Origin: Candidatus Poribacteria bacterium
Lineage (GTDB): Bacteria; Poribacteria; WGA-4E; WGA-3G
Assembly (NCBI GenBank): GCA_028820635.1
Contig: JAPPIG010000097.1
Coordinates: 1 to 64,000, forward strand
Direction of reading: 5' to 3'
DNA length: 64,000 bases
Below the pieces are notes generated by a model, which ran no database searches, was not told the origin of the DNA, and saw only the letters and a program-made list of their open reading frames with translations. Shown one piece after another: positions 1 to 64,000 of the stretch (position 1 is its first letter; every line of letters begins with the position of its first letter). Both the position numbers and the translations under genes were made by a program.

Positions 1-159
1 ACAAACCTTCTCTTAACTTTGCAAAATTGTGGTCTAAATAAGCGTATGCACTACACAATGTATAACATACTTTGATAAGTCCCGTATTAACACCTTATAT
101 ACATATAAAATTGTGTAAATGTTGAATGGATCTGTTGAATATCGCCATTGGAAACTGCC

Positions 160-268
160 TATAGAAATATAAGTATATAGTCGTATAATTCCATAGTTCT
201 ATAATAAGCTAAATTTGTAATTATATAGCTCTATAACATGATAATCTTATAACATTCTAAACATATAG
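160..268. repeat. AT-rich degenerate repeat block, possible partition site (left)
   Basis: Several near-copies of a motif like TATAAnnCtATAG occur here, in both orientations, ending with CTAAACATATAG. The same 12-mer and the same motif recur just upstream of the parA-like gene at 1113-1230. RHH-type partition proteins bind arrays of short repeats, so the two blocks are candidate centromere/operator DNA. This is inference from repeat structure only. Confidence 0.4.
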
Positions 269-283
269 ATTTAAAACTGAAAA

Positions 284-649
284 CTATTTGCTGCTTTTAA
301 CAGATTGCTTTGATTTGTATCGGGGTTTACGTTTTCTGTAATATGGGCGTTGTTTTGAATTTTGTGAACTTTTCTTCTTAGGTTTTCGTTTCGGTGCTGT
401 ATGCACGGCTTCATGACATTTACGACAGAGGGCTGTTAAGTCAGTCAACTTTTCTTTATAGATGCGTTTATATGTTTCATGATGTACTTCTGTTGCGCGT
501 TCTCCGCATTTTCTACAACGATAGCCTGCAGCTTTTAGAATAGCATTTCGTTTCTCTTTCCAAGCATCTGATTGAAGGTATTTCTCATATCGCTTCGCAG
601 CATCTTTACCCCAATACTTTTGTGCCCATCGCATCTGATACCATTTCAT
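284..649 (-). CDS. Small HNH endonuclease with basic C-terminal tail
   Basis: A 121-residue protein. The core shows CRKC, then EVHH, then CRKCHEAVH, which is the zinc-bound HNH/McrA-type beta-beta-alpha-metal nuclease layout: two CxxC pairs hold zinc and the His pair is catalytic. The N-terminus is rich in Trp, Tyr and Lys. The last 35 residues are almost all Lys, Arg, Ser and Tyr and probably bind nucleic acid non-specifically. It is a stand-alone gene on the strand opposite the partition cassette, bracketed by the AT-rich repeat blocks. Free-standing HNH proteins of this size are common in phages and plasmids; whether this one acts as a homing, packaging or defence nuclease cannot be told from sequence. 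Confidence 0.8.
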   Translation of the reverse strand: MKWYQMRWAQKYWGKDAAKRYEKYLQSDAWKEKRNAILKAAGYRCRKCGERATEVHHETYKRIYKEKLTDLTALCRKCHEAVHTAPKRKPKKKSSQNSKQRPYYRKRKPRYKSKQSVKSSK

Positions 650-1112
650 AAGTTATCCTCTAAAATCTATACTTTGAGTGCACGAATTCCCATATATTAC
701 CACATCTTCAATCAAATTTCTATTATGAATATCCTCATTAGTAACTACATTGAAAAAAGAATAACAATAGAAAAGATAGAGAAATGAAGAGTTGGTGTAG
801 CGGAGTTCTACTGCTGAACTAGACACTTGTGCCGTACTACAATCGTTTTTAACGAATTGGGCAAAAGTACAGGCGCGTCGCCTGCTGCGGTATTCAACGT
901 TTATAATACAGTGTAGGTTTATTTCATGGTTGGCAAGATACGAACACATCGGAAAACAACGTTATATGTGTGTATGTAACTGGTCATAGCACTCCGAACC
1001 TCAAGGAAACTGAGGGAATTTATGCTTTGAAGCACTTTCTTCAGTTAGGAACTACCGCATGCACAACAGATGAAGAAAACTTCTCCCCTACTCTAACAGA
1101 TTTGAAACTTCA
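650..1112. other. Intergenic stretch without a convincing gene
   Basis: Short open frames exist on both strands, but none has a ribosome binding site or recognisable protein character. I see no clear promoter or terminator. It probably holds the divergent control region between the HNH gene and parA. Confidence 0.4.
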
Positions 1113-1230
1113 CTATAGACATATACGTATATATTTGTATAATCCTATAGCCATATAGCATTACAATTTTGTAGTGTTATGAATATATATTTGTATAACT
1201 CTATAGAAATATAATATCCTAAACATATAG
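1113..1230. repeat. AT-rich degenerate repeat block upstream of parA (possible parS/operator)
   Basis: It contains repeated GTATAAtcCTATAG / GTATAACTCTATAG units and ends with CTAAACATATAG, a 12-mer shared with the block at 160-268. It lies directly upstream of the ParA/RHH operon, where RHH partition proteins usually both autoregulate and nucleate the partition complex. Confidence 0.45.
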
Positions 1231-1241
1231 GTATATATCTC

Positions 1242-1862
1242 ATGAAAACCATAGCGATTTTAAGCAACAAAGGAGGAGCAGGCAAAACAACACTTGCAAT
1301 TCACCTCGCTGTAGCAGCAGAGCAAGCATCAAAACGCGCTGTGGTATTAGATCTTGACCCGCAAGGGAGTGCAACGACTTGGAGCGAGGCACGCGACGAT
1401 GAAACACCGGCAGTCGTTCCGACACATGCCCGTCACTTGACGCGCGTGCTTGAGGCAGCCGAAGTTAACGGTGCGGACATCGCTATCGTTGATACTGCCC
1501 CTCATAGCGAGGCTACCAGTCTTGCTGCAGCAAGAGCAACGGATTTAGTATTAGTACCGTGTCGTCCCACGTTGTTTGATCTACATGCTATCCGTGAAAC
1601 TTTGGACATCGCTATGTTAGCGAAAAAACCCGCCAAAGTTATATTGAATGCTGTCCCGCCACGCGGTAGTCTTGCTCGACAGGCACGCGATGCAGTCGCA
1701 AGTTATGAAATTGAACCTGCCCCTTACGAACTTGGACATCGCGTTGCCTATGTCCACGCAATAATAAAAGGTATCACAGCGCAAGAATATCAACCCAAAA
1801 GTAAAGCTGCTATTGAGATAAAAAATCTATACAATTGGATAATGACAGAGGTACTAAAATGA
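1242..1862 (+). CDS. parA: ParA-family partition ATPase (short, type Ib)
   Basis: A 206-residue deviant-Walker ATPase. KGGAGKTT at residues 10-17 carries the signature lysine (K10), LDLDPQGS follows at about 36-43, and VDTAPHSE is the Walker B/switch region. There is no N-terminal HTH domain, so it matches the short ParF/delta-type ParAs that partner with a ribbon-helix-helix protein. Such a gene follows at once: its ATG overlaps this stop codon (ATGA), a sign of translational coupling. The likely role is moving replicon copies to daughter cells by nucleoid-bound ATP cycling. No good Shine-Dalgarno precedes the ATG. The AT-rich repeats just upstream are the likely operator/centromere. Confidence 0.9.
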   Translation: MKTIAILSNKGGAGKTTLAIHLAVAAEQASKRAVVLDLDPQGSATTWSEARDDETPAVVPTHARHLTRVLEAAEVNGADIAIVDTAPHSEATSLAAARATDLVLVPCRPTLFDLHAIRETLDIAMLAKKPAKVILNAVPPRGSLARQARDAVASYEIEPAPYELGHRVAYVHAIIKGITAQEYQPKSKAAIEIKNLYNWIMTEVLK

Positions 1863-2077
1863 ATGATATGAATCTCACAGAGACACTCCAAAAAGTACAA
1901 CAAAAAGAAACTCCAACGAAGTCGGAAAAACGACTTATCGGTGGACATTTTGCCCCTGAGGTGCAGCAGCAGGTTCGCATTATCGCTGCATCACAAGACA
2001 CGACAATACAAGCTCTGTTAACTGAGGCACTTAACGACCTATTTGAGAAACAGGGCTATCCGAGAATTGCAGAATAG
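1859..2077 (+). CDS. Ribbon-helix-helix partner of ParA (ParG-like)
   Basis: A 72-residue protein with a polar, probably flexible N-terminus (about 25 residues). It is followed by KRLIGGHFAPEVQQQVRIIA and then QALLTEALNDLFEKQG, the beta strand plus two helices of a ribbon-helix-helix DNA-binding fold. The start ATG overlaps the parA stop codon. Small RHH proteins downstream of short ParA ATPases (ParG, omega, the antitoxin-like RHH family) bind the centromere and stimulate the ATPase through the unstructured N-terminus; this gene has that size, order and layout. A start further upstream inside parA is possible in frame but has no ribosome binding site. Confidence 0.8.
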   Translation: MNDMNLTETLQKVQQKETPTKSEKRLIGGHFAPEVQQQVRIIAASQDTTIQALLTEALNDLFEKQGYPRIAE

Positions 2078-2511
2078 TCATCAATTGTTCGAGAGTTTAT
2101 CAAATGAAAGTTTCCACACCTAAACGGGTAGACTGATTTGGGTTTCCTCTCATATAGAGTGTCTATTTTGAGAAGTGGTTTCTTTTATAGTTTCATTGAT
2201 TTATTAAGGTGACTTAAGGATCTTGTGATTAGACGGGCAATGTGCGATAGTGCCCTCAAATCAACGCATCTAATGCGTCTTGCCTAATTTTTACCGATTT
2301 GATACACTCTATAAATCCAGGTTTGGGTGACGTTCCTGCGAGATAGTAAGTTAATATTGTTCTCTGTCACCCTCCCACTTTATAAAATGGATAAAAGACT
2401 GGGAGGAAATCATATTCTGTTATACTCCTTGTAGTACTATCTACGTGCACATCAGTTTGATAGACTGATACTGGGGATGTAACTTTTATTGCTTTCATAA
2501 GGAGAATGTGG
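2078..2511. other. Intergenic control region before the 2.5-11.7 kb operon
   Basis: No gene is seen. It contains a perfect 6-bp palindrome with 3-nt spacer (ACGCAT at 2264-2269 with ATGCGT at 2273-2278) and an inverted pair CCTCCCA (2371-2377) / TGGGAGG (2400-2406). An ATCAGT...ACTGAT pair also lies near 2451-2469. These are plausible operator or transcript hairpins. A ribosome binding site AAGGAG at 2499-2504 serves the next gene. Confidence 0.4.
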
Positions 2512-3993
2512 GTGAGTTCGTATTATAAAATGTTGGGACGCATTGACGTGGACGCCTTTCTACGAAGCAGAAATGGAATGATCGATTTGAACCTCATTGA
2601 TGCCGGTAGAATACGCCCTATTTCTCAGCAGTATGAGTGGGAAACGGATACATCTGGTGGACACTTGTTGTTACGTCCTATTCGTACCAAGAGTAGTAAC
2701 ACTAAAGATGGAGATGTACTTATTCCACAGTTCATCAACTTGACACCTGAGACTATCGCTTTTATGGGGGCATACGATGGGGACGGTAACAAAACAAATA
2801 AAATTGGTTTTGCCCAAAATAATATACAACTGCAGGACTTTGTTAGTAGAGGACTTCAAGCCTTATTTGGCGATTCTTTCGACTCCCAGGTGACCATATT
2901 AGAAGATGAAAAGTATTTTCAAGGGGATGATATTATTGATAAGATGGACCTTATCAAGCAGGAGTGGATAAATCGAGGGAGACCGGAAGACCACATAACG
3001 GAAAGAGAACTGCAAGAAGAAATTTTACGGCTAAAATACAACGCGCAATATGGTGGAAGTCCGCCTGATGAACCGATAAAGTTCGTAATCAGTTCTAAGA
3101 AGGGAGCACTCGCCCCTGGTGGGAGTGCTTATGAAATTATCCGTGCTCAGCTGAGATCTGAACGCTTTCTTCCATTCCTGCTTGCGATTATAAAAGCGTG
3201 TGTGGACTCGATTATTCAGGATTCCGTCGGGTCGAATGAAATCACATGGTTGGGACCGCCACTCACTTATCACCAACAATACTTTGATCTGAAATCTTAT
3301 GTCGAAAGTGGAAAGTGCTGCTATGTGACAGAGGGTGGAAAGAACAAGCAATATGAGATTTATGCGGAACAAGGTCGCCTCTTTGAACCCTCTCTTGAAC
3401 AGGCTAATTTATTATGGATTCAAAAGCAAAATGGTAGGCGATTTGCAGTACCTGTTGAGTTACCTCTATCTCCAATTCTCTGCTTAATGTTAGGGTATTA
3501 TTTGGCTGAGGGGTCGTCCAGTAAATCTGCGTACTTTACCTTTAGGGAAAAATATGAACAGAGCATTTCACTTGGTTTCAACTCCTCTGAAGAAGATACG
3601 CTTCGTGTTTTTTTTAATGGACTGGACGTTTTGTTTCCAAACAGTCGGGCGGACATTGTAACGGGATGGCTTGTAAAAATCGGAAGTAAATACTTTCCCG
3701 AATCTATCACAGTCGCAGAAAAGTCTGGCATACCTTTGACACGACGCGGTCCAAAGGGGCAGGGTGCAGCGGGAAGTATTGAATTTACAAAAACAGTCCG
3801 GGATTGGGCATTAGACCAATTTCCGCTGATGAAGTTGTGGACTGATAAATTCTTGCATATTGAGTTTACTGGAGCAGGGGTGCCAAGAGTTGACATTCGA
3901 TGTGCAAGTTTCCCAGCTCAATTTCTGGCGGCAGTAATATGCGATTTGCTGTTTTTTTCAGAAGACATTGAGGAGTTCATTCATGACCGATAA
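2512..3993 (+). CDS. LAGLIDADG endonuclease-like protein, first gene of candidate defence operon
   Basis: About 493 residues. Two LAGLIDADG-like motifs are visible. FMGAYDGDGN (about residues 85-93) matches the consensus xxGxxDxDG. LGYYLAEGS (about 327-335) has Glu in the catalytic acidic position and is followed by the strand pattern YFTFREKYE typical of this nuclease fold. The motifs lie about 240 residues apart, wider than in most double-motif homing enzymes, so an extra domain lies between them. No intein splice residues are seen and the gene is free-standing. I chose GTG at 2512 because AAGGAG sits 7 nt upstream; an ATG at 2506 is too close to it. The 3' end overlaps the next gene by 11 nt. 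The methyltransferases downstream suggest a restriction or sensing role. It could also be a catalytically dead DNA-binding relative. Confidence 0.75.
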   Translation: MSSYYKMLGRIDVDAFLRSRNGMIDLNLIDAGRIRPISQQYEWETDTSGGHLLLRPIRTKSSNTKDGDVLIPQFINLTPETIAFMGAYDGDGNKTNKIGFAQNNIQLQDFVSRGLQALFGDSFDSQVTILEDEKYFQGDDIIDKMDLIKQEWINRGRPEDHITERELQEEILRLKYNAQYGGSPPDEPIKFVISSKKGALAPGGSAYEIIRAQLRSERFLPFLLAIIKACVDSIIQDSVGSNEITWLGPPLTYHQQYFDLKSYVESGKCCYVTEGGKNKQYEIYAEQGRLFEPSLEQANLLWIQKQNGRRFAVPVELPLSPILCLMLGYYLAEGSSSKSAYFTFREKYEQSISLGFNSSEEDTLRVFFNGLDVLFPNSRADIVTGWLVKIGSKYFPESITVAEKSGIPLTRRGPKGQGAAGSIEFTKTVRDWALDQFPLMKLWTDKFLHIEFTGAGVPRVDIRCASFPAQFLAAVICDLLFFSEDIEEFIHDR

Positions 3994-5158
3994 AAATAAT
4001 GGAATATTACATCAGAATTCAAGCGATTCGGTTGAAAGAAATGGATTCTGGTGCTTGGGAATCCGACCCTCTGAGATTGACAAAACTTTATCTGCAAACC
4101 CTTGGTGTGAAAACATCATTGCATATTTCAAAAGAAGCATTCAAAATCAAAATCAGTATATTGAGAGAGGTAATCCGGTTTTTGCTGCGGATTTATTTTA
4201 TCAAGTATTAGGAATGTTGTTATCAGTTCCTCACTCAGATATTGAGGAAACGACTGTTTTCAATATTACCGAGTACGTTTTAAATTTACAAGACCGCAAT
4301 GGAAGTTTTGGTTTTTATCCAACGAACCCGCAAACTGAGATTGCTAAAATTCTCAAAAATCGAACACTCCCAACCGATGTTTACGCAACTTTTTATGCAC
4401 TTGGTATCTTGAACATGCTTAACGTTGAGTTGGCTGAGAACCAATTAGATAAGATAATCAATTGGCTTTCTGAATTTCAGGCACCAAGTGGATGGTACTA
4501 TAATTTAGACTGGGCTAATACAGAGGAACATTGCAAACTTCAAAATGAAGTAACTTTGCAAACATTGTGTGCTGCTTCGCTATACAATTTTCTGGATGTA
4601 GAAAAAGACTGGATTCCCATTTTGTCTGCGATTGAAGAAGGTTTGGCGGAACTTCTCTATATGGGTCCTGTGCAACAGTGTTTACAGACGTGGGACATTC
4701 TCACATGTGGTAAGCCGCTAACGGGACAAATGATGAGCACAGTTGAGGATTTCATCTCTGATCACTACGACGTAGAAAATGGAGGCTTCTATGAATACTT
4801 GCGGGAACGGGCAAAGCAACTTGCAGGGTCTGGAGGCACATATACGGCACGATATAAATACGACCAATGCACGCCCCATGTTTGTTCGAGCTACAATGCA
4901 CTTCAAATGTTGAGTTTGCTTCTTCCTTACAGTACCACCTTATGTGATTTTTGGCAGGCAAATCGAATGAATATTTCCGATTTCTTTGCAAATCAGGCAC
5001 CTGCTTCTGATGATGGATTTGGTATAGCCGTGCGAATTGCCCAATACACTGAACCTTTTGGGCCAGCAAGTACACCCCTTGAAACCTTGATGATACTTGC
5101 TTCATCTGCTATGATAGAACATTTAGATGAAATATGGGATCAATCACAGAAATGTTAA
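3983..5158 (+). CDS. Alpha/alpha-toroid protein, prenyltransferase/squalene-cyclase-repeat-like
   Basis: About 391 residues. Helical repeats carry QDRNGSFGFYP, EFQAPSGWYY and DVENGGFYEY, resembling the Q-x-x-x-G-x-(W/F) turns of the prenyltransferase/terpenoid-cyclase alpha/alpha toroid (PF00432-like). Each is followed by helix pairs rich in Ala and Leu, such as ATFYALGILNML and SSYNALQMLSLL. The Asp-rich motifs of terpene cyclases are not evident, and no zinc site of protein prenyltransferases can be assigned with confidence. ATG at 3983 is preferred over TTG at 3968 because GAGGAG lies 7 nt upstream. The gene overlaps the LAGLIDADG-like gene and is followed 29 nt later by a methyltransferase, so it belongs to one operon. 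A lipid-modifying or peptide-binding role in a defence operon would be unusual; function unknown. Confidence 0.6.
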   Translation: MTDKNNGILHQNSSDSVERNGFWCLGIRPSEIDKTLSANPWCENIIAYFKRSIQNQNQYIERGNPVFAADLFYQVLGMLLSVPHSDIEETTVFNITEYVLNLQDRNGSFGFYPTNPQTEIAKILKNRTLPTDVYATFYALGILNMLNVELAENQLDKIINWLSEFQAPSGWYYNLDWANTEEHCKLQNEVTLQTLCAASLYNFLDVEKDWIPILSAIEEGLAELLYMGPVQQCLQTWDILTCGKPLTGQMMSTVEDFISDHYDVENGGFYEYLRERAKQLAGSGGTYTARYKYDQCTPHVCSSYNALQMLSLLLPYSTTLCDFWQANRMNISDFFANQAPASDDGFGIAVRIAQYTEPFGPASTPLETLMILASSAMIEHLDEIWDQSQKC

Positions 5159-5187
5159 GTTGATTTTATTTTAATAGAGAGGGCGTT

Positions 5188-6378
5188 GTGGATTTCAAAG
5201 AAGAATTACTTCGTTTACAAAAGGTTGACTGGGCGTTTGAGGAGAGTGATACGCAATTTTTAACACACAACTATCACCCTTATCCGGCAAGATTTATTCC
5301 ACAAATTCCATCGAAGCTTATTGAATGCTTATCAGAAACAGGTGAATGGGTTTTTGACCCATTCTGTGGAGCTGGAACGACCCTCGTTGAAGCAACTCTT
5401 TTAGGCAGAAACTGTATCGGTAATGACCTAAACCCAATTGGCGCGCTTGTATCTAAAGTAAAATCGAACCTTGTTAATGTTGAAGATAAACCCGCTTTGG
5501 AGAATTTGATTTCGGATACTGAGGGTTATTTGGAACGGACGACTGACACACAGACTCTCATTCCGAATTTATCTGTAATCCCAAAATATAGCCTTCCTGA
5601 TATTCCGAATAGGGAACATTGGTTTACGCCGACTGTGCAAGAGGAGCTCGGCATCCTATTGGCTCGAATCAATATGGTAGTTTCACAATTTTTAGCAGAC
5701 TTTTGCCGAGTGGCTTTTTCTGCTATTCTGGTGGGTGTCAGTAATCAGGGGGGCGAAACATACTACGGGAGAAAAGAGAAAACGATACCTCCGGGGACTG
5801 TTTATAAGCGATTCGTTTCAAAACTTCGTGAAATGTGGACGAGAATGGAAGCATATCGAGTGGATCGACAACCTGTCACATCTCAAGTCATCAACAATGA
5901 TTTGAGAACTCTTGATGACTTTCCACCGGACCTAAGGGTGCAACTTGTTATTACGTCTCCGCCGTATCCAAATGCGTTTGATTATTTCCTTTATCATAGA
6001 CACCGTATGTTTTGGCTCGGATATGATCCAATAGCGATGTCTAAAAAGGAAATTGGATCACATCTTAACTATCAGCGAAAAGGAACGGTAGAACAAAACA
6101 TAGCAGCGTTCAAGGATTCAATGCGTCTCTGTTTTCAAAGGATAAACAACGTTTTAGAAACATACCGCTTCTGTTGCTTTGTGATTGGCGATTCTGTTTT
6201 CAAAAAACAACTTGTGGAAAATGACCAACTCATTATTGAAATCGCAAGGGACTGCGGTTTTAAGTTAGAAGTCAACTTGGAGCGAGATATACACGCCTAT
6301 AGGCGTTCTTTTAGTTCAGCTGCACGAAGGGCTAAGTCTGAACATATCGTCATTTTGCGAAAGGTGGGAGATGTATAA
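5188..6378 (+). CDS. DNA amino-methyltransferase (N4-cytosine/N6-adenine type), first of a pair
   Basis: A 396-residue protein with GTG start. THNYHPYPARFIP (residues 26-38) is the N-terminal motif seen in a class of N4/N6 methyltransferases. SAM-binding motif I is DPFCGAGTT (57-65) followed by acidic NDLNPIG. Catalytic motif IV is TSPPY (256-260) in LVITSPPYPNAFDYF. Motif I precedes IV with about 190 residues between, room for target recognition. It methylates exocyclic amino groups in DNA; base and site cannot be read off. The 3' end overlaps the next methyltransferase by 8 nt, indicating co-translation. Together they may each modify one strand of an asymmetric site. Confidence 0.85.
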   Translation: MDFKEELLRLQKVDWAFEESDTQFLTHNYHPYPARFIPQIPSKLIECLSETGEWVFDPFCGAGTTLVEATLLGRNCIGNDLNPIGALVSKVKSNLVNVEDKPALENLISDTEGYLERTTDTQTLIPNLSVIPKYSLPDIPNREHWFTPTVQEELGILLARINMVVSQFLADFCRVAFSAILVGVSNQGGETYYGRKEKTIPPGTVYKRFVSKLREMWTRMEAYRVDRQPVTSQVINNDLRTLDDFPPDLRVQLVITSPPYPNAFDYFLYHRHRMFWLGYDPIAMSKKEIGSHLNYQRKGTVEQNIAAFKDSMRLCFQRINNVLETYRFCCFVIGDSVFKKQLVENDQLIIEIARDCGFKLEVNLERDIHAYRRSFSSAARRAKSEHIVILRKVGDV

Positions 6379-8047
6379 ATATACGTTCCAATTGCCATCT
6401 TATAAATTGTGGGAATATGAGTTTGAGCTTGCAAAACGAGAAATACGGTCACTTATTTCCCCTGATGTCCAATTAGTATTGACACAAGATGGATTCCAAA
6501 TTGAGCAAGTGCATCCGATTGATATAAATAAACTAAAAAATCTCTGTTTCTGTCATTGTGTGGTCGTTGACAGTGATAATCAAGGTGAGGTAATCAATAC
6601 GCAGCAAGCGATTTCAGAATCATCTGCCAAGATTGCAGACAGAGCAATGGACTTTGCAGAACTCCAGCAGAAGATTGAAACGCTGACGCTAGTTCCGAAC
6701 GGAAGGAAGGTATCGACATACGGTGTCCACGGTTTACACACATACAAGGGGAAGTTTTATCCCCAGTTAGTTAAATCTCTGATTAACTATTCTGGTGTTG
6801 AGTCCGGTTCTGTATTCTTGGACCCGTTTATGGGGTGTGGAACAGCAGTAATTGAAGGTTTTTTAGCCGGTATGGTTGCAATTGGTATTGACATGAATCC
6901 ACTTGCACACTTTATCTCAAAGACAAGACTTTCTTGCTTGAATCTTTCCTCTGAAGATATTGAACGGGGATTTAACACTTTATTGGTAAACCTTGAGAAA
7001 CACCTTCCTGATGGAGATACCACCTCAGTGTTGGATGTTGCCACAGTGACAGACCTAGGGATGCGTCTTTCACTCAAATATGAAATGGAGGATATTGAAT
7101 ACCTTATTTCTTGGTTTCCCTTGCCTGTACTTTATAAACTTTTTCGGATTGTACAAGCAATAGAGTATATCTCTATTCCCGCGATGCGTGATTTCTTTTT
7201 TGTTACCTTAAGCGATATGATGAACCATGTATCACAGCAAAAACCAACTCAATTACGTATCGGACGAAGAACTAAGCCGATAGAAGATGCCCCCGTGTAC
7301 AAAAAGTTTTCCGAATTAGTACATAGAAACACCTTCCGGTTGCGTGCTTTTTTAGGCGGATTTACAAGCGAACAGTTAACTCACGATTTTTCATGTTTCT
7401 TAGGAGATATTCGCCACGTGGAACAAATTCAAAGTCCTTATCTCAAACAGGACAATCGGGTGGATATGATTATTACTTCTCCGCCGTATGCTACTGCACT
7501 CCCGTATATCGACACTGATAGGCTTTCTCTTGCCTTTCTGAACCTCCTCAATAAACGCCAAAAACCCGCAGTTGAGAGGGCTTTGATTGGTTCACGCGAA
7601 ATTCAGACCAGCCTTAAAAATCAACTGGAACAGGAATTTTTTGACAATTACAATCACTGTCCATTGCCTCAAGAGATTAAGGAGACGATTAAACGCATTT
7701 ATGATTTGAATTATGATGCTCAGGTCGGTTTTCGGAGAAAGAACAAGCCGAGTTTACTTTATCGCTATTTCATGGATATGCGGACGGCGATGTTGCAAAT
7801 GCACCGGTTACTGAAAGAGGATGGGGCCTGTCTTATTATTATTGGCGATAATGTGACCACGGCCGGGGACGCAAAATGTCAGATACCAATACCTACGGCG
7901 CGATTCTTGAGACTAATTTCTGAAAGCATTGGTTTCCAGATAGAAGAGGAAATTCCGATCACAGTGTCAAGAGAGAACGTTGCCCATTTCCGTCACGCTA
8001 TTACCAGAAATAAGATTTTAGTATTCAAACGCGGATCAGATGGATAA
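6371..8047 (+). CDS. DNA amino-methyltransferase, second of a pair
   Basis: A 558-residue protein with ATG start overlapping the preceding gene by 8 nt. An N-terminal domain of about 110 residues without recognised motifs precedes GVHGLHTYKGKFYP. SAM motif I DPFMGCGTA lies at 151-159, and motif IV TSPPYATALPYIDTDRLSL begins at 369. The arrangement is like its neighbour, but similarity outside the motifs is slight, so this is not a recent duplication. The long C-terminal part after motif IV includes GSREIQ and IIIGDNVTT, common in this methyltransferase class. It is probably the partner of the upstream enzyme, protecting the other strand or a second site. Confidence 0.85.
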   Translation: MYKYTFQLPSYKLWEYEFELAKREIRSLISPDVQLVLTQDGFQIEQVHPIDINKLKNLCFCHCVVVDSDNQGEVINTQQAISESSAKIADRAMDFAELQQKIETLTLVPNGRKVSTYGVHGLHTYKGKFYPQLVKSLINYSGVESGSVFLDPFMGCGTAVIEGFLAGMVAIGIDMNPLAHFISKTRLSCLNLSSEDIERGFNTLLVNLEKHLPDGDTTSVLDVATVTDLGMRLSLKYEMEDIEYLISWFPLPVLYKLFRIVQAIEYISIPAMRDFFFVTLSDMMNHVSQQKPTQLRIGRRTKPIEDAPVYKKFSELVHRNTFRLRAFLGGFTSEQLTHDFSCFLGDIRHVEQIQSPYLKQDNRVDMIITSPPYATALPYIDTDRLSLAFLNLLNKRQKPAVERALIGSREIQTSLKNQLEQEFFDNYNHCPLPQEIKETIKRIYDLNYDAQVGFRRKNKPSLLYRYFMDMRTAMLQMHRLLKEDGACLIIIGDNVTTAGDAKCQIPIPTARFLRLISESIGFQIEEEIPITVSRENVAHFRHAITRNKILVFKRGSDG

Positions 8048-8069
8048 GTTGTCACCTAAGAATAGGTGA

Positions 8070-8237
8070 CAAGCGCAGACATGTTCTGTGATTCTCCATA
8101 AGCTCAAGCAGCGTGGCGGTTTTCAGATCATCCAGGGTGTTGTCAATGATGGGTATACCGATACTGTCTGGATTTCACAAACGGACTTGCCACATGTAGG
8201 AATTTTAACGGTCTCACCACCAAACTGTTTCAGTTAG
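8070..8237 (+). pseudogene. Short protein-coding remnant
   Basis: An open frame of about 55 codons without a start codon reads like real protein (KLKQRGGFQIIQGVVNDGYT, then DTVWISQTDLPHVGI), ending at a TAG. It begins right after a stop codon and a small inverted repeat, GTCACCT (8051-8057) / AGGTGAC (8064-8070). It looks like the tail of a lost gene between the methyltransferases and the ATPase. Parent family not recognised. Confidence 0.35.
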
Positions 8238-8303
8238 GTCAAACACGTGCACAAGTCTTAGAGTAAAAGCAATTTTTGAGAAAAGAATTCTAATATTAAT
8301 TTC

Positions 8304-11300
8304 ATGATATTTCACAGAGATATTCTTATGTCAGACAAATTTAAACTGGAACTTGCCAGTGCAGTTCGCGAAATAGACTCTAAGAACGCAGCACACTACG
8401 TCTATTATGAAATAGATAACTTGCACAATAGTGAAAACCCCGAAGATGTCCGCAAGCGGTGGATTTGGGAACTTTTGCAGAACGCACATGACGCACGCAG
8501 AACTGATGGTATTACTGTTGAGGTTAGATATAATACCAGAGAAGGTGATCTTGTCTTTTTGCACAACGGACGCGGTTTCAAAGCAAGTGAGATCGTTCAC
8601 CTCATTAAAGCAGGAACGACCAAAGACGAAGATGATCAAGAAACACACGGAAAATTTGGACGAGGTTTTCTAACAACGCATTTGTTGTCGCCAACAGTAA
8701 AGATTGCGGGACAACTCGAAGATAACTCATGGTTCGATTTCACCCTGGAACGTAATAACAAATCAAAAGATACCCTTGCTGAGTCATTGAAACAATCGCT
8801 GGATGCTTTCGAAGAGTCTATATCAGATTACAAACCGGTGATCCCCGATGGCTTCACCACACAATTCATATTCCCGATTTGCGAAGTGGAGGCAGAGAAA
8901 GCTGTCAAGGCAGGAATAGACGTACTGGAGCAATGTGCACCCTACGTAATTGTCTTCAATAGGGAATTCATCAGCATCAATATCAATAAGCCTGAGAAAA
9001 CAAAGTGTTTTAAATTCAATGGCTGTTCAAAATTAGATGAATCTGGGATTCAGCAAGTCACTGTGGCAGAAAACGAAGCAAATATGAAATATCTACTGGC
9101 ACAAAATGAACAACAAAAAACTTCAGTCGCAGTCCAAATTAAATCAAATGGAGACAAGCCGGTATGCTTGTCAGTTGAGAATATTCCAAAGCTATTCTCA
9201 GCTTTTCCTTTAGTAGGAACCAACTTACTCAGCTTTCCTGCCGTTATTAATAATCCTAATTTTCTGTTACCGACAGCCCGAGATACACTGCAATTTGATA
9301 AAAATCGAGACTTTATTGAAGAAGCATGTAATTTACTTATAAAATTGATAAAATACGCTGCGTTTGAATGCTGGAATCATGTCCATCGGTGGACAGAAAT
9401 CCCTTACTCCGATTCCCTACCAGAACAGCTGGGACCGGATTGGGAAGAATGTATAAAAAATCTTATTAACAGAATTTGCCAAACTCCTGCTGTTTATACT
9501 CTGTCTGGTGAGCAAAAATCACCGTTAAAGTCTATACTGCCAGTGACAGAAAAGAAAGAGAATGTCGATGTGCTTTGGGATCTATTGAAAGATTGGCGGG
9601 AATATCAAGGGAAATTACCGAAAAAAGATGAAGCAATAGGTTGGTATAATGGTATTAAAAGTTGGGGTGTTTATGAACACAAGGCATTTGATGGTCAAAA
9701 ACTTGCAGAATGTATTCAAGATTGTTCCAACCTAAATGTTCTTCAGAACATGCTTCAAGAAGGAGTATGTGCTGTAAAGTGGTTAGATTGTTTTTATAAT
9801 TTTCTCAAAATGGACGAATTATTCAATAATGCGATTCATGACTATTCTTTTATTCCTAATCAAGTCGGTGAATTCCGCAAACTGTCTTCCCTAGACCGAG
9901 ATAAAGGTATAGATCCAGAACTTAAGGACATTAGCAAGATTCTTGAGGATGACATCCGAGAGGACCTTTATTACGTCCCTTTGACTTCCTTAGAAGATGT
10001 GGATAATGTGAAAAATTTGGATAACGAAAACATCGTTGGAGATCTCATTGAAAATCTCGAAAACAGAGCGAACGAAAAAGACCAAAGTTACGACAGGTTC
10101 AAGCAAGCGAGTGTCCGCCTCTTTGCTTGGATACTTTGTAAAGGGCATTACACCCGTTTACATGGTTTTCCGGTCTTCGCAAAGAGTGCTGAGACTGATC
10201 CACTTGATATTATCAATCTTCCGCATCCAAAACCAGATGATCCACCCGAAAATGAACGCCCCCTTGCCCCCATTCCAACGTGGAACAATGATCTTCAGGA
10301 TTACCACGAACTCTTTCCAAGAAAGCATATTTTGGCTGACGATTTCTATGATGCTGTAAATGCTGTAACTGAGGAAGATCTATGGCAGATGTTGTGTGAG
10401 AAAAAATTTATTAGAAAGGATGTGATAATCCAGTATACCAGCAATGTATCTTTTGAGGCGTTCCAACCTCGTGTTCCTTTCAAGGAGAAGAAGGTAGTGC
10501 ATGAAGCTGAGAAAGAAATCACTGTAAGCAACATCGCTTTCCTAACCAAAAAAGATATTGGGATCATAGACAAAGTACGCAAAAGTCCAGATCTAGCCCG
10601 CAAATTTTGGCGTTTTTTGACTAAATATGTGGTCGTGCATGATTCTAAGGGGATGGAAATCGTTGAAGATGTGCCCTGCACCTGTGAAAAAACTCACCAC
10701 ATTTATCCATCTGAATGGCTAGAACCTGTGGTGACGAGGAGCTGGATTCCAATTGGTAGAAACAAAGCAGACGTAGTAACAGCAGAGAACCTTGTAAATC
10801 TGTTTATGGATAGCGATTGGGATCCTATTGGACTGAACGAACACGAGTCAATTGACAAACTGTTGAAAGCCATCGACATATCATATCTTGATTTGATTTT
10901 AGCAACTTTTGTAGATAACAATGATCGCAAAGTTGTAGATAGCATAATAACAGAGATGTTGAGAAAGTCTAACGGTAATGTAAACCACCTCAATCAGGCA
11001 ATCAAGTACATTGATGCCGTTACAAGCAATGAACATCTTTCAGAACATGTTGAAGAACTACTAGAAGCAACTGAAGATGAATTGAATCAGGCAAGAGAGA
11101 TCATGAAGCATCTACAGGAGGATAACAAATTATTCTTACAGGAATTTGAAAAGAGCAAAGATAGAACACGCTCAATCAGTGAGAACCGAAGTATTGGGAA
11201 ACTGGTGGAAGAAAGTGTAGAGCAAATCTTAAAAGAAAAGTTACCAGATAAAAAGTTTGATGTGAAACCAGTCCACAAAGGAGCGGACTTTGAAATTGTA

Positions 11301-11717
11301 GAATTAGAGGTCACTCAAGGTAACAAAAAATTATGGATTGAAGTGAAATCCACACGAAACGATGGGGACTCCCAAGAGGTCAAAATAAGTACCTTACAGG
11401 CAAAAAAAGCTGCGAAAGAGAAAGAAAATTTTCTGCTTTGCGTTGTCCCAATACCTGAAAGCACTAAAACCGATATAGAAACCGTCAGGGGAAGTATGCG
11501 GTTCATAGCGAATATCGGTAACGAAGTAGCTTCATTGTGTGATGATCTTGATCGGTTAGAGGAAGTCCGAGTGGACATTACTACCGATACTATCTCTGAT
11601 GTCAGATTAGATGTTGAGAAGAGTAAAGCAGGGATTCTTGTCAAGGAATCTGTATGGATAAATAGCGGGTTCCCACTCGAAAAACTCGTTGAATATTTGA
11701 TGCAAATAACAACATAA
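8304..11717 (+). CDS. GHKL (Sacsin/Hsp90-like) ATPase fused to a DUF3883-like nuclease domain
   Basis: A 1137-residue protein. The N-terminal GHKL ATP site is clear: N-box ELLQNAHDA (56-64), HNGRGF (87-92) in the DxGxG position, and GKFGRGF lid/G2 motif (116-122), as in Sacsin-type histidine-kinase-like ATPases. Some 750 residues of unrecognised sequence follow. The C-terminus has SIGKLVEESVEQIL, KGADFEI (about 992-998) and LWIEVKST (about 1010-1017), then ISTLQAKKA. This is a PD-(D/E)xK-like D...ExK layout matching DUF3883 ('protein NO VEIN C-terminal') domains. Such proteins occur in bacterial defence islands. The ATG at 8328 is a possible alternative start. It lies 256 nt after the methyltransferases, same strand. 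Probable role: ATP-dependent sensing or remodelling coupled to nucleic-acid cleavage (inference). Confidence 0.85.
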   Translation: MIFHRDILMSDKFKLELASAVREIDSKNAAHYVYYEIDNLHNSENPEDVRKRWIWELLQNAHDARRTDGITVEVRYNTREGDLVFLHNGRGFKASEIVHLIKAGTTKDEDDQETHGKFGRGFLTTHLLSPTVKIAGQLEDNSWFDFTLERNNKSKDTLAESLKQSLDAFEESISDYKPVIPDGFTTQFIFPICEVEAEKAVKAGIDVLEQCAPYVIVFNREFISININKPEKTKCFKFNGCSKLDESGIQQVTVAENEANMKYLLAQNEQQKTSVAVQIKSNGDKPVCLSVENIPKLFSAFPLVGTNLLSFPAVINNPNFLLPTARDTLQFDKNRDFIEEACNLLIKLIKYAAFECWNHVHRWTEIPYSDSLPEQLGPDWEECIKNLINRICQTPAVYTLSGEQKSPLKSILPVTEKKENVDVLWDLLKDWREYQGKLPKKDEAIGWYNGIKSWGVYEHKAFDGQKLAECIQDCSNLNVLQNMLQEGVCAVKWLDCFYNFLKMDELFNNAIHDYSFIPNQVGEFRKLSSLDRDKGIDPELKDISKILEDDIREDLYYVPLTSLEDVDNVKNLDNENIVGDLIENLENRANEKDQSYDRFKQASVRLFAWILCKGHYTRLHGFPVFAKSAETDPLDIINLPHPKPDDPPENERPLAPIPTWNNDLQDYHELFPRKHILADDFYDAVNAVTEEDLWQMLCEKKFIRKDVIIQYTSNVSFEAFQPRVPFKEKKVVHEAEKEITVSNIAFLTKKDIGIIDKVRKSPDLARKFWRFLTKYVVVHDSKGMEIVEDVPCTCEKTHHIYPSEWLEPVVTRSWIPIGRNKADVVTAENLVNLFMDSDWDPIGLNEHESIDKLLKAIDISYLDLILATFVDNNDRKVVDSIITEMLRKSNGNVNHLNQAIKYIDAVTSNEHLSEHVEELLEATEDELNQAREIMKHLQEDNKLFLQEFEKSKDRTRSISENRSIGKLVEESVEQILKEKLPDKKFDVKPVHKGADFEIVELEVTQGNKKLWIEVKSTRNDGDSQEVKISTLQAKKAAKEKENFLLCVVPIPESTKTDIETVRGSMRFIANIGNEVASLCDDLDRLEEVRVDITTDTISDVRLDVEKSKAGILVKESVWINSGFPLEKLVEYLMQITT

Positions 11718-11775
11718 CCACATAAGGAATCTTGCCATCCATATTAAGTGAGTATGTGATATTTAGAAACCTACA

Positions 11776-12012
11776 CTATGGTGGTAGTACTTTTCTTTTA
11801 TTTAAAATGTCATTTATATCCCGCACTATATCATCTTGATTATCTGTTTCAGTTACTATTAATAATTTAACACTATGATTTTTGGCAAGTGTTGCTTTTC
11901 TCTTATCACGTCCAACTGTTTTGTGAAATGCTTCTTTTCCACCAAAAAACTCAACAGGCTCAAAATGCTGCCTACCATGATATTCTACGGCAATTTCCCA
12001 AGCATACAGGCA
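11776..12012 (-). pseudogene. N-terminally truncated PD-(D/E)xK/Vsr-like endonuclease fragment
   Basis: The frame reads WEIAVEYHGRQHFEPVEFFG, then a GRDKRK segment, KLLIVTE and a C-terminal helix. This resembles the conserved tail of Vsr-like and zinc-finger-linked restriction-fold nucleases, where E in AVEYxGxQHF and a later RDxxK are typical. Upstream in the same frame the sequence loses protein character, so the N-terminal half is missing. It is convergent with the GHKL ATPase gene. Not likely functional. Confidence 0.6.
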
Positions 12013-12230
12013 CAGATGCGTGTTGCTCTTGTGGTTTTGCCGTAGCTTGCCGGATGCTATGCCATATAGCGCAAGCGTAAAACACATAGCCCACTAACAC
12101 CAAGCCATGCAGCAAATCCACCTACCGTTTGCTCTAACGATGCCCTTTTTACTTGCTTAATTGTACTGAATACAGCAGATGTTTCGTATAAGTATAAAAC
12201 TTGATTTGTAGCACTTTAGGAGAGATAAAG

Positions 12231-12899
12231 ATGTGCGGTCGTTTTACGGCGATACAGTTATCGTTATTCGGGGACGATATTGGCATACCGGGTAATATTC
12301 CGCCCCGTTACAATATTGCCCCAACCCAGGATGTTGCGGTGATTACGAATACGCTGGCAAATGGTAGTAGAAAGGTTGAATTTCAGCGGTGGGGACTAAT
12401 TCCGTCTTGGGCGGATGACCCGAAAATCGGCAGTCGCATGATAAATGCGCGTTCAGAAACTTTGAGTGAAAAACCGTCGTTCCGAAATGCTTATAAGCGG
12501 CGGCGATGTCTTGTTTTGGCGGATGGCTATTATGAGTGGGTAGTTGTGGAAGGACAGCCAACGAAACAACCTGTCTATATCCGCTTCAAATCACAAAGTC
12601 CGTTTGCATTTGCAGGGTTGTGGGAGGAGTGGTTTAACAAAGACATTGACGAGTCAATCCGATCCTGCACGATAATTACCTGTCCACCGAATTCTATGTT
12701 GGAAAGGATTCATCACAGGATGCCAGTTATTTTACCAGCGGACACTCATGAACAGTGGCTTGACCCTAAAGAACAGAAACCAGAGACACTGCAACAGCTG
12801 CTGCAGCCGTATACAGGAGACGAGATGGAGGCATACGCAGTATCAACGTTCGTAAATAGTCCCAGAAATGATTCGCCAGAATGCATAGCACCTCAGTAA
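12231..12899 (+). CDS. SRAP-domain DNA-protein crosslink peptidase (YedK/HMCES family)
   Basis: A 222-residue protein starting MCGRF, where Cys2 becomes the N-terminal catalytic nucleophile after Met removal and forms a thiazolidine link to abasic sites in single-stranded DNA. Other family marks are PRYNIAPTQ, RWGLIPSW, INARSET, GYYEW and HHRMPVIL (the catalytic His). Length is typical of full SRAP proteins. The ATG at 12231 follows AGGAG by 8 nt and is fixed by the need for Cys2; an upstream in-frame ATG at 12201 would destroy the active site. A strong intrinsic terminator follows at 12939. Role: shielding abasic sites during replication, often SOS-associated. It is a single-gene transcript. 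Confidence 0.95.
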   Translation: MCGRFTAIQLSLFGDDIGIPGNIPPRYNIAPTQDVAVITNTLANGSRKVEFQRWGLIPSWADDPKIGSRMINARSETLSEKPSFRNAYKRRRCLVLADGYYEWVVVEGQPTKQPVYIRFKSQSPFAFAGLWEEWFNKDIDESIRSCTIITCPPNSMLERIHHRMPVILPADTHEQWLDPKEQKPETLQQLLQPYTGDEMEAYAVSTFVNSPRNDSPECIAPQ

Positions 12900-12938
12900 A
12901 AACGTGCCGGTTTTAGCGCGTCATTATGCACTTTTATT

Positions 12939-12972
12939 GGGCTGGAGTTATTCTCCAGCCCTTTTGTTTTTT
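12939..12972 (+). terminator. Rho-independent terminator after the SRAP gene
   Basis: A perfect 9-bp stem GGGCTGGAG / CTCCAGCCC with 5-nt loop TTATT, followed by TTTTGTTTTTT. Confidence 0.95.
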
Positions 12973-13093
12973 AACAACTTTCCGAACACCTCGTATAATT
13001 TTTAACGTTAAGTAAATTTTTTTGTTGCATAAAAAGTTTAACATTCGTTATAATAATCTTCCTATTAAACGGAAATCGGAGCGTGGTTTTGTA

Positions 13094-13324
13094 ATGTCTA
13101 TTGATAGAAAAACATTTTATGAAAAAGTTGAGATAGCGAAAGAACGGATCATAAACCTAAACGGCAAGCAGAAACGTTGTGATCGTAATTGGTGGTGTTT
13201 ACTCTCTGAAAAAGTGTTCTCCATTAGCAGATATGTGAATAGAAACGATCCAGATTTATCCAAAGTGTTGATAGAAGTCGTCGCTTGGATAGAGTTATGG
13301 GTCTGTTCAAAGGATTCATTTTAG
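13094..13324 (+). CDS. Small hypothetical protein upstream of the dnaE cluster
   Basis: A 76-residue protein, MSIDRKTFYEKVEIAKERII..., helical, with CDRNWWCLLSEKVFSISRYV and an acidic/hydrophobic tail. The ATG at 13094 gives the more natural start; an in-frame ATG at 13022 adds a basic, low-quality leader. The pattern of paired helices faintly recalls MazG-like or phage helper proteins, but no motif is decisive. It lies 13 nt before the next gene and probably shares its transcript. Confidence 0.5.
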   Translation: MSIDRKTFYEKVEIAKERIINLNGKQKRCDRNWWCLLSEKVFSISRYVNRNDPDLSKVLIEVVAWIELWVCSKDSF

Positions 13325-13336
13325 TAAGGGGTTAGC

Positions 13337-13945
13337 ATGATACAACTCGTAAAATGTCCACGGTGTTTACGAAAAGTCTATCCGGGAACCCGTAACGGCA
13401 AACCGTTCGTCTATGATTATATCGTTAATCAAGACGGAGAGATCACTTCTTGGCTGCCGCATAGTGAAACGTGTCCCTGGAGTCCGCTCCGAGACCCATT
13501 GGCTAACGAGCAGATGAACATCAGAGACTATGCGGATGTGCTTGACGAGATTCAGATGATCTGGAAGCTTGATTGTGCTGTGCTTGAACCGCTCCCACCG
13601 ATTGATTGGGAGGATGTTGACATATATGATGAACAGCCACCCCTCCGACATCTAAATCCGATTACCAACCAGCTTATAAAACTGGGGGGTCCGTATCCGA
13701 AAGGGAATCGTGCGGAACTTGCCAACTATTTTATCGGGACAGTTGTAAACAGCGCGAAAAAGACTGTCGTCGCGCTCATTGTAACGGACACGCTTTTTGA
13801 CAAAGTGCATGATTTTCTCTATCAATACGATAGTCGTAGCCGTGATAAGAGACAGTTAAAGCAGGTTGTTGTGGCAAGATACCGGCTTATATTAGATAGC
13901 ACTGTTCCAACCGAACGAAACGGGAAATATCATCGTGGCATCTGA
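13337..13945 (+). CDS. Hypothetical protein with N-terminal zinc knuckle
   Basis: A 202-residue protein that begins MIQLVKCPRCLRKVY; CPRC at residues 8-11 plus a later Cys-Pro-Trp suggests a partial zinc-ribbon. The middle is acidic and proline-rich, and the C-terminal third (YFIGTVVNSAKKTVVALIV...) looks like an alpha/beta domain ending in a basic helix. It overlaps the next gene by 11 nt. Order in the run is small helical protein, this gene, a 75-residue protein, dnaE, so a replication-linked function is possible. Not recognised as a known family. Confidence 0.6.
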   Translation: MIQLVKCPRCLRKVYPGTRNGKPFVYDYIVNQDGEITSWLPHSETCPWSPLRDPLANEQMNIRDYADVLDEIQMIWKLDCAVLEPLPPIDWEDVDIYDEQPPLRHLNPITNQLIKLGGPYPKGNRAELANYFIGTVVNSAKKTVVALIVTDTLFDKVHDFLYQYDSRSRDKRQLKQVVVARYRLILDSTVPTERNGKYHRGI

Positions 13946-14162
13946 TAACACCAATATGATTTCAGATCATCATTTCAACGCGCTTGGGCGTGCGAATCGG
14001 TTACTTGTTCAAAACTGGAATGTGCTTTCAAAGCTGCGTGCGAATGGCGGGTTAGGAGATGTGAGTCGTCTGATAGAAGCAGAGATGGCATACTTCCGGT
14101 CACTCCAACTTGTATGGGACACTGCGGCACATTGTATAAATGCCGAGCAGGAAGGAGAATAA
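13935..14162 (+). CDS. Small helical hypothetical protein coupled to dnaE
   Basis: A 75-residue protein with GTG start overlapping the end of the previous gene; its stop codon abuts the dnaE ATG. It is predicted to be all-helical (RANRLLVQNWNVLSKLRANG, RLIEAEMAYFRSLQLVWD). Its last codons contain the GGAAGGAGAAT ribosome binding site of dnaE, so translation of the two is linked. Possibly a DnaE accessory; no family recognised. Confidence 0.55.
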   Translation: MASDNTNMISDHHFNALGRANRLLVQNWNVLSKLRANGGLGDVSRLIEAEMAYFRSLQLVWDTAAHCINAEQEGE

Positions 14163-17100
14163 ATGTCTGGGGAATTTGTTCATTTACACAATCATAGTGA
14201 ATATAGTATGCTTGATAGTTCCTGCCGGGTATCTGACATTGTTCAGTGGGCGGTAGAAAATAACGCGCCAGCAGTTGCGCTCACGGATCACGGCAACATG
14301 TTCGGCGTCTGGGAGTTTTATACCACCGCACAAAAGGCAGGTGTGAATCCGATTGTCGGCTGTGAGGTGTATGTTGCACCTGATGCTCGCAGAAAATACG
14401 GTAAACACCGAAGTAGTCCATACCATCTCACGCTTTTATCAGAAAACGCGACTGGCTACAAGAACCTAATGAAACTGGTTTCACTCGGCTATACAGAAGG
14501 TCTTGGTGACAAACCGTGTATTGACATGGAACTCTTGCGTGAATATCGCGAAGGGATTATCGCGTTGACGGGGTGCATTGACGGGCAAGTGCCGCATCTT
14601 TTTGCCGCAAATAGGCGAGCCGAAGCGATCCAGTGCTTCAAAACGCTAATAGATATAATGGGTGCGCGGCATCTATATGTTGAAATACAAAACCATTATA
14701 TTGCCAAAGAATTAAAAGCGTATCCGCACATGGTAGCATTAGCGAAAGAATATGAGATCCCTATCGTAGGCACTAACAATTGTCATTATCTTCGCAAAAC
14801 CGATCACCGTATTCACGATGTGCTGCTCTGTATCCAAAACAAAACCACTGTCAAAGACCCGCATCGGTTGCGGTATACGCCTCACTACTACTTTAAGAGT
14901 GCCAATGCCATGCGTGAAGCACTCAAGGATTATCCGCCTGAAGCCATCAGCAACACGGTTGAAGTAGCAAAGCGATGTCAACTCAAATTAGATTACGGTA
15001 AATATGTCCTGCCGAAATACGATGCACCAGCCGGACACACAAACGACAGTTATCTAAAAGAACTGTGTTATCAAGGCTTGCGTGAGAAAATGGGAGATGA
15101 TCTACCTTCTGAGGTTAGACGCCAGTTGAATTACGAGTTGGAAATCATTCGGAAGACCGGTTATGCCGGCTATTTTCTGATTGTGTGGGATTATGTCAAC
15201 TACGCCCATCAGCAAGGGTATCCGCTTGCTGCGCGCGGTTCTGCTGCCAGTAGTCTTGCGCTTTATGCGCTCGGTGTGATTACCTTTAACCCGATGGAAT
15301 ACGGTTGCATGTTCGAAAGGTTTTTGAATCTTGAAAGGGTGAGTCCGCCTGACATTGATATAGATTTCTCGGATCGTGCGCGTGACCATGTCATAGACTA
15401 TATTATCAAAAAATACGGACATGACTCCGTGGGCAAAGTCGCGACCTTTTCAACGTTAGGTCCCAGGGCAGCGATCACGGATGTCGCGCGTGCGTTGGGT
15501 ATCCCGCTTGACAACGCGAAAAAAGTGACATGGTTGTTACCATACACGTCGGCTATTTCGTTTGACGATATATTAACACAGTCCCCAGAAGTGAAGGAGC
15601 TCGCGACACTTTCAGAATATCGGGAATTGATAGAAATAAGCAGCGTCCTTGTCGGCTTGAAAAGGCATGTGTCGTGTCATGCGTCTGCGGTCGTTGTTAC
15701 CAGTGGCCCGATTTCCGATTATGTGCCGCTATTCAAAAAAAATGGCCAGGTCGCAACACAGTTTGAAGGTGCAACAGTTGAAGATGTCGGTATCATCAAG
15801 TTTGATATTTTAGGGTTACGAAGCCTTACGAAAACACATGATAGTTTGCAGATGATAAAACAGAACCGTGCGAAAGATATTCGTTTAGAAGATATACCCT
15901 TTGACGATGAAAAAACCTTTTCACTCGTCAGCGAAGGCTTGGTTCAAGGACTATTTCAATTGGAAACATCGCCGGGCATGTATAATGTTGTGAGGCAGCT
16001 GAAAGCAGAAAACTTCGAAGATTTTTCAGCGATTGCTGCGCTGTATCGTCCGGGCCCATTGGAAAGTGGCACGACGCGTCAGTTCATTGCACGGAAAAAC
16101 GGCTTACAAAAGGTGGAATATGTGCATCCGCTGCTCAAAAATGCGCTCAAAAATACTTATGGGCTTTGTGTTTATCAAGAACAGGTGATGCAGATTGCGC
16201 GTGATATGGCGGGTTTTTCCCTGGGTGAGGCGGACGTGCTCAGACGGGCGATGGGCAAAGTAAATGAGGGGTTACTGAAAACGCAGCGCCATAAATTTGT
16301 TGCTGGGGCTCGTCAAAAAGGCATCTCGGCAAACGATGCTGAAAAAGTATTTGACCTGTTAGAACCGTTTGGCGGGTATGCCTTTAACAAATCTCATTCC
16401 ATTGCGTTTGCAATTGTCACATACCGGATGGCGTATTTGAAAACGCACTATCCGCATGAGTTCATGGCTTCTATTATGACAAGCGAGTGTGACGACACTT
16501 CCAAAATCATCGCATACCGCAAGGAGTGCCAAAAACTTGAGGCATATTTGGGTGTATCCATCAATCTACTGCCACCGGATATAAATAGCAGCAATAAGTA
16601 TTTTTCGGTGGACGGGGATGCTATTCATTGTGGTCTTATCATTATCAAACATGTTGGGGATCGGGCAATAGAGGTTATTTTAACCGCTCGCGAGCAGGGG
16701 GGTCCTTTTCGGTCTCTGCAAGATTTTTGTGAACGTGTAGATACACGGGTCGTCAATAAACGGACAATTGAGAGCCTTATTCTCTGCGGTGCGTTTGATT
16801 CAATTGAAAAATACCGAGCACCGCTTATCGCGAATTTAGAAAAAATCATGAAACTTGGAAAACTTGTGAAATCGGAACGTGACCGCGGGCAATTGCCGCT
16901 ATTCCCATTTGATGTCCGCATCCCACTTTCACGAACACCGGAATATGAACCTTTCGCGCTGTTTGCGATGGAAAAAGCATCGCTCGGCTTTTATGTTTCT
17001 GGGCATCCAGTTGAAGCATATCACGATATTATCCAAAAACACGCAACCGCGGACACCGAAACACTATTCAACTTTCACAATGATGCCGAAGTCTGTATTG

Positions 17101-17435
17101 TCGGCATGTTAACCCGTATTAAGAAAATGATCACGCCAAAAGGTGATACATTGGCACTGCTTGCGTTAGAGGACACAAAAGGGGTGGTTCGGGTTGATGT
17201 ATTACCAAGCCTGTATAGAAGGGTGAGCGCGCTTTCTGAAGGGAAGATTGTTTGGATTAAGGGCACTGTCAAAAATAGTACGAATGGGAACTACCAAGCT
17301 TCAAGCAAACGATCAGAAATGGAAAAGCCGGTTATACAAGCAGCTGAGGTAATGGATATAGCCGCATTTCTTGATCGGCGGCAGGCTTTGTCAGCTGATT
17401 TGCGCGAATCGGTACCATGGGAGGGCACGGTATAA
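14163..17435 (+). CDS. dnaE: DNA polymerase III alpha subunit (DnaE1 type)
   Basis: 1090 residues. The N-terminal PHP domain starts HLHNHSEYSMLD with TDHGNMFG. Palm catalytic acids are in PDIDIDF (396-402), D399 and D401, almost the same positions as E. coli D401/D403. AARGSAASSL and the fingers follow. QLPLF at 910-914 is a good sliding-clamp-binding pentapeptide, near the internal clamp motif of E. coli DnaE. An OB-fold at about 965-1060 (CIVGMLTRIKK...) follows, and the protein ends soon after, without most of the C-terminal tau-binding extension. The HxH and D/E pattern of the PHP domain looks intact. The upstream small genes are translationally linked. It is either a second replicase on the element or the host's main copy; no imuA/imuB is present, arguing against a mutagenesis cassette. 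Confidence 0.95.
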   Translation: MSGEFVHLHNHSEYSMLDSSCRVSDIVQWAVENNAPAVALTDHGNMFGVWEFYTTAQKAGVNPIVGCEVYVAPDARRKYGKHRSSPYHLTLLSENATGYKNLMKLVSLGYTEGLGDKPCIDMELLREYREGIIALTGCIDGQVPHLFAANRRAEAIQCFKTLIDIMGARHLYVEIQNHYIAKELKAYPHMVALAKEYEIPIVGTNNCHYLRKTDHRIHDVLLCIQNKTTVKDPHRLRYTPHYYFKSANAMREALKDYPPEAISNTVEVAKRCQLKLDYGKYVLPKYDAPAGHTNDSYLKELCYQGLREKMGDDLPSEVRRQLNYELEIIRKTGYAGYFLIVWDYVNYAHQQGYPLAARGSAASSLALYALGVITFNPMEYGCMFERFLNLERVSPPDIDIDFSDRARDHVIDYIIKKYGHDSVGKVATFSTLGPRAAITDVARALGIPLDNAKKVTWLLPYTSAISFDDILTQSPEVKELATLSEYRELIEISSVLVGLKRHVSCHASAVVVTSGPISDYVPLFKKNGQVATQFEGATVEDVGIIKFDILGLRSLTKTHDSLQMIKQNRAKDIRLEDIPFDDEKTFSLVSEGLVQGLFQLETSPGMYNVVRQLKAENFEDFSAIAALYRPGPLESGTTRQFIARKNGLQKVEYVHPLLKNALKNTYGLCVYQEQVMQIARDMAGFSLGEADVLRRAMGKVNEGLLKTQRHKFVAGARQKGISANDAEKVFDLLEPFGGYAFNKSHSIAFAIVTYRMAYLKTHYPHEFMASIMTSECDDTSKIIAYRKECQKLEAYLGVSINLLPPDINSSNKYFSVDGDAIHCGLIIIKHVGDRAIEVILTAREQGGPFRSLQDFCERVDTRVVNKRTIESLILCGAFDSIEKYRAPLIANLEKIMKLGKLVKSERDRGQLPLFPFDVRIPLSRTPEYEPFALFAMEKASLGFYVSGHPVEAYHDIIQKHATADTETLFNFHNDAEVCIVGMLTRIKKMITPKGDTLALLALEDTKGVVRVDVLPSLYRRVSALSEGKIVWIKGTVKNSTNGNYQASSKRSEMEKPVIQAAEVMDIAAFLDRRQALSADLRESVPWEGTV

Positions 17436-17519
17436 TGCAAGGGCGGCAGTTGTGCGTTTGCATGTGTACTTGTTGACTTTCAAATCAAACGGTAAATACA
17501 CGATAGGAAAGCTCGAAGT

Positions 17520-17651
17520 TTTTTGACAGCTTTTCTCATTGGAAACACTAAAAAGAGTTTGTCCTGCCACCAGTTAGCACGCGATTTAGACTTGAATCAA
17601 AAGACGTCTTGGTATAAGATGATACGTATACGGCTGAAATGGCGAAAAAGG
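17520..17651 (+). pseudogene. IS1595-family transposase fragment
   Basis: A 44-codon segment reads FLTAFLIGNTKKSLSCHQLA followed by RDLDLNQKTSWYKMIRIR. This matches the conserved region of IS1595/ISXO2-type transposases (hydrophobic helix, N-x-KK-x-S-S/C-x-Q-L-A-R-x-L, QKTAW-x-x-x-x-R-IR). No DDE part and no inverted repeats are seen. It is a scar of an old insertion between dnaE and the next gene. Confidence 0.7.
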
Positions 17652-17827
17652 ATGGTGCACTACCTATCGGCGCCAGACCTCGCAAGCCAATAAGCTTGCA
17701 GATAGAGAAAATAATCCAATACCTAATGTTTACAACTGAACGACCTGCGTGAAGATGTAAAATTCACGCAGCAGACTCCTGGTCTTGCGGGACCCTAAAC
17801 CCCTACACCAACCAGAAGAGGTATTTT

Positions 17828-18100
17828 ATGAATACAACCAATTCTTACGAACATGAAGGGGAACTTCTCAGTGAACCCATTATTAGAGACCTTCTTGCAA
17901 ACTACCTGACTTTTACAACCTGGTCAACGGGTAAGGATATTAGGGAAGAAGTAGAGGAATTTCACTTGCAAAAAGGTGGAGGAGGAAACCAGCTAAAAGA
18001 TTATAATACGTCGGTCTATAATGCGTTGCACGATTTAATCAAAGATAAAACATTCGATAAATATAAGGATGGGAATATAAATTATTATAGGTCTCTGTAG
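17828..18100 (+). CDS. Small hypothetical protein
   Basis: A 90-residue acidic protein with an AGAAGAGGT ribosome binding site. The sequence (IIRDLLANYLTFTTWSTGKDI, then a Gly-rich GGGGNQ loop and a C-terminal helix/strand) is compatible with a small winged-helix fold. No known family recognised. The flanks are non-coding (17652-17827 and 18101-18387, nothing seen). Confidence 0.5.
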   Translation: MNTTNSYEHEGELLSEPIIRDLLANYLTFTTWSTGKDIREEVEEFHLQKGGGGNQLKDYNTSVYNALHDLIKDKTFDKYKDGNINYYRSL

Positions 18101-18387
18101 AAAGTGGGACATATCGTACCAACATATTGGAAAGGGTCATGCTGGCGAAATTAAGGTGATCTCTATCAGAAAAAGGAGACTACGACAAAGCACTTGCTGT
18201 ATAACAAGCAGTCGTCATTCACAGAAAATAAAGGAAAATATCTCATCTTAGATTGAAACGTTTCATTGTCGTTTCCAGAAATGGCGTCTAGTCGTGAGGT
18301 GGGAATATCAGCGAACTATTTAGGGTTTGTTCATCTCGCTTGTATACACATGTTAATAAAGTATCTATGAGATACGCTGTAGTTGTA

Positions 18388-19029
18388 TTATCCTCTCATG
18401 ACTAACCTTATTTTGGCTTTGAGTCTTTCATCACCTTCTTCCTCTGCTAAATATAAGCCTTCCTGGAGATCTCTATCTCCTTCTCTTTTACGACCTATTA
18501 ACCTCTTAGCAATCCCTCGGTTGTAATAAGCTATTATAAGTTTAGGATTCACCTCAATAGCCGTGTCAAAGTCGGTAATTGCTTCTTTATGAAAACCGAG
18601 TTTACCCTTTATTACTCCTCTCATATTGCGAAAACGTGAAGACCCACGGCAGAAAAATATGGCTAACTCAATGTCGGTAAGAGCATCAAAATACTTTTCA
18701 ATTTTACCTTTTGAAATACTCCGGTTGTAATAAGCCTGAAAAAAAGCTCCGTTTAACTCAATTGCCTTGTCATAGTCGGAAATAGCCCCATTATATTTTC
18801 CAATCTTACTTTTCGCAATACCCCTATAGTTGTAAACTTTTGCACACTTACTGTCTAAGTTACTGTCTAAGATACTGTCTAAGTTATTGTCTAAGACACT
18901 GTCTAAGTTAATAGCCTTGTCAAAGCAGAGTATAGCAGCAGTATAATCATTTTGATTGAACAGTTCTATACCCTTCTTAAAATATTTGTCGACAAGATCA
19001 AGGGGTTCTGAGGATGTCTCTTTATTCAT
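18388..19029 (-). CDS. TPR-repeat protein
   Basis: About 213 residues. At least four tetratricopeptide repeats are visible: KGIELFNQNDYTAAILCFDK, YNYRGIAKSKIGKYNGAISD, AYYNRSISKGKIEKYFDALT and AYYNRGIAKRLIGRKREGDR. The first repeat is followed by an insertion of five Leu-Asp-Ser-type tetrapeptides encoded by a 12-bp minisatellite. The start at 19029 (MNKETSS) overlaps the stop of the upstream gene by 8 nt; a longer in-frame start inside that gene is less likely. It is probably a scaffold acting with the membrane-anchored protein encoded just upstream. Confidence 0.85.
   Translation of the reverse strand: MNKETSSEPLDLVDKYFKKGIELFNQNDYTAAILCFDKAINLDSVLDNNLDSILDSNLDSKCAKVYNYRGIAKSKIGKYNGAISDYDKAIELNGAFFQAYYNRSISKGKIEKYFDALTDIELAIFFCRGSSRFRNMRGVIKGKLGFHKEAITDFDTAIEVNPKLIIAYYNRGIAKRLIGRKREGDRDLQEGLYLAEEEGDERLKAKIRLVMRG
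18849..18908 (-). repeat. 12-bp minisatellite, five copies, inside the TPR gene
   Basis: Five tandem copies of TACTGTCTAAGt (plus-strand sense) with single-base variants. The period is 12, so it adds four residues per unit (LDSN-like) without breaking the frame. Such a tract can expand or contract by slippage and alter the linker between TPR 1 and TPR 2. Confidence 0.85.
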
Positions 19030-19486
19030 CAGGCTTTTCTTCTCCAGGCTCGTAAGGGGCTTGTATATTTTTCTCGGATTTATCATTACTTACAACTTTA
19101 TTCTCACCAAGATTCTGTTCAGCACTTATTTGGGCGATTACTCGCGAGGTTATTTCTGAAACTAATTGGGCATTATTCCTATTGCTAAGTCTATTTTGCA
19201 AGTAAGTGCTTAAAAATGAAACGACAATAGGCACTGCAATTACTGTCAAGATACCTAGTAAAAAATTCGTTTTCAGGTTTAGTATTCCTAAATTCTTATC
19301 AAGAGTATGAAAATTACCGGTAAGTTTCGTATCTAAGTTGTGTATTTCCTTGATAAGCATTACTGTATCTGATTCTGATAGAGAGGAATCAGATTGTTGC
19401 GACTCCTGTGCCAAACCTGTAGAAGTAAGGGAAAAGATAAATAGCATCCCCATAATTCCACTGATATTTATCCGTACATTCATCAT
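19022..19486 (-). CDS. Exported, membrane-anchored coiled-coil hypothetical protein
   Basis: A 154-residue protein. A signal peptide (about residues 8-26: ISGIMGMLFIFSLTSTGLA, cleavage near LAQ) is followed by a Ser/Asp-rich linker and a heptad-like stretch (LIKEIHNLDTKLTGNFHTLD). A transmembrane helix (FLLGILTVIAVPIVVSFLS) and a polar cytoplasmic tail come last. It is co-transcribed and translationally coupled (ATGAATAA overlap) with the TPR gene, so the pair may form a membrane complex. Family not recognised. Confidence 0.7.
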   Translation of the reverse strand: MMNVRINISGIMGMLFIFSLTSTGLAQESQQSDSSLSESDTVMLIKEIHNLDTKLTGNFHTLDKNLGILNLKTNFLLGILTVIAVPIVVSFLSTYLQNRLSNRNNAQLVSEITSRVIAQISAEQNLGENKVVSNDKSEKNIQAPYEPGEEKPDE

Positions 19487-19721
19487 TGTTATTCACCTTA
19501 GATATGCTATTTTATAAATTTGATACCAAAACGATTTTTTTTGGTAAATAAGTGAAAGCATTCTAACACATTCGAGAAATAAATTCAAACTCAGGATAAG
19601 TCTTGGATAGGGATTTTGGCAAACACCCTTTCGGTTACCTACCAGTTTAGGTTGAAACAGGTTCGGTTTTACCTTTCATCCTGCACAATCTTGATGATAA
19701 TCGCATCAACGAAATCATTAC

Positions 19722-20153
19722 TCATTGCTGCGATAACGCAGTGCGCGCAATCTCAATTATTTCTGCAGGGATCTGTCGAAGAATTTGCCAATCTGATTCG
19801 CATATTTCATTTGCAACTTGGTCGGCGCTCCAGTTCGCGTTTCAATGCTGTGGTCGGGAAAGAGTTTGATATTCCGCATCGCTCAGAATAAAGCGAATCA
19901 TCACATCGGGATATTTCTCATAAAAGCCGATGTCAAACCCCACCATATCGCCTTTGACGGTTTTACGCCACATACGCGAATGATCTTCTGACACTTCAGT
20001 ATCACGGCAAGCGATTCCGCGACAGGTTCGGGCAGCGCGCCTCTTCAGACGGCACATCTAAAGTAACAACGTTTTCTGTTTCATCTGACATAGGCTGCGG
20101 TGTGACATCTTTGCGGAAAGACTTGGAAAACAGCGGGGCTCTGATTTTCCGCT
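19722..20153 (-). pseudogene. Frameshifted remnant of an unknown protein gene
   Basis: Three consecutive frames carry protein-like text. They run LERKIRAPLFSKSFRKDVTP through MSDETENVVTLDVPSEEARL, then KTVKGDMVGFDIGFYEKYPD and VMIRFILSDAEYQ, then NWSADQVANEICESDWQILR and a helical end at a TGA. At least two frameshifts separate them. The family is not recognised. Stretches either side (19487-19721, 20154-20671) show no gene. Confidence 0.5.
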
Positions 20154-20671
20154 CAAGCCTGCTGATTCAAATGCTGTTTTTAGCACGTTGTGTGCAGCGC
20201 ATCGACGTGCACATGTTGCCTTGTTCGTATTCAATGGGAACAAGGAAGTGCTTTGCTATTCTATTGGAAAAACATCTAATAGGTTACTGCGTCATAATCT
20301 GCTCTTGTTTCCCCACAGAACGCATAGTGAAAAACCTTTTGTAGCGAATATTTATTCAGACCTCCGCTAAAGCGTGCCCTAATGCTCTATAGGGTTCAGG
20401 GAGCTTACAAAGCGTACCTACCATCGCTTCATTTATACTTTTTTCGCATTTTCCAAATTACTGGGGTTTTCCCAGTCTAAAGTGAGGTTACACTTTAATA
20501 TAGTGGCATAAAACGGTTTCATAACCATAGTCCGCCCCAGCGGGCGAAAAGTGTCCACAAGATAATCCAGTTAATACCTAATGTCCTTTATCAATCCAAG
20601 TTACCAAATAGAAACTCCAAAACATTGTCTAAACTATAGAACAAAAGAAGAAAGTGGTTCAAAGCAGCTTT
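20154..20671. other. Non-coding stretch
   Basis: About 520 bases with only short, low-quality open frames on both strands. No RNA gene, repeat or terminator that I can support. Confidence 0.4.
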
Positions 20672-21892
20672 TTAGGTGTCTACGTTTTCCATATCCTCGG
20701 TAGGTTCAGTGGCTCGCTTCTTACTTTCCAATAGATCCTTCAGCTCGGCGCATAAATGCGTCAACTTGGACGCAATGCATGCCTCTTTAATGTATTCCTC
20801 CGCTGTATTTACCAAGTTCACCAAGTTCCCTTCACTCGCATCGTCCAAATCATCATTACATTTTGTCAGTTTAGGCTGGAAGCGATAATACAATTTTTCA
20901 TTGTCGGTATTGCCGATCAACTGTTTGAGTTGATAATGTACTGTATCACTTGCACCATCAAAAATAATTCTTAACAGCGGTTTAACCCATTCAAATTTTC
21001 CCCAACCCTTTGCTTCTTCGTGCTGATGCTCATTATAGCGGGTCAACTTTCCAGTTCCGAGTGAGACAACAAGGATTTTAGCATCAGGACATTTCCATTT
21101 TACACACATCTTTTTGGCTTCAGCATAGGCACACATTGCAGGATTATTCGCAAAGACACCCCCATCAAGCAACGTCTCCGTAAGTATCTTAGCAGTCTGC
21201 TGAGCTGTTTTATCAGACGGTTCCGGATCCTTAGACACTACATCAAACGGTTCAAAAAATGTTGGCGCAGCAGCTGTGGCATGAGCGACATCTTTCATGA
21301 GATAATCTTCAGGATAATTTATCTCAAAAGTTTTTTCGGAAGGAAATTTTTGCTCTTTCGCCTTACTACTCTTGAAGAACCTTGGATGACCGCCCTCAGG
21401 TTTTAATTTTCCCTGCTTTTCATCCTCCGATCTCTCTTTCCATTCCTGCTTATTTTCCCAATCGTAACGTGTCCCCCGCAAATCATAACTTGTAATTAAA
21501 ACATTAGTAAGCGCTTGTCTAAGCATGGTTTCCTTAAAATACGCATCTAATACACCCATCAATCCATCTGACGTATATTTCTCCTCTGCCCAACCACGCA
21601 TTGAACGAATTTTGTGCCAGATTGAGCGGTCAAATATCTTTTCACCCTTGTCTCTATATAAATCTACCAGTTTTGCTGCTGGGAACTCAGCTGAATCGGG
21701 GTCATCCGGATCTGGTACAGTGAGCGCTAAGCTCAAGATACCACCAGTTGAAGTGCCAGCAATTAAATCAAATAATTCGTAAATTCTTTTACCGGTTTCC
21801 TCCTCAATCTTCCTAAGAATTATTGCTGGAATAATGCCACGAATGCCACCACCATCAATCGACAAAACAGTGAAAGTTTTTTGATCAGACAT
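20672..21892 (-). CDS. Patatin-like phospholipase
   Basis: 406 residues. The patatin active site is complete: oxyanion loop DGGGIRG (13-19), nucleophile elbow GTSTGG (46-51, Ser48) and catalytic Asp in DGGVFANNP (Asp243). The long acidic/charged middle and C-terminal helices match the COG3621-type acyl hydrolases that include the CBASS effector CapV. The start has an almost ideal AGGAGG 6 nt upstream. It hydrolyses acyl chains of membrane lipids; when used as a defence effector it needs an activating nucleotide. No CD-NTase, ubiquitin-like ligase or other CBASS partner lies next to it, so it stands as an orphan. It is monocistronic. Confidence 0.9.
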   Translation of the reverse strand: MSDQKTFTVLSIDGGGIRGIIPAIILRKIEEETGKRIYELFDLIAGTSTGGILSLALTVPDPDDPDSAEFPAAKLVDLYRDKGEKIFDRSIWHKIRSMRGWAEEKYTSDGLMGVLDAYFKETMLRQALTNVLITSYDLRGTRYDWENKQEWKERSEDEKQGKLKPEGGHPRFFKSSKAKEQKFPSEKTFEINYPEDYLMKDVAHATAAAPTFFEPFDVVSKDPEPSDKTAQQTAKILTETLLDGGVFANNPAMCAYAEAKKMCVKWKCPDAKILVVSLGTGKLTRYNEHQHEEAKGWGKFEWVKPLLRIIFDGASDTVHYQLKQLIGNTDNEKLYYRFQPKLTKCNDDLDDASEGNLVNLVNTAEEYIKEACIASKLTHLCAELKDLLESKKRATEPTEDMENVDT

Positions 21893-21970
21893 AGTTTCCT
21901 CCTAAGCGTTATACCATTTCTGAGTGATTTTAGTAGATCGGGCAGAGTTTACGAAACCCGGCATGTATAA

Positions 21971-22108
21971 TATAGTAGATTATAGAATTAATTAGACATT
22001 ATTTACCTGTAGGAGAGAACTCCGATTCCCGACTATCAGTGAGTTTCGTCGCAATTCGGAGATCGCTCCTACAGAAGAAGTGTAAACTTATTTGTATATT
22101 TCACTATA
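21971..22108. repeat. MITE-like palindromic element
   Basis: Inside is an imperfect hairpin with arms of about 27 nt: CTGTAGGAGaGAaCTCCGAt against CTGTAGGAGcGAtCTCCGAa (22007-22074). The outer ends are TATAGTAGATTAT and, inverted, TATAGTGAAATAT. The same TATAGTrrAAt end appears in the element at 30714-30835, so both may belong to one non-autonomous family. Confidence 0.6.
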
Positions 22109-22313
22109 ATAAACGGAAATCCCGCGGCCTCAACTATTATATCAGTTTTCACAACTTGTGAGAATATGTTAATTTTTACTATCAATTTTAATAAAAATAT
22201 CCAATTATATATTCTATGAAGCGATAGATTTTGTTTGAAATTGATACGTTTCCGTGTTACAATAGCCTTTGATAATCAGCACAAGAAATCACTGATTCTA
22301 AACTCGGAGATAT

Positions 22314-23537
22314 TTGGGTGAGTCGTTGCGTGGCAACATCGTCACGATACGCGATAGAGACTGGAAACTACTAAAATCTTGCTTTGATACTCCCGGTGAC
22401 ATCAAACGGATAGATTTTGAGCAAGTCAGACCCAGCCAGATAACTCACAAAATGAACGACATCGCAAACGCTCACTATACACTTGGCAAGGCTGCGCTTG
22501 ATGATGGACAAGTTGACCAAGCGATCACACATTTTGAAGCGGCTTTGAAACTTGACCCCGATTTTATTGCGGCGCACCACGCACTTGCTCTGTGCTACTT
22601 CTCACAGCATAAACTCGAAGAAGCGAGGAATGCTGTACAAGCTGCGCTCAAACTTGACCCGACCTACGAACCTGCTCTCTACTTCTTGCAAGCCATCGCA
22701 CCACAAGAACCTAAACAGACACAGCAAAATGCGCACCCAATAGAAAATACCGAACAGGAAAACAGACCTGTTCAGCGTGAACAAACAGAGCCACCTATTG
22801 AGGAGGCGGAACTTAATATTGATAAAGAAATGCAACGCGGACTTGTTTTTTTAAACAATAAGCAATACCCACAAGCCGAAGCTGCATTCAAAAAGGTCAT
22901 CAAGGCTTCTGCGAATGACGCGACAGCACACTATAACCTCGCACAGTGCTACATGGAAATGGGCGCATACGGCGATGCCAAAAGAGAAGCCGACACGACT
23001 TTACGGCTCCAGCCACAATACCAACCCGCACACCAACTCCAAAACACTATTCGTTTCCTGTCAAAGCGCGAAAAACAGCAACTGTTATACAACAAAATAA
23101 AACGATACCTGCTCCCATTCGCAATCGTCGTGATTATCGTATTTATTGCGTTCAATATGGGATGGTTCACACGTCTATTGCCAGAAAAGATACCCCCTAA
23201 ACTTTCAATCGATATCACTTTAGAGGACCCGAACAATAAAAACGGCTACATTGATGCTGGCGAAAGTGTTCGAATACGGTTGATAATTACCAATAGTGGC
23301 AGCACTGCGAAAAACCTGCAAGTGCGTGTCTCGCCAAAGACCATCGGCGGATTGCGATTACAGATACCTGATAGAACTTTCAGTCTGCGGAAGAATCAGT
23401 TTGAAACTTTCAGAATACCTATAATTGCTGATAGTCAAGCCCGCACGAAGAAAGTCCCGATAAAGATAGAGGTTGTAGATAAAAACCAAATACAACTCGC
23501 AACAACAGATTTTCAACTGAATATCAAATCTAAATGA
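22314..23537 (+). CDS. TPR protein with transmembrane anchor and C-terminal Ig-like (CARDB-type) domain
   Basis: 407 residues, TTG start after GGAG. TPR units occupy about 50-125 (ANAHYTLGKAALDDGQVDQA, AAHHALALCYFSQHKLEEAR) and about 165-240 (ATAHYNLAQCYMEMGAYGDA). A Gln/Pro/Glu-rich linker separates the two pairs. One transmembrane helix lies at about 265-285 (LLPFAIVVIIVFIAFNMGWF). The rest, about 120 residues, reads as a beta-sandwich: DITLEDPNNKNGYIDAGESV, then RLIITNSGSTAKNLQVRV, the hallmark of CARDB/archaeal-adhesin-like domains. It lies 10 nt upstream of the VWA gene, so the two are one operon. Probably a cytoplasmic TPR scaffold displayed with a periplasmic/extracellular domain. Confidence 0.8.
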   Translation: MGESLRGNIVTIRDRDWKLLKSCFDTPGDIKRIDFEQVRPSQITHKMNDIANAHYTLGKAALDDGQVDQAITHFEAALKLDPDFIAAHHALALCYFSQHKLEEARNAVQAALKLDPTYEPALYFLQAIAPQEPKQTQQNAHPIENTEQENRPVQREQTEPPIEEAELNIDKEMQRGLVFLNNKQYPQAEAAFKKVIKASANDATAHYNLAQCYMEMGAYGDAKREADTTLRLQPQYQPAHQLQNTIRFLSKREKQQLLYNKIKRYLLPFAIVVIIVFIAFNMGWFTRLLPEKIPPKLSIDITLEDPNNKNGYIDAGESVRIRLIITNSGSTAKNLQVRVSPKTIGGLRLQIPDRTFSLRKNQFETFRIPIIADSQARTKKVPIKIEVVDKNQIQLATTDFQLNIKSK

Positions 23538-23547
23538 GGTAATTGGT

Positions 23548-25338
23548 ATGAATAAACGGCTACTGAAGCGTGCTTTCCAACAACAATATCGTAAACGCGC
23601 CTTGATTATTTCTGTCATTGTGCATGTCATCGTGTGCCTCAGCAGTGCGTTCTTTTTCATCACAGCCGCTGTGCAAGAGACGGAAGATGAGATACAAGTA
23701 GAACTCTTTTCTGAATTACCACGACAACAAGTCGTCAAAAAGAAAACAGTGCCAATTCCTAAGAAAGACGCACCCCCCAAACCGAAAGAGGAAATGCCGA
23801 TACCGAAAGAGATACCGATAGAAAAGAAAAAGATAACGCTGGAAAAGAAGGTCGACGTCATACAACCCGAACATAAAGTTGAGGTTGCGAAAATGCCAGC
23901 GAAAACGCCCACAAAGATAGAACTTCAAAGTGCTGCCGTAAAAAAGATGGATGTAGATATACCGGCGGGAGTAGGAGCACCCGATTTATCAACGGACGCG
24001 GATTTGACACCCGCTCCTGAATCGATATTAGCACCGATTGGCGACACGGATATAGGCGACACCGCACAGAACTATGCAAGACGCAGAGATACAGGTGTTA
24101 GAACACCAGGCAAAGGCACATCAAAGGGTATCGGGGACCGTATCAAATCCACTGGGACAAGTAAAGGGAAAAGCATCGGAGAACAAACGACCAGCAACGG
24201 GGAAGGCAACGACACATTTAGCAGTATCATACAGCAACTCGCGGATGATATTATCGGACGGAGTGGCGGCGCGCCTATTGATGTCGTCTTTGTCGTGGAC
24301 GCTTCTGGCAGTATGGGTGATAATATAAACGCTGTCGCAGAACATCTTGGACTGATGATTGATGCCTATAAAGCGTCTGAGATTGATTATCAGCTCGGTC
24401 TTACACATTTCTCGGCGGATCAGAAGACGCAGAACAACAAAATTAGTGTGTCACAACTGACGACAAGCTTACAAACATATAAACAGATGCTCTACGCAAT
24501 TATACCCACTGGCGATGAAAACGCACTGGATGCAATCCATCAAACCGTGACGGAAATGCAATTCAGAGCAAATACTGTCAAGCATTTTATCCTCGTTACA
24601 GATGAACCTTTCACCAGCTGGTTAGGGTTTACAATTGATAACACTATCAATCTCTGTCGACAAAATGAAATCTATGTGAATGTGCTCGGTTTGAATATGC
24701 CAGACCACAAACGGCTTGCAACAGAAACGGATGGGACATGGCACGCTGTGCCACAAGACCCGACCCCGCAGGACATCGCACAACAACCGAAAACAGTTCA
24801 GGACATCGGGAAAAAAATACTGCGAGAGGCGGTGAATCTCCCGACCGATATTGTCTTATTTATTGACACAAGTAAAAGTATGGAAAACAAAATGCCGTAT
24901 ACCACAGAACAGATTGATTTGTGGATACGCGACTGGGATAACGCAAGGATTGACTATCGTATCGGAGTCGTCCGGTTCCGAGCAAACGGCACCGTTAATA
25001 TGGTGAACGTTTACAACCCACCACAAACACAAGAACAGATACACAAGATTTTAGAACTCCCACTCAAAGATGATGAGAACTTGTTGCACGCAGTCGTTGA
25101 AGGGATAAAACGCATCAAAACACGATCCAACGCAAAAACGCATTTTATACTCATTACAGATGAACCGGGAAATCCGAAACAACCTATCGCCGGTACTATA
25201 TCGCTTCTCAAAGAAAAACCTGTTGTCGTGAGTGTGATTGGAACGATTGACACCTTCCAACAACAAGTAGCGCAGCAAACAGGTGGAATTTGGGTGGCAA
25301 TGCCAAACGCACACAAAGTGAACAAAACATACCACTGA
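23548..25338 (+). CDS. Membrane-anchored protein with TonB-like linker and two VWA domains
   Basis: 596 residues. Basic N-terminus, then a single membrane helix (about 18-42, ALIISVIVHVIVCLSSAFFF). A Pro/Lys-rich periplasmic linker (PIPKKDAPPKPKEEMPIPKE) like that of TonB follows. Two von Willebrand A domains come next: VFVVDASGSMG with MIDAS Asp251, and VLFIDTSKSME with Asp440. Each has the expected later Asp/Thr (ILVTDEP, ILITDEP). It is translated 10 nt after the TPR/CARDB gene. Such TonB-like plus VWA proteins are known from Planctomycetes, Poribacteria and relatives; here two VWA domains in tandem suggest metal-dependent protein-protein contacts at the cell envelope. Confidence 0.85.
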   Translation: MNKRLLKRAFQQQYRKRALIISVIVHVIVCLSSAFFFITAAVQETEDEIQVELFSELPRQQVVKKKTVPIPKKDAPPKPKEEMPIPKEIPIEKKKITLEKKVDVIQPEHKVEVAKMPAKTPTKIELQSAAVKKMDVDIPAGVGAPDLSTDADLTPAPESILAPIGDTDIGDTAQNYARRRDTGVRTPGKGTSKGIGDRIKSTGTSKGKSIGEQTTSNGEGNDTFSSIIQQLADDIIGRSGGAPIDVVFVVDASGSMGDNINAVAEHLGLMIDAYKASEIDYQLGLTHFSADQKTQNNKISVSQLTTSLQTYKQMLYAIIPTGDENALDAIHQTVTEMQFRANTVKHFILVTDEPFTSWLGFTIDNTINLCRQNEIYVNVLGLNMPDHKRLATETDGTWHAVPQDPTPQDIAQQPKTVQDIGKKILREAVNLPTDIVLFIDTSKSMENKMPYTTEQIDLWIRDWDNARIDYRIGVVRFRANGTVNMVNVYNPPQTQEQIHKILELPLKDDENLLHAVVEGIKRIKTRSNAKTHFILITDEPGNPKQPIAGTISLLKEKPVVVSVIGTIDTFQQQVAQQTGGIWVAMPNAHKVNKTYH

Positions 25339-25599
25339 AACTTTTGTATCCGCCAGCACAATAACATGTAGATTTACATACAAGGTCTATTTCTTAGAAC
25401 CCAACCGCACCTTGACTTTGAGACTTTTCAGATTTCTCTAACCTTGATAGAATTCCTCACAGACTGAGATACACACCCGCCAAAAACAACAAGCACAACA
25501 TTCTTGTACCGGCAGTGTCAAATCCACCGATTATCAAGAACAAAGTGACAATTAAAGCAAGGAAATGCTCATTCCACTTGGAAACCATGAAAATATTCT

Positions 25600-25960
25600 C
25601 ATCTTTGGCGGACAATTAAACGGTCACCTTTGAGCATCGCAATATGTTCGCCTTGTGCAAACGCTTGCCAGCGTTCGTTTTGTAATGATGAGGCATCCAG
25701 CAGTACCACATTATCCTTTATCTGCACCCGACATCAAGCGTCATCTTTTTCTATATTTTGGCACGCACCGCTGGGGTATCCACTGTGGGTTATCGGTAGC
25801 AGAAAAACTCTTTTTGTTGTAGGGACGCGTCACAGGAAATTGTTTTATCAACTTTTCTCAGAGCGAATCTAAAGCGATGTCCTCTCCGTGTACTAACGCA
25901 ACGGCTTTCGGGTTCACCTGTTTTATAACCGAGAACAGTTGCCTTTGATTGCTGTGAAAG
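25600..25960 (-). pseudogene. Degraded 3' fragment of a beta-CASP metallo-beta-lactamase gene
   Basis: Read on the minus strand this stretch parallels the 3' end of the gene at 33314-34852. Shared landmarks are the C-terminal GDRLIVR, the Ala/Gln-rich segment before it, a KAVLNVG-like region and an ALVHGED-like segment near 25890. Several frameshifts and stops interrupt it. It is a diverged, truncated second copy, not a recent duplication. Confidence 0.7.
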
Positions 25961-25963
25961 GTT

Positions 25964-26140
25964 GTGCAGCAGCTGACAGGTAAAGACAAGACGCAACAGG
26001 TAATTTCTGGTGGCTTTGTCTCGCGCGATTTGGGGAATTATGTGTCTCTTGAGTTTGGTGCTGAGGCAGGTTATCAGCGTTATAAACGCAATTGGGAATC
26101 GGAATATGTTCTGTTGAGTGCGTTGGCTGTGAGCTTTTAG
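25964..26140 (+). pseudogene. C-terminal fragment of an outer-membrane beta-barrel protein
   Basis: The frame reads GKDKTQQVISGGFVSRDLGN, YVSLEFGAEAGYQRYKR and ends VLLSALAVSF with a TAG. Alternating hydrophobic residues with a terminal Phe are the signature of the last strand of a beta-barrel recognised by the BAM machinery. The 5' part is absent, replaced by the beta-CASP fragment in the opposite direction. A terminator follows at 26208. Confidence 0.6.
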
Positions 26141-26207
26141 ATAATCCAAAAGATCAGTTTTATTGCTGGTTTGTTCTGCTGCAATAAACAAAAAGTAAAT
26201 CAGTATT

Positions 26208-26240
26208 CAGGTGGCGGGTGTCCTGCCACCTGCTTTTTCT
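26208..26240 (+). terminator. Rho-independent terminator
   Basis: Stem CAGGTGGC-GG / CC-GCCACCTG followed by CTTTTTCT. It faces the plus strand and probably belonged to the outer-membrane protein gene; its inverse could also stop the minus-strand gene beginning at 26915. Confidence 0.75.
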
Positions 26241-26246
26241 AAATAA

Positions 26247-26915
26247 TTATGGAATACGCCGCATTTTAGGATCTTTAGATCGGAATAACATATAGTCCCT
26301 TCGTTGTATATTGTGCCTTATTGCTATAATGTTTAATATATCAGAGGCTATTTCAAGGTAATCAGCAAGTATTCCCATATCAAAAGGTTCATCTGTTTTA
26401 GGGAGTTTTAAGTGCGCACCTTGATAAAGTTCACGGTTTTTATGTGCGAGAAACTCATGCCGGAGTTTTTTCAGACCTTCTCCTTTAGATTTCAAATCAC
26501 ATATTTTGGGTTGAATTAACTTTAGCGTCTCAGGGTCAATTCCCTTTTGCCACTTTTTATTAGCGTTGTCTTCTTTAACTTCAAATCTAAGGATAGATAA
26601 AGACTTTGGGTTTGTATCTATTAAGACAAAAGCTTGTGTTAATAACGCTCTTGACCATATATCCATATCATCAGGAAAACTTATTTGAATTTTATCAACA
26701 TCTACATATACTGGTCTACTTCTCGTAAATGCTTTCCCAAAAGCGTTCCATATTCTATATGTGTGGAATAGTTCTATGTGGACATTGTAAAATACTTTTC
26801 CCGATTTATCCCCGAGTTTATCTATGTATTGTTCATAACCACCTTCGTCAGGAAAATCTACAAAAGAAATACTTGGAGTTTTTATTTGATCGTCGTTACT
26901 TACCCAAAAATGCAT
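26247..26915 (-). CDS. Hypothetical protein with HEPN-like RHEFLAH motif
   Basis: 222 residues, AAGGAG ribosome binding site. The C-terminal half is helical and contains RHEFLAHKN at 152-160. Arg-x5-His in a helix fits the Rx4-6H motif of HEPN ribonucleases and is close to AbiU/AbiV-like abortive infection proteins. The N-terminal half is mixed and carries no known motif. No nucleotidyltransferase (MNT) gene is adjacent. It sits just downstream of a broken HTH gene and a GIY-YIG gene. The HEPN call is by motif only and should be treated as tentative. Confidence 0.55.
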   Translation of the reverse strand: MHFWVSNDDQIKTPSISFVDFPDEGGYEQYIDKLGDKSGKVFYNVHIELFHTYRIWNAFGKAFTRSRPVYVDVDKIQISFPDDMDIWSRALLTQAFVLIDTNPKSLSILRFEVKEDNANKKWQKGIDPETLKLIQPKICDLKSKGEGLKKLRHEFLAHKNRELYQGAHLKLPKTDEPFDMGILADYLEIASDILNIIAIRHNIQRRDYMLFRSKDPKMRRIP

Positions 26916-26929
26916 ATTACTAATTCTCC

Positions 26930-27318
26930 TTACTTAATATTCACCTTTTCAAACGAAAATAATTGAGAAAGCTGCCTTTTGCTTTTGGCGGTGGGGTAGC
27001 ATGAGCATCCTGGTTTTTTCCTGCTCTATTTGATCATCTCGCGCAAATCTTTTTCGCGTTCGTTGGCGTTTCCCAGTTCCTCTTTGAGCAATGCGACCTA
27101 TTCCTCTAAAACCGAGACAACTGCCCCGTTTTCTGCGTTCCCATTTTCTCCCACTTCGTGAGGTGGTATATTCCCGTTTTCTCTCAACTGATAGACGCGC
27201 TGGAGTTCTGCAATCTGTATAACCTTTTGCCACGCTCGTCTTTTCCAAAGGATATGATGCCGTTTTCCATATCTCTATAGATTGCGGATTGGGATTTGAC
27301 ATTTCCACTTTCTCCCAT
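26930..27318 (-). pseudogene. Broken HTH/coiled-coil DNA-binding protein
   Basis: The frame opens MGESGNVKSQSAIYRDMENG then IISFGKDERGK, like the excisionase/MerR-type HTH seen at the start of plasmid replication-accessory proteins. After a -1 shift at an AAAA run it continues QIAELQRVYQLRENGN and a coiled coil, VALLKEELGNANEREKDLRE. Two in-frame TAG codons interrupt it (after SVLEE and after EMIK). Every break could be undone by one base change, so inactivation is recent or the gene is recoded; I favour a pseudogene. Confidence 0.6.
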
Positions 27319-27408
27319 TGTTTCCCAGGTTGGTAATTGTCATGGGCAACAATGGGAATTCTGGAGTGGCGACAAAAAAGATATGAGGCTGCGAATATAA
27401 ACAAGACC

Positions 27409-27873
27409 TCACTGTATCTGCTTATTGCAAGTCGTCCTGTAATTCAATAGAAGATCTCGTTCGAACAACCCACGCCTGTATGCGTAGTATTCCCCAAATG
27501 TGCATATTGTATTAACACCGTTATTCACTGCACAACCCCATTGTTCGTGCCTGATCGTTACCCTTCGCAAAAGCGATTGAGTCTCACCGATATACAATGG
27601 CTGGTACCATACATAGCCGTTCCGATCCACATATTGCCTTGTAAAAGCATATACGCCACCAACATCATAGAATTTAGTGTATAATGGGTAAACGTTAAAC
27701 ACATACTTAGTGCCAGAGGCACCATAACCTATAGCCTGCGTCGCTAAAACAGGAACACTCGGAGGCAAATATCTGTTCCTAAAAGCCCTTTCTAAGGCTT
27801 TCCTTCTTATGTCGGACACGGTGGTTCCTTGATTAGATGCTCGGTTTAATGGAAAATTATTCTGAGCTGACAT
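27409..27873 (-). CDS. GIY-YIG nuclease-domain protein
   Basis: About 154 residues from the second ATG (27873), which has GGAGG 8 nt upstream. GGVYAF and, after an insertion with YVDRNGYVWYQ, LYIGETQSLLRRV...H are the two strands and first helix of a GIY-YIG domain, with the conserved Arg and His. FERDLLLNYRTTCNKQ provides the catalytic Glu and the closing motif. The N-terminal 60 residues are basic and unassigned. Proteins like this are small phage/plasmid nucleases or inactive DNA binders. Its 5' end overlaps the stop of the preceding 97-residue gene, so both are co-transcribed. Confidence 0.75.
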   Translation of the reverse strand: MSAQNNFPLNRASNQGTTVSDIRRKALERAFRNRYLPPSVPVLATQAIGYGASGTKYVFNVYPLYTKFYDVGGVYAFTRQYVDRNGYVWYQPLYIGETQSLLRRVTIRHEQWGCAVNNGVNTICTFGEYYAYRRGLFERDLLLNYRTTCNKQIQ

Positions 27874-28150
27874 TCTCATTTCCTCCTATATCAAGTTCAT
27901 CTTCATTCTCGTTTGTTGGTTTTCTCCATACTTTTTCGCCTACTTCGTAAGCATTTAGTATAGAGTCGCGACAATCTTGGGCATCCTCGTATGTTTCAAA
28001 TCCTCCTATTGTAAAAGTTGACTTTATCCTTTCATTTCCTGATACAATAGACGAACGCAAATATATTGCGGATTTTCCAAACGACTCAATAATCTCAATT
28101 TGCCTACATGAATTTAGATTGATGTAATCTCTATCTGTTTCTACAAACAT
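27857..28150 (-). CDS. Small hypothetical protein coupled to the GIY-YIG gene
   Basis: 97 residues with AAAGGAG before the ATG. The first 70 residues resemble a beta-rich domain (YINLNSCRQIEIIESFGKSA, TIGGFETYEDAQDCRDSILN), and the tail is acidic and Asn-rich. The GGAGG for the downstream GIY-YIG gene lies inside its last codons. No known family recognised. Confidence 0.55.
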   Translation of the reverse strand: MFVETDRDYINLNSCRQIEIIESFGKSAIYLRSSIVSGNERIKSTFTIGGFETYEDAQDCRDSILNAYEVGEKVWRKPTNENEDELDIGGNENVSSE

Positions 28151-28220
28151 TTTATAACTCCTTTGTTTTAAGGTAAAAACACTAACTATTAACCTTTTTC
28201 TTGGTTATTTCGTTATTTTC

Positions 28221-28249
28221 TTGACATATTGTCAATTATCTTGTATACT
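28221..28249 (+). promoter_or_regulatory. Strong sigma70-type promoter
   Basis: TTGACA (28221-28226), a 17-nt spacer, TATACT (28244-28249). The -35 overlaps a palindrome TTGACATATTGTCAA that could be an operator. It points toward the small RNA locus at 28256-28418 and away from the 97-residue gene. Confidence 0.8.
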
Positions 28250-28306
28250 TTTAGAACTAATAAAGGAGGTGAGGCTCGTATACGAACCCACAACCTTATT
28301 AAAATG

Positions 28307-28377
28307 AGACCTCGCTCGGATTCGAACCGAGATTTTTAGCTTGGCTGGCTAACGTCGTTCCGTTCGACTTCGAGGTC
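28307..28377 (-). other. tRNA-like cloverleaf (71 nt) on the minus strand
   Basis: All four stems form: acceptor GACCTCG/CGAGGTC (7 bp), D-arm GTCG/CGAC with GG in the loop, anticodon arm TTAGC/GCTAA with 7-nt loop CAGCCAA, T-arm CTCGG/CCGAG with loop TTCGAAT. Spacing between arms is right (2 nt, 1 nt, 4-nt variable region, 0 nt). Position 33 is A instead of U and position 8 is A, so a working tRNA-Gly(GCC) is doubtful. There is no encoded CCA. It is either a decayed tRNA gene or a structural mimic; the good promoter reads the other strand. Confidence 0.55.
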
Positions 28378-28390
28378 ATGCTTTATTTTG

Positions 28391-28418
28391 AGGCGGGCAT
28401 TTGCCCGCCTATCTTATT
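28391..28418 (+). terminator. Rho-independent terminator of the small RNA
   Basis: Stem AGGCGGGC / GCCCGCCT with 4-nt loop ATTT, followed by ATCTTATT. Confidence 0.75.
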
Positions 28419-28652
28419 GCATTTAATGTTAACGTAAAAATACAAATTTTGCAAGTTAATTTATTAATATTCACAAAGTGTAAACGTCCAGCAAAGTTAA
28501 TTCGAAAATTGCTGGACGATTCTGTTTTTGATAACCAACCGTTATTAACTCTACGTATACAATTTGCTACATATCTCATGACGCTTTGCATTAGAAAAAT
28601 GACACATGATACTATCGGTTAAGTTTTTTCGGCATGACAAAGGGCTTCTTTT

Positions 28653-29090
28653 TCAGTATCTATTGCCCTTAATATTTACCTTTTGTACAGTGCCTACGTA
28701 GGAATAAGCCCCCTCGATTTCTATTATCTTAATTCTAAAGTGTAACCGAAAGGGGGTATCAGACTTAAGCCCCCTACCCGAAACAGGGTCCTTGAAACGA
28801 ATATATATTGGATTATCGCAATGCTCCTTCTTCTCTGTTATAGATGTCATTTCAAGACGTATCGGATCACTAAATCCTATGTGATTTAAGTCTGATTCTT
28901 GCACGGTTATAGTCTGTCCAACACTATAAAAATAAGGTTTGCATTGCCCTTCCAAATACCAATTGTACAAAAACTCTCCGAAAGATACAATTCCCCCAAG
29001 AATCATAAGAATGAGAATTCCCACACAAATGACCACAAAACCGATTATGAAATCCTTTATGCAACTATCGTTCGTTTGTTCGTCTGTCAT
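28653..29090 (-). CDS. Single-pass membrane hypothetical protein
   Basis: 145 residues. A short polar N-terminus, one strong transmembrane helix at about 13-36 (FIIGFVVICVGILILMILGG) and a soluble domain of about 105 residues rich in beta strands follow. The soluble part has two Cys (GQCKPYF, EHCDN). With the positive-inside rule giving no clear answer, the domain may be periplasmic. Monocistronic; function unknown. The stretch 28419-28652 downstream shows nothing further. Confidence 0.6.
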   Translation of the reverse strand: MTDEQTNDSCIKDFIIGFVVICVGILILMILGGIVSFGEFLYNWYLEGQCKPYFYSVGQTITVQESDLNHIGFSDPIRLEMTSITEKKEHCDNPIYIRFKDPVSGRGLKSDTPFRLHFRIKIIEIEGAYSYVGTVQKVNIKGNRY

Positions 29091-29232
29091 GCCCTATTTT
29101 TTTCCAAATAATACTCTTTGACAAATTATTAGAAGTGACTGTTGGAGATTCTAACCGCTAAAAGTATTACATGCGGTTTCGTTATTAGGATCGCATTATC
29201 CCACGCACTGTTCTCCGATTTCGGTCGGTCGT

Positions 29233-29266
29233 GGTAGGGATTGCCTCAAGCGAGGCAATCCCTACC
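29233..29266. repeat. Perfect 15-bp palindrome (REP-like)
   Basis: GGTAGGGATTGCCTC, loop AAGC, GAGGCAATCCCTACC. No T-run on either side, so it is more like a REP/extragenic palindrome than a terminator. Confidence 0.7.
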
Positions 29267-29338
29267 TAACAACGCGTGGCTATAGTATATTTTTGGGAAG
29301 GCATCGTCAAGCAAAGGTTATCGTAAAATTCTCCTTAT

Positions 29339-30490
29339 CTAAACAATACCGGACTTTTCACGAATAAATTTTCGAATTCCATCACTGATAATTCCATTAT
29401 CATTTGGTATATCAAACGTCCATAATATTTTGAATATCAAATCTTCAGAAATATCCCTTTGATGTTCTTGGTCGTTAAAATCGCGTAGTAGATAGTATTT
29501 TGATGTTGTTACCTCAAACTCATCATCAGAACAAGCAGAATTTATGAATGTCTGTGTTGGACGAAGTCTTCCGCTATTATCTGACAGACCTTTGTTTTGC
29601 ACATTTTGCAACCTTACGCTTACCTCAATGTTCCCTAAATAATCACATTCCTGATAAAGTGTTTTTGCTGCTTTTATCACTTCATTAATTCCGGCGATAA
29701 AACTGTTTACATCTATCGTATTGTTTTCACGATTTACCAGAAGCTCGGTGCTATAATACACAATTCCATGTTCATTGATTTCAAGGTTTTCATTACTGCC
29801 TGTCCCCGAAAAACAAGAAACCCCTCCCATAACCCTTTTGGGAGAGTCAGCCTTATACAACTTATAAATAGATGCGAGCGAAATGACTGATCGATATGGG
29901 AATACAGGACGGGCTATTACCGTCATTTTCGGTACGGGTTGATGCAGAAATTGTTGGGTTCTCTTTTCAAGTTGGTCTATAATATACGATGCAATTTTTT
30001 GTGTTTCTTGACTACGGTTGAGTAGATACTCAATATAATCTAATTCTGCGAGTTGTGGTTTTTCGTAAGGCTGACTAACGCTTGCTACCCGAATATAAAC
30101 TTTTGTAGAGTTTTGAATTGCATGGGGTGCTTGGACACTCTCATCGACGCGAACAACGACTACTATATTTGCTGTACTCGGCACTTCAAGAATTATGACT
30201 TCCGACATGACCGGGGGATGTATGCCCATAAGTCCGCTCTGCACAATGCGTTCTTCGATATTATCCGTCTTAGGAATTCCTTTAATTGGAAACTTTACTT
30301 TATTGTGAGTCTTGTCAGCTTCTACGCCGATGATAAGCACACCACCTTGTGTATTGGCAAAAGAGGATAAAGTTTTGGGTATATCTTTGTGGATTTCTTG
30401 TTTATACTCAACGCGCACGCCTTCTTCCCACTCGCGGCAAAAATCTTCTACAACTTCAAAGGTAATTTCGTCTTTGGATAGGTTAAACAT
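29339..30490 (-). CDS. Schlafen AlbA_2-domain protein
   Basis: 383 residues with AGGAGG-like ribosome binding site. The N-terminal 150 residues match the Schlafen AlbA_2 fold: EEGVRVEYKQEI, then SSFANTQGGVLIIGVEAD, then VDESVQAPHAI...VYIRVAS, the classic E-K, NT-GG-x-L-x-x-GV and RxGS-like positions. The C-terminal 200 residues are unassigned and mixed alpha/beta. AlbA_2 proteins act as putative RNA/DNA-binding regulators or nucleases and often sit in defence or mobile regions. Monocistronic here. Confidence 0.85.
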   Translation of the reverse strand: MFNLSKDEITFEVVEDFCREWEEGVRVEYKQEIHKDIPKTLSSFANTQGGVLIIGVEADKTHNKVKFPIKGIPKTDNIEERIVQSGLMGIHPPVMSEVIILEVPSTANIVVVVRVDESVQAPHAIQNSTKVYIRVASVSQPYEKPQLAELDYIEYLLNRSQETQKIASYIIDQLEKRTQQFLHQPVPKMTVIARPVFPYRSVISLASIYKLYKADSPKRVMGGVSCFSGTGSNENLEINEHGIVYYSTELLVNRENNTIDVNSFIAGINEVIKAAKTLYQECDYLGNIEVSVRLQNVQNKGLSDNSGRLRPTQTFINSACSDDEFEVTTSKYYLLRDFNDQEHQRDISEDLIFKILWTFDIPNDNGIISDGIRKFIREKSGIV

Positions 30491-30713
30491 AAAAACTCCT
30501 CCTTCCTGATCTACTCATAAATGAGAATTAGATATTTAAACGGGTATCGCTCATGGGCTCGTCTTACTCTGTTAGAAGTAATGGCAGGGTGCAACGCGAG
30601 GAGCGTTGCACTAACAGTCCGCCAACGAGCTTAACAAAAGTATACATCCAAATTGAAAGTTGGCAAGGAAAAATTATGCAATTGTGCCGGTAAACTTGTA
30701 TCCGTGTGATTGC

Positions 30714-30835
30714 GTTTTATAGTAAAATCCACAATTATCTTTACATTGGCGAGGTTAGGAAACCTCGCCAGCACGTGCGTGTGGGAGTTGTTGCTCATTA
30801 TAATGTGAACATATTATCGGATTTTACTATAAGAC
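30714..30835. repeat. MITE-like element with 17-bp terminal inverted repeats
   Basis: Ends GTTTTATAGTAAAATCC and, inverted, GTCTTATAGTAAAATCC (one mismatch), total 122 bp, with an internal hairpin GGCGAGGTT/AACCTCGCC. No coding capacity. The ends resemble those of the element at 21971-22108. Confidence 0.65.
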
Positions 30836-30865
30836 AATAATCAATGAAGAAAGGTGATGATACAA

Positions 30866-31021
30866 ATGGCGAAAGGTAAAGGTTCTGGTAGCACCAAGGG
30901 GGGCGGCAAAGGAAGCCGTCCTGCTTATCCCGATAACAAGCTATCTAAAACAGGTGGAAAGTCCGGTGGTGGTCGTAGTAACGCGCCGTCTAAAGGGGGC
31001 GGCAAAGGCAAAAGTAAATAA
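30866..31021 (+). CDS. 51-residue Gly/Lys/Ser-rich basic protein
   Basis: MAKGKGSGSTKGGGKGSRPA... ends GGGKGKSK. The ATG at 30866 has AAGGTGAT 8 nt upstream, and the frame is clean to TAA. It is nearly all Gly, Lys, Ser with one PAYPDNKLS segment. Such KGG-rich small proteins are intrinsically disordered and may bind nucleic acid. It begins 30 nt after the MITE-like element, whose end might supply regulation. No known family can be assigned. Confidence 0.6.
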   Translation: MAKGKGSGSTKGGGKGSRPAYPDNKLSKTGGKSGGGRSNAPSKGGGKGKSK

Positions 31022-31110
31022 AACGCATATTTGAAAGTTCAGGAAATTGTCGGCACAGGCAGGCAACACATCGGTTGCCTGCCCATGTGTTTCATTCATA
31101 AATGTTTTCT

Positions 31111-32001
31111 TTAGTCATACCATAATCTCTCTGGCTCTGGTATAGGTATTACCACTAACTCATTATTTTCGTACTTTACCCACTCAATCTCAAGTTTATC
31201 AGACGTTGGTGGCCATTTTTTTAACCTAACAAAAGGGGTAGATGGCAAAACTTCAGGTAAAAACTCATGTTTTGGATGGGGATGCAGGATTCCAAGAACA
31301 AACGCACTCGCCCCAGAAACATCAAATAATAAAATAGCGGAAATGTCACGGTGAGCAGATTCCCAACCTGCATTATATCTAAGAAAACACGAATTCTCCA
31401 GCGTAGTTACATTATTTACAGACGTGAAACCCCCTTCTTCCCTAAATCCAGTCATTTGAATTATATTTTTGCCTACCAATAACCATTCAGTATCAATAGT
31501 ATTCAAAAGGGAACCAGCATGCTCATGGCTGCATGCAATTACCAATATCGTAGGACATTCATATCCCGCCATCTGAGATGCCTTATGTTCCACAGCACCA
31601 TATAATATCGGCCCAATTTTAGAATATGCTCTTGCAGAAGTCCCTGAAGATAATTCATTTTCTAATCCAGACATTTCAGATACGCTATCGTTATCAATAT
31701 GTGTTACTTCAACGAAAAATTTAGAATCATCTGTTTGACTTGCAAAGTCTACCCCGCCTTTGTTTAGAGTCTCATATACTTTAATCTGCTCAACTTTGCT
31801 TTTAAGAAAATGATATACAACAGCTTCGGACTTTGCCCCCCTTTCATGTTCATTACTTTCCAAACGGACACGATACTCATTCAACTGTTTCGGGTTTACT
31901 TCCTCCTCTAAAAAGCGGATATAATTATCAACAAGGTCTGATACCCTTGTTTCTGATGCAAGAAGTCTTAATATGTCATTAATGATGTGATCCATATTCA
32001 T
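31111..32001 (-). CDS. Hypothetical protein with restriction-nuclease-like core
   Basis: 296 residues. The region AKSEAVVYHFLK, then NKGGVDFAS, then KFFVEVTHI resembles the helix, Asp strand and (D/E)xK strand of a PD-(D/E)xK fold, but the catalytic Lys position is Thr or His, so it may be inactive or variant. The rest (ILVIACSHEHAG, AILLFDVSGASAFVLGIL) is alpha/beta and ends with a Pro-rich tail. Possibly a defence or repair protein; no named family recognised. Confidence 0.55.
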   Translation of the reverse strand: MNMDHIINDILRLLASETRVSDLVDNYIRFLEEEVNPKQLNEYRVRLESNEHERGAKSEAVVYHFLKSKVEQIKVYETLNKGGVDFASQTDDSKFFVEVTHIDNDSVSEMSGLENELSSGTSARAYSKIGPILYGAVEHKASQMAGYECPTILVIACSHEHAGSLLNTIDTEWLLVGKNIIQMTGFREEGGFTSVNNVTTLENSCFLRYNAGWESAHRDISAILLFDVSGASAFVLGILHPHPKHEFLPEVLPSTPFVRLKKWPPTSDKLEIEWVKYENNELVVIPIPEPERLWYD

Positions 32002-32081
32002 AGCTGATTTTCCCTTTCTGATATAAAAAAGGGTAAATTTGTTGTCTCATTTGGCGTATTCACTAAGTGCCTCGTTAAGTA

Positions 32082-32414
32082 TTATATTTCGTGATACCTT
32101 CGAAAACCGTTGTTTGCCATCATCTCGTGAAAATTGCCGTTCTCGTCAAAGAACGGAATATCCCGCTCACCTAACCCAAAAGCAGCGTAGACGCTTTCAA
32201 TAAACTATAGGCTGTCTGATCCTGATTGAAATTCGGGTAAACAGTTGCCTCTGAAATGATCGGTATCTGACTGTCGTATTGATGCGCACCATCTGAACAA
32301 TGCACTAAACTCAAAGGATCGGGAGACCCCGCAGGCAACGTCAAGCCCAGCATGTTGTGATATTCCTGAACAACGGTAACTGGATAGGTAACACCAGCAG
32401 TTAATAGATTCTTT
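32082..32414 (-). pseudogene. Frameshifted C-terminal gene remnant
   Basis: It reads TAGVTYPVTVVQEYHNML, GLTLPAGSPDPLSLVHCSDG, AHQYDSQIPIISEATVYPNF, then after one frameshift near 32200 FIESVYAAFGLGERDIPFFD and GNFHEMMANNGFRRYHEI to a TAA. There is no start codon; it follows directly on the stop of the 208-residue gene. Parent family unknown. Confidence 0.5.
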
Positions 32415-33041
32415 CTAAGGGCAATTTATTTCCAATGTTTCATTAAGAAGCTCGGCTATCTTCAAAAGGGATTCTTCTTTATCACTATTCGGCATACTTG
32501 TGAATATGTAATATGTTTCACCTTCGTGTTCATAAATATAAGGTGTGTAAGCTCTTTTTAAACTATGTTCAGGGTGATTATCTACATATTTGGGGTGTCT
32601 ATCAGTGGTCACGAGCGGAACGCCGTTTTTAGATAAATTCAAATCTTTTACTTTTTCCATTACACGCTTTATGCCAAGCCCTATGAGTATTTTACTATAG
32701 GTATCTGATGCGCTTTTACAACCGATCTTTTTACCATTTGGCATTGTAACAATAAATTTAGTGTCAGGGTCTATTTCATCGGTGTCAGGGTCTATTATAA
32801 TCGGATTCTTTTGGTTTTTAGGTTCATAAAGAATATACTGTAGCCTTTCTTTTCCTCGCTGAGTGCGTTCCACTAACGCCTTTTGCCTTTCTATCTCTGT
32901 CTGTAGAAGATTTGAAAGTAAATCCCCTTCCGGTTTCAGGTCTTGCTCCAGGGTGCGAATGCTCTGCTGCAATACAGGTTTCAGTTCTTCAAGCAAGTCA
33001 TAAATTTCCTTAAGCCAAGTGTTTGTAGGTGTTTCGTTCAT
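32415..33041 (-). CDS. Hypothetical protein with coiled-coil N-terminus
   Basis: 208 residues with AGGAGAA before the ATG. Residues 1-70 form long helices (WLKEIYDLLEELKPVLQQSI, LQTEIERQKALVERTQRGKE). A short repeat IDPDTDEIDPDT follows, then a compact domain FIVTMPNGKKIGCKSASDTY...HPKYVDNHPEHS and a helical tail. The middle domain with its conserved-looking His/Lys segment could bind nucleic acid, but I do not recognise the family. Monocistronic, possibly mobile. The 270 bases upstream hold an inverted pair TTCGCCCG (33149-33156) / CGGGCGAA (33172-33179) and nothing else I can name. Confidence 0.55.
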   Translation of the reverse strand: MNETPTNTWLKEIYDLLEELKPVLQQSIRTLEQDLKPEGDLLSNLLQTEIERQKALVERTQRGKERLQYILYEPKNQKNPIIIDPDTDEIDPDTKFIVTMPNGKKIGCKSASDTYSKILIGLGIKRVMEKVKDLNLSKNGVPLVTTDRHPKYVDNHPEHSLKRAYTPYIYEHEGETYYIFTSMPNSDKEESLLKIAELLNETLEINCP

Positions 33042-33313
33042 AGTTATTCTCCTGCTTCAGCAATGTCAAAAAGTTGTTGCCTCAACGAATGATTCACCAG
33101 TAAAATGATCCTAACATGTAAAGTTAAATTTAAATAAAGTTAAATAAATTCGCCCGATTGCACGAAAATCACGGGCGAATTCGCCAAGTTAAAAGAGTGA
33201 ATAAGCTAACAGAAAGTATAAAGCAGATTGTTCATCTACGCTCAATTATGTGACGCAAGCATTGATATTTCTTTACTTAGTACATTCATCAACATAAGCC
33301 AAGTTTAATTTAC

Positions 33314-34852
33314 TCACTTCTTCCGAATAATCAACCTATCGCCTTTGAGTGTTGCGGTATGCTCCCCTTGTGCGAATTCCTGCCATCGTGGTAATGCTGC
33401 CGTTTGCGCATCTAATGCTATCGCGTCCCCGTTTATTTGGACACCGACATTGAGAACAGCCTTTTTCTCCATTTTTGCGCGTGCTGTTGGAGAAATCCAC
33501 ACAGGAAAATCCGTAGTCGATAAAACCTGTTTATTATATGGGCAGGTCACCGGATATTTACTGATCAACTTCTCTCTGAGTGCTTTGAGAGCGACATCTT
33601 CCCCGTGAACCAATGCGATCGCTTTCGGATTTATCTGTTTAATAACCGATACCAATTGTCCTTGATCGCTGTGAGCCGATAGGTGAAAGCGTTGGACGCG
33701 ACATTTGACATCAACAGCCGTTGTGTCAGCGAAGTTGAGTGTATCGCCTGATTGTAGTTGTTGTAGTTTCCTTCCGGGTGATTCCGCGTCCTGATACCCT
33801 GATAAGAAGATAGCATTTTTCTCGTGAGCAGCCAATCCTCTGGCATAAAACACTGAAGCCCCGCCGGTGAGCATACCCGAAGAAGCGATAATACACTTTG
33901 GTGTCTCATTCTTGAGGATAGCCTCCTGTTCACCTAAGCGCGCCCGGCTAAAGTTTTTATAGAAGAAAACGGGTTGGCGTGCGTTTTCGATATTCTTTTG
34001 AAGTTTCGTGCCGAGATACTGTGTTAGATTTTCGTATACAGCACAAATGGAGTTGACCAGACCATCAGTAATAACGGGAAACACCGGTATATTCTGGCTG
34101 ATCATTGCGTCTCTGAGAATGAGTATGATTTCCTGTGCGCGTCCGAGTGCGAAACTGGGTATCAGCACACTCCCACCGTCTTTTATAACGTCCGCGACCG
34201 CTTTGGCTAATTTGCCTTCTTCTTCTGTCCGCGACGGGTGCAGTCCGTCTCCGTAGGTTGCTTCACACACCATAAAATCGGGAGCAGGTAGCGAAATTAT
34301 ATCATCAAGACCGTCAATCGTCTTTTGGTGGAAAGTTGAGACATCACCGCTATAAAAGAATCGTCCTTCAGGTGTTTCAAGATAAATACTGACAGCCCCT
34401 AATATATGCCCGGATCGAATAAACTGCACACGCCAGCCGTCCCATAGTTCTATCCACTCTCCCATTTCAAGCGTCTCTATCCGCGCCAGTGTTGTCTCAA
34501 CGGCTTCTTGTGTGAAAATGGCGCCTTCCGCTTCAGTTTCCATCACACGCACAGCGTTAGTGAGCATCACAGATGACAGGCATTGTGTTGCGACTGTTGC
34601 GTAGATCGGCGCGTTCGGATAGAGCGCATGCGCCAGTGGCAATGCGCCTACGTGGTCTGCGTGTGCGTGTGAAACAAATATCGCATCTAAAGTCGGCGCG
34701 CTCTGTTTCAGCAGCTCTAAATCGGGTAATGCATCTATACCTGTGCGGTTGACGCGTATGCCGCAGTCAAACAGGATATAGCGACCAGCAACAGAGAGCA
34801 GCATGCAGGAGCCGCCAACTTCACCAGCCCCACCAAGAAAAACATAATTCAT
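33314..34852 (-). CDS. Beta-CASP metallo-beta-lactamase RNA-processing exonuclease
   Basis: About 512 residues. Zinc motif HAHADH (62-67) is followed by the histidine in SGHILGA, Asp in YSGDVS, and beta-CASP motifs: acidic FMVCEATYGDG, FALGRAQE, SSGMLTGG and the C-terminal RFHLSAHSDQ and ALVHGED. This is the YSH1/CPSF-like family of RNA endo/exonucleases (COG1236). The start at 34852 (MNYVFLGGAGEVGG) overlaps the stop of the previous gene by ATGA, so its translation is coupled to the unknown protein and, further up, to the sigma-like protein. It likely processes RNA; association with a transcription factor suggests transcript trimming. A degraded copy of its 3' end lies at 25600-25960. Confidence 0.9.
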   Translation of the reverse strand: MNYVFLGGAGEVGGSCMLLSVAGRYILFDCGIRVNRTGIDALPDLELLKQSAPTLDAIFVSHAHADHVGALPLAHALYPNAPIYATVATQCLSSVMLTNAVRVMETEAEGAIFTQEAVETTLARIETLEMGEWIELWDGWRVQFIRSGHILGAVSIYLETPEGRFFYSGDVSTFHQKTIDGLDDIISLPAPDFMVCEATYGDGLHPSRTEEEGKLAKAVADVIKDGGSVLIPSFALGRAQEIILILRDAMISQNIPVFPVITDGLVNSICAVYENLTQYLGTKLQKNIENARQPVFFYKNFSRARLGEQEAILKNETPKCIIASSGMLTGGASVFYARGLAAHEKNAIFLSGYQDAESPGRKLQQLQSGDTLNFADTTAVDVKCRVQRFHLSAHSDQGQLVSVIKQINPKAIALVHGEDVALKALREKLISKYPVTCPYNKQVLSTTDFPVWISPTARAKMEKKAVLNVGVQINGDAIALDAQTAALPRWQEFAQGEHTATLKGDRLIIRKK

Positions 34853-35472
34853 GTATGTTGTTTCAACCTTTCTATTTTCGCCCGCCACTCGTTATTATCA
34901 GGTGCTGTGCCGATCCGATGAACAGCCTCGCGATAGGGGCCCGGTATCCAATGCAAATCGCCACTAAAAGCAAGGCTATCCTCATTATCTACGATAGGTG
35001 ATGCGAGCAAGGCTTGAAACGATTCGGTCATAAACTTTGCCATTAAGTCCGAAAACGCGTCCCACTCAATTTCTAACAACCTTTCCCACTGAACATCATG
35101 CCCCAATTTATCATAGAAGTTTGGCATCTCGCCATCGTGTATTAGCACAAAAACAAGAGGTGAATACAAAGGTGGCGGTGCTGCTAAAAGCCGATGTAGA
35201 TGTATACCCCATCGCCGTTGCCACCGCGTTCGAAAAAAGAGAAACAGATTGCCACTCTCCTCTTGGAGTTGCCAAGAACAATACGCGGACATGTTCGGCA
35301 TACCGAGTGTCATCATAGTAGACGTGTCAGGTTCGTCCGCATCCGGCAACGGTGGCAACATGTGTTCCAATCGTAACGGCGTAATATTGACATAGTTCCT
35401 ATTCAGTGTGACGGCTGTTTGTCGTATTTCACGCTGAACACCTTTTTCTGTTTTTTTGTTTCTGCGTTTCAT
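34849..35472 (-). CDS. Hypothetical protein between sigma-like and beta-CASP genes
   Basis: 207 residues: a Lys/Arg-rich start (MKRRNKKTEKGVQREIRQTA), a Pro/Asp-rich segment (LPPLPDADEPDTST) and an alpha/beta domain with Trp-rich WQRRWGIHLHRLLAAPPP. It is coupled by ATGA overlaps at both ends: its start overlaps the sigma-like stop, and its stop overlaps the beta-CASP start. The three proteins are therefore made from one ribosomal pathway and may work together. No family recognised. Confidence 0.65.
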   Translation of the reverse strand: MKRRNKKTEKGVQREIRQTAVTLNRNYVNITPLRLEHMLPPLPDADEPDTSTMMTLGMPNMSAYCSWQLQEESGNLFLFFRTRWQRRWGIHLHRLLAAPPPLYSPLVFVLIHDGEMPNFYDKLGHDVQWERLLEIEWDAFSDLMAKFMTESFQALLASPIVDNEDSLAFSGDLHWIPGPYREAVHRIGTAPDNNEWRAKIERLKQHT

Positions 35473-35894
35473 GGCTTTTGATTTTGTTTGTCTAAGTATT
35501 CAAATAGGCTGAGCTGCTGTGTTCCATTGTCCGAGACATGCTCTGGCAAGCGGATTGTCCCGTTAAGGAAATTGCTACGTGCAACTGCGTGATGTATCGC
35601 GAGCGTAGCATAAGTTGAAAGCCGAGTACCGAAGTTGTGATCGAAGTTTGAAATCGCTGTACATAATCCTACGATTCCGTCTGCCATCAAATCGTCCGCA
35701 GCGACACCCAATTCAAAGTTTTCATATTGTTGTGCGATAGAACGGACGAGTCGTAAGTTGGCAAGTATCAACTTTTCACGCGCATTCTCATCACCTGCTT
35801 GGGTCTCACGCAGTAGCTGCTGTTCCTCATAATCAGCGAGTATTTCATGGTTCAACTCTTTGGCGTAAATCGCTTCACCCCTCACCGATAGCAC
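35469..35894 (-). CDS. Truncated sigma-70-like factor (regions 1.2-2.4) with clamp-binding-like motif
   Basis: 141 residues. EEQQLLRETQAGDENAREKL, ILANLRLVRSIAQQY, DDLMADGIVGLCTAISNFDH and FGTRLSTYATLAIHHAVARS are sigma regions 1.2, 2.1, 2.2 and 2.3-2.4. LPEHV is the start of region 3, but region 3-4 is absent: only about 20 residues remain. These include QLSLF (127-131), the canonical bacterial sliding-clamp-binding pentapeptide, ten residues from the C-terminus. A GTG at 35885 has better AGGGGG spacing than the GTG at 35894. The gene is coupled by overlap to the next two genes. It could be a core-binding regulator or a clamp-dependent sigma analogous to T4 gp55. Confidence 0.8.
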   Translation of the reverse strand: MLSVRGEAIYAKELNHEILADYEEQQLLRETQAGDENAREKLILANLRLVRSIAQQYENFELGVAADDLMADGIVGLCTAISNFDHNFGTRLSTYATLAIHHAVARSNFLNGTIRLPEHVSDNGTQQLSLFEYLDKQNQKP

Positions 35895-35981
35895 CCCCTG
35901 TCAGTAAACATGAGAAAGGCGTGCGTATTCCATTATTACCATTATACTTAAGATTTCTGAGTATATCAACGCTTATATCGT

Positions 35982-36362
35982 TCATTTTTTCTTGCGTCTG
36001 CGTTTTTTTCTTTTTTTATCATGGCGTGCGACTGTAGAATAACTGATGTCAAGTATCTGTGCAACCTCATCTCTCGATTTATCCTTTAGCAGTTCATTCA
36101 TCCGTTCAATAGTTTCGGGTGGCGTAGGTGTGCCTTTGTTTCCTGCCCGCGCGGTTTCCCGTTGCTGTTTTGCCTCACCAAATTCCAACCCGTGTGTGAG
36201 CGCGACAACTTTTATGAGTATCTGGCTGATGTATCCAGCCGACAGACCGGTAGCGTTGCTAATTTCATCAGTTTTCATCGTTTTCCACGCATCTTGTGGC
36301 GTGTTTGGGTGTATGAGCCAGTCTTGTAATATCTGTTGTTTTGGCGGTAATTTCTTTTCCAT
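35982..36362 (-). CDS. HTH DNA-binding protein with basic tail
   Basis: 126 residues. Two helix-turn-helix-like stretches are visible: TDEISNATGLSAGYISQILI and DEVAQILDISYSTVARHD. It ends in a run of Arg/Lys (KKRKKRRRKKK). AT-poor, monotonous tails of this kind bind DNA non-specifically. It lies 36 nt downstream of the ParB-like gene on the same strand and is likely co-transcribed, acting as a plasmid regulator or replication helper. Confidence 0.65.
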   Translation of the reverse strand: MEKKLPPKQQILQDWLIHPNTPQDAWKTMKTDEISNATGLSAGYISQILIKVVALTHGLEFGEAKQQRETARAGNKGTPTPPETIERMNELLKDKSRDEVAQILDISYSTVARHDKKRKKRRRKKK

Positions 36363-36398
36363 AATGCACCTTTCTTGTTGTAGAAATGAGCGGGCCGG

Positions 36399-37919
36399 TT
36401 ATGTATCTGTCCCGTCATTTTCTTGTCCTTGCTGTTTGTCCATACTGGCAACGAACTCTTGAACCGATTGTATCAGTTCAGTAACCTTGTCAACGACTTT
36501 CGCATTTTCAAGGATAGCATCAGCGGCAGCCTCTAAAGCCTGTGTGTTTCCTGATGCTTTGATTTTCTTGAATCCTTTGGCGATATACTCAGTATCTTCT
36601 GTGATGCTCTCAAATCGGTTATGAATAATCTCAATCATCTCTTGTTGCGCATCCAATTCAACTTGAACGATAAGTGCGCGAACTCTATCTTCAGTAAGAT
36701 TATATTCTGCGGCGGTCTCTTTGATGTCAAGTTCCCGTAGGATGCCATCATCATAGAGTTTTCGACTGAGGAACCATTCGCATCCTTGTTCATTGGGTTC
36801 AAACATAGAGGTCAAGTTACGGTTCCAGTGGCTTATCATATCCATCCAGTGCCGGAACCGCGAGACTGGAAACCCTTTGAGTATTTTATCAGGGTTTTCA
36901 ACGGGTGTCTGGCTGAGGACAGCGAACACCTCGTCACGTTCATCTTCATTGTTGCGATAGTATCCGAGATTTTCTATGAGTTGCGTGTAGTTATCAAACT
37001 GATAGAAGTCGGCATCAAGCGTTCTCTGCCACATCGCTTCGGATTTCTTGAATAGGTCTGCTCGCATTTTCCGCACCGAAGTGACCGCGGCAGTGTGTGC
37101 AGCTTCAATAAAATCGTTGATTTCAAGTTCAGATATATTATACTTTGATTTGATACCGAGTTGGGATAAAATCTCGTGTTCCGTTGCTTTGCTGATACCG
37201 AGTTTATGTATATCGTCATCTTTTGCGTTGGTGAGCAGCGCCCAGGGGATATGTGCCTCGCGTAGCATCAATTCAACGTAGTCATCAATATAGCGTTGGC
37301 GTGTATCTGTGTCCAAACCCCGTCCTGAATCTGCGTTATTTCCGATAGATTTGGTCTCCATTGTCGCCTGTTTACCGTATTTGTTGATATATTTCAACTT
37401 ACTGGGTCTTTTATACTTGGGATCGTAAATCTCACTATCATTATTTATAGTGAGATTTTTGACGATTTCCCCGACAAGTTGAGCGGAAACGTTACATTGC
37501 GTTGCGATATGTGAGTTTGCCCATATTTTACCTTTTTTATGCGTAAGCCAGCGTAGGACAGCGATGCGTTTTTCCTCGTTAGTGCGTCTACGTCCGCGTT
37601 TTCCATTTTCTTTTGTCGCGAGCAGCAGTGCATCGTCACGTGTTTTGCCTTCCACCTCAAACTCCACGCGGTATTGTTCCCCGAACTCTCGTTTGACCGC
37701 CTCAATGGTGTGAAACCCTGACCAGAGATGTTTGTCAGCAGTGATTTTAGGGAATTCTAACCATTCCTCTTGCCAGTCATCTTCACCATAATCGCGGATG
37801 GCTTGGCGGTATTCCTCAACAATATCTTCATTGAGTTGTGGTAGTGTATTGATACTGTGGTCAATGACAACAGCGATGATTTGGTGTTCCTCATAAGTAT
37901 TACTCCAGTCCCTTCTCAT
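36399..37919 (-). CDS. ParB/Spo0J-like protein with large C-terminal domain
   Basis: 506 residues with GAGGGGG before the ATG. The N-terminal part has a ParB-N-like layout: EEYRQAIRDYGEDDW, then LWSGFHTIEAVKREFGE in the G-x-H-R/T-x-x-A-x box, then ENGKRGRRRTNEEKRIAVLR. An HTH (HIATQCNVSAQLVGEIVKNL) follows. About 300 C-terminal residues are helical and unassigned, with a second HTH-like AAEYNLTEDRVRALIVQVEL. It has no ParA next to it. ParB-like proteins of this type act in mobile elements as nucleases or regulators as well as in partition. The leader upstream carries T-loop element E and two hairpins. Confidence 0.75.
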   Translation of the reverse strand: MRRDWSNTYEEHQIIAVVIDHSINTLPQLNEDIVEEYRQAIRDYGEDDWQEEWLEFPKITADKHLWSGFHTIEAVKREFGEQYRVEFEVEGKTRDDALLLATKENGKRGRRRTNEEKRIAVLRWLTHKKGKIWANSHIATQCNVSAQLVGEIVKNLTINNDSEIYDPKYKRPSKLKYINKYGKQATMETKSIGNNADSGRGLDTDTRQRYIDDYVELMLREAHIPWALLTNAKDDDIHKLGISKATEHEILSQLGIKSKYNISELEINDFIEAAHTAAVTSVRKMRADLFKKSEAMWQRTLDADFYQFDNYTQLIENLGYYRNNEDERDEVFAVLSQTPVENPDKILKGFPVSRFRHWMDMISHWNRNLTSMFEPNEQGCEWFLSRKLYDDGILRELDIKETAAEYNLTEDRVRALIVQVELDAQQEMIEIIHNRFESITEDTEYIAKGFKKIKASGNTQALEAAADAILENAKVVDKVTELIQSVQEFVASMDKQQGQENDGTDT

Positions 37920-37993
37920 CTGTGTGTCCCCCTCAATAGAGATTAGATTTGTGCGGATACCCGTATTTCGTGGTGTGTCCGCGTATGCTACAG

Positions 37994-38050
37994 AAGGGAC
38001 ACATGGTTTGTCTGTGTCCCTTTTTTCAATCTACGCGTAGCAGATTGAAA
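37994..38050 (-). promoter_or_regulatory. Two hairpins following T-loop element E in the ParB-like gene leader
   Basis: H1 TTTCAATCT / AGATTGAAA (38024-38050) abuts element E. H2 AAGGGACACA / TGTGTCCCTT (37994-38022) follows at once. The same order, element-H1-H2, occurs at the four other element copies. Confidence 0.7.
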
Positions 38051-38051
38051 T

Positions 38052-38099
38052 ACGCTGATTCGGGCTTGCACCGAGTTGTCTGCTGTATCAGAAAAGCGT
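38052..38099 (-). ncRNA. T-loop three-way-junction element, copy E
   Basis: Minus strand: P1 ACGCT/AGCGT, hairpin TCTG-ATACAG-CAGA, then a T-arm-like hairpin with TCGG/CCGA core and 7-nt loop TGCAAGC, abutting the 3' strand of P1. U at loop position 1 and A at position 5 are kept, as in tRNA T-loops. It lies between the stop of the 119-residue gene and the ParB-like start. Confidence 0.65.
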
Positions 38100-38138
38100 A
38101 GGCAGGTAGCGAAGTTTGCCACCTGCCCGATAGTGTTT

Positions 38139-38498
38139 TCATGCTTGCGTGTTATCGCGTTCTGGCGATGTCGGGATACCCAACGCTTCCAAGATAAGTT
38201 CAATGGTGTTGCAGATTCGTATGGGTACATATTTCCATTCTTCATCATCAACTTGTTCGGCAAAGTCTTGAAGTATCTGTGTGAGTCGTTGTTCGTGTGC
38301 TTTCTTTTCCACCTCTGGTTCAGAGAACGCCCAAGCGATACCGTCTATAAATGCTTCGGCTTCTGCGCGCGTGCTGAAACTTTTCATACAGTCGTGCCGT
38401 CTGAAATGTTCTTCATCTTGGTAGAGAAAGAAAACAATATCATTGCTGGTTGCGAGTATGATGTCCGCCACAGGCGTTTTGAGTTCAAGTCTTTCCAT
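38139..38498 (-). CDS. Hypothetical protein of the small-gene operon
   Basis: 119 residues, mixed alpha/beta, acidic. It starts MERLELKTPVADIILATSND, has a CMKSFSTRAEAEAFIDGIAW helix and the tail GIPTSPERDNTQA. The ATG has only a distant AAGGAG about 30 nt upstream. It belongs to the minus-strand series of small genes typical of phage early regions; function unknown. Confidence 0.6.
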   Translation of the reverse strand: MERLELKTPVADIILATSNDIVFFLYQDEEHFRRHDCMKSFSTRAEAEAFIDGIAWAFSEPEVEKKAHEQRLTQILQDFAEQVDDEEWKYVPIRICNTIELILEALGIPTSPERDNTQA

Positions 38499-38533
38499 GT
38501 GATTTTCAGGGACGGTTGCCCGTTCCTGCTCCT

Positions 38534-38974
38534 TTATCCAAAGCAGGTATGTTCACTGCAATTGCGGGCTGAGTCGTAAACGCAGTCGCTTGCTTGGTAT
38601 CTCTCTTTATATGTACCTAATAGTTCACCGAAGTTGCCTCGTTTGTGCGGGATGGGTTCGTCCTTTTCTAAATTCCTTCTGTAGACATGGAATTTACAAT
38701 TTCTCTCTATAATATGAAAGACTGCCCGAAAAGGTGTCCGTTTGGCTGCCTCTTGGAGTTGTCTGTCAAGGGCGATTTCTCTGTTTTCCTTTGCGCGTTC
38801 GGTGTCCGTGTAATTATCTGCAAAGGTTCGGATTTCACCGAAAACAGCGTCAACCTTTTTCATAAGGTCTGCGGTCTCGGTGGCGGATGTGCCAACGTTA
38901 AAAAGTAAGTAGTCTTGTAACTCATTCTTGGCGTCAAGTGCTACGCTATCAAAGCGTTCGCGATGATGTGCCAT
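38534..38974 (-). CDS. Hypothetical helical protein
   Basis: About 146 residues from the ATG at 38974, which has AAGGA 9 nt upstream (an earlier in-frame start overlaps the upstream hairpin). Long helices (DAKNELQDYLLFNVGTSATE, RAKENREIALDRQLQEAAKR), then a His/Cys-containing segment and CSEHTCFG at the C-terminus, which may bind metal. No family recognised. Confidence 0.6.
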   Translation of the reverse strand: MAHHRERFDSVALDAKNELQDYLLFNVGTSATETADLMKKVDAVFGEIRTFADNYTDTERAKENREIALDRQLQEAAKRTPFRAVFHIIERNCKFHVYRRNLEKDEPIPHKRGNFGELLGTYKERYQASDCVYDSARNCSEHTCFG

Positions 38975-38997
38975 GTTAGGTTTCCTTGTGAGGTTGT

Positions 38998-39019
38998 GGG
39001 GTGACTTGATTGTCACCCC
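38998..39019 (-). promoter_or_regulatory. Intercistronic hairpin
   Basis: GGGGTGAC, 6-nt loop, GTCACCCC between two small genes; no T-run, so probably an RNA-stability or processing hairpin. Confidence 0.65.
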
Positions 39020-39028
39020 GTTGCGTTG

Positions 39029-39345
39029 TTAGGCAGCGATAACCAATTCGTAGTCAAAATCTTTGTCATCTGATTGTCTGATGATAAGTTCTACTGGCGC
39101 GACGACATTCTCGTTGTCAAAGGTGTCTATCCATTTGAACAGATTATTGGTAACAAGCAGTTTGACCAGACTTTTCCCCTCCTTATGAATATCTACCTCA
39201 ACGACATCAATGTGAATTTGATAGCCGCGGAACATTCTGCCAACGGCTAATGCGACTGGACAGCGTTGGCAATCGCCACCGATACCTGCTAATATGTCAA
39301 TGTCGGTGACCTGCCCCGCATGCCTTCAATTTGTGCAAAATCCAT
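39029..39345 (-). pseudogene. Small gene interrupted by one frameshift
   Basis: The ATG at 39345 with AAGGA upstream opens MDFAQIEGMRG. After a one-base frame change at the GCGGGGC run near 39320 the protein continues VTDIDILAGIGGDCQRCPVA and LAVGRMFRGYQIHIDVVEVD to ELVIAA at 39029. The downstream part alone could start at ATG 39235 (68 residues). It is either a real mutation, a sequencing error or programmed frameshifting; no classical slippery heptamer is present. Confidence 0.55.
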
Positions 39346-39464
39346 AATTTTCAGGTTCCTTCTGTGAAAAGAATGCTCAGATTACGTTCTGACGCATTTT
39401 TTAGAAAAGGGATAGGTGATAACCCACAGGTATATGTCGGCTATTCACCTATCCGCTATCTGTG

Positions 39465-39671
39465 CTATTCACCTTGAGATTTCGGTGCGCGTATCCCGCC
39501 TTCATCTAAAATTCGTTGATGTGGGAGAAGTCGGATACCGACAATCGCTTCCATACCGAATCCGGGGCCTATCTCTGTATAATAGAGATTGCCTTTTTTC
39601 AACTCGGTATCGTTGACGATTTTACGCTCACCCGTTTCTAAAGTGATTTCATACTGGTTGACGTGTTGCAT
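39465..39671 (-). CDS. Small hypothetical protein
   Basis: 68 residues, AGAGGTC ribosome binding site. A compact beta-rich sequence (YEITLETGERKIVNDTELKK, FGMEAIVGIRLLPHQRIL) suggests a small SH3-like barrel. It is the first gene downstream of T-loop element A and the GTGGTA palindrome. A long hairpin with GGATAGGTGA/TCACCTATCC arms lies just after its stop. Confidence 0.55.
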   Translation of the reverse strand: MQHVNQYEITLETGERKIVNDTELKKGNLYYTEIGPGFGMEAIVGIRLLPHQRILDEGGIRAPKSQGE

Positions 39672-39684
39672 TGCTCTGACCTCT

Positions 39685-39773
39685 GTGGTAAAATACCACT
39701 ACTTTCATTTTATACTCACTGTAGCGGGGGATTGACACGTTCCCTGCTACTCCCAACTTACCCTCTGTAAGTT
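39685..39773 (-). promoter_or_regulatory. Leader hairpins and GTGGTATTTTACCAC palindrome following element A
   Basis: H1 AACTTAC/GTAAGTT (39755-39773), H2 GTAGCrGGG.../CCCCGCTAC (39721-39750) and the 15-bp palindrome GTGGTATTTTACCAC (39685-39699), which also occurs at 42339-42353 and 48557-48571 in the same place. The palindrome may be an operator or part of the RNA fold. Confidence 0.7.
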
Positions 39774-39779
39774 GTGGAT

Positions 39780-39826
39780 ACGGAAGGACGGAATTGAACC
39801 GTCCTATCGCACCTATTGCGTTCCGT
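39780..39826 (-). ncRNA. T-loop three-way-junction element, copy A
   Basis: Minus strand, 47 nt: P1 ACGGAA/TTCCGT, hairpin CGCA-ATAGG-TGCG, T-arm GGACGG/CCGTCC with loop TTCAATT. The T-stem and P1 are contiguous, giving a 12-bp stack as in the acceptor/T-stem of tRNA. It starts 20 nt after the stop of the 216-residue gene. Confidence 0.75.
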
Positions 39827-39845
39827 TAGTATTTCGGTTGTGGGA

Positions 39846-40496
39846 TTACCTGTCAAAATCCTGTATGTTATAACTGGCTTGTAGTTCTGCGGACTTTATG
39901 TCCGTAGTCCTTAACGCTGCGAGGGTGCTGATTTCCTCTCCCGCATCGGTTGTGACAGAATCAATCTTGCCGTCCGCGTCTACTCTCGCATTCCAAAATT
40001 GCGTATCGCCATCAGTGAGTTCAACGCGTAGATGTGATTCGTAAGGGATTTGGTCATGGAGAAGCGGTTTGGGGTCTATACACCCGTCATCGTTGAGGTC
40101 AAGGTCAAAGTGTGGCAGCAGTTTTGAAAAATACATAGGTGCTGTCCAGTTGCCGAATAACTTTTCAATGTAGTCGGGACACCCTTCAAACCTTTTATCC
40201 GATAGCCACAAACAACTTTTGCGTCCATCGTATCCTGTTTCCACGACCGCCTCTATAATGCCATTGGCAAGGATACCTAAACAGACGACCTGCCCGAAAG
40301 GTGTGATGTCGTTGAGTTGCGGTGTTTGGTCATCACAAATCTTTACCTCAGCCTTGTCAAAACAGATTGTTGTGGTATGCTCTGGGGTTTCTGCGTCATC
40401 TTCAAGGATGTCAACGTCTACCATGTTGTCGGTATACACATCAGAGATGAAGCCGACTTCCCCATCGGGTGTGATTACACGTTTTCCTAATAACAT
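39846..40496 (-). CDS. Hypothetical protein, paralogue of the gene at 45633
   Basis: 216 residues with AAGGAG. It opens MLLGKRVITPDGEVGFISDV (an SH3/KOW-like strand pattern) and has DQTPQLNDITPFG, SCLWLSDKRF and a C-terminal VTTDAGEEISTLAALRTTDI. All these landmarks recur in the 210-residue protein at 45633-46265 (DQRPQMDDITPLG, GLWLSDDRM, VTTSEGEQIHNLATFRDTGI), so the two genes are old duplicates. The LWLSD segment is also found in the 255-residue protein at 41551 (DUF7007-like). Role unknown; perhaps recognition of small ligands or peptides by a shared phage-type domain. Confidence 0.7.
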   Translation of the reverse strand: MLLGKRVITPDGEVGFISDVYTDNMVDVDILEDDAETPEHTTTICFDKAEVKICDDQTPQLNDITPFGQVVCLGILANGIIEAVVETGYDGRKSCLWLSDKRFEGCPDYIEKLFGNWTAPMYFSKLLPHFDLDLNDDGCIDPKPLLHDQIPYESHLRVELTDGDTQFWNARVDADGKIDSVTTDAGEEISTLAALRTTDIKSAELQASYNIQDFDR

Positions 40497-40521
40497 CGTC
40501 TAACTCCTTTGTAGAAAGTGG

Positions 40522-40544
40522 AAGCGCGCTTAGTAGGCGCGCTT
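40522..40544 (-). promoter_or_regulatory. Intercistronic GC hairpin
   Basis: AAGCGCGC, 7-nt loop, GCGCGCTT just upstream of the ribosome binding site of the 216-residue gene. Confidence 0.65.
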
Positions 40545-40549
40545 TCTGT

Positions 40550-41293
40550 TTAGTTACCGAATTCCAAGACCGTCTCACTAAAGAGGCCTTGATATTGTTG
40601 TTCAAGCGACTCTAAATCGCTATCATCGTCTTTGAGTTTCTCATAGTAATGTTCCAACTCAGCAGACAATTCACAAAGTTTACTGATACGTGATTGTAAG
40701 TCTTGCTGCCGCTCGGATAACTGCGCGGGTGTCTGCTTTTCTGTATCGGATGGACACAGATAAAACTCATGCCGTCTCATGTGTTCGGTTAGGAATATGT
40801 TCGGCAAAACTTCACGCGTCAGGCGATAGGCACCGTTATCCTGACTGAAATGCTTGACTTCCCACACAGGTCTGGGTTGCGATGTGATATATTCATCTCG
40901 GTTGAGATTAACGTTATCGCCTATTTTCACGGGTTCAAGCAAGTTCGCTACGATATGCCAGTCCTCATTATCCAAGTAATAGTCGCTCTTGACATACCAC
41001 TGGAAGTTACGCCATAGGTATATTGACTGGATATTCCGTTCCGAGTAGGTCAAAAACGCATTCAGAGAGAGTGAAATGGTAGGTGCGGGGTTCTTATATT
41101 CGCTTACCTTGCCAGTGTCCCCGTCAATGCTTGCCATCTCACCGTGATACGCTATCGCTCTCGCGTTCTCATCGGTATTGTAGTGCGTGAGCAGAGATTT
41201 ACCGTTGATGTCCATCTTTGCACCTAAATGACAATATGAAGCGGTGACGTTGCCATCTTTATTCAGATAGCCGATGTAACTGCGGCTTCCCAT
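40550..41293 (-). CDS. Hypothetical phage/plasmid-type protein
   Basis: About 247 residues from the ATG at 41293 (AGGAGAA upstream). Begins MGSRSYIGYLNKDGNVTASY with HYNTDENARAIAYHGEMASI, a pattern of a small enzyme-like N-terminal domain, and ends in a coiled coil (LSERQQDLQSRISKLCELSA, EHYYEKLKDDDSDLESLEQQ). No known family that I can name with confidence. Part of the small-gene operon. Confidence 0.6.
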   Translation of the reverse strand: MGSRSYIGYLNKDGNVTASYCHLGAKMDINGKSLLTHYNTDENARAIAYHGEMASIDGDTGKVSEYKNPAPTISLSLNAFLTYSERNIQSIYLWRNFQWYVKSDYYLDNEDWHIVANLLEPVKIGDNVNLNRDEYITSQPRPVWEVKHFSQDNGAYRLTREVLPNIFLTEHMRRHEFYLCPSDTEKQTPAQLSERQQDLQSRISKLCELSAELEHYYEKLKDDDSDLESLEQQYQGLFSETVLEFGN

Positions 41294-41315
41294 CGTGTTT
41301 CTCCTGTAAATGAAT

Positions 41316-41339
41316 AGAGGTACAATTGCTTGCACCTCT
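41316..41339 (-). promoter_or_regulatory. Intercistronic hairpin
   Basis: AGAGGT and ACCTCT arms extended by three more pairs with one mismatch, small loop TTGC region, between the 67- and 247-residue genes. Confidence 0.55.
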
Positions 41340-41343
41340 TGGA

Positions 41344-41547
41344 TTATTGGGGTTTGTCAACTTCCCATATTGCTTCAACGAAAATCAACCCACCACACCG
41401 ATAGAAAGAATACTGAACATGTTTGCCCGTCAGATAAGACAGACACGCGTCGCATAACCGTGTGACAAAGGTTTTCTTCTCGCTTTCAACGCAGGTGTGA
41501 CGCTCCGTTGCTTCTGTGCTATTGCAGGTTGTGTGATTACAATCCAT
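41344..41547 (-). CDS. Small Cys-rich hypothetical protein
   Basis: 67 residues with AAAAGGTGAGAA before ATG. Six Cys and three His (CNHTTCNS, ERHTCVES, RLCDACLSYL, RCGG) suggest a zinc-bound fold with CDAC as one half of the site. Located 3 nt after the 255-residue gene; co-transcribed. Function unknown. Confidence 0.55.
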   Translation of the reverse strand: MDCNHTTCNSTEATERHTCVESEKKTFVTRLCDACLSYLTGKHVQYSFYRCGGLIFVEAIWEVDKPQ

Positions 41548-41550
41548 TTC

Positions 41551-42318
41551 TCACCTTTTACTATTGAAGTTTGTAAATACATAAGGTTCAAGTTGGATTG
41601 TTATTGGTTGTACCCGCTCACCCGCATCAAACGCCTTGAGGAATTCCGCAGCGGCTTTGGGCAGTGGACAATACTTCCAAACTCCCGGACGCTGTTGGAG
41701 TGTCCGATGTGTGCTAATCAACGATTCCGTCTGTCCTGTAACACGGCAATACGCTTCACTTATCGGTCCCCCGTAGTGTCCTTCGGTATCTGAATAGGTG
41801 CCATGCTGCTTCTGACTGAACCAATCTTCACCACGCCACGTTTGACGGGATTGTTTGCCTTTTTCAATATCTTCTGCGGTTATCTCTAATGCCATCGTGT
41901 CAGTGACAAGAGAAAGTAAACCGAAGTATTGTAACACTTCAGCAGCATCACAATCTTCCTCTGCCCATCTCCGATTGCCTACGAATGATTTGTAAGACTT
42001 GGGAAGTTTCTTTATCCATTCATCCGATAACCACAACCCCCCGTGACGTGCCGTTGAAACAAAGTAAAGCCCTTCGGTCAACATCTTAACGTCTTGAGGC
42101 TTGCCCCACGGTGTTCTGCTATCCTTTAGTAAGTCAAGAAAATCACAACGTGCAGGTTTGGTAGCCCTGCCTTTCAACTTTGACTCTGCTATCATCGCGT
42201 CTCTCGGTGACCAAGAATAACTGAAGTTGCCCTCGGATATTTGACTCGGCTCCTTTTTTGCGGGTTTGCCAAGATGGATAATCTCTTGGTAAATCTGTTC
42301 TAAACTATAGTAAGACAC
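41551..42318 (-). CDS. DUF7007-like hypothetical protein
   Basis: 255 residues, GTG start with AAGGAGT. The central part STARHGGLWLSDEWIKKLP, then RRWAEEDCDAAEVLQYF follows the pattern T-x-x-HGG-x-x-LS...P...EED-C/W-A of the DUF7007 domain from plasmids and phages. This domain often sits in proteins of unknown function near DNA-metabolism genes. The first gene behind element B and its GTGGTA palindrome; two smaller genes follow it closely. Confidence 0.65.
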   Translation of the reverse strand: MSYYSLEQIYQEIIHLGKPAKKEPSQISEGNFSYSWSPRDAMIAESKLKGRATKPARCDFLDLLKDSRTPWGKPQDVKMLTEGLYFVSTARHGGLWLSDEWIKKLPKSYKSFVGNRRWAEEDCDAAEVLQYFGLLSLVTDTMALEITAEDIEKGKQSRQTWRGEDWFSQKQHGTYSDTEGHYGGPISEAYCRVTGQTESLISTHRTLQQRPGVWKYCPLPKAAAEFLKAFDAGERVQPITIQLEPYVFTNFNSKR

Positions 42319-42338
42319 TTGAATTACTCCTTGATGAT

Positions 42339-42415
42339 GTGGTAAAATACCACTTGATTATGCATGGTAGCGGGGTATTTTATACCCCGCTACTCCCCAC
42401 CTACACCTTGTAGGT
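42339..42415 (-). promoter_or_regulatory. Leader hairpins and GTGGTATTTTACCAC palindrome following element B
   Basis: H1 ACCTACA/TGTAGGT (42399-42415), H2 perfect 12-bp stem GTAGCGGGGTAT/ATACCCCGCTAC (42367-42393), palindrome 42339-42353. Order and spacing match the copy at 39685-39773, and both H2 stems share GTAGC/GCTAC ends. Confidence 0.75.
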
Positions 42416-42420
42416 TGGAT

Positions 42421-42467
42421 ACGCAGTCGGGGGAATCAAACCCCAGATTTACACACCAGTGCTGCGT
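42421..42467 (-). ncRNA. T-loop three-way-junction element, copy B
   Basis: 47 nt: P1 ACGCAG/CTGCGT, hairpin CAC-TGGT-GTG, T-arm GGGG/CCCC (extended to 7 with one mismatch) with loop TTTGATT, contiguous with P1. Upstream there is no coding gene, only a promoter at 42621-42650, so this copy sits in a true 5' leader. Confidence 0.7.
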
Positions 42468-42620
42468 GTTCGGAGTAATTTCTACATGCCTCACCTCTAT
42501 ACGCCACCATCTGCCACTGGGCTAATCTCGTTCAGTGTCCTTTCTGGAGAAGGTAACTGCTGCGGGTTTCGCGCAACAGGGGCATGCTATTTTGTTTTCA
42601 AGGAACATTTATTTTATACT

Positions 42621-42650
42621 ATGATAACATAAATTCAATTTATTTGTCAA
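42621..42650 (-). promoter_or_regulatory. Sigma70-type promoter
   Basis: TTGACA (42650-42645), 18-nt spacer, TATCAT (42626-42621). It would drive a leader of about 190 nt containing element B, then the 255-residue gene. The remaining 42651-42876 shows no gene. Confidence 0.6.
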
Positions 42651-42876
42651 GTATTTAGTCATCTTTTTAGTGAACTTTTTAATTTTATCTGTCGATTACG
42701 CTATCCGAACACAAAACGGGCGTCATACTCCGATTTCACGATTTACCGTAAAATCTGATGGTATGCCATCCTGCTTTGTGTTCAAATTGACGCACGTCGC
42801 GTTTTTTTAAATGCTTCTGTGGTAGAACCCATGCCCATCAATCTATTCTACCTGACTATGAATATGTTAGGTAATT

Positions 42877-43599
42877 TCAAGGATTACAATAAAGTGCTTC
42901 ACACTTATCCTTGCGAACCGTATATCCCAATGAGATGAGTTTCGTAACGATTTCTGCTTCGGTAAACGCATCAAACGGGTCTGTTTTGTTATCTTCTGCG
43001 GCTAATGACATGGATTCACACGCCTCGCGTGCATCTGTGTAGTTGATACCGATATAGGCTTGTGTGGTGGTGACGTTCTTGTGTCCTAACAGTTCTCTGA
43101 CCATGTAGATGTCTCCGACTTTCTGGTAGAACCGCTGTGCGAATGTTTTACGCAATGTATGCGTTGCGAGTTTGCCGTTGAGTCCAGCCTTGATAAATGC
43201 GTCTTTCAGGATTTTGTGAATCGCTTGGCGTTTTGCTGCGACAACTTTGCCACCTGTCTTTTTGCGTGACGGAAAGAGCGGACGAGACGGGTCAATATCC
43301 CCGAAGTGCTGTTGATGCCATTCTATGACATCACAGATAGCAGCGATACCGTCGCGATTGACGGGGATTGTTCGTGACGTTTCGCGTCCTTTGACGATGG
43401 CGAGGTCAAATTGGAAGTCGGTTACAGGCTTATCGTTTTGCCAAACATCTTCTACCTTGATCGCGAGCATTTCTGAAACGCGTCCACCGATTGAAACGCC
43501 TAATAGAAACAAACTTCTATTTCTAATCTCAAAAGTGCCGTCAAATGCCGCAATGACGCGGCGAATTTCACTGTTCGTCAGCGGTCTTGTGCCTTTCAT
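42877..43599 (-). CDS. Tyrosine recombinase/integrase, catalytic domain only
   Basis: 240 residues. Catalytic set complete: R40 (GGRVSE), K70 (IVKGRETSR), H147-x-x-R150 (THTLRKTFA), H173 (LLGHKN) and Tyr182 (TTTQAYIGIN). It lacks the N-terminal core-binding domain of phage integrases, like the small plasmid/integron-associated recombinases used for dimer resolution or inversion. The leader (43600-43674) can fold into two mutually exclusive hairpins. AAGGAG precedes the ATG. Confidence 0.9.
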   Translation of the reverse strand: MKGTRPLTNSEIRRVIAAFDGTFEIRNRSLFLLGVSIGGRVSEMLAIKVEDVWQNDKPVTDFQFDLAIVKGRETSRTIPVNRDGIAAICDVIEWHQQHFGDIDPSRPLFPSRKKTGGKVVAAKRQAIHKILKDAFIKAGLNGKLATHTLRKTFAQRFYQKVGDIYMVRELLGHKNVTTTQAYIGINYTDAREACESMSLAAEDNKTDPFDAFTEAEIVTKLISLGYTVRKDKCEALYCNP

Positions 43600-43626
43600 T
43601 GTATGATACTCCTTTAGTGATGGTGC

Positions 43627-43664
43627 GTAAGCAGAAACACAATTGTCCGCTTACACAGTGTTTC
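43627..43664 (-). promoter_or_regulatory. Interlocking alternative hairpins in the recombinase leader
   Basis: On the minus strand GAAACAC, TGT, GTAAGC, 8 nt, GTGTTTC, T, GCTTAC: arms of two perfect stems (7 and 6 bp) in the order A-B-A'-B'. They can form either stem or a pseudoknot. The last arm ends 28 nt before the recombinase ATG. Confidence 0.55.
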
Positions 43665-43674
43665 CGGTAACTTT

Positions 43675-43917
43675 TTACGGATTATCAGTCCATTCGGCTT
43701 CTAACACATCAAGCCGTTTGTGTAGTTCAGCGATTTCGTCAAGTGTGGCTTGTATCCGTGCTTTACGGAAACCGCTCTTGTTGAGAAGCCGAATTATCAA
43801 GCCGCCATGATAACTGACAAGATGCCCTTCAAAGCGGCGGATATACCGATAAGCCGTTTCTACGTTGATTGATTTCTCAATGCCCATTCCCCAACCGAAT
43901 GTCGCGGGTTTATACAT
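43675..43917 (-). CDS. Small hypothetical DNA-associated protein
   Basis: About 80 residues from ATG 43917 (MYKPATFGWGMGIE); a GTG at 43938 inside the upstream hairpin is an alternative. Contains NVETAYRYIRRFEGHLVSYH and a helical, basic C-terminus (IIRLLNKSGFRKARIQATLD). It may be a small HTH-type protein. It lies just upstream of the recombinase, so it could be an excisionase-like partner, but this is a guess from position. Confidence 0.5.
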   Translation of the reverse strand: MYKPATFGWGMGIEKSINVETAYRYIRRFEGHLVSYHGGLIIRLLNKSGFRKARIQATLDEIAELHKRLDVLEAEWTDNP

Positions 43918-43927
43918 GGAAATAGCA

Positions 43928-43945
43928 GGGACGCTCACGCGCCCC
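43928..43945 (-). promoter_or_regulatory. GNRA-capped intercistronic hairpin
   Basis: Minus strand GGGGCGC-GTGA-GCGTCCC: 7-bp stem (one G-U in RNA) with a GUGA tetraloop. Confidence 0.7.
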
Positions 43946-43955
43946 TGTCCTTATG

Positions 43956-44156
43956 TTATTCACATTCAATTTCGTCCAAGATATTTTGGCAGTTGATGGA
44001 TAAAATCTTGAGTTTATCCCGCAGTTCAACAGTGTCCTGTCCAAATACGCGTGCCAAACATGCGTTGGCGATGTCACGGAGTTATTCCACATTTTCATCA
44101 GAGATTGTGTTGACGCTCTTGTGAAAGTATCCGTCCCATCTCCGTGTGATTTCCAT
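43956..44156 (-). pseudogene. 66-codon gene with one in-frame TAA
   Basis: The ATG overlaps the previous stop (TAATG). It reads MEITRRWDGYFHKSVNTISD, ENVE, then TAA (44082-44084), then LRDIANACLARVFGQDTVEL and RDKLKILSINCQNILDEIEC to a proper TAA. Both halves look coding, so one base change has split the gene, or the two halves work separately. Confidence 0.5.
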
Positions 44157-44368
44157 TACAACGACACCCTCTTTTCGCGTTTGAGAACTGCCTTGAATTC
44201 AGAAACAAGAATGTCAACATAATCAGGTGTGAGTAAACCTGTAGCCGATTTTCTTACCTGTTCAATGCGTTTGGTTACGGTCGGTTCATCCCAAACGACC
44301 GTGTCTGTATCCGCAACCTTGAACATCAAAGCGGCAAGCGCGCTCAATGTTATCATCATCATTTCCAC
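44156..44368 (-). CDS. Small helical hypothetical protein
   Basis: 70 residues, GTG start one base after the stop of the 31-residue membrane peptide. The N-terminal hydrophobic stretch MMMITLSALAALMFKV is followed by charged helices (TKRIEQVRKSATGLLTPDYV, DILVSEFKAVLKREKR). It may be membrane-associated. Unknown family. Confidence 0.5.
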   Translation of the reverse strand: MEMMMITLSALAALMFKVADTDTVVWDEPTVTKRIEQVRKSATGLLTPDYVDILVSEFKAVLKREKRVSL

Positions 44369-44369
44369 C

Positions 44370-44465
44370 TCACAACTGTGTCTTACTGATGATGTAGCCC
44401 ATAACTATCCAAAACAACATGGGGATACCTGTCAATGCAAGTAAGACAAATAAAATGTCTATCAC
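44370..44465 (-). CDS. 31-residue single-pass membrane peptide
   Basis: GTG start with AAGGAG at good spacing. The sequence MIDILFVLLALTGIPMLFWI then VMGYIISKTQL is one hydrophobic helix with a short charged tail. Stop codon lies directly before the next gene's GTG. It is the first gene after element C. Phage-type small membrane proteins of this size modulate host membrane functions; no family known. Confidence 0.55.
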   Translation of the reverse strand: MIDILFVLLALTGIPMLFWIVMGYIISKTQL

Positions 44466-44538
44466 AGTTTCTCCTTGTTTTTTTACCTGTATCAAGATAA
44501 AATAGTTGGATACATTGTAAGTTTTCTATCTTGTGGTT

Positions 44539-44589
44539 AAGGGGAGAGATACCTGTCTGTCCCCTTTTCTGTAGCCCAGTGCTACAGAA
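44539..44589 (-). promoter_or_regulatory. Two hairpins following T-loop element C
   Basis: H1 TTCTGTAGC/GCTACAGAA (44567-44589) and H2 AAGGGGA/TCCCCTT (44539-44566). Same order as at the other copies; a CAAGATA...TATCTTG pair follows in the leader. Confidence 0.7.
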
Positions 44590-44590
44590 T

Positions 44591-44639
44591 ACGCAAGCGG
44601 GGAGTTGAACCCCGCCAGAGCGTACCGTCTACGTTGCGT
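44591..44639 (-). ncRNA. T-loop three-way-junction element, copy C
   Basis: 49 nt: P1 ACGCAA/TTGCGT, hairpin CGTA-GACGG-TACG, T-arm GCGGGG/CCCCGC with loop TTCAACT, stacked contiguous with P1 (12 bp). Its 5' base coincides with the stop codon of the 77-residue gene. Confidence 0.75.
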
Positions 44640-44872
44640 TAGTATTCCTTGATACCGTTGACTAATGCGTGAAATACCTTGCCTTTCACCCACACCCCAA
44701 AATCACCTTCATCCAGTATCATTTGGACACGGGAACATAAAACACTATCTGGTATCTCACCTGATTGGTATTCATCGCAAAGCGCGGCGACTTCTGCCGA
44801 CATATCGGTGTCATCAAAACACACATCGGCTAATGCCACCGTTACGATGTGTGCAGCCTGTCGGGTTGTCAT
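44639..44872 (-). CDS. Small acidic hypothetical protein
   Basis: 77 residues; ATG overlaps the stop of the preceding gene (ATGA). Helical with conserved-looking TRQAAHIVTVALADVCFDDT, DEYQSGEIPDSVLCSRVQMI. The stop codon is the first base of element C. Function unknown. Confidence 0.55.
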   Translation of the reverse strand: MTTRQAAHIVTVALADVCFDDTDMSAEVAALCDEYQSGEIPDSVLCSRVQMILDEGDFGVWVKGKVFHALVNGIKEY

Positions 44873-45102
44873 TCGGTTTCTCCCTTGTGAGTAATGACCG
44901 CATCTATGTGACCGTCTTGTTCACACGATTCACAAGTGCCGTCAATTATTCTGTTTTCTTTGTGTTCAAGTTTGAAAATGTCAAGTTCAGGACAGTTGTA
45001 CGGCAAGTTGTCATATTTTGCGTGATTGAAACACTTCTCGCAAATCGTGAACGGCTCACCGATGCGTCCTGATACGATGTCAATGTGACGCGCGAATAAC
45101 AT
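44869..45102 (-). CDS. Small zinc-finger-like hypothetical protein
   Basis: About 77 residues from ATG 45102, chosen for AGAGGTG 6 nt upstream. CEKCFNHAKYDNLPYNC and CESCEQDGH give a four- or five-Cys metal site. Likely a small zinc-ribbon protein of the phage-type operon. Confidence 0.6.
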   Translation of the reverse strand: MLFARHIDIVSGRIGEPFTICEKCFNHAKYDNLPYNCPELDIFKLEHKENRIIDGTCESCEQDGHIDAVITHKGETE

Positions 45103-45118
45103 AGTTTCACCTCTGTTT

Positions 45119-45313
45119 TCAGTCATAGGTCATGATATTGTCCGCCTCAAAGCCTTTTTCCTCACACACCTCTTTGAGTGTATCCGTCAATAACATGCTA
45201 TCGTTGATAGTTTGACACTTCGGAGCGGCTTTCTGAAAAAACTGCTTAAGTTTAGACTCATTGAGTAAGAGTAGCAATTTCTTGAGTTCCGCCCGACTTT
45301 TCTCGTTAGCCAT
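45119..45313 (-). CDS. Small helical hypothetical protein
   Basis: 64 residues, Lys/Leu-rich N-terminal helix (RAELKKLLLLLNESKLKQFF), then CQTINDSMLLTDTLKEVCEE. Co-transcribed with its neighbours; unknown function. Confidence 0.5.
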   Translation of the reverse strand: MANEKSRAELKKLLLLLNESKLKQFFQKAAPKCQTINDSMLLTDTLKEVCEEKGFEADNIMTYD

Positions 45314-45321
45314 CGTAAATC

Positions 45322-45341
45322 GGGGACGCTCGCGCGCCCCC
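45322..45341 (-). promoter_or_regulatory. GNRA-capped intercistronic hairpin
   Basis: Minus strand GGGGGCGC-GCGA-GCGTCCCC: 8-bp stem with GCGA tetraloop. Confidence 0.75.
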
Positions 45342-45354
45342 GCCTTTCTCTGAT

Positions 45355-45597
45355 TTAGTAACTTTCTTGCTTACCGAATTCATCTTCACAGGTGCGTTTG
45401 TGACAAATTGGGTCGTTGTATTGTGGATTATGGATTATCCATTGTCCGCAGATAACGCAGCTATCAGGGTGTTCTGGTAATTCCAATAATTCCAGTAAGT
45501 AATCCAGAGCTGCTGACGAAGTATTGAAATTGCCTTTCTCCCGAATGTCTGTTAGAAACGACCTTGCTTTAGAACTCAACCGAACACGATTTTCCAT
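45355..45597 (-). CDS. Small protein with RHH-like helix and zinc-binding tail
   Basis: 80 residues. NRVRLSSKARSFLTDIREKG then SSAALDYLLELLEL resembles a short DNA-binding or dimerising helix pair. CVICGQW...ICHKRTC forms a CxxC-x-C-x4-C metal site. Could be a small regulator; family not known. Confidence 0.55.
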   Translation of the reverse strand: MENRVRLSSKARSFLTDIREKGNFNTSSAALDYLLELLELPEHPDSCVICGQWIIHNPQYNDPICHKRTCEDEFGKQESY

Positions 45598-45607
45598 TAT
45601 GTTGATA

Positions 45608-45625
45608 GGGACGCTCGCGCGCCCC
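45608..45625 (-). promoter_or_regulatory. GNRA-capped intercistronic hairpin
   Basis: Minus strand GGGGCGC-GCGA-GCGTCCC. Sequence nearly identical to the hairpin at 45322 although the flanking genes differ. Confidence 0.75.
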
Positions 45626-45632
45626 CGCCTCG

Positions 45633-46265
45633 TTAGAAATCTTTGATGGTGTAACGTGGAATTAGGTTGGCATCAATGATACCTGTATCTCTAAATGTCG
45701 CGAGGTTGTGGATTTGTTCTCCCTCTGAAGTGGTGACAGAGACGATATTACCCTCTCCGTCAACAACAGTCCCCCATTTCTCCGTTCTACCTGATTCAAA
45801 CATAACTTCAATTTCAGCATCTTCAGGTATCGCGTGGTGTTCCAATCCTTTGAATACGATATGACCTTCGTCCCAGTGTAAATCAAAGTATTCAAGCACC
45901 TCATCAAAATCTTTTAGCGATGCCCAATGGTGAAATGTAAGGTTTATGAAACCTTCAAGATAAGCCATACGGTCATCCGAGAGCCATAAGCCCGCATAAC
46001 GTAACAATCCCTCTGTGCAGACTGCGATAATACCCTCTCGTAAAAATCGTGTACCCGTGATTTTACCTAATGGTGTGATGTCGTCCATCTGCGGTCTCTG
46101 GTCAACCGCGATGTGAACCCCATCGTTGAAATGAAATTCCAAGTATGTTACTTCACCGTTTTCTTCAAGAATACCAACGTCAAAAATGCCATCTGTAAAG
46201 ACAGCAGAGACAAAGCCCTGTGTGTCAGTAGGAGTGATGACTTTCTGACCTGCTTTGTAAGTCAT
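45633..46265 (-). CDS. Hypothetical protein, paralogue of the gene at 39846
   Basis: 210 residues. The start ATG overlaps the previous stop (ATGA) and has GGGAG. Its order of landmarks, QKVITPTDTQGFVSAVFTDG, QRPQMDDITPLGKI, YAGLWLSDDRMA, then SVTTSEGEQIHNLATFRDTG, matches the 216-residue protein throughout with moderate identity. The duplicates are placed about 5 kb apart, each within its own sub-operon headed by an RNA element. Confidence 0.7.
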   Translation of the reverse strand: MTYKAGQKVITPTDTQGFVSAVFTDGIFDVGILEENGEVTYLEFHFNDGVHIAVDQRPQMDDITPLGKITGTRFLREGIIAVCTEGLLRYAGLWLSDDRMAYLEGFINLTFHHWASLKDFDEVLEYFDLHWDEGHIVFKGLEHHAIPEDAEIEVMFESGRTEKWGTVVDGEGNIVSVTTSEGEQIHNLATFRDTGIIDANLIPRYTIKDF

Positions 46266-46516
46266 TGCGTGTCTCCCTTATCGTAAATCGGCATCAAATA
46301 TAAGCGGTCACCGTTGAGAATGTCCACTGTCTTTAGATGCTGATTATTCGCGTACCATTTGCGAGTTTTACTATCAAATGAATAGCACCGTTGCCATCGT
46401 CCGCGTGTAGGAAACAAGCGGGATGCGATGAGTTTAGCGTGCCGTAAGGTTTTCGCTCGGATAGTTCGCTCGCTATGGTTAGCATTAGTGAAAAACATAA
46501 TTTTATAGGCTTGCAT
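46262..46516 (-). CDS. Small basic hypothetical protein
   Basis: About 84 residues from ATG 46516 (AGAGG upstream; an earlier in-frame start at 46531 is inside the previous gene). YKIMFFTNANHSERTIRAKT, LRHAKLIASRLFPTRG and a beta-rich tail. Translation is coupled to the 210-residue gene by ATGA overlap. Unknown. Confidence 0.5.
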   Translation of the reverse strand: MQAYKIMFFTNANHSERTIRAKTLRHAKLIASRLFPTRGRWQRCYSFDSKTRKWYANNQHLKTVDILNGDRLYLMPIYDKGDTQ

Positions 46517-46524
46517 AATTGCCT

Positions 46525-46767
46525 CTACCAAGTATTCAACTCGGTTATGTTTCTGTTCTCGTGATGTAGCAAAGCGATGTCGTTGCCAATGCCGTTCGCG
46601 CTTCTTGCTATATCACCAAAGAACTCCATGATTTCGTCTACAACACTGGGATCGTTTATTTCTTCAGGACACTTCTCAAGTAATGTCTGTAACGCGCTTG
46701 TATCCTGCATGATGCGTTGTAAACCGTTGAATGCTACCGATTTTTGAAGCATTGATTTTGTTCCCAT
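46525..46767 (-). CDS. Small helical hypothetical protein
   Basis: 80 residues, mostly helical and acidic (LQTLLEKCPEEINDPSVVDE, IMEFFGDIARSANGIGNDIA). Weak ribosome binding site. Unknown function within the small-gene operon. Confidence 0.45.
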   Translation of the reverse strand: MGTKSMLQKSVAFNGLQRIMQDTSALQTLLEKCPEEINDPSVVDEIMEFFGDIARSANGIGNDIALLHHENRNITELNTW

Positions 46768-46776
46768 AAATGAAGT

Positions 46777-46797
46777 GCGCGCCCGTAATGGACGCGC
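46777..46797 (-). promoter_or_regulatory. Intercistronic GC hairpin
   Basis: Minus strand GCGCGTCC, 5-nt loop ATTAC, GGGCGCGC, one G-U pair. Member of the same series as 47458 and 48085. Confidence 0.7.
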
Positions 46798-46804
46798 TGA
46801 GTTG

Positions 46805-47428
46805 TTAGCCTCTGTCTACTCCGACCTCATACATATCACCTAAATACCAATTTAGGTTCGCAAAGTATTGGTCAGGTTCTACAGAGAAGTTCATTCTGAA
46901 GATTTCACCTTCTTCAAAGAATGCCCGAACACGATACGAGTCAATTCCACTTGTCTTGACTTGATGTCTGATAACAGAAACCTTGATAATGTCTCCGTCA
47001 ACTCTCTCAAATACATAGCGATAGTGGTTGTAACCCGCGAGATAAACCTTCATTTCACCGCCTAATAGATGCTCACGATAAAGCAGTGTGCCAATTTTCG
47101 CCTCTCGTTCCGCGTCGCGTTCTAAACCGATACGAAAATGTGGAATGATGTGCTTCGCGTCAAGCGGGTTGATGTCTGTTTTCTTGACTTGACAACAAAT
47201 GTCCGTTTTCCAAAGTTTGAGATGTATCGTCTCTATACCGACACCGAAACCTAATAAGGTTGTGTTCGGAGACACTGCCATAAAATCAAACTCGCTCTCG
47301 TTGTCATCGCAATCAAGCATTTCATAGACACCAGAGCGATGACTGTTACCGTAAACGATTATCCATCGCTTGCCACCGCCTCTGTAAGCCTCTACTTTAC
47401 GATAATCTCTGACTTCTTGCTCTTGCAT
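46805..47428 (-). CDS. Hypothetical protein of the small-gene operon
   Basis: About 207 residues from ATG 47428; a GTG 15 nt earlier is an alternative. Sequence is beta-rich (RWIIVYGNSHRSGVYEMLDC, MKVYLAGYNHYRYVFERVDG, IIKVSVIRHQVKTSGIDSYR). No catalytic motif or family recognised. Its hairpin-flanked setting suggests a separately stabilised mRNA segment. Confidence 0.6.
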   Translation of the reverse strand: MQEQEVRDYRKVEAYRGGGKRWIIVYGNSHRSGVYEMLDCDDNESEFDFMAVSPNTTLLGFGVGIETIHLKLWKTDICCQVKKTDINPLDAKHIIPHFRIGLERDAEREAKIGTLLYREHLLGGEMKVYLAGYNHYRYVFERVDGDIIKVSVIRHQVKTSGIDSYRVRAFFEEGEIFRMNFSVEPDQYFANLNWYLGDMYEVGVDRG

Positions 47429-47457
47429 TGATAAAAACCTCACTTATGATAGAGAAT

Positions 47458-47480
47458 AGCGCGCCCGTGATGGACGCGCT
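47458..47480 (-). promoter_or_regulatory. Intercistronic GC hairpin
   Basis: Minus strand AGCGCGTCC, loop ATCAC, GGGCGCGCT. Confidence 0.7.
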
Positions 47481-47499
47481 TTATTCCGAATTCGGAGTT

Positions 47500-47820
47500 C
47501 TAAACTTCATGGACACAACAGAAAACCTCTAACTTGTCAACATGATTAGTCAACTTCGCTTGCTCTCCATCTAAATAGATAGCGGCAGGTTTCTCCTTGT
47601 GTCGCTTCCAAAGTTCTATGAGTTTGTTCAAGTTACGTTTGTTGATACTCTCAACTTCGTAGACTTTAGCAAGCACCGTGTGAATACGAATGATGCCCGT
47701 TTCTTCACCGTCTACCCACTCAAATCGCTTGACTGATGAACCGTTATCCAAGTGAACGGCTACATCGCGACCTGATAACTCAATGGTCTTGTCTGTATCA
47801 GGAAAATGAACAATCAGCAT
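47500..47820 (-). CDS. Small hypothetical protein
   Basis: 106 residues; GCGAGGTAAAC supplies the ribosome binding site inside the previous stop. Beta-rich (IELSGRDVAVHLDNGSSVKR, FEWVDGEETGIIRIHTVLAK) then helical; ends EVFCCVHEV. Unknown function. Confidence 0.55.
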   Translation of the reverse strand: MLIVHFPDTDKTIELSGRDVAVHLDNGSSVKRFEWVDGEETGIIRIHTVLAKVYEVESINKRNLNKLIELWKRHKEKPAAIYLDGEQAKLTNHVDKLEVFCCVHEV

Positions 47821-47822
47821 GT

Positions 47823-48056
47823 TTACCTCGCTAAACGGATTGATAAGTTATTCGCTTTCGTGCGTCTATAGGTTATCTTTCCGTCCTCTACTAACTCGTC
47901 AAGTAATGCTATGCTTTCTGCAATCTCTTGCTTGTCCTCGTCTGTACCTTGTGTCTCGTGCTTGTTTGACTTCCACAAGATATAACCGTTAGCATTAGCA
48001 AAGAACTTGAGAGAAGTAAGTAATTCGTCTTTCGTTTGTTTCGTTTCCGTTGACAT
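47823..48056 (-). CDS. Small hypothetical protein
   Basis: 77 residues, GAGAGGG ribosome binding site. Helix-rich with DELLTSLKFFANANGYILWK and IAESIALLDELVEDGKITYR, a winged-helix-like pattern. It ends 2 nt before the next ATG. Confidence 0.5.
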   Translation of the reverse strand: MSTETKQTKDELLTSLKFFANANGYILWKSNKHETQGTDEDKQEIAESIALLDELVEDGKITYRRTKANNLSIRLAR

Positions 48057-48084
48057 TGATAAGCCCTCTCAAGAGAATAATGAA

Positions 48085-48102
48085 CGCGCCCCGAAGGACG
48101 CG
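48085..48102 (-). promoter_or_regulatory. UUCG-capped intercistronic hairpin
   Basis: Minus strand CGCGTCC-TTCG-GGGCGCG: C(UUCG)G tetraloop on a 7-bp stem with one G-U. Confidence 0.75.
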
Positions 48103-48111
48103 CTCGGAAGT

Positions 48112-48366
48112 TTAGGATTGAACTTCGGAGAGTAATGAATCAACGACTTCGTTTATTTCATCGTCCTCATCATCTTCACCGAAATCTTCTTCAAAATCGT
48201 CTGGATTGAGACAATAGGGATTATGTCCAAAGTCAAGCATATTTTGGTAGAGCGGGTCTTCTGCTCCGCATCCAGGACAACATTCCATCAAAGCCTCAAG
48301 TTCGTCTTGACTCGGATTTATCGTTGGCTGGGTTATTCCGCAATAGCGGCATCTCCAAAATGTCAT
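48112..48366 (-). CDS. Small zinc-ribbon protein with acidic tail
   Basis: 84 residues: CRYCG...CCPGCG (CxxC-x20-CxxC) is a zinc ribbon. The last 30 residues are a run of Asp/Glu (EEDFGEDDEDDEINEVVDSL). The start follows the previous stop as TAGATG. Such acidic zinc proteins mimic DNA or bind RNA polymerase in phages (inference only). Confidence 0.65.
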   Translation of the reverse strand: MTFWRCRYCGITQPTINPSQDELEALMECCPGCGAEDPLYQNMLDFGHNPYCLNPDDFEEDFGEDDEDDEINEVVDSLLSEVQS

Positions 48367-48543
48367 CTATATTGCCTCCCTCATTTGGTCAGCGTGAAAC
48401 TCACCATCTTGACGTTCACCGAAAGAGTCAACATATCTGACTTCATAGACATCATCGCCTAAATCTTCAATGACTACTCCAATGTATTCGTCTGCCCCAT
48501 CAACACAAAGAACGGCATCACCGTTCGCATATTTCGCTTTCAT
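48367..48543 (-). CDS. 58-residue SH3-like hypothetical protein
   Basis: Starts ATG at 48543 with AAAGGAAAAG, stops at 48367 one base before the next ATG. AKYANGDAVLCVDGADEYIG, VVIEDLGDDVYEVRYVDSFG reads as a KOW/Agenet-type SH3 barrel. The 107-residue protein upstream has a related DEVVIKRVDGTECNGTVITY segment. First gene behind element D and its GTGGTA palindrome. Confidence 0.6.
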   Translation of the reverse strand: MKAKYANGDAVLCVDGADEYIGVVIEDLGDDVYEVRYVDSFGERQDGEFHADQMREAI

Positions 48544-48556
48544 TTACTTTTCCTTT

Positions 48557-48646
48557 GTGGTAAAATACCACTGCTTGAATGAAGGTGGTGTTTCATACGG
48601 AACACCGCCTTTTTATTTCTGTTAGCACCACTTGCTGAACAGAAAT
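48557..48646 (-). promoter_or_regulatory. Leader hairpins and GTGGTATTTTACCAC palindrome following element D
   Basis: H1 ATTTCTGTT/AACAGAAAT (48615-48646) abuts the element. H2 GGCGGTGTTCC/GGTGGTGTTTC-type stem lies at 48584-48609. The palindrome at 48557-48571 precedes the ribosome binding site of the 58-residue gene. Confidence 0.7.
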
Positions 48647-48692
48647 ACGGAAGGGCAGACTTACACTGCCCTGTAGGCTTGACCTATTCCGT
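48647..48692 (-). ncRNA. T-loop three-way-junction element, copy D
   Basis: 46 nt: P1 ACGGAA/TTCCGT, hairpin TAGG-TCAAG-CCTA, T-arm GGGCAG/CTGCCC with loop TGTAAGT, contiguous with P1. The 5' strand of P1 overlaps the stop codon of the 107-residue gene. Confidence 0.75.
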
Positions 48693-49007
48693 AGGCAGAT
48701 TACCAATACAAATGCGACTGTGATGTAATTTATCACCGATGACGACTTTGCCATTGAAAGCATAGGCAACACGATAATATCCATCTTTGTTGTAGGTTAT
48801 TACCGTCCCGTTGCATTCTGTGCCATCAACTCGCTTGATAACAACCTCATCTTTAGGTTGAAACATAGCGGAGACTAATGCGTCTCGCTCAACTTCTGTG
48901 AGAACGCCTAAAAATGCTTGACGACCTTCGTAGTCAAGCATGTGGCATACACTTACGGCTTGTTCCAAACTCAATTCTGCTGGTTTTATGCTTACCTTAT
49001 TTGGCAT
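48684..49007 (-). CDS. Small hypothetical protein with KOW-like C-terminus
   Basis: About 107 residues from ATG 49007, which has GAGGTG upstream and overlaps the end of the lipoprotein gene. Helical N-terminus (PAELSLEQAVSVCHMLDYEG) and a KDEVVIKRVDGTECNGTVIT strand pattern as in KOW/SH3 domains. Its last codons form part of element D. Confidence 0.6.
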   Translation of the reverse strand: MPNKVSIKPAELSLEQAVSVCHMLDYEGRQAFLGVLTEVERDALVSAMFQPKDEVVIKRVDGTECNGTVITYNKDGYYRVAYAFNGKVVIGDKLHHSRICIGNLPTE

Positions 49008-49374
49008 TTGACACCTCATCAGATTTAGAGACGAGTTGTTTTTCGTCATCAGATAGCATTGCGTCACGATAAGTGAACCATGCTTTACGCTTTGCTATGT
49101 CTCGCTTGGTATTATTCGCTCTCAATAGCCTATCACGCTCCCGTTTCAACTGGTGTGATGTTATCCCCACATAGACCGCATTGATACGCTTATTTGCTTG
49201 AATCCAATCGTTCTGGATTGATTTCAACGCATCACGGTAAGTATTGAAATGCGGATTATCTACATTTTGACTGGGATCGTGTTTTTTCATAGCATCTTGA
49301 GAGGTTTGAGAACTACAACCGATTGATAGTAAAAGAAACGAACTGATTAGGATAGAAACTAATCTGAATAACAT
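48997..49374 (-). CDS. Small lipoprotein
   Basis: About 125 residues from ATG 49374 (GGAGG 8 nt upstream). Signal peptide FRLVSILISSFLLLSIGCSS with a lipobox ending in the acylated Cys. Mature part is charged and helical (RDALKSIQNDWIQANKRINA, LKRERDRLLRANNTKRDIAK). Probably an outer- or inner-membrane lipoprotein of the element, first gene of the operon; could act in surface exclusion, though nothing proves it. Confidence 0.7.
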   Translation of the reverse strand: MLFRLVSILISSFLLLSIGCSSQTSQDAMKKHDPSQNVDNPHFNTYRDALKSIQNDWIQANKRINAVYVGITSHQLKRERDRLLRANNTKRDIAKRKAWFTYRDAMLSDDEKQLVSKSDEVSNAK

Positions 49375-49483
49375 TGTAAAATCCTCCATCTTGGTTAGCG
49401 AATGCCTCAGATTTCCCGAATTTCAAAACATTGCGTTAGGTCTGTCTGTATCCGTGATTAGCGTTGAATTGCTGACTTCTCGG

Positions 49484-49523
49484 ATTATCCGTAATTATCC
49501 GTAATTATCCGTAATTGTCCGAA
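49484..49523. repeat. Four tandem 10-bp repeats
   Basis: ATTATCCGTA three times, then ATTGTCCGAA. The period equals about one helical turn, so bound proteins would lie on one face of DNA. Confidence 0.7.
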
Positions 49524-49720
49524 TTCGTGCCATCTTTGGCATTGTTCAAGCCTTTCAGCGTCCACCGAACCTTAATCTTGTGGTCTCGGAATACTGACCG
49601 ACCTGCTTTATTGTTGGTTTCAAAGACTCCGCATTTCAGAACTTCGCTTTTTTTCTGAACTTTGTGATTTTGTGAATGCTACCTTTTCGTTATTCTGTAG
49701 CATTCAATCAATCTGAAAAT

Positions 49721-49749
49721 AGTTTATCACATAATGATAATTTTGTCAA
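49721..49749 (-). promoter_or_regulatory. Promoter of the minus-strand small-gene operon
   Basis: TTGACA (49749-49744), 17-nt spacer, TAAACT (49726-49721), giving a leader of about 340 nt before the lipoprotein gene that crosses the 10-bp repeats. Confidence 0.65.
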
Positions 49750-51044
49750 GGTTTTTTAGTAAGTTGTCAATAAGTTTTTAGTAATTACGAATTTTCACCG
49801 ATTTTCAGGTTTTCGCCCGCCAGTCTGAAATCCTATGGCAGATTTTCACCTGAAGTAGTGAAATTCGGAATAGCAATAGGGGTATGACCACAGATGACAC
49901 GAACCCGTATCACTACACGATTTTTCTGCGACTAACCGCGTGCGCGAAAAAATTTTACAAAAAAATTTTTACAAAAAATCTCTAAAACTGCTACAATAAT
50001 CAAATCCCTCTCAAATTGGAATATTCATCGAAACTTGTGTTAACTATTTGTTAAGTTATTTACATTAAATTAGCGTTGATATTTAGCTGTTTTTTGGCGA
50101 TAAAATTAGGCAAACACCCATAAAGTCGCAAATACCTATGGAAATAGCTGCATAAAAACCTGAATTAGTTTGGAAGTTCTCAAGCAATTTTTAATCATTT
50201 TCGCAGATGTTTCGGATTTTCACCGATTTTCACCAATTTACGCAAATATTTATTCAATGTAGTAAGATAAAATAATTACCAAAATGATCAACCTGAAGTA
50301 GATTTTTCATAGAAGCCGGACAGAAAAATCAAATGGATCCGCTGATTTTAGTATAGATCAACTCAAAACATCGCTATGTCTTTTCCTGTTGATGAAAGGA
50401 TTAGGTATAAGATTCGGTGGGAATTGAGTAGGATACCCGTCATTTACGCACGAAGGCGTATGATCCACGAAACCGGTGAATTCGTGCAGCAGATACAAGT
50501 CTCACGCTAAAGTGTAGTGGTAGCTCTGTATAAACTTGTATCCGAAAAGCAAATCAGAGCCTTATGTGTAGGCACATCACCAATTCGCACATTTTTCACA
50601 GAATTTGCCATTTTTTCACAATTTTACACCAAAAACGATGAATTTCAAACTGGGAAACGCACACGCCAGACGAAAATTAAAATCGCATAGGGATATAGGT
50701 CACAAAAGGTATGAAGGATTGTAGAAGGGGCGATGCGGTGGGACTGACAACACGGGAGTACCAAAATTAAAATTGAGAAAATTCAGGACAGTTAGGGATA
50801 TGCCGGCGGGAGTGAGGATTATAGTTTTACGAAGTTTATGGAATTAAATAAATAGCATCACAACGTGAAGTGCAATTACAATCCTGATGGGTTAACTGTT
50901 ATCTTCACATGTCCTGATATATTTAAAAATTGTTCGCGCTACCGTTAAGATTTAAATTGGTAACGTACAAATATGTAGTACCGATTCTAACTAATGCCAT
51001 AAACCTAAGCCTAATCAGGGGTTAGAACCTCTATAAATTTTTGA

Positions 51045-51107
51045 GTGACAACTCACAGGAATTCAGTGACAACTCATAGGAATTCAGTGACAACTCACAG
51101 GAATTCA
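51045..51107. repeat. Three 21-bp iterons
   Basis: Three direct tandem copies of a 21-mer beginning AGTGACAACTCA and ending GGAATTC; the second differs at one base (TAGG for CAGG). They lie 190 bp from the 3' end of the winged-helix initiator candidate. Confidence 0.85.
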
Positions 51108-51295
51108 CAAAAGTTAAATTTTCTGTAAATTCAATTCTCCGAGAAAATTAAACACTTGGTCTCTATTTTTACACCAAAAAGAAGCGAATAAACTGATTTT
51201 ATACGGAAAATAGCAAAAAATAAGATAATCCCTGCAACACCAATAGCCCATCCACAACGGATAGGCTGAAAAAGCACTTATTCTATTTTACGCGT

Positions 51296-52306
51296 CTACG
51301 TAGGACACGGATTTTGATTGAGAGCAGCTACCATATCCGAATGGATACGTAGAATCATCTCAAAATCCTCCCGCATCCGTTTCGGCATCTTATTATGTTT
51401 CTCGTAATCAGACGCAGGGCGAAAGGTTCCGCGTTTCTCAGGACGATACTGGATGTCTCCTGTCTCAACATTGATACGCCATTCTTCATTGAAACTATAA
51501 CGCCAGTCACCCTCAATACGCATACCACGAAACGTCTGTTCCGCCTCCGGTGCGCGAAGCCTACGTTCAGGATACGGCTTCGGATACAATTGATAGGCCT
51601 GCGCCTCTTGCGGACGACGCTCCAGTTTACCTAACATACCTGCCCATTCAAGTTCCTTAATACAATCACAAATCGTTGTCGCGCCAAACCGCGTCCACCC
51701 ACGAAGCTGCTCTATGCTCACCGGCTCCGTTATACCGGTCGTAAAATCTGAATGTATCTTCAACAGCATCCATATCAATAACGACTTCCAACTAATGTCT
51801 CCCGCCAATAAACGCTCAAATAAACCACCATACCCACGAGGCATCGCACACTTAGCAGGTCTGCCGTCTCTATCTAATGGGACTGCATCGTCTTCGCAAA
51901 GATGATGCTTCAACTCAAACTTACTGGTCTTAAATCTATTAGAAAGACGCTTCAGCCATTTCTTGTCGGTCAAACGAGATAGTGCTTGCTGCACATATTG
52001 GTGAGATACCGAAAACAACTTACCAACATGACGAATCGAAAGCGAGTGGGATTTACCAAAGTCCCAGTGAGAAAACGCATTGTAACATTGATAGATCGCA
52101 GCATCAAACGCTTTTTCCGTGCCCTCCATCAAAGCATCTAACATGCTGAAGATTTGAAACGGAACTTGCATCGTGTCTTTTTGCGTTTCTAAAAATATAG
52201 AAGGGCGAGAAGGTTCTACCTCCTCTTGTTTTGAACCATTTTCGTAAATGTCGGGATATATTTGGGTGTTTTGAACCCGATCATTTAAAATACCCGTTTT
52301 AACCAT
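51296..52306 (-). CDS. Candidate plasmid replication initiator (two winged-helix domains)
   Basis: About 336 residues from ATG 52306 (GAGGT 6 nt upstream). First winged helix around ICLSIRHVGKLFS-type segment: SLSIRHVGKLFSVSHQYVQQ then ALSRLTDKKWLKRL. Second: SIEQLRGWTRFGATTICDCI then KELEWAGMLGKLERR. The region between has a Trp-rich helix (DISWKSLLIWMLLKIHSDFT). Two winged helices with iterons nearby and a candidate antisense RNA upstream fit Rep proteins of iteron or ctRNA plasmids. I cannot assign it to a named Rep family from sequence alone. Confidence 0.6.
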   Translation of the reverse strand: MVKTGILNDRVQNTQIYPDIYENGSKQEEVEPSRPSIFLETQKDTMQVPFQIFSMLDALMEGTEKAFDAAIYQCYNAFSHWDFGKSHSLSIRHVGKLFSVSHQYVQQALSRLTDKKWLKRLSNRFKTSKFELKHHLCEDDAVPLDRDGRPAKCAMPRGYGGLFERLLAGDISWKSLLIWMLLKIHSDFTTGITEPVSIEQLRGWTRFGATTICDCIKELEWAGMLGKLERRPQEAQAYQLYPKPYPERRLRAPEAEQTFRGMRIEGDWRYSFNEEWRINVETGDIQYRPEKRGTFRPASDYEKHNKMPKRMREDFEMILRIHSDMVAALNQNPCPT

Positions 52307-52374
52307 AATTGACCTCAATTTGAGGCATAAAGAGTATTTCACATAAAATAGTAAACAAATTGATTGAAAAATAC

Positions 52375-52404
52375 TTGCTTTTTTATTTTATAATGTGTTA
52401 TACT
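52375..52404 (+). promoter_or_regulatory. Promoter of the candidate counter-transcribed RNA
   Basis: TTGCTT (52375-52380), 18-nt spacer, TATACT (52399-52404). Predicted start near 52411, reading away from the initiator gene. Confidence 0.6.
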
Positions 52405-52410
52405 CTTAGC

Positions 52411-52517
52411 AGCCTGTTTAGCAGGTAACCGATTTTAAAGATAGTCGTGTCCAAAAAATCGTGCCGAATACTGCTCTTGTAGGCCCAAGACATTCAGTGT
52501 CTTGGGTTTCGGCTTTT
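52411..52517 (+). ncRNA. Candidate copy-control small RNA (about 107 nt)
   Basis: A promoter and a strong terminator enclose this short segment with no open frame. It is transcribed opposite to the initiator gene from DNA upstream of its start. Any initiator mRNA that begins upstream of 52520 would be complementary to it. Plasmid ctRNAs have this size and place. It includes a small stem CCTG-TTTAG-CAGG. Confidence 0.5.
52484..52517 (+). terminator. Rho-independent terminator of the small RNA
   Basis: Perfect 9-bp stem CCCAAGACA/TGTCTTGGG, loop TTCAG, then TTTCGGCTTTT. Confidence 0.85.
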
Positions 52518-52684
52518 AAACAGAAACTATTACAATCATTTTTATTCTTATATAGACATGTTACGATTAATTCCAATTTTTAATCAACTGAAATGTTCAT
52601 TAAAATGACATAAATTTGTGAAATTTGTTGAATTTGTTAAAAATTAGTGTATTAACCGCGGATTAAACTTAAAAACCCTCACTA

Positions 52685-52897
52685 TTATTCCCTTTTACAA
52701 ATGAAATTGAGTAGGTCGAGCAAACTACCTTGCTGTATCTGAGGTCTTAGTGGAATTTGACAGACCAGCCCCACATATCTGATCCGAATCGGGTCGCATA
52801 AATCCAAAACAAGATAAATTGTGTCAGATAGCTTGTGGTAAGAAAGTCCCGGTAATCTTGCTTTTGATATATCTCTCATTTTTTGATTGTCATTCAT
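52685..52897 (-). CDS. Small hypothetical protein
   Basis: 70 residues with AGGATGAACA before the ATG. Sequence KLSDTIYLVLDLCDPIRIRY, VGLVCQIPLRPQIQQGSLLD, mixed strands and helices. It follows the membrane protein gene by 8 nt. Unknown. Confidence 0.45.
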   Translation of the reverse strand: MNDNQKMRDISKARLPGLSYHKLSDTIYLVLDLCDPIRIRYVGLVCQIPLRPQIQQGSLLDLLNFICKRE

Positions 52898-52905
52898 TGT
52901 TCATC

Positions 52906-53451
52906 CTATGGGTGTGTGTTGGGGAGGGCTCTGAGTACCCAACGGATCAGGTAATACAAGCCAAAAACAGCCAAAGGGATCAATAAACCTATGATCAATG
53001 AACCTATGAGGTCCCATTCATCCCAGTCAGAGCCGTCATTACTTATTATAAGAATAAGGACTATAACGATTATCCCTGATATAGAACCGAGTAGACGGTA
53101 TGCAAACTTTCTATAATTCGGATCAAGAAAAAAACTTTTAAACATGAAGGGTTCTACTTTGTTAGTTGGTGGTTTGTATGCAGCGTCTGGATCGGGGTTT
53201 TCTTTTTTTTTTGAAATCCCTTTGATAATCAATTGAATTACTTTTCCTATAACGAAAGAGATTATCCAAAAGAAGAAAACAGATATAAATTGCGCGGGCC
53301 AATATCGCGCACCTACAACAAGGGACGCAAGTGACCAGACAATACCTGCTGTAATGCCAATTGGACGCCAAATCGTGTGATTAGCTATGATGCCTATTAT
53401 CAGCAATAGCCATGCTACACCCATTAACATAGGGCTATACCTTCTTTCCAT
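52906..53451 (-). CDS. Multi-pass membrane hypothetical protein
   Basis: 181 residues. Four or more hydrophobic helices: MGVAWLLLIIGIIANH, GITAGIVWSLASLVVGA, FISVFFFWIISFVIGKVIQL, SISGIIVIVLILIIS and LIIGLLIPLAVFGLYYLI, with a basic linker (KGISKKKENPDP) between the third and fourth. Probably inner-membrane; no known family. Confidence 0.65.
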   Translation of the reverse strand: MERRYSPMLMGVAWLLLIIGIIANHTIWRPIGITAGIVWSLASLVVGARYWPAQFISVFFFWIISFVIGKVIQLIIKGISKKKENPDPDAAYKPPTNKVEPFMFKSFFLDPNYRKFAYRLLGSISGIIVIVLILIISNDGSDWDEWDLIGSLIIGLLIPLAVFGLYYLIRWVLRALPNTHP

Positions 53452-53520
53452 TCAGTCCGATTCACCTTCATCTTTTCCACCTAAAATAGTTCCAATCTCA
53501 GACACATAAGTAGGGTGAAA

Positions 53521-54612
53521 TTACTCATCAACAGTCAAGGTAATAGTTTCTGCTGTTAACAATGATCGCATGAGTTTAGGTATATCTGCCATCCATTTGA
53601 GTTGTTTTTGCACTGTGTTCTGTTGGCTTGCAAGCCAACTCAGCACTTGACTAATATGATAGGCATTTTGCACTGGGGCGAACGCCGCTGGCACCTGAGT
53701 GCTGGTTTTCGGATCAAGTGTTAAATCACTGTATTTAACATTTTTCTTCTTTTCTGTTCTATTGGTAAATTTACCGTCGAACCCTGTTTTGGCAATGTGG
53801 TAAGCTCTCGCAGCTGCGTGAATACTCCAGGTTTTGGAGACGTGTTTTTCAAGCCACTGTTCAATCTGTCCTCGGTTCGGTTTGGATTCGGATAACCTCC
53901 TAAACACCTTTGTTTCATACCACCTTATCAGCCGTTCTTTTTCTTTTTCTATCTGGCTGGATGCCAATTGATATTGTAAGAAAGTTTTAATTGCATCAGG
54001 GTCAAGCGATTCTGTCCGGTGTATCTCCTTGAACTGTATATTGTCTCCGTAGACCATGCCATTCCCACAAACAAGACGATACCAGTAGAGATTGATTTCT
54101 AATGCTGTGGTTTTGTCAACTGAATTCAACGCATTGACTGTAAGATTAAGCGGTTGCTTGTCGCCCGGGTCAAAAAGCGTAGTGGTGGGCAACTTGAAAA
54201 TGTCACCGGGTAAGGTAAAACTAAACCACATACGCTCACCGAATTCTGTAAGACACAGTTCTGCTTTCAACCTACTTAGATCAAACCCTTTGTCTTTCAT
54301 CACACACGCTAATGCGTTCAGAAGTTCTTGGTGTTGAACCAGTTGATATTTTTGAGAAACAGTTGAAACAGGCACCTGGACATGATCTGTAGGCGGTAAA
54401 AGAGCATTACTATAAGGCTTCAGGCGATCTCTGATGATCGTATTCAAGTGTGGATTTACACCCTCGCCCTTTATTTCGCAGGGAACTTTTTTAAAGTGTG
54501 GAACTTTCTGAAGCAGATCACGCATAGATCCTTCTGTAACGTCCGTTTTTCTACTCAACCATTTTCGTTTACTTAAGGTGTGCCATCCTTGCCAATGTGT
54601 TGTATTTGTCAT
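53521..54612 (-). CDS. DUF932-family plasmid/phage protein
   Basis: About 363 residues from ATG 54612 (AAGGAGCG 6 nt upstream; the longer frame lacks a site). VPVSTVSQKYQLVQHQELLN then ALACVMKDKGFDLSRLKAEL, LTEFGERMWFSFTLPG, RLVCGNGMVYGDN are hallmarks of DUF932 proteins, common on large plasmids and phages. Their role is not known. It has a long helical C-terminus. Confidence 0.75.
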   Translation of the reverse strand: MTNTTHWQGWHTLSKRKWLSRKTDVTEGSMRDLLQKVPHFKKVPCEIKGEGVNPHLNTIIRDRLKPYSNALLPPTDHVQVPVSTVSQKYQLVQHQELLNALACVMKDKGFDLSRLKAELCLTEFGERMWFSFTLPGDIFKLPTTTLFDPGDKQPLNLTVNALNSVDKTTALEINLYWYRLVCGNGMVYGDNIQFKEIHRTESLDPDAIKTFLQYQLASSQIEKEKERLIRWYETKVFRRLSESKPNRGQIEQWLEKHVSKTWSIHAAARAYHIAKTGFDGKFTNRTEKKKNVKYSDLTLDPKTSTQVPAAFAPVQNAYHISQVLSWLASQQNTVQKQLKWMADIPKLMRSLLTAETITLTVDE

Positions 54613-54704
54613 ACGACGCTCCTTATCTGCCACCATCCAGCGGTTGGTAGGTAATTTGTGGTTCATTCCGATAACAACTTAAGCAAGGAAAATCCTTGAA
54701 AGAA

Positions 54705-55004
54705 TCAGTTGACTTCTTGAACAAGAACAGCATCGATATTAAACCAAGATTCAAAATTACGTTGGGCAGCCTTGCTTAAAGCATCCGATTTTATGTTTTC
54801 AACATATTGTTGAATTTTCTCTATATCTTCATCGGGTGGATAGGCGACATGAATAAGTAGGGTATTTTCTATGTCACCACATGAAATATGCAAATGAAAC
54901 GGAGAGTTTAGAGTACGCATACTGTAAATAGCATTTAGTTCAAGGGTGAGCCACTGTAGGCGCGTTGGTGTATAAGGCTGATTGCCTTCAATAATTGTAG
55001 CCAT
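54705..55004 (-). CDS. Small hypothetical protein
   Basis: 99 residues; central beta strands around HLHISCGDIENTLLIHVAYP, helical C-terminus (IEKIQQYVENIKSDALSKAA). It is 11 nt downstream of the secreted-protein gene. Unknown. Confidence 0.5.
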   Translation of the reverse strand: MATIIEGNQPYTPTRLQWLTLELNAIYSMRTLNSPFHLHISCGDIENTLLIHVAYPPDEDIEKIQQYVENIKSDALSKAAQRNFESWFNIDAVLVQEVN

Positions 55005-55015
55005 TGGTTATCTCC

Positions 55016-55513
55016 TTATTTTTTTCGAAATGGTTCTAATGTGTCTTTATCAAAAATGCCGATAGCTTGTATGGCGAATTCATGTAAATTATCTGCAGTC
55101 CAATAGCCAGCGATGATATGCTCAAACAGTGCAGGTTTACCAATCTCTGGAAAACGATAAGTTTCGTGAATAACATCGGGATGAAATGACATTAGAGCTT
55201 CTGCTATTGAAAGATCGCCAGTTTTGGTCCCATCTTTGAATTCGTGTTCAGCAAAATTGTATGCCAAGAAAAAATGCCAATCGGACTCTCTTTGGACAAT
55301 GGTAACATCACCAAGTGCGCGAAGTTCCCTACGTAAAAATGCTTCGAGTCTTGTATCTAAATCAGTATCATCATGAGGGCTAACATAAACACAGACTCTG
55401 AATCTGATCGGTGTATCAGGAATAACACTAATACTCTGTTGCGTACGTCCTATATCGTTGATGGGTAAGACGCAAAGGGTTAATAAGCAGAGCGTTGTAA
55501 AAAAGCGTTTCAT
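55016..55513 (-). CDS. Exported hypothetical protein
   Basis: About 165 residues from ATG 55513 (AAGGAG 9 nt upstream). Signal peptide KRFFTTLCLLTLCVLPINDI. Mature domain with RVCVYVSPHDDTDLDTRLEA then FLRRELRALGDVTIVQRESD, beta/alpha, like CsgG-type or DUF lipid-binding folds, but no certain match. Probably periplasmic. Confidence 0.6.
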   Translation of the reverse strand: MKRFFTTLCLLTLCVLPINDIGRTQQSISVIPDTPIRFRVCVYVSPHDDTDLDTRLEAFLRRELRALGDVTIVQRESDWHFFLAYNFAEHEFKDGTKTGDLSIAEALMSFHPDVIHETYRFPEIGKPALFEHIIAGYWTADNLHEFAIQAIGIFDKDTLEPFRKK

Positions 55514-56271
55514 TACAAAATGCTCCTTGTGTTGTAGTGTGGGTAACCCCACAGATCACGAACTCAATAGAGTCATGTTCTTGAGACATTGCAATAGCAT
55601 TGCCTTGTGATATATGATGTTTATGGGTGTGTCTCATCCTTAGACTGCACCAAAATAACACCGGGGTTGTGTATAAATATTGTGACAGTCTACAGGGAGG
55701 GTTGACAGGTGTGTCAACAAAGAGAAGAATATTTCAGGCAACTCGCCCTATAGGGTGCTGGTTTCCACTTTAAACTATCAAAAAGCAGGGCTTTCTAATA
55801 TAATGGAAACCAGCGCTGTCATATCACTCTAATAGTCCGTATGGCAGTGCTTAGCGTCGCTGGTGCTTCATCACCTGCGGCGCACCTAAAAAATTAGGAA
55901 GCAGCCCTGACGTAACTCACGCGTACTGTGAATTGCTTACGTCAACATATATTGTAGCAAATATACAAATTTTGTGCAATAAAAAATAAATTATGCTCCG
56001 AATTCGGCATAATTAGCGCGGTGTAACACCATAAATGCGGAAGTCAACCGGGCAATTCTGCAAAAAATGCTACAATAGATTTTCGATTTGAATCTTTCCA
56101 TTGTGTGCTTATGCAAGTTTAATTTTTGCAGACGAATCGAGCGAACTCTGTCCTGCCAGTCAAAGACTACACTTGGCAACAATGAAGCATACTCCTTGCT
56201 TTATCGGTAAAAAGCTGCTATACTCTCATTGATAGAGACGTTATAACACAAAAACCGAAGGAGCAAGTGAA
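55514..56271. other. Intergenic region upstream of the type I restriction locus
   Basis: About 760 bases with no supported gene. It contains an inverted pair GCTGGTTTCCA (55757-55767) / TGGAAACCAGC (55804-55814) and the hsdM ribosome binding site AAGGAG at the end. Confidence 0.45.
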
Positions 56272-57897
56272 TTGTCTAAAAAAGACACCTCAACAGATCC
56301 CGTCCAAACCGCACTCCCCTTCCCATCCGAAAACGCGGAACAACTGGATATATCCACATTGGAAACATGGTTATTAGATGCGGCAAACACGATCCGCGGC
56401 GCGAGTGATGCACCAAAATTCAAAGATTTCATCTTACCGCTTATCTTCTACAAACGACTCTCCGATGTGTTTGATGATGAGTTCGCAAAACAGATAGCAG
56501 AATTCGGTGATGAAGAATCGGCACGGGGTATTATTGCGGCAGACCACGAAGATGCACTGAAAACAGGACGTAACCCGATCGTTCGTTTTTACATCCCACA
56601 GCAGTATAGTTGGGAAGAACTCCGCAATCAACCTGCCGATGGACATCTGGGCGAGTTTGTCACAGAGGCGATGCGTGAAGTTGCACGCCTGAATCCACGG
56701 TTGGAAGGTGTGTTGAATGTAAAAGATTTCAATGAGACACAGAGCGGTCAACGCACACTTGACGAGGATAGACTGGAAGCACTTATTGAGGTGTTAAGTC
56801 GGCATCGGCTGGGACTTCAGAACACAGAACCGGACATCCTCGGTCGTGCTTATGAGTATTTGTTACGAAAGTTCGCTGAAGGACAGGGACAAAGTGCGGG
56901 TGAGTTCTATACACCGAAAGAGGTCGGTTGGTTGATGGCACGGATCATCAACCCGGAACCCTACGCAATGATCTATGATCCAGCGTGTGGGTCAGGTGGG
57001 TTGCTTATCAAAGGACGATTATTATTTGAGCAGACACACACCGACGAAAAGAGCCAAGCACCCCAAATCTATGGACAAGAACTGACTCCGACAACCTACG
57101 CTATGGCGAAAATGAACGCCTTCCTACACGATTTTATCGGTGCGGACATTCAGATAGGTGATACCTTCCGAAATCCCAAGTTTCTCGCCAATAACGCCAC
57201 GTTACAACGATTTGACTATGTGATGGCGAATCCGATGTGGAATCAGAAGGAGTATGATGACGACTTTTATGATAACGATAGTTGGCAACGATTTATTTTT
57301 GGGAAACCACCGAGTTCATCAGCGGATTGGGCGTGGGTGCAGCACATGCACGCTTCTCTGAAAGACAACGGGCGCGCGGCGATTGTGCTGGATACCGGCG
57401 CAGTCTCACGCGGGTCGGGCAGTAAACAGACCAACCGCGAACGCAATATCCGCAAAAAATTTGTTGAAGATGACCTGATTGAAGGTGTGATACTCCTACC
57501 AGAAAACCTCTTTTACAACACAACCGCACCGGGAATCATTTTGCTGTTGAACCGCAGCAAGCCAGCGGGACGTAAGGGTGAAATCTTGCTGATCAATCTC
57601 ACTAACTATTTTGAGACGCAAAAACCGAAAAACGTTCTCACCGATGGAGGGATTGATGCCGCAACTGAAGTCTATAACGCATGGGAATCGCTTGAGAAGT
57701 TGAGTCGTGTTATCACACTTGAGGATGCACAGAAAACCGATTACAACCTGAGTCCGTCTCAGTTTGTAGACGTCGGGGACAAGGTTGAACACCGCCCTGT
57801 GAATGAGATTTTGGCAGACTTGACGGAAGCACGCATCACTCGCGAAAAAGCGGATAATGCATTGGAAGAAGTCTTAATACATTTTGAAATAAACTGA
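56272..57897 (+). CDS. hsdM: Type I restriction-modification methyltransferase subunit
   Basis: 541 residues, TTG start with AAGGAG 8 nt upstream. N-terminal HsdM domain FKDFILPLIFYKRLSDVFDD; GEFYTPKEVGWLMARII; SAM motif I DPACGSGG (236-243); catalytic motif IV NPMWN (320-324) in place of the usual NPPF/NPPY, an acceptable variant. C-terminal coiled coil contacts HsdS. It methylates adenine N6 with HsdS. It heads the operon and is followed 27 nt later by an Mrr-like gene. Confidence 0.95.
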   Translation: MSKKDTSTDPVQTALPFPSENAEQLDISTLETWLLDAANTIRGASDAPKFKDFILPLIFYKRLSDVFDDEFAKQIAEFGDEESARGIIAADHEDALKTGRNPIVRFYIPQQYSWEELRNQPADGHLGEFVTEAMREVARLNPRLEGVLNVKDFNETQSGQRTLDEDRLEALIEVLSRHRLGLQNTEPDILGRAYEYLLRKFAEGQGQSAGEFYTPKEVGWLMARIINPEPYAMIYDPACGSGGLLIKGRLLFEQTHTDEKSQAPQIYGQELTPTTYAMAKMNAFLHDFIGADIQIGDTFRNPKFLANNATLQRFDYVMANPMWNQKEYDDDFYDNDSWQRFIFGKPPSSSADWAWVQHMHASLKDNGRAAIVLDTGAVSRGSGSKQTNRERNIRKKFVEDDLIEGVILLPENLFYNTTAPGIILLLNRSKPAGRKGEILLINLTNYFETQKPKNVLTDGGIDAATEVYNAWESLEKLSRVITLEDAQKTDYNLSPSQFVDVGDKVEHRPVNEILADLTEARITREKADNALEEVLIHFEIN

Positions 57898-57924
57898 AAA
57901 CTGAATTTAAAAAGGAGTTAGATT

Positions 57925-58686
57925 ATGAATAGCAGACAAAATGGTGCGCGATATGAAGAATTTTGTAGATTGTTCTTAGCTGAAAAACTTGAAATTCCAA
58001 TTGATAGAATACAGTCCCGCAGAATTCCAAGCAAAACACATCCTGATTTACCAAAGTATGATAATCAGATTGATTTTTACTGGGAATATCAAAAAGATTT
58101 GACTTTATATAAAAATTTTGCCGATGCAAAGTGGCGGGGCAGATCAAAGAAAGTCACGCTAGGCGATATAAGAAACCTACAACAAGTAAAAGAGGACATC
58201 GATGCCCATAAAGCAATGATGATCACCAACACTGGTTTTACTAGGTATGCAAAGGGATTTGCCGAAAATCATGGCATCGCTCTCCACATTGTCCGCCCTG
58301 AATTTGATATTGCTATGTTACATCATACAAATAGAGAGACAATGCAAACTCAAATTCAGGAATTTTTTAGCAATAGCGAAAAACCTTATATCCATGAGAT
58401 AGTGCACAGAGCATTTGATTTTGGCACAGTTGGCACCGCGCAAACCTCAGCATCTAACAAAACAGTTTCTTATACAAAGGATATTAAACAAGCACCTATG
58501 AATCGAATGCAGCGAACACGTTCACATCGAAGGCAAACGACAAGCACCCAAAAAGTCACCGGTGGACAAGGTGGTTCTCGTACAGGAAGGCAAGGCGGTC
58601 CGCCGAGTGGGCGACAAGGTGGATCTGGACCATCAAAAGGAACAAGGCATACGAGAGGTGGTGGAACATCAAATCGTAGTAGATGA
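57925..58686 (+). CDS. Mrr-like restriction nuclease with RGG-type tail
   Basis: 253 residues with AAGGAG. Mrr fold: RYEEFCRLFLAEKLEI helix, IDFYW (Asp50), FADAKW (Asp67-Ala-Lys69), the Gln/Lys helix LQQVKEDI and ITNTGFTRYAKGFAENHGIA, matching the N-x-GF-x-x-A-x-x-x-A pattern. The last 60 residues are Gly/Arg/Gln-rich (GGQGGSRTGRQGG) like RNA-binding RGG boxes, unusual for this family. It sits between hsdM and hsdS, a frequent place for accessory nucleases. Confidence 0.8.
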   Translation: MNSRQNGARYEEFCRLFLAEKLEIPIDRIQSRRIPSKTHPDLPKYDNQIDFYWEYQKDLTLYKNFADAKWRGRSKKVTLGDIRNLQQVKEDIDAHKAMMITNTGFTRYAKGFAENHGIALHIVRPEFDIAMLHHTNRETMQTQIQEFFSNSEKPYIHEIVHRAFDFGTVGTAQTSASNKTVSYTKDIKQAPMNRMQRTRSHRRQTTSTQKVTGGQGGSRTGRQGGPPSGRQGGSGPSKGTRHTRGGGTSNRSR

Positions 58687-58724
58687 TGTAAGATACCTTC
58701 TATTGTAACCTAAATTGCTATCTA

Positions 58725-58781
58725 TGTAGCACAAACTTTTAGTTTGTGTCAAATGGGCGCAAACTGAAAGTTTACGCTACA
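58725..58781. repeat. REP-like double palindrome
   Basis: Outer arms TGTAGC/GCTACA enclose two hairpins, CACAAACT-TTT-AGTTTGTG and GCGCAAACT-gaa-AGTTTaCGC. It sits between the Mrr-like gene and hsdS. Confidence 0.7.
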
Positions 58782-58898
58782 AAATCTATGCTAAAAGTGA
58801 GCTGTCAGGATTAAAAAGGTGTTTTTTATGTCAATTGTCTTGTAGGTAGCAACTTGAGTTATTGTATGAGTTTCCAGTGAACTTAAGGAAGGATTGTT

Positions 58899-60077
58899 AT
58901 GGATGGGATAAATTTACCAGAACATTGGGAAATTCTACCTTTTACGGATTGTTTGAAAAAGGTAGAAACCAAGAAGAAACCATCAATTCCTAAAACAGAC
59001 TACCAAGAATCAGGCGAATTTCCAGTAATTGACCAAGGAGCATCATTTATTGCTGGTTGGACAGACTCGGTAGATTCTGTAATTTCTGACAACTTACCTT
59101 TGGTGATTTTTGGAGATCATACACGTATTTTCAAATACGTTGATTTTCCATTTGCCCTCGGAGCGGATGGAACAAAAATTCTTTATGTAAACGATTATAT
59201 TTTAGATCCTCGTTTTTTCTATTACGCACTTTCGAATCTAAATGTCCCAAGTAAAGGATATAACCGACATTATCGTTATTTACAAGAATTTTCTGTTGTG
59301 TGTCCCCCAATCCCCGAACAACGCACCATCGCCCACATCCTACAAACAATCCAAGAAGCAAAGTTTGCCCGACAACGAGAGATCGCATTAGAACGCGAAC
59401 GTAAAGCGGCGTTGATGGATTGTCTCTTTTCTCATGGCACAAAAGGTGGACCCCGCAAGCAGACAGAAATTGGCGAGATCCCTGAGGGTTGGGAAGTTGT
59501 TCAACTCTCAGATAGAGCCAATTTAAGGCGTGAGAATGTGAACCCTAAAGATAATCAGAACTTAAACTTTGTGGGACTTGAACATATTGATACGGGAGAG
59601 AGCATCCTGAAACGTTGGGGAGAAGCATCAAAAGTAAAAAGTGCCAAGAATCATTTTTATCCTGATGATATTTTGTATGGCAAATTGCGATCATACTTGG
59701 ATAAAGCAGTTATCGCTGAAATGGAAGGAATTTGCTCAACTGATATTCTCGTCTTTACGTCAGCACTAAATACTTCACCAAGATTTTTAGTCTATCTTCT
59801 CCATACCGAAGCCTTTGTGAATCATGCTGTTGCAACATCCACAGGGATAAGCCATCCGAGAACATCGTGGGATTCTTTGGGAAAATTTACTTTTGCTTTT
59901 CCCCCACTTTCCGAACAACGCACCATTGCCAACATTTTCCGAGCAATAGACAAAAAAATAGCAGCCCTTGAACGAGAAGTTGAACTGATAGATGAACTCT
60001 TCCACGCCACGCTTGAAAAATTGATGACCGGGCAGCTGTCTGCTGAACCGTTGGTTGATACAGAATTGCAAAGTTAA
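58899..60077 (+). CDS. hsdS: Type I restriction specificity subunit
   Basis: 392 residues with AAGGAAGGA. Two target-recognition domains with repeated motifs LPEHWEILPF / IPEGWEVVQLSD at the starts, PPIPEQRTIAHILQTIQ / PPLSEQRTIANIFRAID at the ends, then coiled coils (REIALERERKAALMD; LEREVELIDELFH). Two half-sites are recognised, giving a bipartite target. Complete, no frameshift. Confidence 0.95.
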   Translation: MDGINLPEHWEILPFTDCLKKVETKKKPSIPKTDYQESGEFPVIDQGASFIAGWTDSVDSVISDNLPLVIFGDHTRIFKYVDFPFALGADGTKILYVNDYILDPRFFYYALSNLNVPSKGYNRHYRYLQEFSVVCPPIPEQRTIAHILQTIQEAKFARQREIALERERKAALMDCLFSHGTKGGPRKQTEIGEIPEGWEVVQLSDRANLRRENVNPKDNQNLNFVGLEHIDTGESILKRWGEASKVKSAKNHFYPDDILYGKLRSYLDKAVIAEMEGICSTDILVFTSALNTSPRFLVYLLHTEAFVNHAVATSTGISHPRTSWDSLGKFTFAFPPLSEQRTIANIFRAIDKKIAALEREVELIDELFHATLEKLMTGQLSAEPLVDTELQS

Positions 60078-60235
60078 CAGAGGCGTAAGGCCATCTGAGT
60101 GTTTTTGGCATGGGAATTTACATTTCCTTGTCAAAATAAATTTTAAATGTTATAACGAATATTACAAGTTAATTTAATGAGTCTTAATGATGAATAATTT
60201 TGTCTATCATTGTTACAACGAGGCGGAATAGGATT

Positions 60236-62566
60236 ATGTGTATTGAATCAGACCGGAAGCGGTTAACACAAGAAAAAACTTTGGAATGGGCACAGCGTGA
60301 ATTAGATCCAGCCGAATGGCTTACAGTACTCAATACACCAAGTGATGTTTCTCAAGATTGTGCTATCTACAGCATTTTAGTCTCTTTGGATAAAGTAAGT
60401 TACCCACATTCCTATTTTGATGATTATTGTCCATCTGGATCCTTAGTTGCTTGGTTTAGCACTGAAGAATATCAGGAAACATTCGGAATTGATAAAGACA
60501 GAAACGGGAACTCATATCTAATTATTGACCAAGACCCAGGGACAACTGAAGGTAAAGAATTATACCAGAAGTTCCGGTATTCACTTAACTTAGAGTATGA
60601 TGCAGAAAAGGGTGAGTATTTCTTTCATGATCGAACAAATGACAATGAGAAGGTTGTAGTTGTAGTTGTCAATGGAAACTGGGTCAAAATACGATTTAAA
60701 CAACTACAAAGATTCTTGAAATCTGAAGAGATATACCTTGCGGTTCGGTTTAATTGTTCAGAGCATTCAAGATTTTCAATGGAAGATCTTGGAGTAAATC
60801 AACATCATGTTGATTCTGAGAATAAAGAACTAACAGATGGACATCTGTATTGGAGATATACCTATCGGGAAAGTTACAAAGATGAATACCAAACTGAAAG
60901 TATACTTGACGTTATACGACTGATTGGATATGCTAAAATACCAAAAAATAGGACCGGATTCATAGTCGGTTATGATGAATATGGATCTGAGATTCGCTAC
61001 GAACTTTATGACATTAGAGGAGCTATTTATCAGAATATAGGTTGGTCGTCTAATCCAACCTTTGTTTGCTTTAAAAAAGAAGTCTTGGATAAATACTATA
61101 TACAGGACAGTAAGTACTCAGTTGGAGACTTATTGTTAACTTGGCAGGATGAAGGTACTGTCCAGCATCTATTACCAATTGACGATGATCACGATACTGT
61201 AGTTTGGGTTATGTTTTCTCGTCTTTCTCTTCTTCCTTATGAGGAACAAGTACATTGGCAGGCACACAATATTGCTCCCAAAGGAAAGCCTAGCGAAACA
61301 TATCTAAATCGTTATATTCCAGGAAGGACATCTACAGAGTCGAATCGGCTTGAGCACCGTTTTAGAAACCGGTACTCAAAACTAAGCCAATTATGTAATA
61401 AAATACTTGGGTGGCATTTATTAAGTCCTTTAGGTGACAATGACGCGTATCGCTTGCGCTGTCTAAGGATTCCTTCCTCTGATGAGCAAAAAGACTTTGA
61501 TGAGTTAATATTGAGTCTCGCGACGATACTTATTGATTCGCTGAACCAAGGCTGTATTTTAGAATTGATTTCGAAAGTAGAGAAGGATAAGTTAAAGCAA
61601 AAAAAAGAAAATCTAGGAAGCTTAGACTACTTTGAATCATTTTTATACTCTTATGATGTTAAAAATATCGATAAATACATTTCTTTTTTGCGAAAACTAC
61701 AGCAATTGCGTTCATCTGGTTCTGCTCATCGCAAAGGAAAAAAGTATGAAAAACTAATACGTAAAAATTTTCATATAGAGAATCAGGCGTACCGGCAAGG
61801 ATTCGAAAGAATTCTTCGGCAAGCTGTTGAGTTTCTTGAATTCCTCAATCATATCATTGAAACAGGTGAACTTATAGGAAAAAGAGAACTTTCATTTCTG
61901 TATGATTTGAAACAAAATTTTTATGCTTTGTTAATAGAGTTATCTCCATCTGATACCGATACAATTATTGCCAATGAAACATGGATTAACGAAATTGGTC
62001 ATGAGAATAGATATATAGTTGATCATCTAATGAGAAATGTTATTGGTAAGTACGAGAGTTCTCCTTTGGAATTAATGAGTTTCTGTAAACAGTTGCTAAT
62101 CAACCAGAATCCGGGTGCGAAATCTTCAGACATTAAAAACGCACTAACCGAACTCGCGAAAAAGTTTATCTGGCAAGCGGAACGCAGTCTTCGTAATGCT
62201 ATGAGTTTAATTTTTATGTCACAGGCAATCAAGGAATCAGTTGATAACTGTTTTGAAGATACTTTCGAGCGTGTCATTTATTCCAAGATACTTTTTGAGT
62301 GTTCCGTAGCATTTGTCAATCTTGATGAGATCAAAGATTACGATTGGTATCGGAATTATGCTGCGTGGCATTTGTCTTACGCCAACCTTTATACATCGTA
62401 TGCATACGAACACGTATTGCATGCGGACGGTTTAGATTCAGCACCAGTTGTTTTGGATACTCTCTCTGTCGTAGAAGGGGTAGCAAATGTCGTTGAAAAT
62501 GTTCTTGATATAGTGGCGGTAAGAGAGAAAGCGGAACAACTTGTGCAGGTAGTAAAGGTTAGGTAG
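60236..62566 (+). CDS. Large unknown protein inside the type I locus
   Basis: About 777 residues from ATG 60236; a TTG at 60200 is an alternative. The first 330 residues are beta-rich (CPSGSLVAWFSTEEYQETFG, VVVVVVNGNWVKIRFKQLQR, YWRYTYRESYKDEYQTESIL) and may be a ligand-binding region. The rest is helical: IPSSDEQKDFDELILSLATI, then two long bundles (KNIDKYISFLRKLQQLRSSG, FERILRQAVEFLEFLNHIIE). No nuclease or ATPase motif found. It lies 14 nt before the HNH gene. Similar-sized unknowns often sit with type I systems. Function unknown. Confidence 0.7.
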   Translation: MCIESDRKRLTQEKTLEWAQRELDPAEWLTVLNTPSDVSQDCAIYSILVSLDKVSYPHSYFDDYCPSGSLVAWFSTEEYQETFGIDKDRNGNSYLIIDQDPGTTEGKELYQKFRYSLNLEYDAEKGEYFFHDRTNDNEKVVVVVVNGNWVKIRFKQLQRFLKSEEIYLAVRFNCSEHSRFSMEDLGVNQHHVDSENKELTDGHLYWRYTYRESYKDEYQTESILDVIRLIGYAKIPKNRTGFIVGYDEYGSEIRYELYDIRGAIYQNIGWSSNPTFVCFKKEVLDKYYIQDSKYSVGDLLLTWQDEGTVQHLLPIDDDHDTVVWVMFSRLSLLPYEEQVHWQAHNIAPKGKPSETYLNRYIPGRTSTESNRLEHRFRNRYSKLSQLCNKILGWHLLSPLGDNDAYRLRCLRIPSSDEQKDFDELILSLATILIDSLNQGCILELISKVEKDKLKQKKENLGSLDYFESFLYSYDVKNIDKYISFLRKLQQLRSSGSAHRKGKKYEKLIRKNFHIENQAYRQGFERILRQAVEFLEFLNHIIETGELIGKRELSFLYDLKQNFYALLIELSPSDTDTIIANETWINEIGHENRYIVDHLMRNVIGKYESSPLELMSFCKQLLINQNPGAKSSDIKNALTELAKKFIWQAERSLRNAMSLIFMSQAIKESVDNCFEDTFERVIYSKILFECSVAFVNLDEIKDYDWYRNYAAWHLSYANLYTSYAYEHVLHADGLDSAPVVLDTLSVVEGVANVVENVLDIVAVREKAEQLVQVVKVR

Positions 62567-62579
62567 ATTTAGGAATGCT

Positions 62580-63689
62580 ATGTCAACACAGAAATTTAGT
62601 GCTGCAGAACGAGAGGCAATTTGGTTGGCACACGGGAAGAAATGTGCATATACAGGCGAATTGCTTGATGTAAGCAATTATCATATTGATCATATAATTC
62701 CAGAGGCTATTGCAAAAGATTCTGCCGCGTTGAAAGATAAAATTGCAGGGTTAAACTTGCCAGATAACTTCAGTATACACGGCTATGAAAATTTGCTGCC
62801 GTGTTGTCCCAGGGCAAATTACCAGAAAAGTGATTTGATACTACCCCACCTCTATTACTTCTTAGGTATAGCTGCTGCGAGAAAGGAAAAAGTAAAATCA
62901 AATCTTGAGTATATTGAAAAGCGAGAGAATAGTGGTAAAGCATTTATTCTTTTACAGCAACACTTGGAGCGTGGTGACCTCACTCCACAAGAGATAGCAG
63001 AAATACTTCATCAACATTCTGAACGTCCTGAAGCTGTTTTCGATCTTATTGAAAGTATGCATTTTGCTAATGGTAGTGAAGTGAAATCTATCGCTAAAGC
63101 CGATATTGAATCTCTTTGGGATTTAGCTATTTGTCTTGGAGAGTATTATATAGATGGATTGCCATTTACAAATGAAGAAGGAAAACAAATTTTTGTTCAG
63201 ACGTGTAGAGAATATGAGTTTGCGTATGAACAAGGTTACCTTCCAGAAAATAATGCTATTCTCAAAATGTCAGTAAGTTTCAACCAAAGGTCTGGATTGC
63301 TAAAGTCACTTCAGGCTGCTAAGACTCCACAACAGAGCTTTATATCAAACCCTAAAGTGGGAGTTGTTGATTTAGAACTGCTGCCGATGTCCCTCTTCCC
63401 TTGGATTGGCGATGAACCGGACTGCACAGAGTTAGACGCGACATATCAAAAAATGGTGGAAGTTGGCGAACTTGTGGTGAAAAGGATAAGCCAGAACTCG
63501 TTGATTATTGAAGGGGATGTAATGGGGCAGAGATTGGTAGAAGTGGTTCGAGCTGATTTTAATGGAGATGGTATTGAAGATATATTACTTTTTGAATACT
63601 GCTATGCTACAGGAGGCACACTGGGTTATGGTGGGAATCGTATCTTGACAAGGAAATCATTAGATGGAAAGTTTGAGATAGTGGAATAA
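62580..63689 (+). CDS. HNH protein with C-terminal FG-GAP/EF-hand-like segment
   Basis: 369 residues. HNH core CAYTG, HIDHIIPEA (His35-Asp37-His38) and NLLPCCPRANYQKSD. The middle is helical. The C-terminus carries RADFNGDGIEDILLFEYCYA, a Ca-binding DxNGDGxxD loop as in FG-GAP/VCBS repeats, and ends RKSLDGKFEIVE. That combination is unusual. It is coupled to the 777-residue gene (14 nt gap) and precedes hsdR. Role in restriction or as a second effector is inferred. Confidence 0.75.
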   Translation: MSTQKFSAAEREAIWLAHGKKCAYTGELLDVSNYHIDHIIPEAIAKDSAALKDKIAGLNLPDNFSIHGYENLLPCCPRANYQKSDLILPHLYYFLGIAAARKEKVKSNLEYIEKRENSGKAFILLQQHLERGDLTPQEIAEILHQHSERPEAVFDLIESMHFANGSEVKSIAKADIESLWDLAICLGEYYIDGLPFTNEEGKQIFVQTCREYEFAYEQGYLPENNAILKMSVSFNQRSGLLKSLQAAKTPQQSFISNPKVGVVDLELLPMSLFPWIGDEPDCTELDATYQKMVEVGELVVKRISQNSLIIEGDVMGQRLVEVVRADFNGDGIEDILLFEYCYATGGTLGYGGNRILTRKSLDGKFEIVE

Positions 63690-63758
63690 ATGTATTGCAT
63701 TTGTCGGTTTATTTTGTATTGCCCGACTTATAGGTTGATTATAGATTAGGAGACAACT

Positions 63759-64000
63759 ATGTCAGAACGTTCTGCAGTCCAAGATCCACTCCTCCAATAT
63801 GCCGATGAAATCGGTTGGACACGCGTGTCCCGCTCAGAAGCCTTGCAGATGCGCGGTGGAAATCCGAAGGCGCTGTATTTTGCCAACGTGCTGAAAGCGC
63901 AACTTCTGAAACTCAACAAGGGCATCATAGACGACTCCAATTGTGCAGATGTGATGCGGAAACTCGGCTTGCTTCAGTCGACGCTTGAGAGCAATCAGGA
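63759..64000 (+). CDS. hsdR: Type I restriction endonuclease subunit, 5' part (runs off the window)
   Basis: AGGAG precedes ATG 63759. The 80 residues in view (QYADEIGWTRVSRSEALQMR, AQLLKLNKGIID) match the N-terminus of HsdR: a conserved G-W-x-x-V-x-R-x-E-A-L-x-x-R segment and LNxGIID. The helicase domains lie beyond the window. Confidence 0.85.
   Translation, partial: MSERSAVQDPLLQYADEIGWTRVSRSEALQMRGGNPKALYFANVLKAQLLKLNKGIIDDSNCADVMRKLGLLQSTLESNQ

Follow-up and report, generated by a model that had tools for sequence, protein, structure and literature searches.

What are the five short tRNA-like sequences that recur at gene boundaries in this DNA, and what could they do there? The window, meaning the whole 64,000-nt stretch that was analysed, covers positions 1 to 64,000 of contig JAPPIG010000097.1 from a Candidatus Poribacteria bacterium (GCA_028820635.1). 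All five copies reported by a first-pass annotation are present at their coordinates (M1 to M5 in Table 1); we add that all lie on the minus strand, as do the surrounding genes. The element, which we call a mini-tRNA, is roughly 48 nt long and has the shared form described earlier: a closing stem (P1) with ACG...CGT ends, one hairpin, and a T-arm whose 7-nt loop keeps U1 and A5; an anticodon arm is absent. The T-stem is contiguous with P1 on the 3' side, and the proposed stack of about 12 pairs measures 12 nt in four copies and 13 in the copy at 42421.

Table 1. Positions of the mini-tRNA copies and associated features in the window
Feature	Position	Strand	Remarks
M1 mini-tRNA copy, divergent	38052..38099	-	T-loop TGCAAGC, D-loop ATACAG
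M2 mini-tRNA copy	39780..39826	-	T-loop TTCAATT, D-loop ATAGG
M3 mini-tRNA copy	42421..42467	-	T-loop TTTGATT, 13-nt ruler
M4 mini-tRNA copy	44591..44639	-	T-loop TTCAACT, D-loop GACGG
M5 mini-tRNA copy	48647..48692	-	T-loop TGTAAGT, D-loop TCAAG
Two leader hairpins after M1	37995..38050	-	Predicted fold; start codon at 132 nt
Two leader hairpins after M2	39721..39778	-	Predicted fold; start codon at 108 nt
Two leader hairpins after M3	42367..42419	-	Predicted fold; start codon at 102 nt
Two leader hairpins after M4	44539..44589	-	Predicted fold; start codon at 125 nt
Two leader hairpins after M5	48582..48646	-	Predicted fold; start codon at 103 nt
Palindrome GTGGTATTTTACCAC, between hairpins and SD-like sequence of gene after M2	39685..39699	-	
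Palindrome GTGGTATTTTACCAC before gene after M3	42339..42353	-	
Palindrome GTGGTATTTTACCAC before gene after M5	48557..48571	-	
Tyrosine integrase of mobile element	42877..43599	-	

Do the copies form one family? A covariance model built from the copies at 39780, 44591 and 48647 only (R1) recovered the copy at 42421 from outside the model (21.0 bits, E 0.0043) and that at 38052 weakly (13.9 bits, E 0.33; best non-copy match in the window 12.9 bits). The covariance-model search called for by the first-pass annotation returned relatives in related species, which R1 scores at 35-66 bits within the genus and at 23-49 bits in a sister genus. A second model (R2), which includes the four window copies other than 38052, scores M2 at 66.6, M4 at 60.4, M5 at 52.7 and M3 at 45.3 bits. 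As judged by these sequence models, M2, M3, M4 and M5 are one RNA family. The fifth copy is divergent: with R2 it scores 9.3 bits, no better than background, and is thus accepted on its context, namely the same ACG/CGTAT ends, the 12-nt ruler and two downstream hairpins. A loose mechanical descriptor is not specific alone. It matches the minus strand of the window 10 times, four of these being the copies other than 38052, and the plus strand 4 times, whereas 60 shuffles of one strand average 2.3 matches and never exceed 6; the significance therefore comes from the homologues. Among the genomes searched, these are confined to one family of Candidatus Poribacteria and one tailed-phage record.

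The homologues also uphold the earlier claim that the stems covary. The alignment has 35 distinct rows, after two tRNA-Leu genes of alignment A4 (L024, L026) were removed. By counts that ignore kinship among the sequences, and that lean towards the model's structure because the alignment was fitted to it, 96.7% of helix cells are paired (77.5% in shuffles), 102 cells are changed on both sides (29.3 in shuffles), and the covariation score is 0.509, whereas shuffles give 0.179 and slid structures no more than 0.071. Two measures are weaker: 11 of 16 pairs changed on both sides was reached by 15 of 500 shuffles, and 28 further pair types by 88 of 500. The last two loop bases of the single hairpin covary with T-loop positions 55 and 56, which are the elbow contacts of tRNA. 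The 18/55 contact is G-U in 32 copies and A-G in 3, with no exception to these two covarying states, and the 19/56 contact is G-C in 32, G-U in 2 and A-U in 1. This table scores 35 of the 39 distinct copies, leaves out M3, L037, L017 and L032 as ambiguous, and uses hand-set loops for M5, L014, L015, L068 and L261, where the script picked another stem; by script alone it reads 31/4 versus 0/4 (Fisher p 8.5e-4, kinship ignored). The models used for finding copies contain no information on either contact. Going by this covariation, the single hairpin behaves as a D-arm docking on the T-loop. In 37 of the 39 distinct copies the ruler between the T-loop and the end of P1 measures 12 nt, a count that leans to 12 since the copies were found with models having 12 columns there; in host tRNA genes it is 12 nt in 26 of 30 scored, the other four being read in the wrong register. 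The base following P1 is A in 36 of 39 copies.

The mini-tRNA thus has the stack and elbow contacts of tRNA and lacks the four-arm cloverleaf with an anticodon arm (RF00005). No tRNA was called at any copy, by ARAGORN in the window and 30 loci or by Rfam in the window and 11 loci; the tRNA calls made there are true tRNA genes away from the copies, and the one at 28307 is the only Rfam family to reach cut-off in the window. The suggestion that the element matches no described family agrees with the Rfam scans of the window and 11 loci, where no copy has a match above cut-off. Only one Rfam match falls on a window copy up to E 5: mascRNA-menRNA (RF01684, full model), at the exact coordinates of the 44591 copy, with 25 bits against a cut-off of 42.5 (E 0.17). 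Both are short tRNA-like RNAs within longer transcripts; mascRNA and menRNA are animal nuclear lncRNA products released by RNase P and RNase Z. The tRNA-like domain of tmRNA likewise combines an acceptor, a D-type loop and a T-arm and has no anticodon arm; however, that domain is closed by the two ends of tmRNA and carries CCA and alanine identity, whereas the mini-tRNA is internal, with no CCA after the discriminator-like base in the copies examined. Plant virus tRNA-like structures share a tRNA-type elbow with the mini-tRNA but sit at the 3' ends of viral genomes, whereas the mini-tRNA is internal, at leader starts, in bacteria and phages. In TYMV-type 3' structures (PMC4810234), the elbow is near that of tRNA and the rest of the fold uses other means. 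A literature search by title and abstract found no description of the mini-tRNA element. Two other identities were considered. Truncated tRNA genes or att scars were rejected, as covariation marks the copies out as a family of their own and ARAGORN calls none of them; integron attC sites, considered for the nearby integrase and successive small genes, were set aside, since the copies fold as tRNA elbows and have no attC-like ends by inspection.

Where do the copies lie? The annotation placed them at gene boundaries, and the placement holds; they are, however, not just boundary marks, each copy standing in the leader of the next gene. All 12 folded phage-type modules have the order mini-tRNA, two hairpins and then, 99-145 nt downstream, a start codon with an SD-like sequence; 16% of random points on that strand have such a start codon at that distance. 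The hairpins are predicted folds, and distances are counted from the base following P1. Earlier, weaker start candidates exist for M1 (at 47 nt), M2 (at 41 nt) and also C54, and downstream of the G010 copy the sequence differs from that of other copies. The integrase in Table 1 has relatives in four of five phage-type stretches fetched from other contigs (G004 C33, G004 C54, G010 and G046; none was found in G004 C87) and in one phage record. Among the window proteins scanned against PHROG, matches include the integrase, a sigma-like protein and a few others, and no phage structural genes were found; viral contigs yielded no relatives of proteins 41551-42318 and 36399-37919, and a phage DNA search with 36401-44400 as query yielded none either. 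Assignment to a tailed phage or prophage applies to viral record G145 only, which carries terminase, portal and capsid genes together with a short-class copy. The palindrome GTGGTATTTTACCAC was rejected as a marker: at E 1, the RNA was in none of 80 stretches scanned, of 97 viral-contig stretches.

A tRNA shape between genes could serve as a cutting signal, and this is the main rival to a leader function: RNase P, perhaps with RNase Z, would cut the mini-tRNA and split a polycistronic RNA at gene boundaries. Such tRNA punctuation is known in mitochondria, and mascRNA is processed likewise at MALAT1. The ruler, the A after P1 and the sub-threshold mascRNA-menRNA match at 44591 favour cleavage, as do the host tRNA genes, 29 of 30 scored having no encoded CCA and 22 of these 29 a T after the discriminator (by script). 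PMC4810234 describes RNase P as clamping onto the elbow and taking its measure from the T/acceptor stack, with the elbow also serving RNase Z and CCA-adding enzymes; tRNAs lacking CCA are treated in PMC8549757. On the other hand, P1 opens with A in 35 of 39 copies and with G in 4, whereas host tRNAs have G there in 24 of 30. A cut before P1 would sever or remove the upstream stop codon at M4, M5 and dop: M4 begins on the final base of the TAA stop that closes ORF 44639-44872, and the TAG stop of ORF 48684-49067 lies inside M5. Moreover, a helix that starts right after P1, with the base after the A as its first base in 9 of 12 folded phage-type modules and in 22 of 22 long RNAs of the sister genus (there as a U-A pair), should hinder RNase Z. 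This gives another reason for the conservation of that U and weakens the reading of the conserved A-U as an RNase Z signal. The stop-codon overlap in two window copies and the adjoining helix speak against routine cleavage, which we consider unlikely.

In the sister genus, the copies lie mostly inside IS607-type units of about 437 bp lodged in Shine-Dalgarno sequences. Of 27 long copies tried, right ends were located in 25 (L010 and L016 were dropped); in 21 of these the 3' end of the long RNA falls 2-11 nt before the start codon of an ORF of at least 40 aa, compared with 16% of random points. The rule is broken by L048, with a start codon 69 nt away, and L032, with none nearby, while L051, whose ORF is interrupted by an in-frame TGA, and L246, at 12 nt, agree with it by eye only; L023, L025, L031, L033 and the G033 C67 copy, all with altered right parts, stand outside the 25. 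Some 330-380 nt separate the mini-tRNA from the start codon, and the long class has further conserved domains. The IS607-type assignment, made for the long class only, rests on ends shared with tnpA/tnpB-bearing copies, these genes being named from their own sequence, and on G-rich insertion without duplication, observed at one gene, jag. Empty jag sites have an SD-like sequence beside the start codon in 13 of 13 printed, GGAGG in 12; at the occupied site, AGGAG lies left of the element and GATATG... right of it. According to PMC11061315, AGGAG is the target motif in 18 of 22 strains with RAGATH-18-type IS607 TnpBs. Our elements resemble those transposons in the AGGAG left flank and, in fuller copies, in genes that read as serine-recombinase tnpA and tnpB; they differ in a structured interior RNA with the mini-tRNA, in copies devoid of tnpA and tnpB. 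RAGATH-18 is not among the matches listed in Rfam scans of 11 loci and the whole long element.

Could the hairpin instead be conserved as DNA, as a site that a transposase, an integrase or a packaging enzyme binds or cuts? The occurrence of the mini-tRNA in mobile elements is in line with this. Nevertheless, the tRNA-type tertiary covariation, the G-U pairs and the sense orientation to the next gene in copies examined all point to RNA. For solo left ends, the right end was found in 8 of 12 adjoining stretches, six with a tnpA start, one with truncated tnpA (L257) and one with another interior (L259); the tnpA-bearing copies, for which such a site should matter most, carry coding sequence at the place of the mini-tRNA in the long class. 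We give a function at the DNA level almost no weight.

The jag site raises a further alternative, that the long transposon RNA is a new self-splicing, IStron-like element that rejoins the SD and the start codon, with the mini-tRNA as a structural domain. Exact removal at jag would return AGGAG beside GATATG, and there is precedent in IStrons, described in PMC4227781 as IS elements combined with group I introns. In addition, the long RNA ends in ACAG, with a predicted pairing to a CUGU further inside that covaries in one case. However, a group I match was not found in the whole long element L046 to E 10, nor at cut-off in 11 loci, and its group II match is weak and in the chance range (E 0.16, 18.3 bits against 34). 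Phage-type copies retain an SD-like sequence downstream, and the copies before pup directly follow dop without a left transposon end; the order dop, element, pup occurs in both G018 and G038, with a shortened right part. Excision thus seems highly improbable. An element with a shortened right part also precedes an HMA-type gene in G037 and G056, so that for pup and for this gene a copy stands before one and the same gene in two species, which favours the leader reading.

Taking the fold, the elbow covariation, the ruler, the sense leader position and the jag insertion site as established from sequence, we propose as the best explanation, at a probability of about 40%, that the mini-tRNA serves as a portable leader which mimics tRNA and controls how the next gene is translated. 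It would be transcribed as part of the leader and act in cis as the first domain: the acceptor-type stem, D-type hairpin and T-arm would form a tRNA elbow on a 12-bp acceptor/T stack, and the next helix, starting as a rule one nucleotide later, would connect it to the start codon of the gene that follows. The elbow may be recognised by a partner that handles tRNAs, the ribosome being the likeliest, and this would promote or gate the translation of that gene. Each of a set of downstream genes in the phage-type elements would receive a controlled leader of its own. Where an IS607-type insertion splits a gene from its SD, the leader would keep that gene alive, thus making the insertion tolerable, so that the host can retain some copies, for example before pup.

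The yjdF riboswitch is a close bacterial comparison, as a tRNA-like fold in an mRNA leader with D-loop/T-loop association, in which a tRNA-shaped aptamer activates translation; in its off state the T-loop pairs with the SD (PMC9142559). It differs in having an anticodon-like stem and azaaromatic ligands, whereas the mini-tRNA has two arms besides P1 in about 48 nt, and no yjdF match is listed in Rfam scans of the window, 11 loci or, to E 5, the window copies. The same paper reports a 2- to 6.3-fold rise in translation when tRNAs were placed in an mRNA leader; these were whole tRNAs with an anticodon arm, unlike the mini-tRNA. In that work, the loss of ACCA and the acceptor stem cost only 25% of expression, so the ruler is not explained by that effect alone. 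Could the elbow, then, form only with a small molecule or protein, the hairpins being an expression platform? A ligand-formed elbow has been proposed for yjdF, which acts on translation (PMC9142559), and the further domains of the long class would suit a ligand-gated riboswitch. The downstream genes, however, include thioredoxin, superoxide dismutase, NuoD-like, Jag-like, pup and phage genes (names read from sequences); they look unrelated, unlike a regulon, and we regard such gating as decidedly unlikely.

A bolder form of the tRNA-mimic leader, which we hold to be doubtful, is a mobile bacterial analogue of an IRES: a minimal tRNA mimic, common to tailed phages and an IS607-type transposon, that would recruit or gate ribosomes without relying on the native SD, keep an SD-inserted host gene expressed and be kept before pup. 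We know of no smaller natural internal tRNA mimic; the mini-tRNA would be the smallest, defined by elbow covariation, in bacteria and phages. It offers a natural test, directly accessible with reporters, of whether translation responds to a tRNA shape in the leader, and it would tie an SD-inserting IS607-type family to a structured RNA that may compensate the damage.

Some observations sit less easily with a leader: the RNAs of a transposon can be kept because they serve the transposon itself, and there are the long gap between mini-tRNA and start codon (330-380 nt), the copies L048, L032 and G010, and the alternative starts. Separately, the leader hairpins were considered as terminators and rejected, as a terminator scan calls no leader pair a terminator on the minus strand. 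Its calls do include a minus-strand hairpin directly upstream of M1 (38128-38100) and, on the plus strand, one over the second M5 hairpin (48581-48612).

All five tRNA-like stretches reported by the first-pass annotation are present in the window; their positions stand, and the strand is to be read as minus, the same as that of the surrounding genes. Each copy folds as described, running 5' to 3' through ACG(N3), a hairpin, a linker, a T-arm and (N3)CGT, and A then U lie directly 3' of the CGT end in all five. The view that no described RNA family has this form is matched by the absence of any Rfam family at cut-off over these copies, and ARAGORN calls no tRNA at them. The T-loop follows T-N-N-R-A-N-Y, its closing pair is G-C in 35/35 aligned copies, and the D-type hairpin loop usually has GG at its end. 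Loops could be assigned in 35 of the 39 distinct copies (five loops were set by hand), and there the last two hairpin-loop bases covary with T-loop positions 2 and 3: at the 18/55 contact 32 copies have G-U and 3 have A-G, and at the 19/56 contact 32 have G-C, 2 have G-U and 1 has A-U. We take these positions to be the tRNA contacts G18-psi55 and G19-C56. The mini-tRNA is a tRNA elbow without the anticodon arm. Its helices covary, as had been claimed: over 35 distinct rows, with tRNA-Leu rows left out, 96.7% of helix cells are paired (shuffles, 77.5%), both-side changes occur at 11 of the 16 pairs (equalled by 15/500 shuffles), the covariation score is 0.509 vs 0.179 in shuffles and 0.071 in the best slid control, and further pair types number 28 (equalled by 88/500), all counts that kinship among copies inflates. 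Keeping the tRNA-Leu rows gives 97.1%, 12/16 and 0.518. Genome G043 holds several nearly identical copies that yet precede different genes.

We propose, at a probability of roughly 0.4, that the mini-tRNA is a tRNA-mimic leader, which would act on translation of the following gene by promoting or gating it. The copies examined face a start codon that follows them, their elbow is kept by tertiary covariation, and the anticodon arm is missing. One report describes higher translation when an mRNA leader contains a grafted tRNA or the tRNA-shaped yjdF aptamer (PMC9142559); another presents the elbow as the feature by which the ribosome reads tRNA, as do RNase P and RNase Z (PMC4810234).

In phage-type elements, two predicted hairpins come after the mini-tRNA in all 12 modules folded (five from the window, five from genome G004, one from the sister-genus genome G046 and one from a phage record), and the first hairpin begins one base past the base 3' of P1, the closing acceptor-type stem, in nine. 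A start codon with a Shine-Dalgarno (SD)-like sequence stands 99 to 145 nt past the same base in 12/12 modules, and a random point on that window strand has one at such a distance in 16% of cases; three modules (M1 at 38052, M2 at 39780 and one on contig C54) also have an earlier, weaker start candidate. The G010 copy, outside this set, has a different downstream sequence. That the leader is a riboswitch seems to us improbable. Cleavage by RNase P at the mini-tRNA is unlikely, if less so. It accounts well for the 12-nt ruler, and the nearest Rfam match is mascRNA (25 bits vs a cut-off of 42.5), but cutting would harm upstream stop codons in three settings. Indeed, the upstream stop codon overlaps the element in two window copies (44639; 48684-48686). 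The ruler, counted along the 3' strand between the T-loop and the end of P1, measures 12 nt in 37/39 distinct copies, the two exceptions having 13 and 15. This count leans to 12 because the models that found the copies carry 12 columns there; the base after P1 is A in 36/39. Among 30 host tRNA genes scored, 26 give 12 nt; the remaining four differ by one, the result of a wrong register choice by the script.

In the sister genus, most copies are about 55 bases inside an IS607-type transposon unit of about 437 bases with conserved ends (gene names here are read from translations, from no profile search, as are trx, SOD and NuoD). The left end is also found before genes read as tnpB or as a serine-recombinase tnpA, and six tnpA-bearing copies finish in a similar right end. 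At jag, an SD-like sequence adjoins the start codon in 13/13 empty sites printed (GGAGG in 12), and in the occupied genome the element is flanked by AGGAG on its left and GATATG on its right. A published study gives AGGAG as the target-adjacent motif in 18/22 strains carrying a group of IS607 TnpBs (PMC11061315). A Poribacteria IS607-type family inserting within the Shine-Dalgarno sequence, as shown at jag, is seen at loci L088-L101 and L248-L259. The right end could be located in 25 long copies, and in 21 of them a start codon (ORF of at least 40 aa) follows 2 to 11 nt past it; for random points drawn in 17 of these loci the share is 16%. Beside solo left ends, a right end was located in 8/12 stretches, each time with a start codon 5 to 11 nt further on. 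A role of the mini-tRNA at the DNA level appears very improbable, and an intron-like element only slightly less so. The predicted interior RNA runs mini-tRNA, three-way junction, hairpin and right-end hairpins. Of the 100 pairs in its RNAalifold structure, 45 have changed on both sides at least once. The interior hairpin may form an H-type pseudoknot, to which one compensated U-A to C-G case (G033) points. In G018 and G038, a gene read as dop lies on one side of the element and one read as pup on the other; P1 contains the stop codon of dop, and dop occupies the place of the left transposon end.

The covariance model R1 was built from three window copies only (39780, 44591, 48647). In the window, copy 42421 reaches 21.0 bits with this model and copy 38052 reaches 13.9 bits (E 0.33), ahead of a best other match of 12.9 bits. 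A second model, R2, gives 45 to 67 bits to four window copies, all in R2 itself, and 9.3 bits to 38052. A loose descriptor is unspecific: its 10 minus-strand matches in the window include four of the copies, and 60 shuffles yield 2.3 matches on average and 6 at most. Four copies are therefore self-supporting, and the fifth (38052) is accepted by context.

R1 matched 21 of 145 genomes, the window's own included, at E <= 0.1; 19 belong to the window's family, and the two outside the phylum were rejected as tRNA-Leu genes. At E 0.01, R2 matches 42 places in 22 of the 84 genomes searched from the phylum, and these 22 fall into two genera within a single family. A DNA pattern for the long-class core matched 23 stretches among 84,980 named genomes, 23/23 titled Poribacteria; other phyla are covered only via R1's 145-genome set. 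A 61-kb viral record carries a copy at 60.2 bits and an integrase 71% identical to that of the window, and ten of its proteins, when scanned, gave matches to terminase, portal, major head and tail fibre among others. Relatives of the window integrase occur in four of the five phage-type stretches taken from G004, G010 and G046, and relatives of the window's beta-CASP gene in two G004 stretches.

Features of the window beside the mini-tRNA copies
Feature	Position	Strand	Remark
Beta-CASP metallo-hydrolase, RNase J/CPSF type	33314-34888	-	Same element; distant relatives in 27 phage records; candidate RNA-processing partner
Palindrome GTGGTATTTTACCAC	39685-39699, 42339-42353, 48557-48571		Just before the starts of genes that follow 3/5 window copies; the only exact occurrences genome-wide; some preceded by TATAAT-like sequence; possibly operator or translation hairpin
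Terminator-like hairpin	38100-38128	-	Adjoins M1 upstream; T-rich tail is 5' part of M1
tRNA D-arm-like sequence (TTAGCCCAGTGGCAGA)	42480-42545	-	Short way upstream of M3 (42421); not seen at matching place in G004
tRNA-Gly	28306-28377	-	Near phage-type region; unusual D-arm, no encoded CCA; may be phage tRNA or attachment site
DNA methyltransferase, GHKL-type ATPase, HNH-type genes	6371-11717, 56272-63689	+	Look like defence or modification islands

A second mini-tRNA-like stretch, reported by no model search, lies a short way downstream of the copy on G010 contig C551 (L017/L244). A second, different interior is common to same-family copies without tnpA or tnpB (L096/L259, L102, L103). A small HMA-type gene lies downstream of the element at L023, L033 and L051; at L023 and L033 it has an in-frame TGA in a TGMT-U-GxC context and possibly encodes a selenoprotein.
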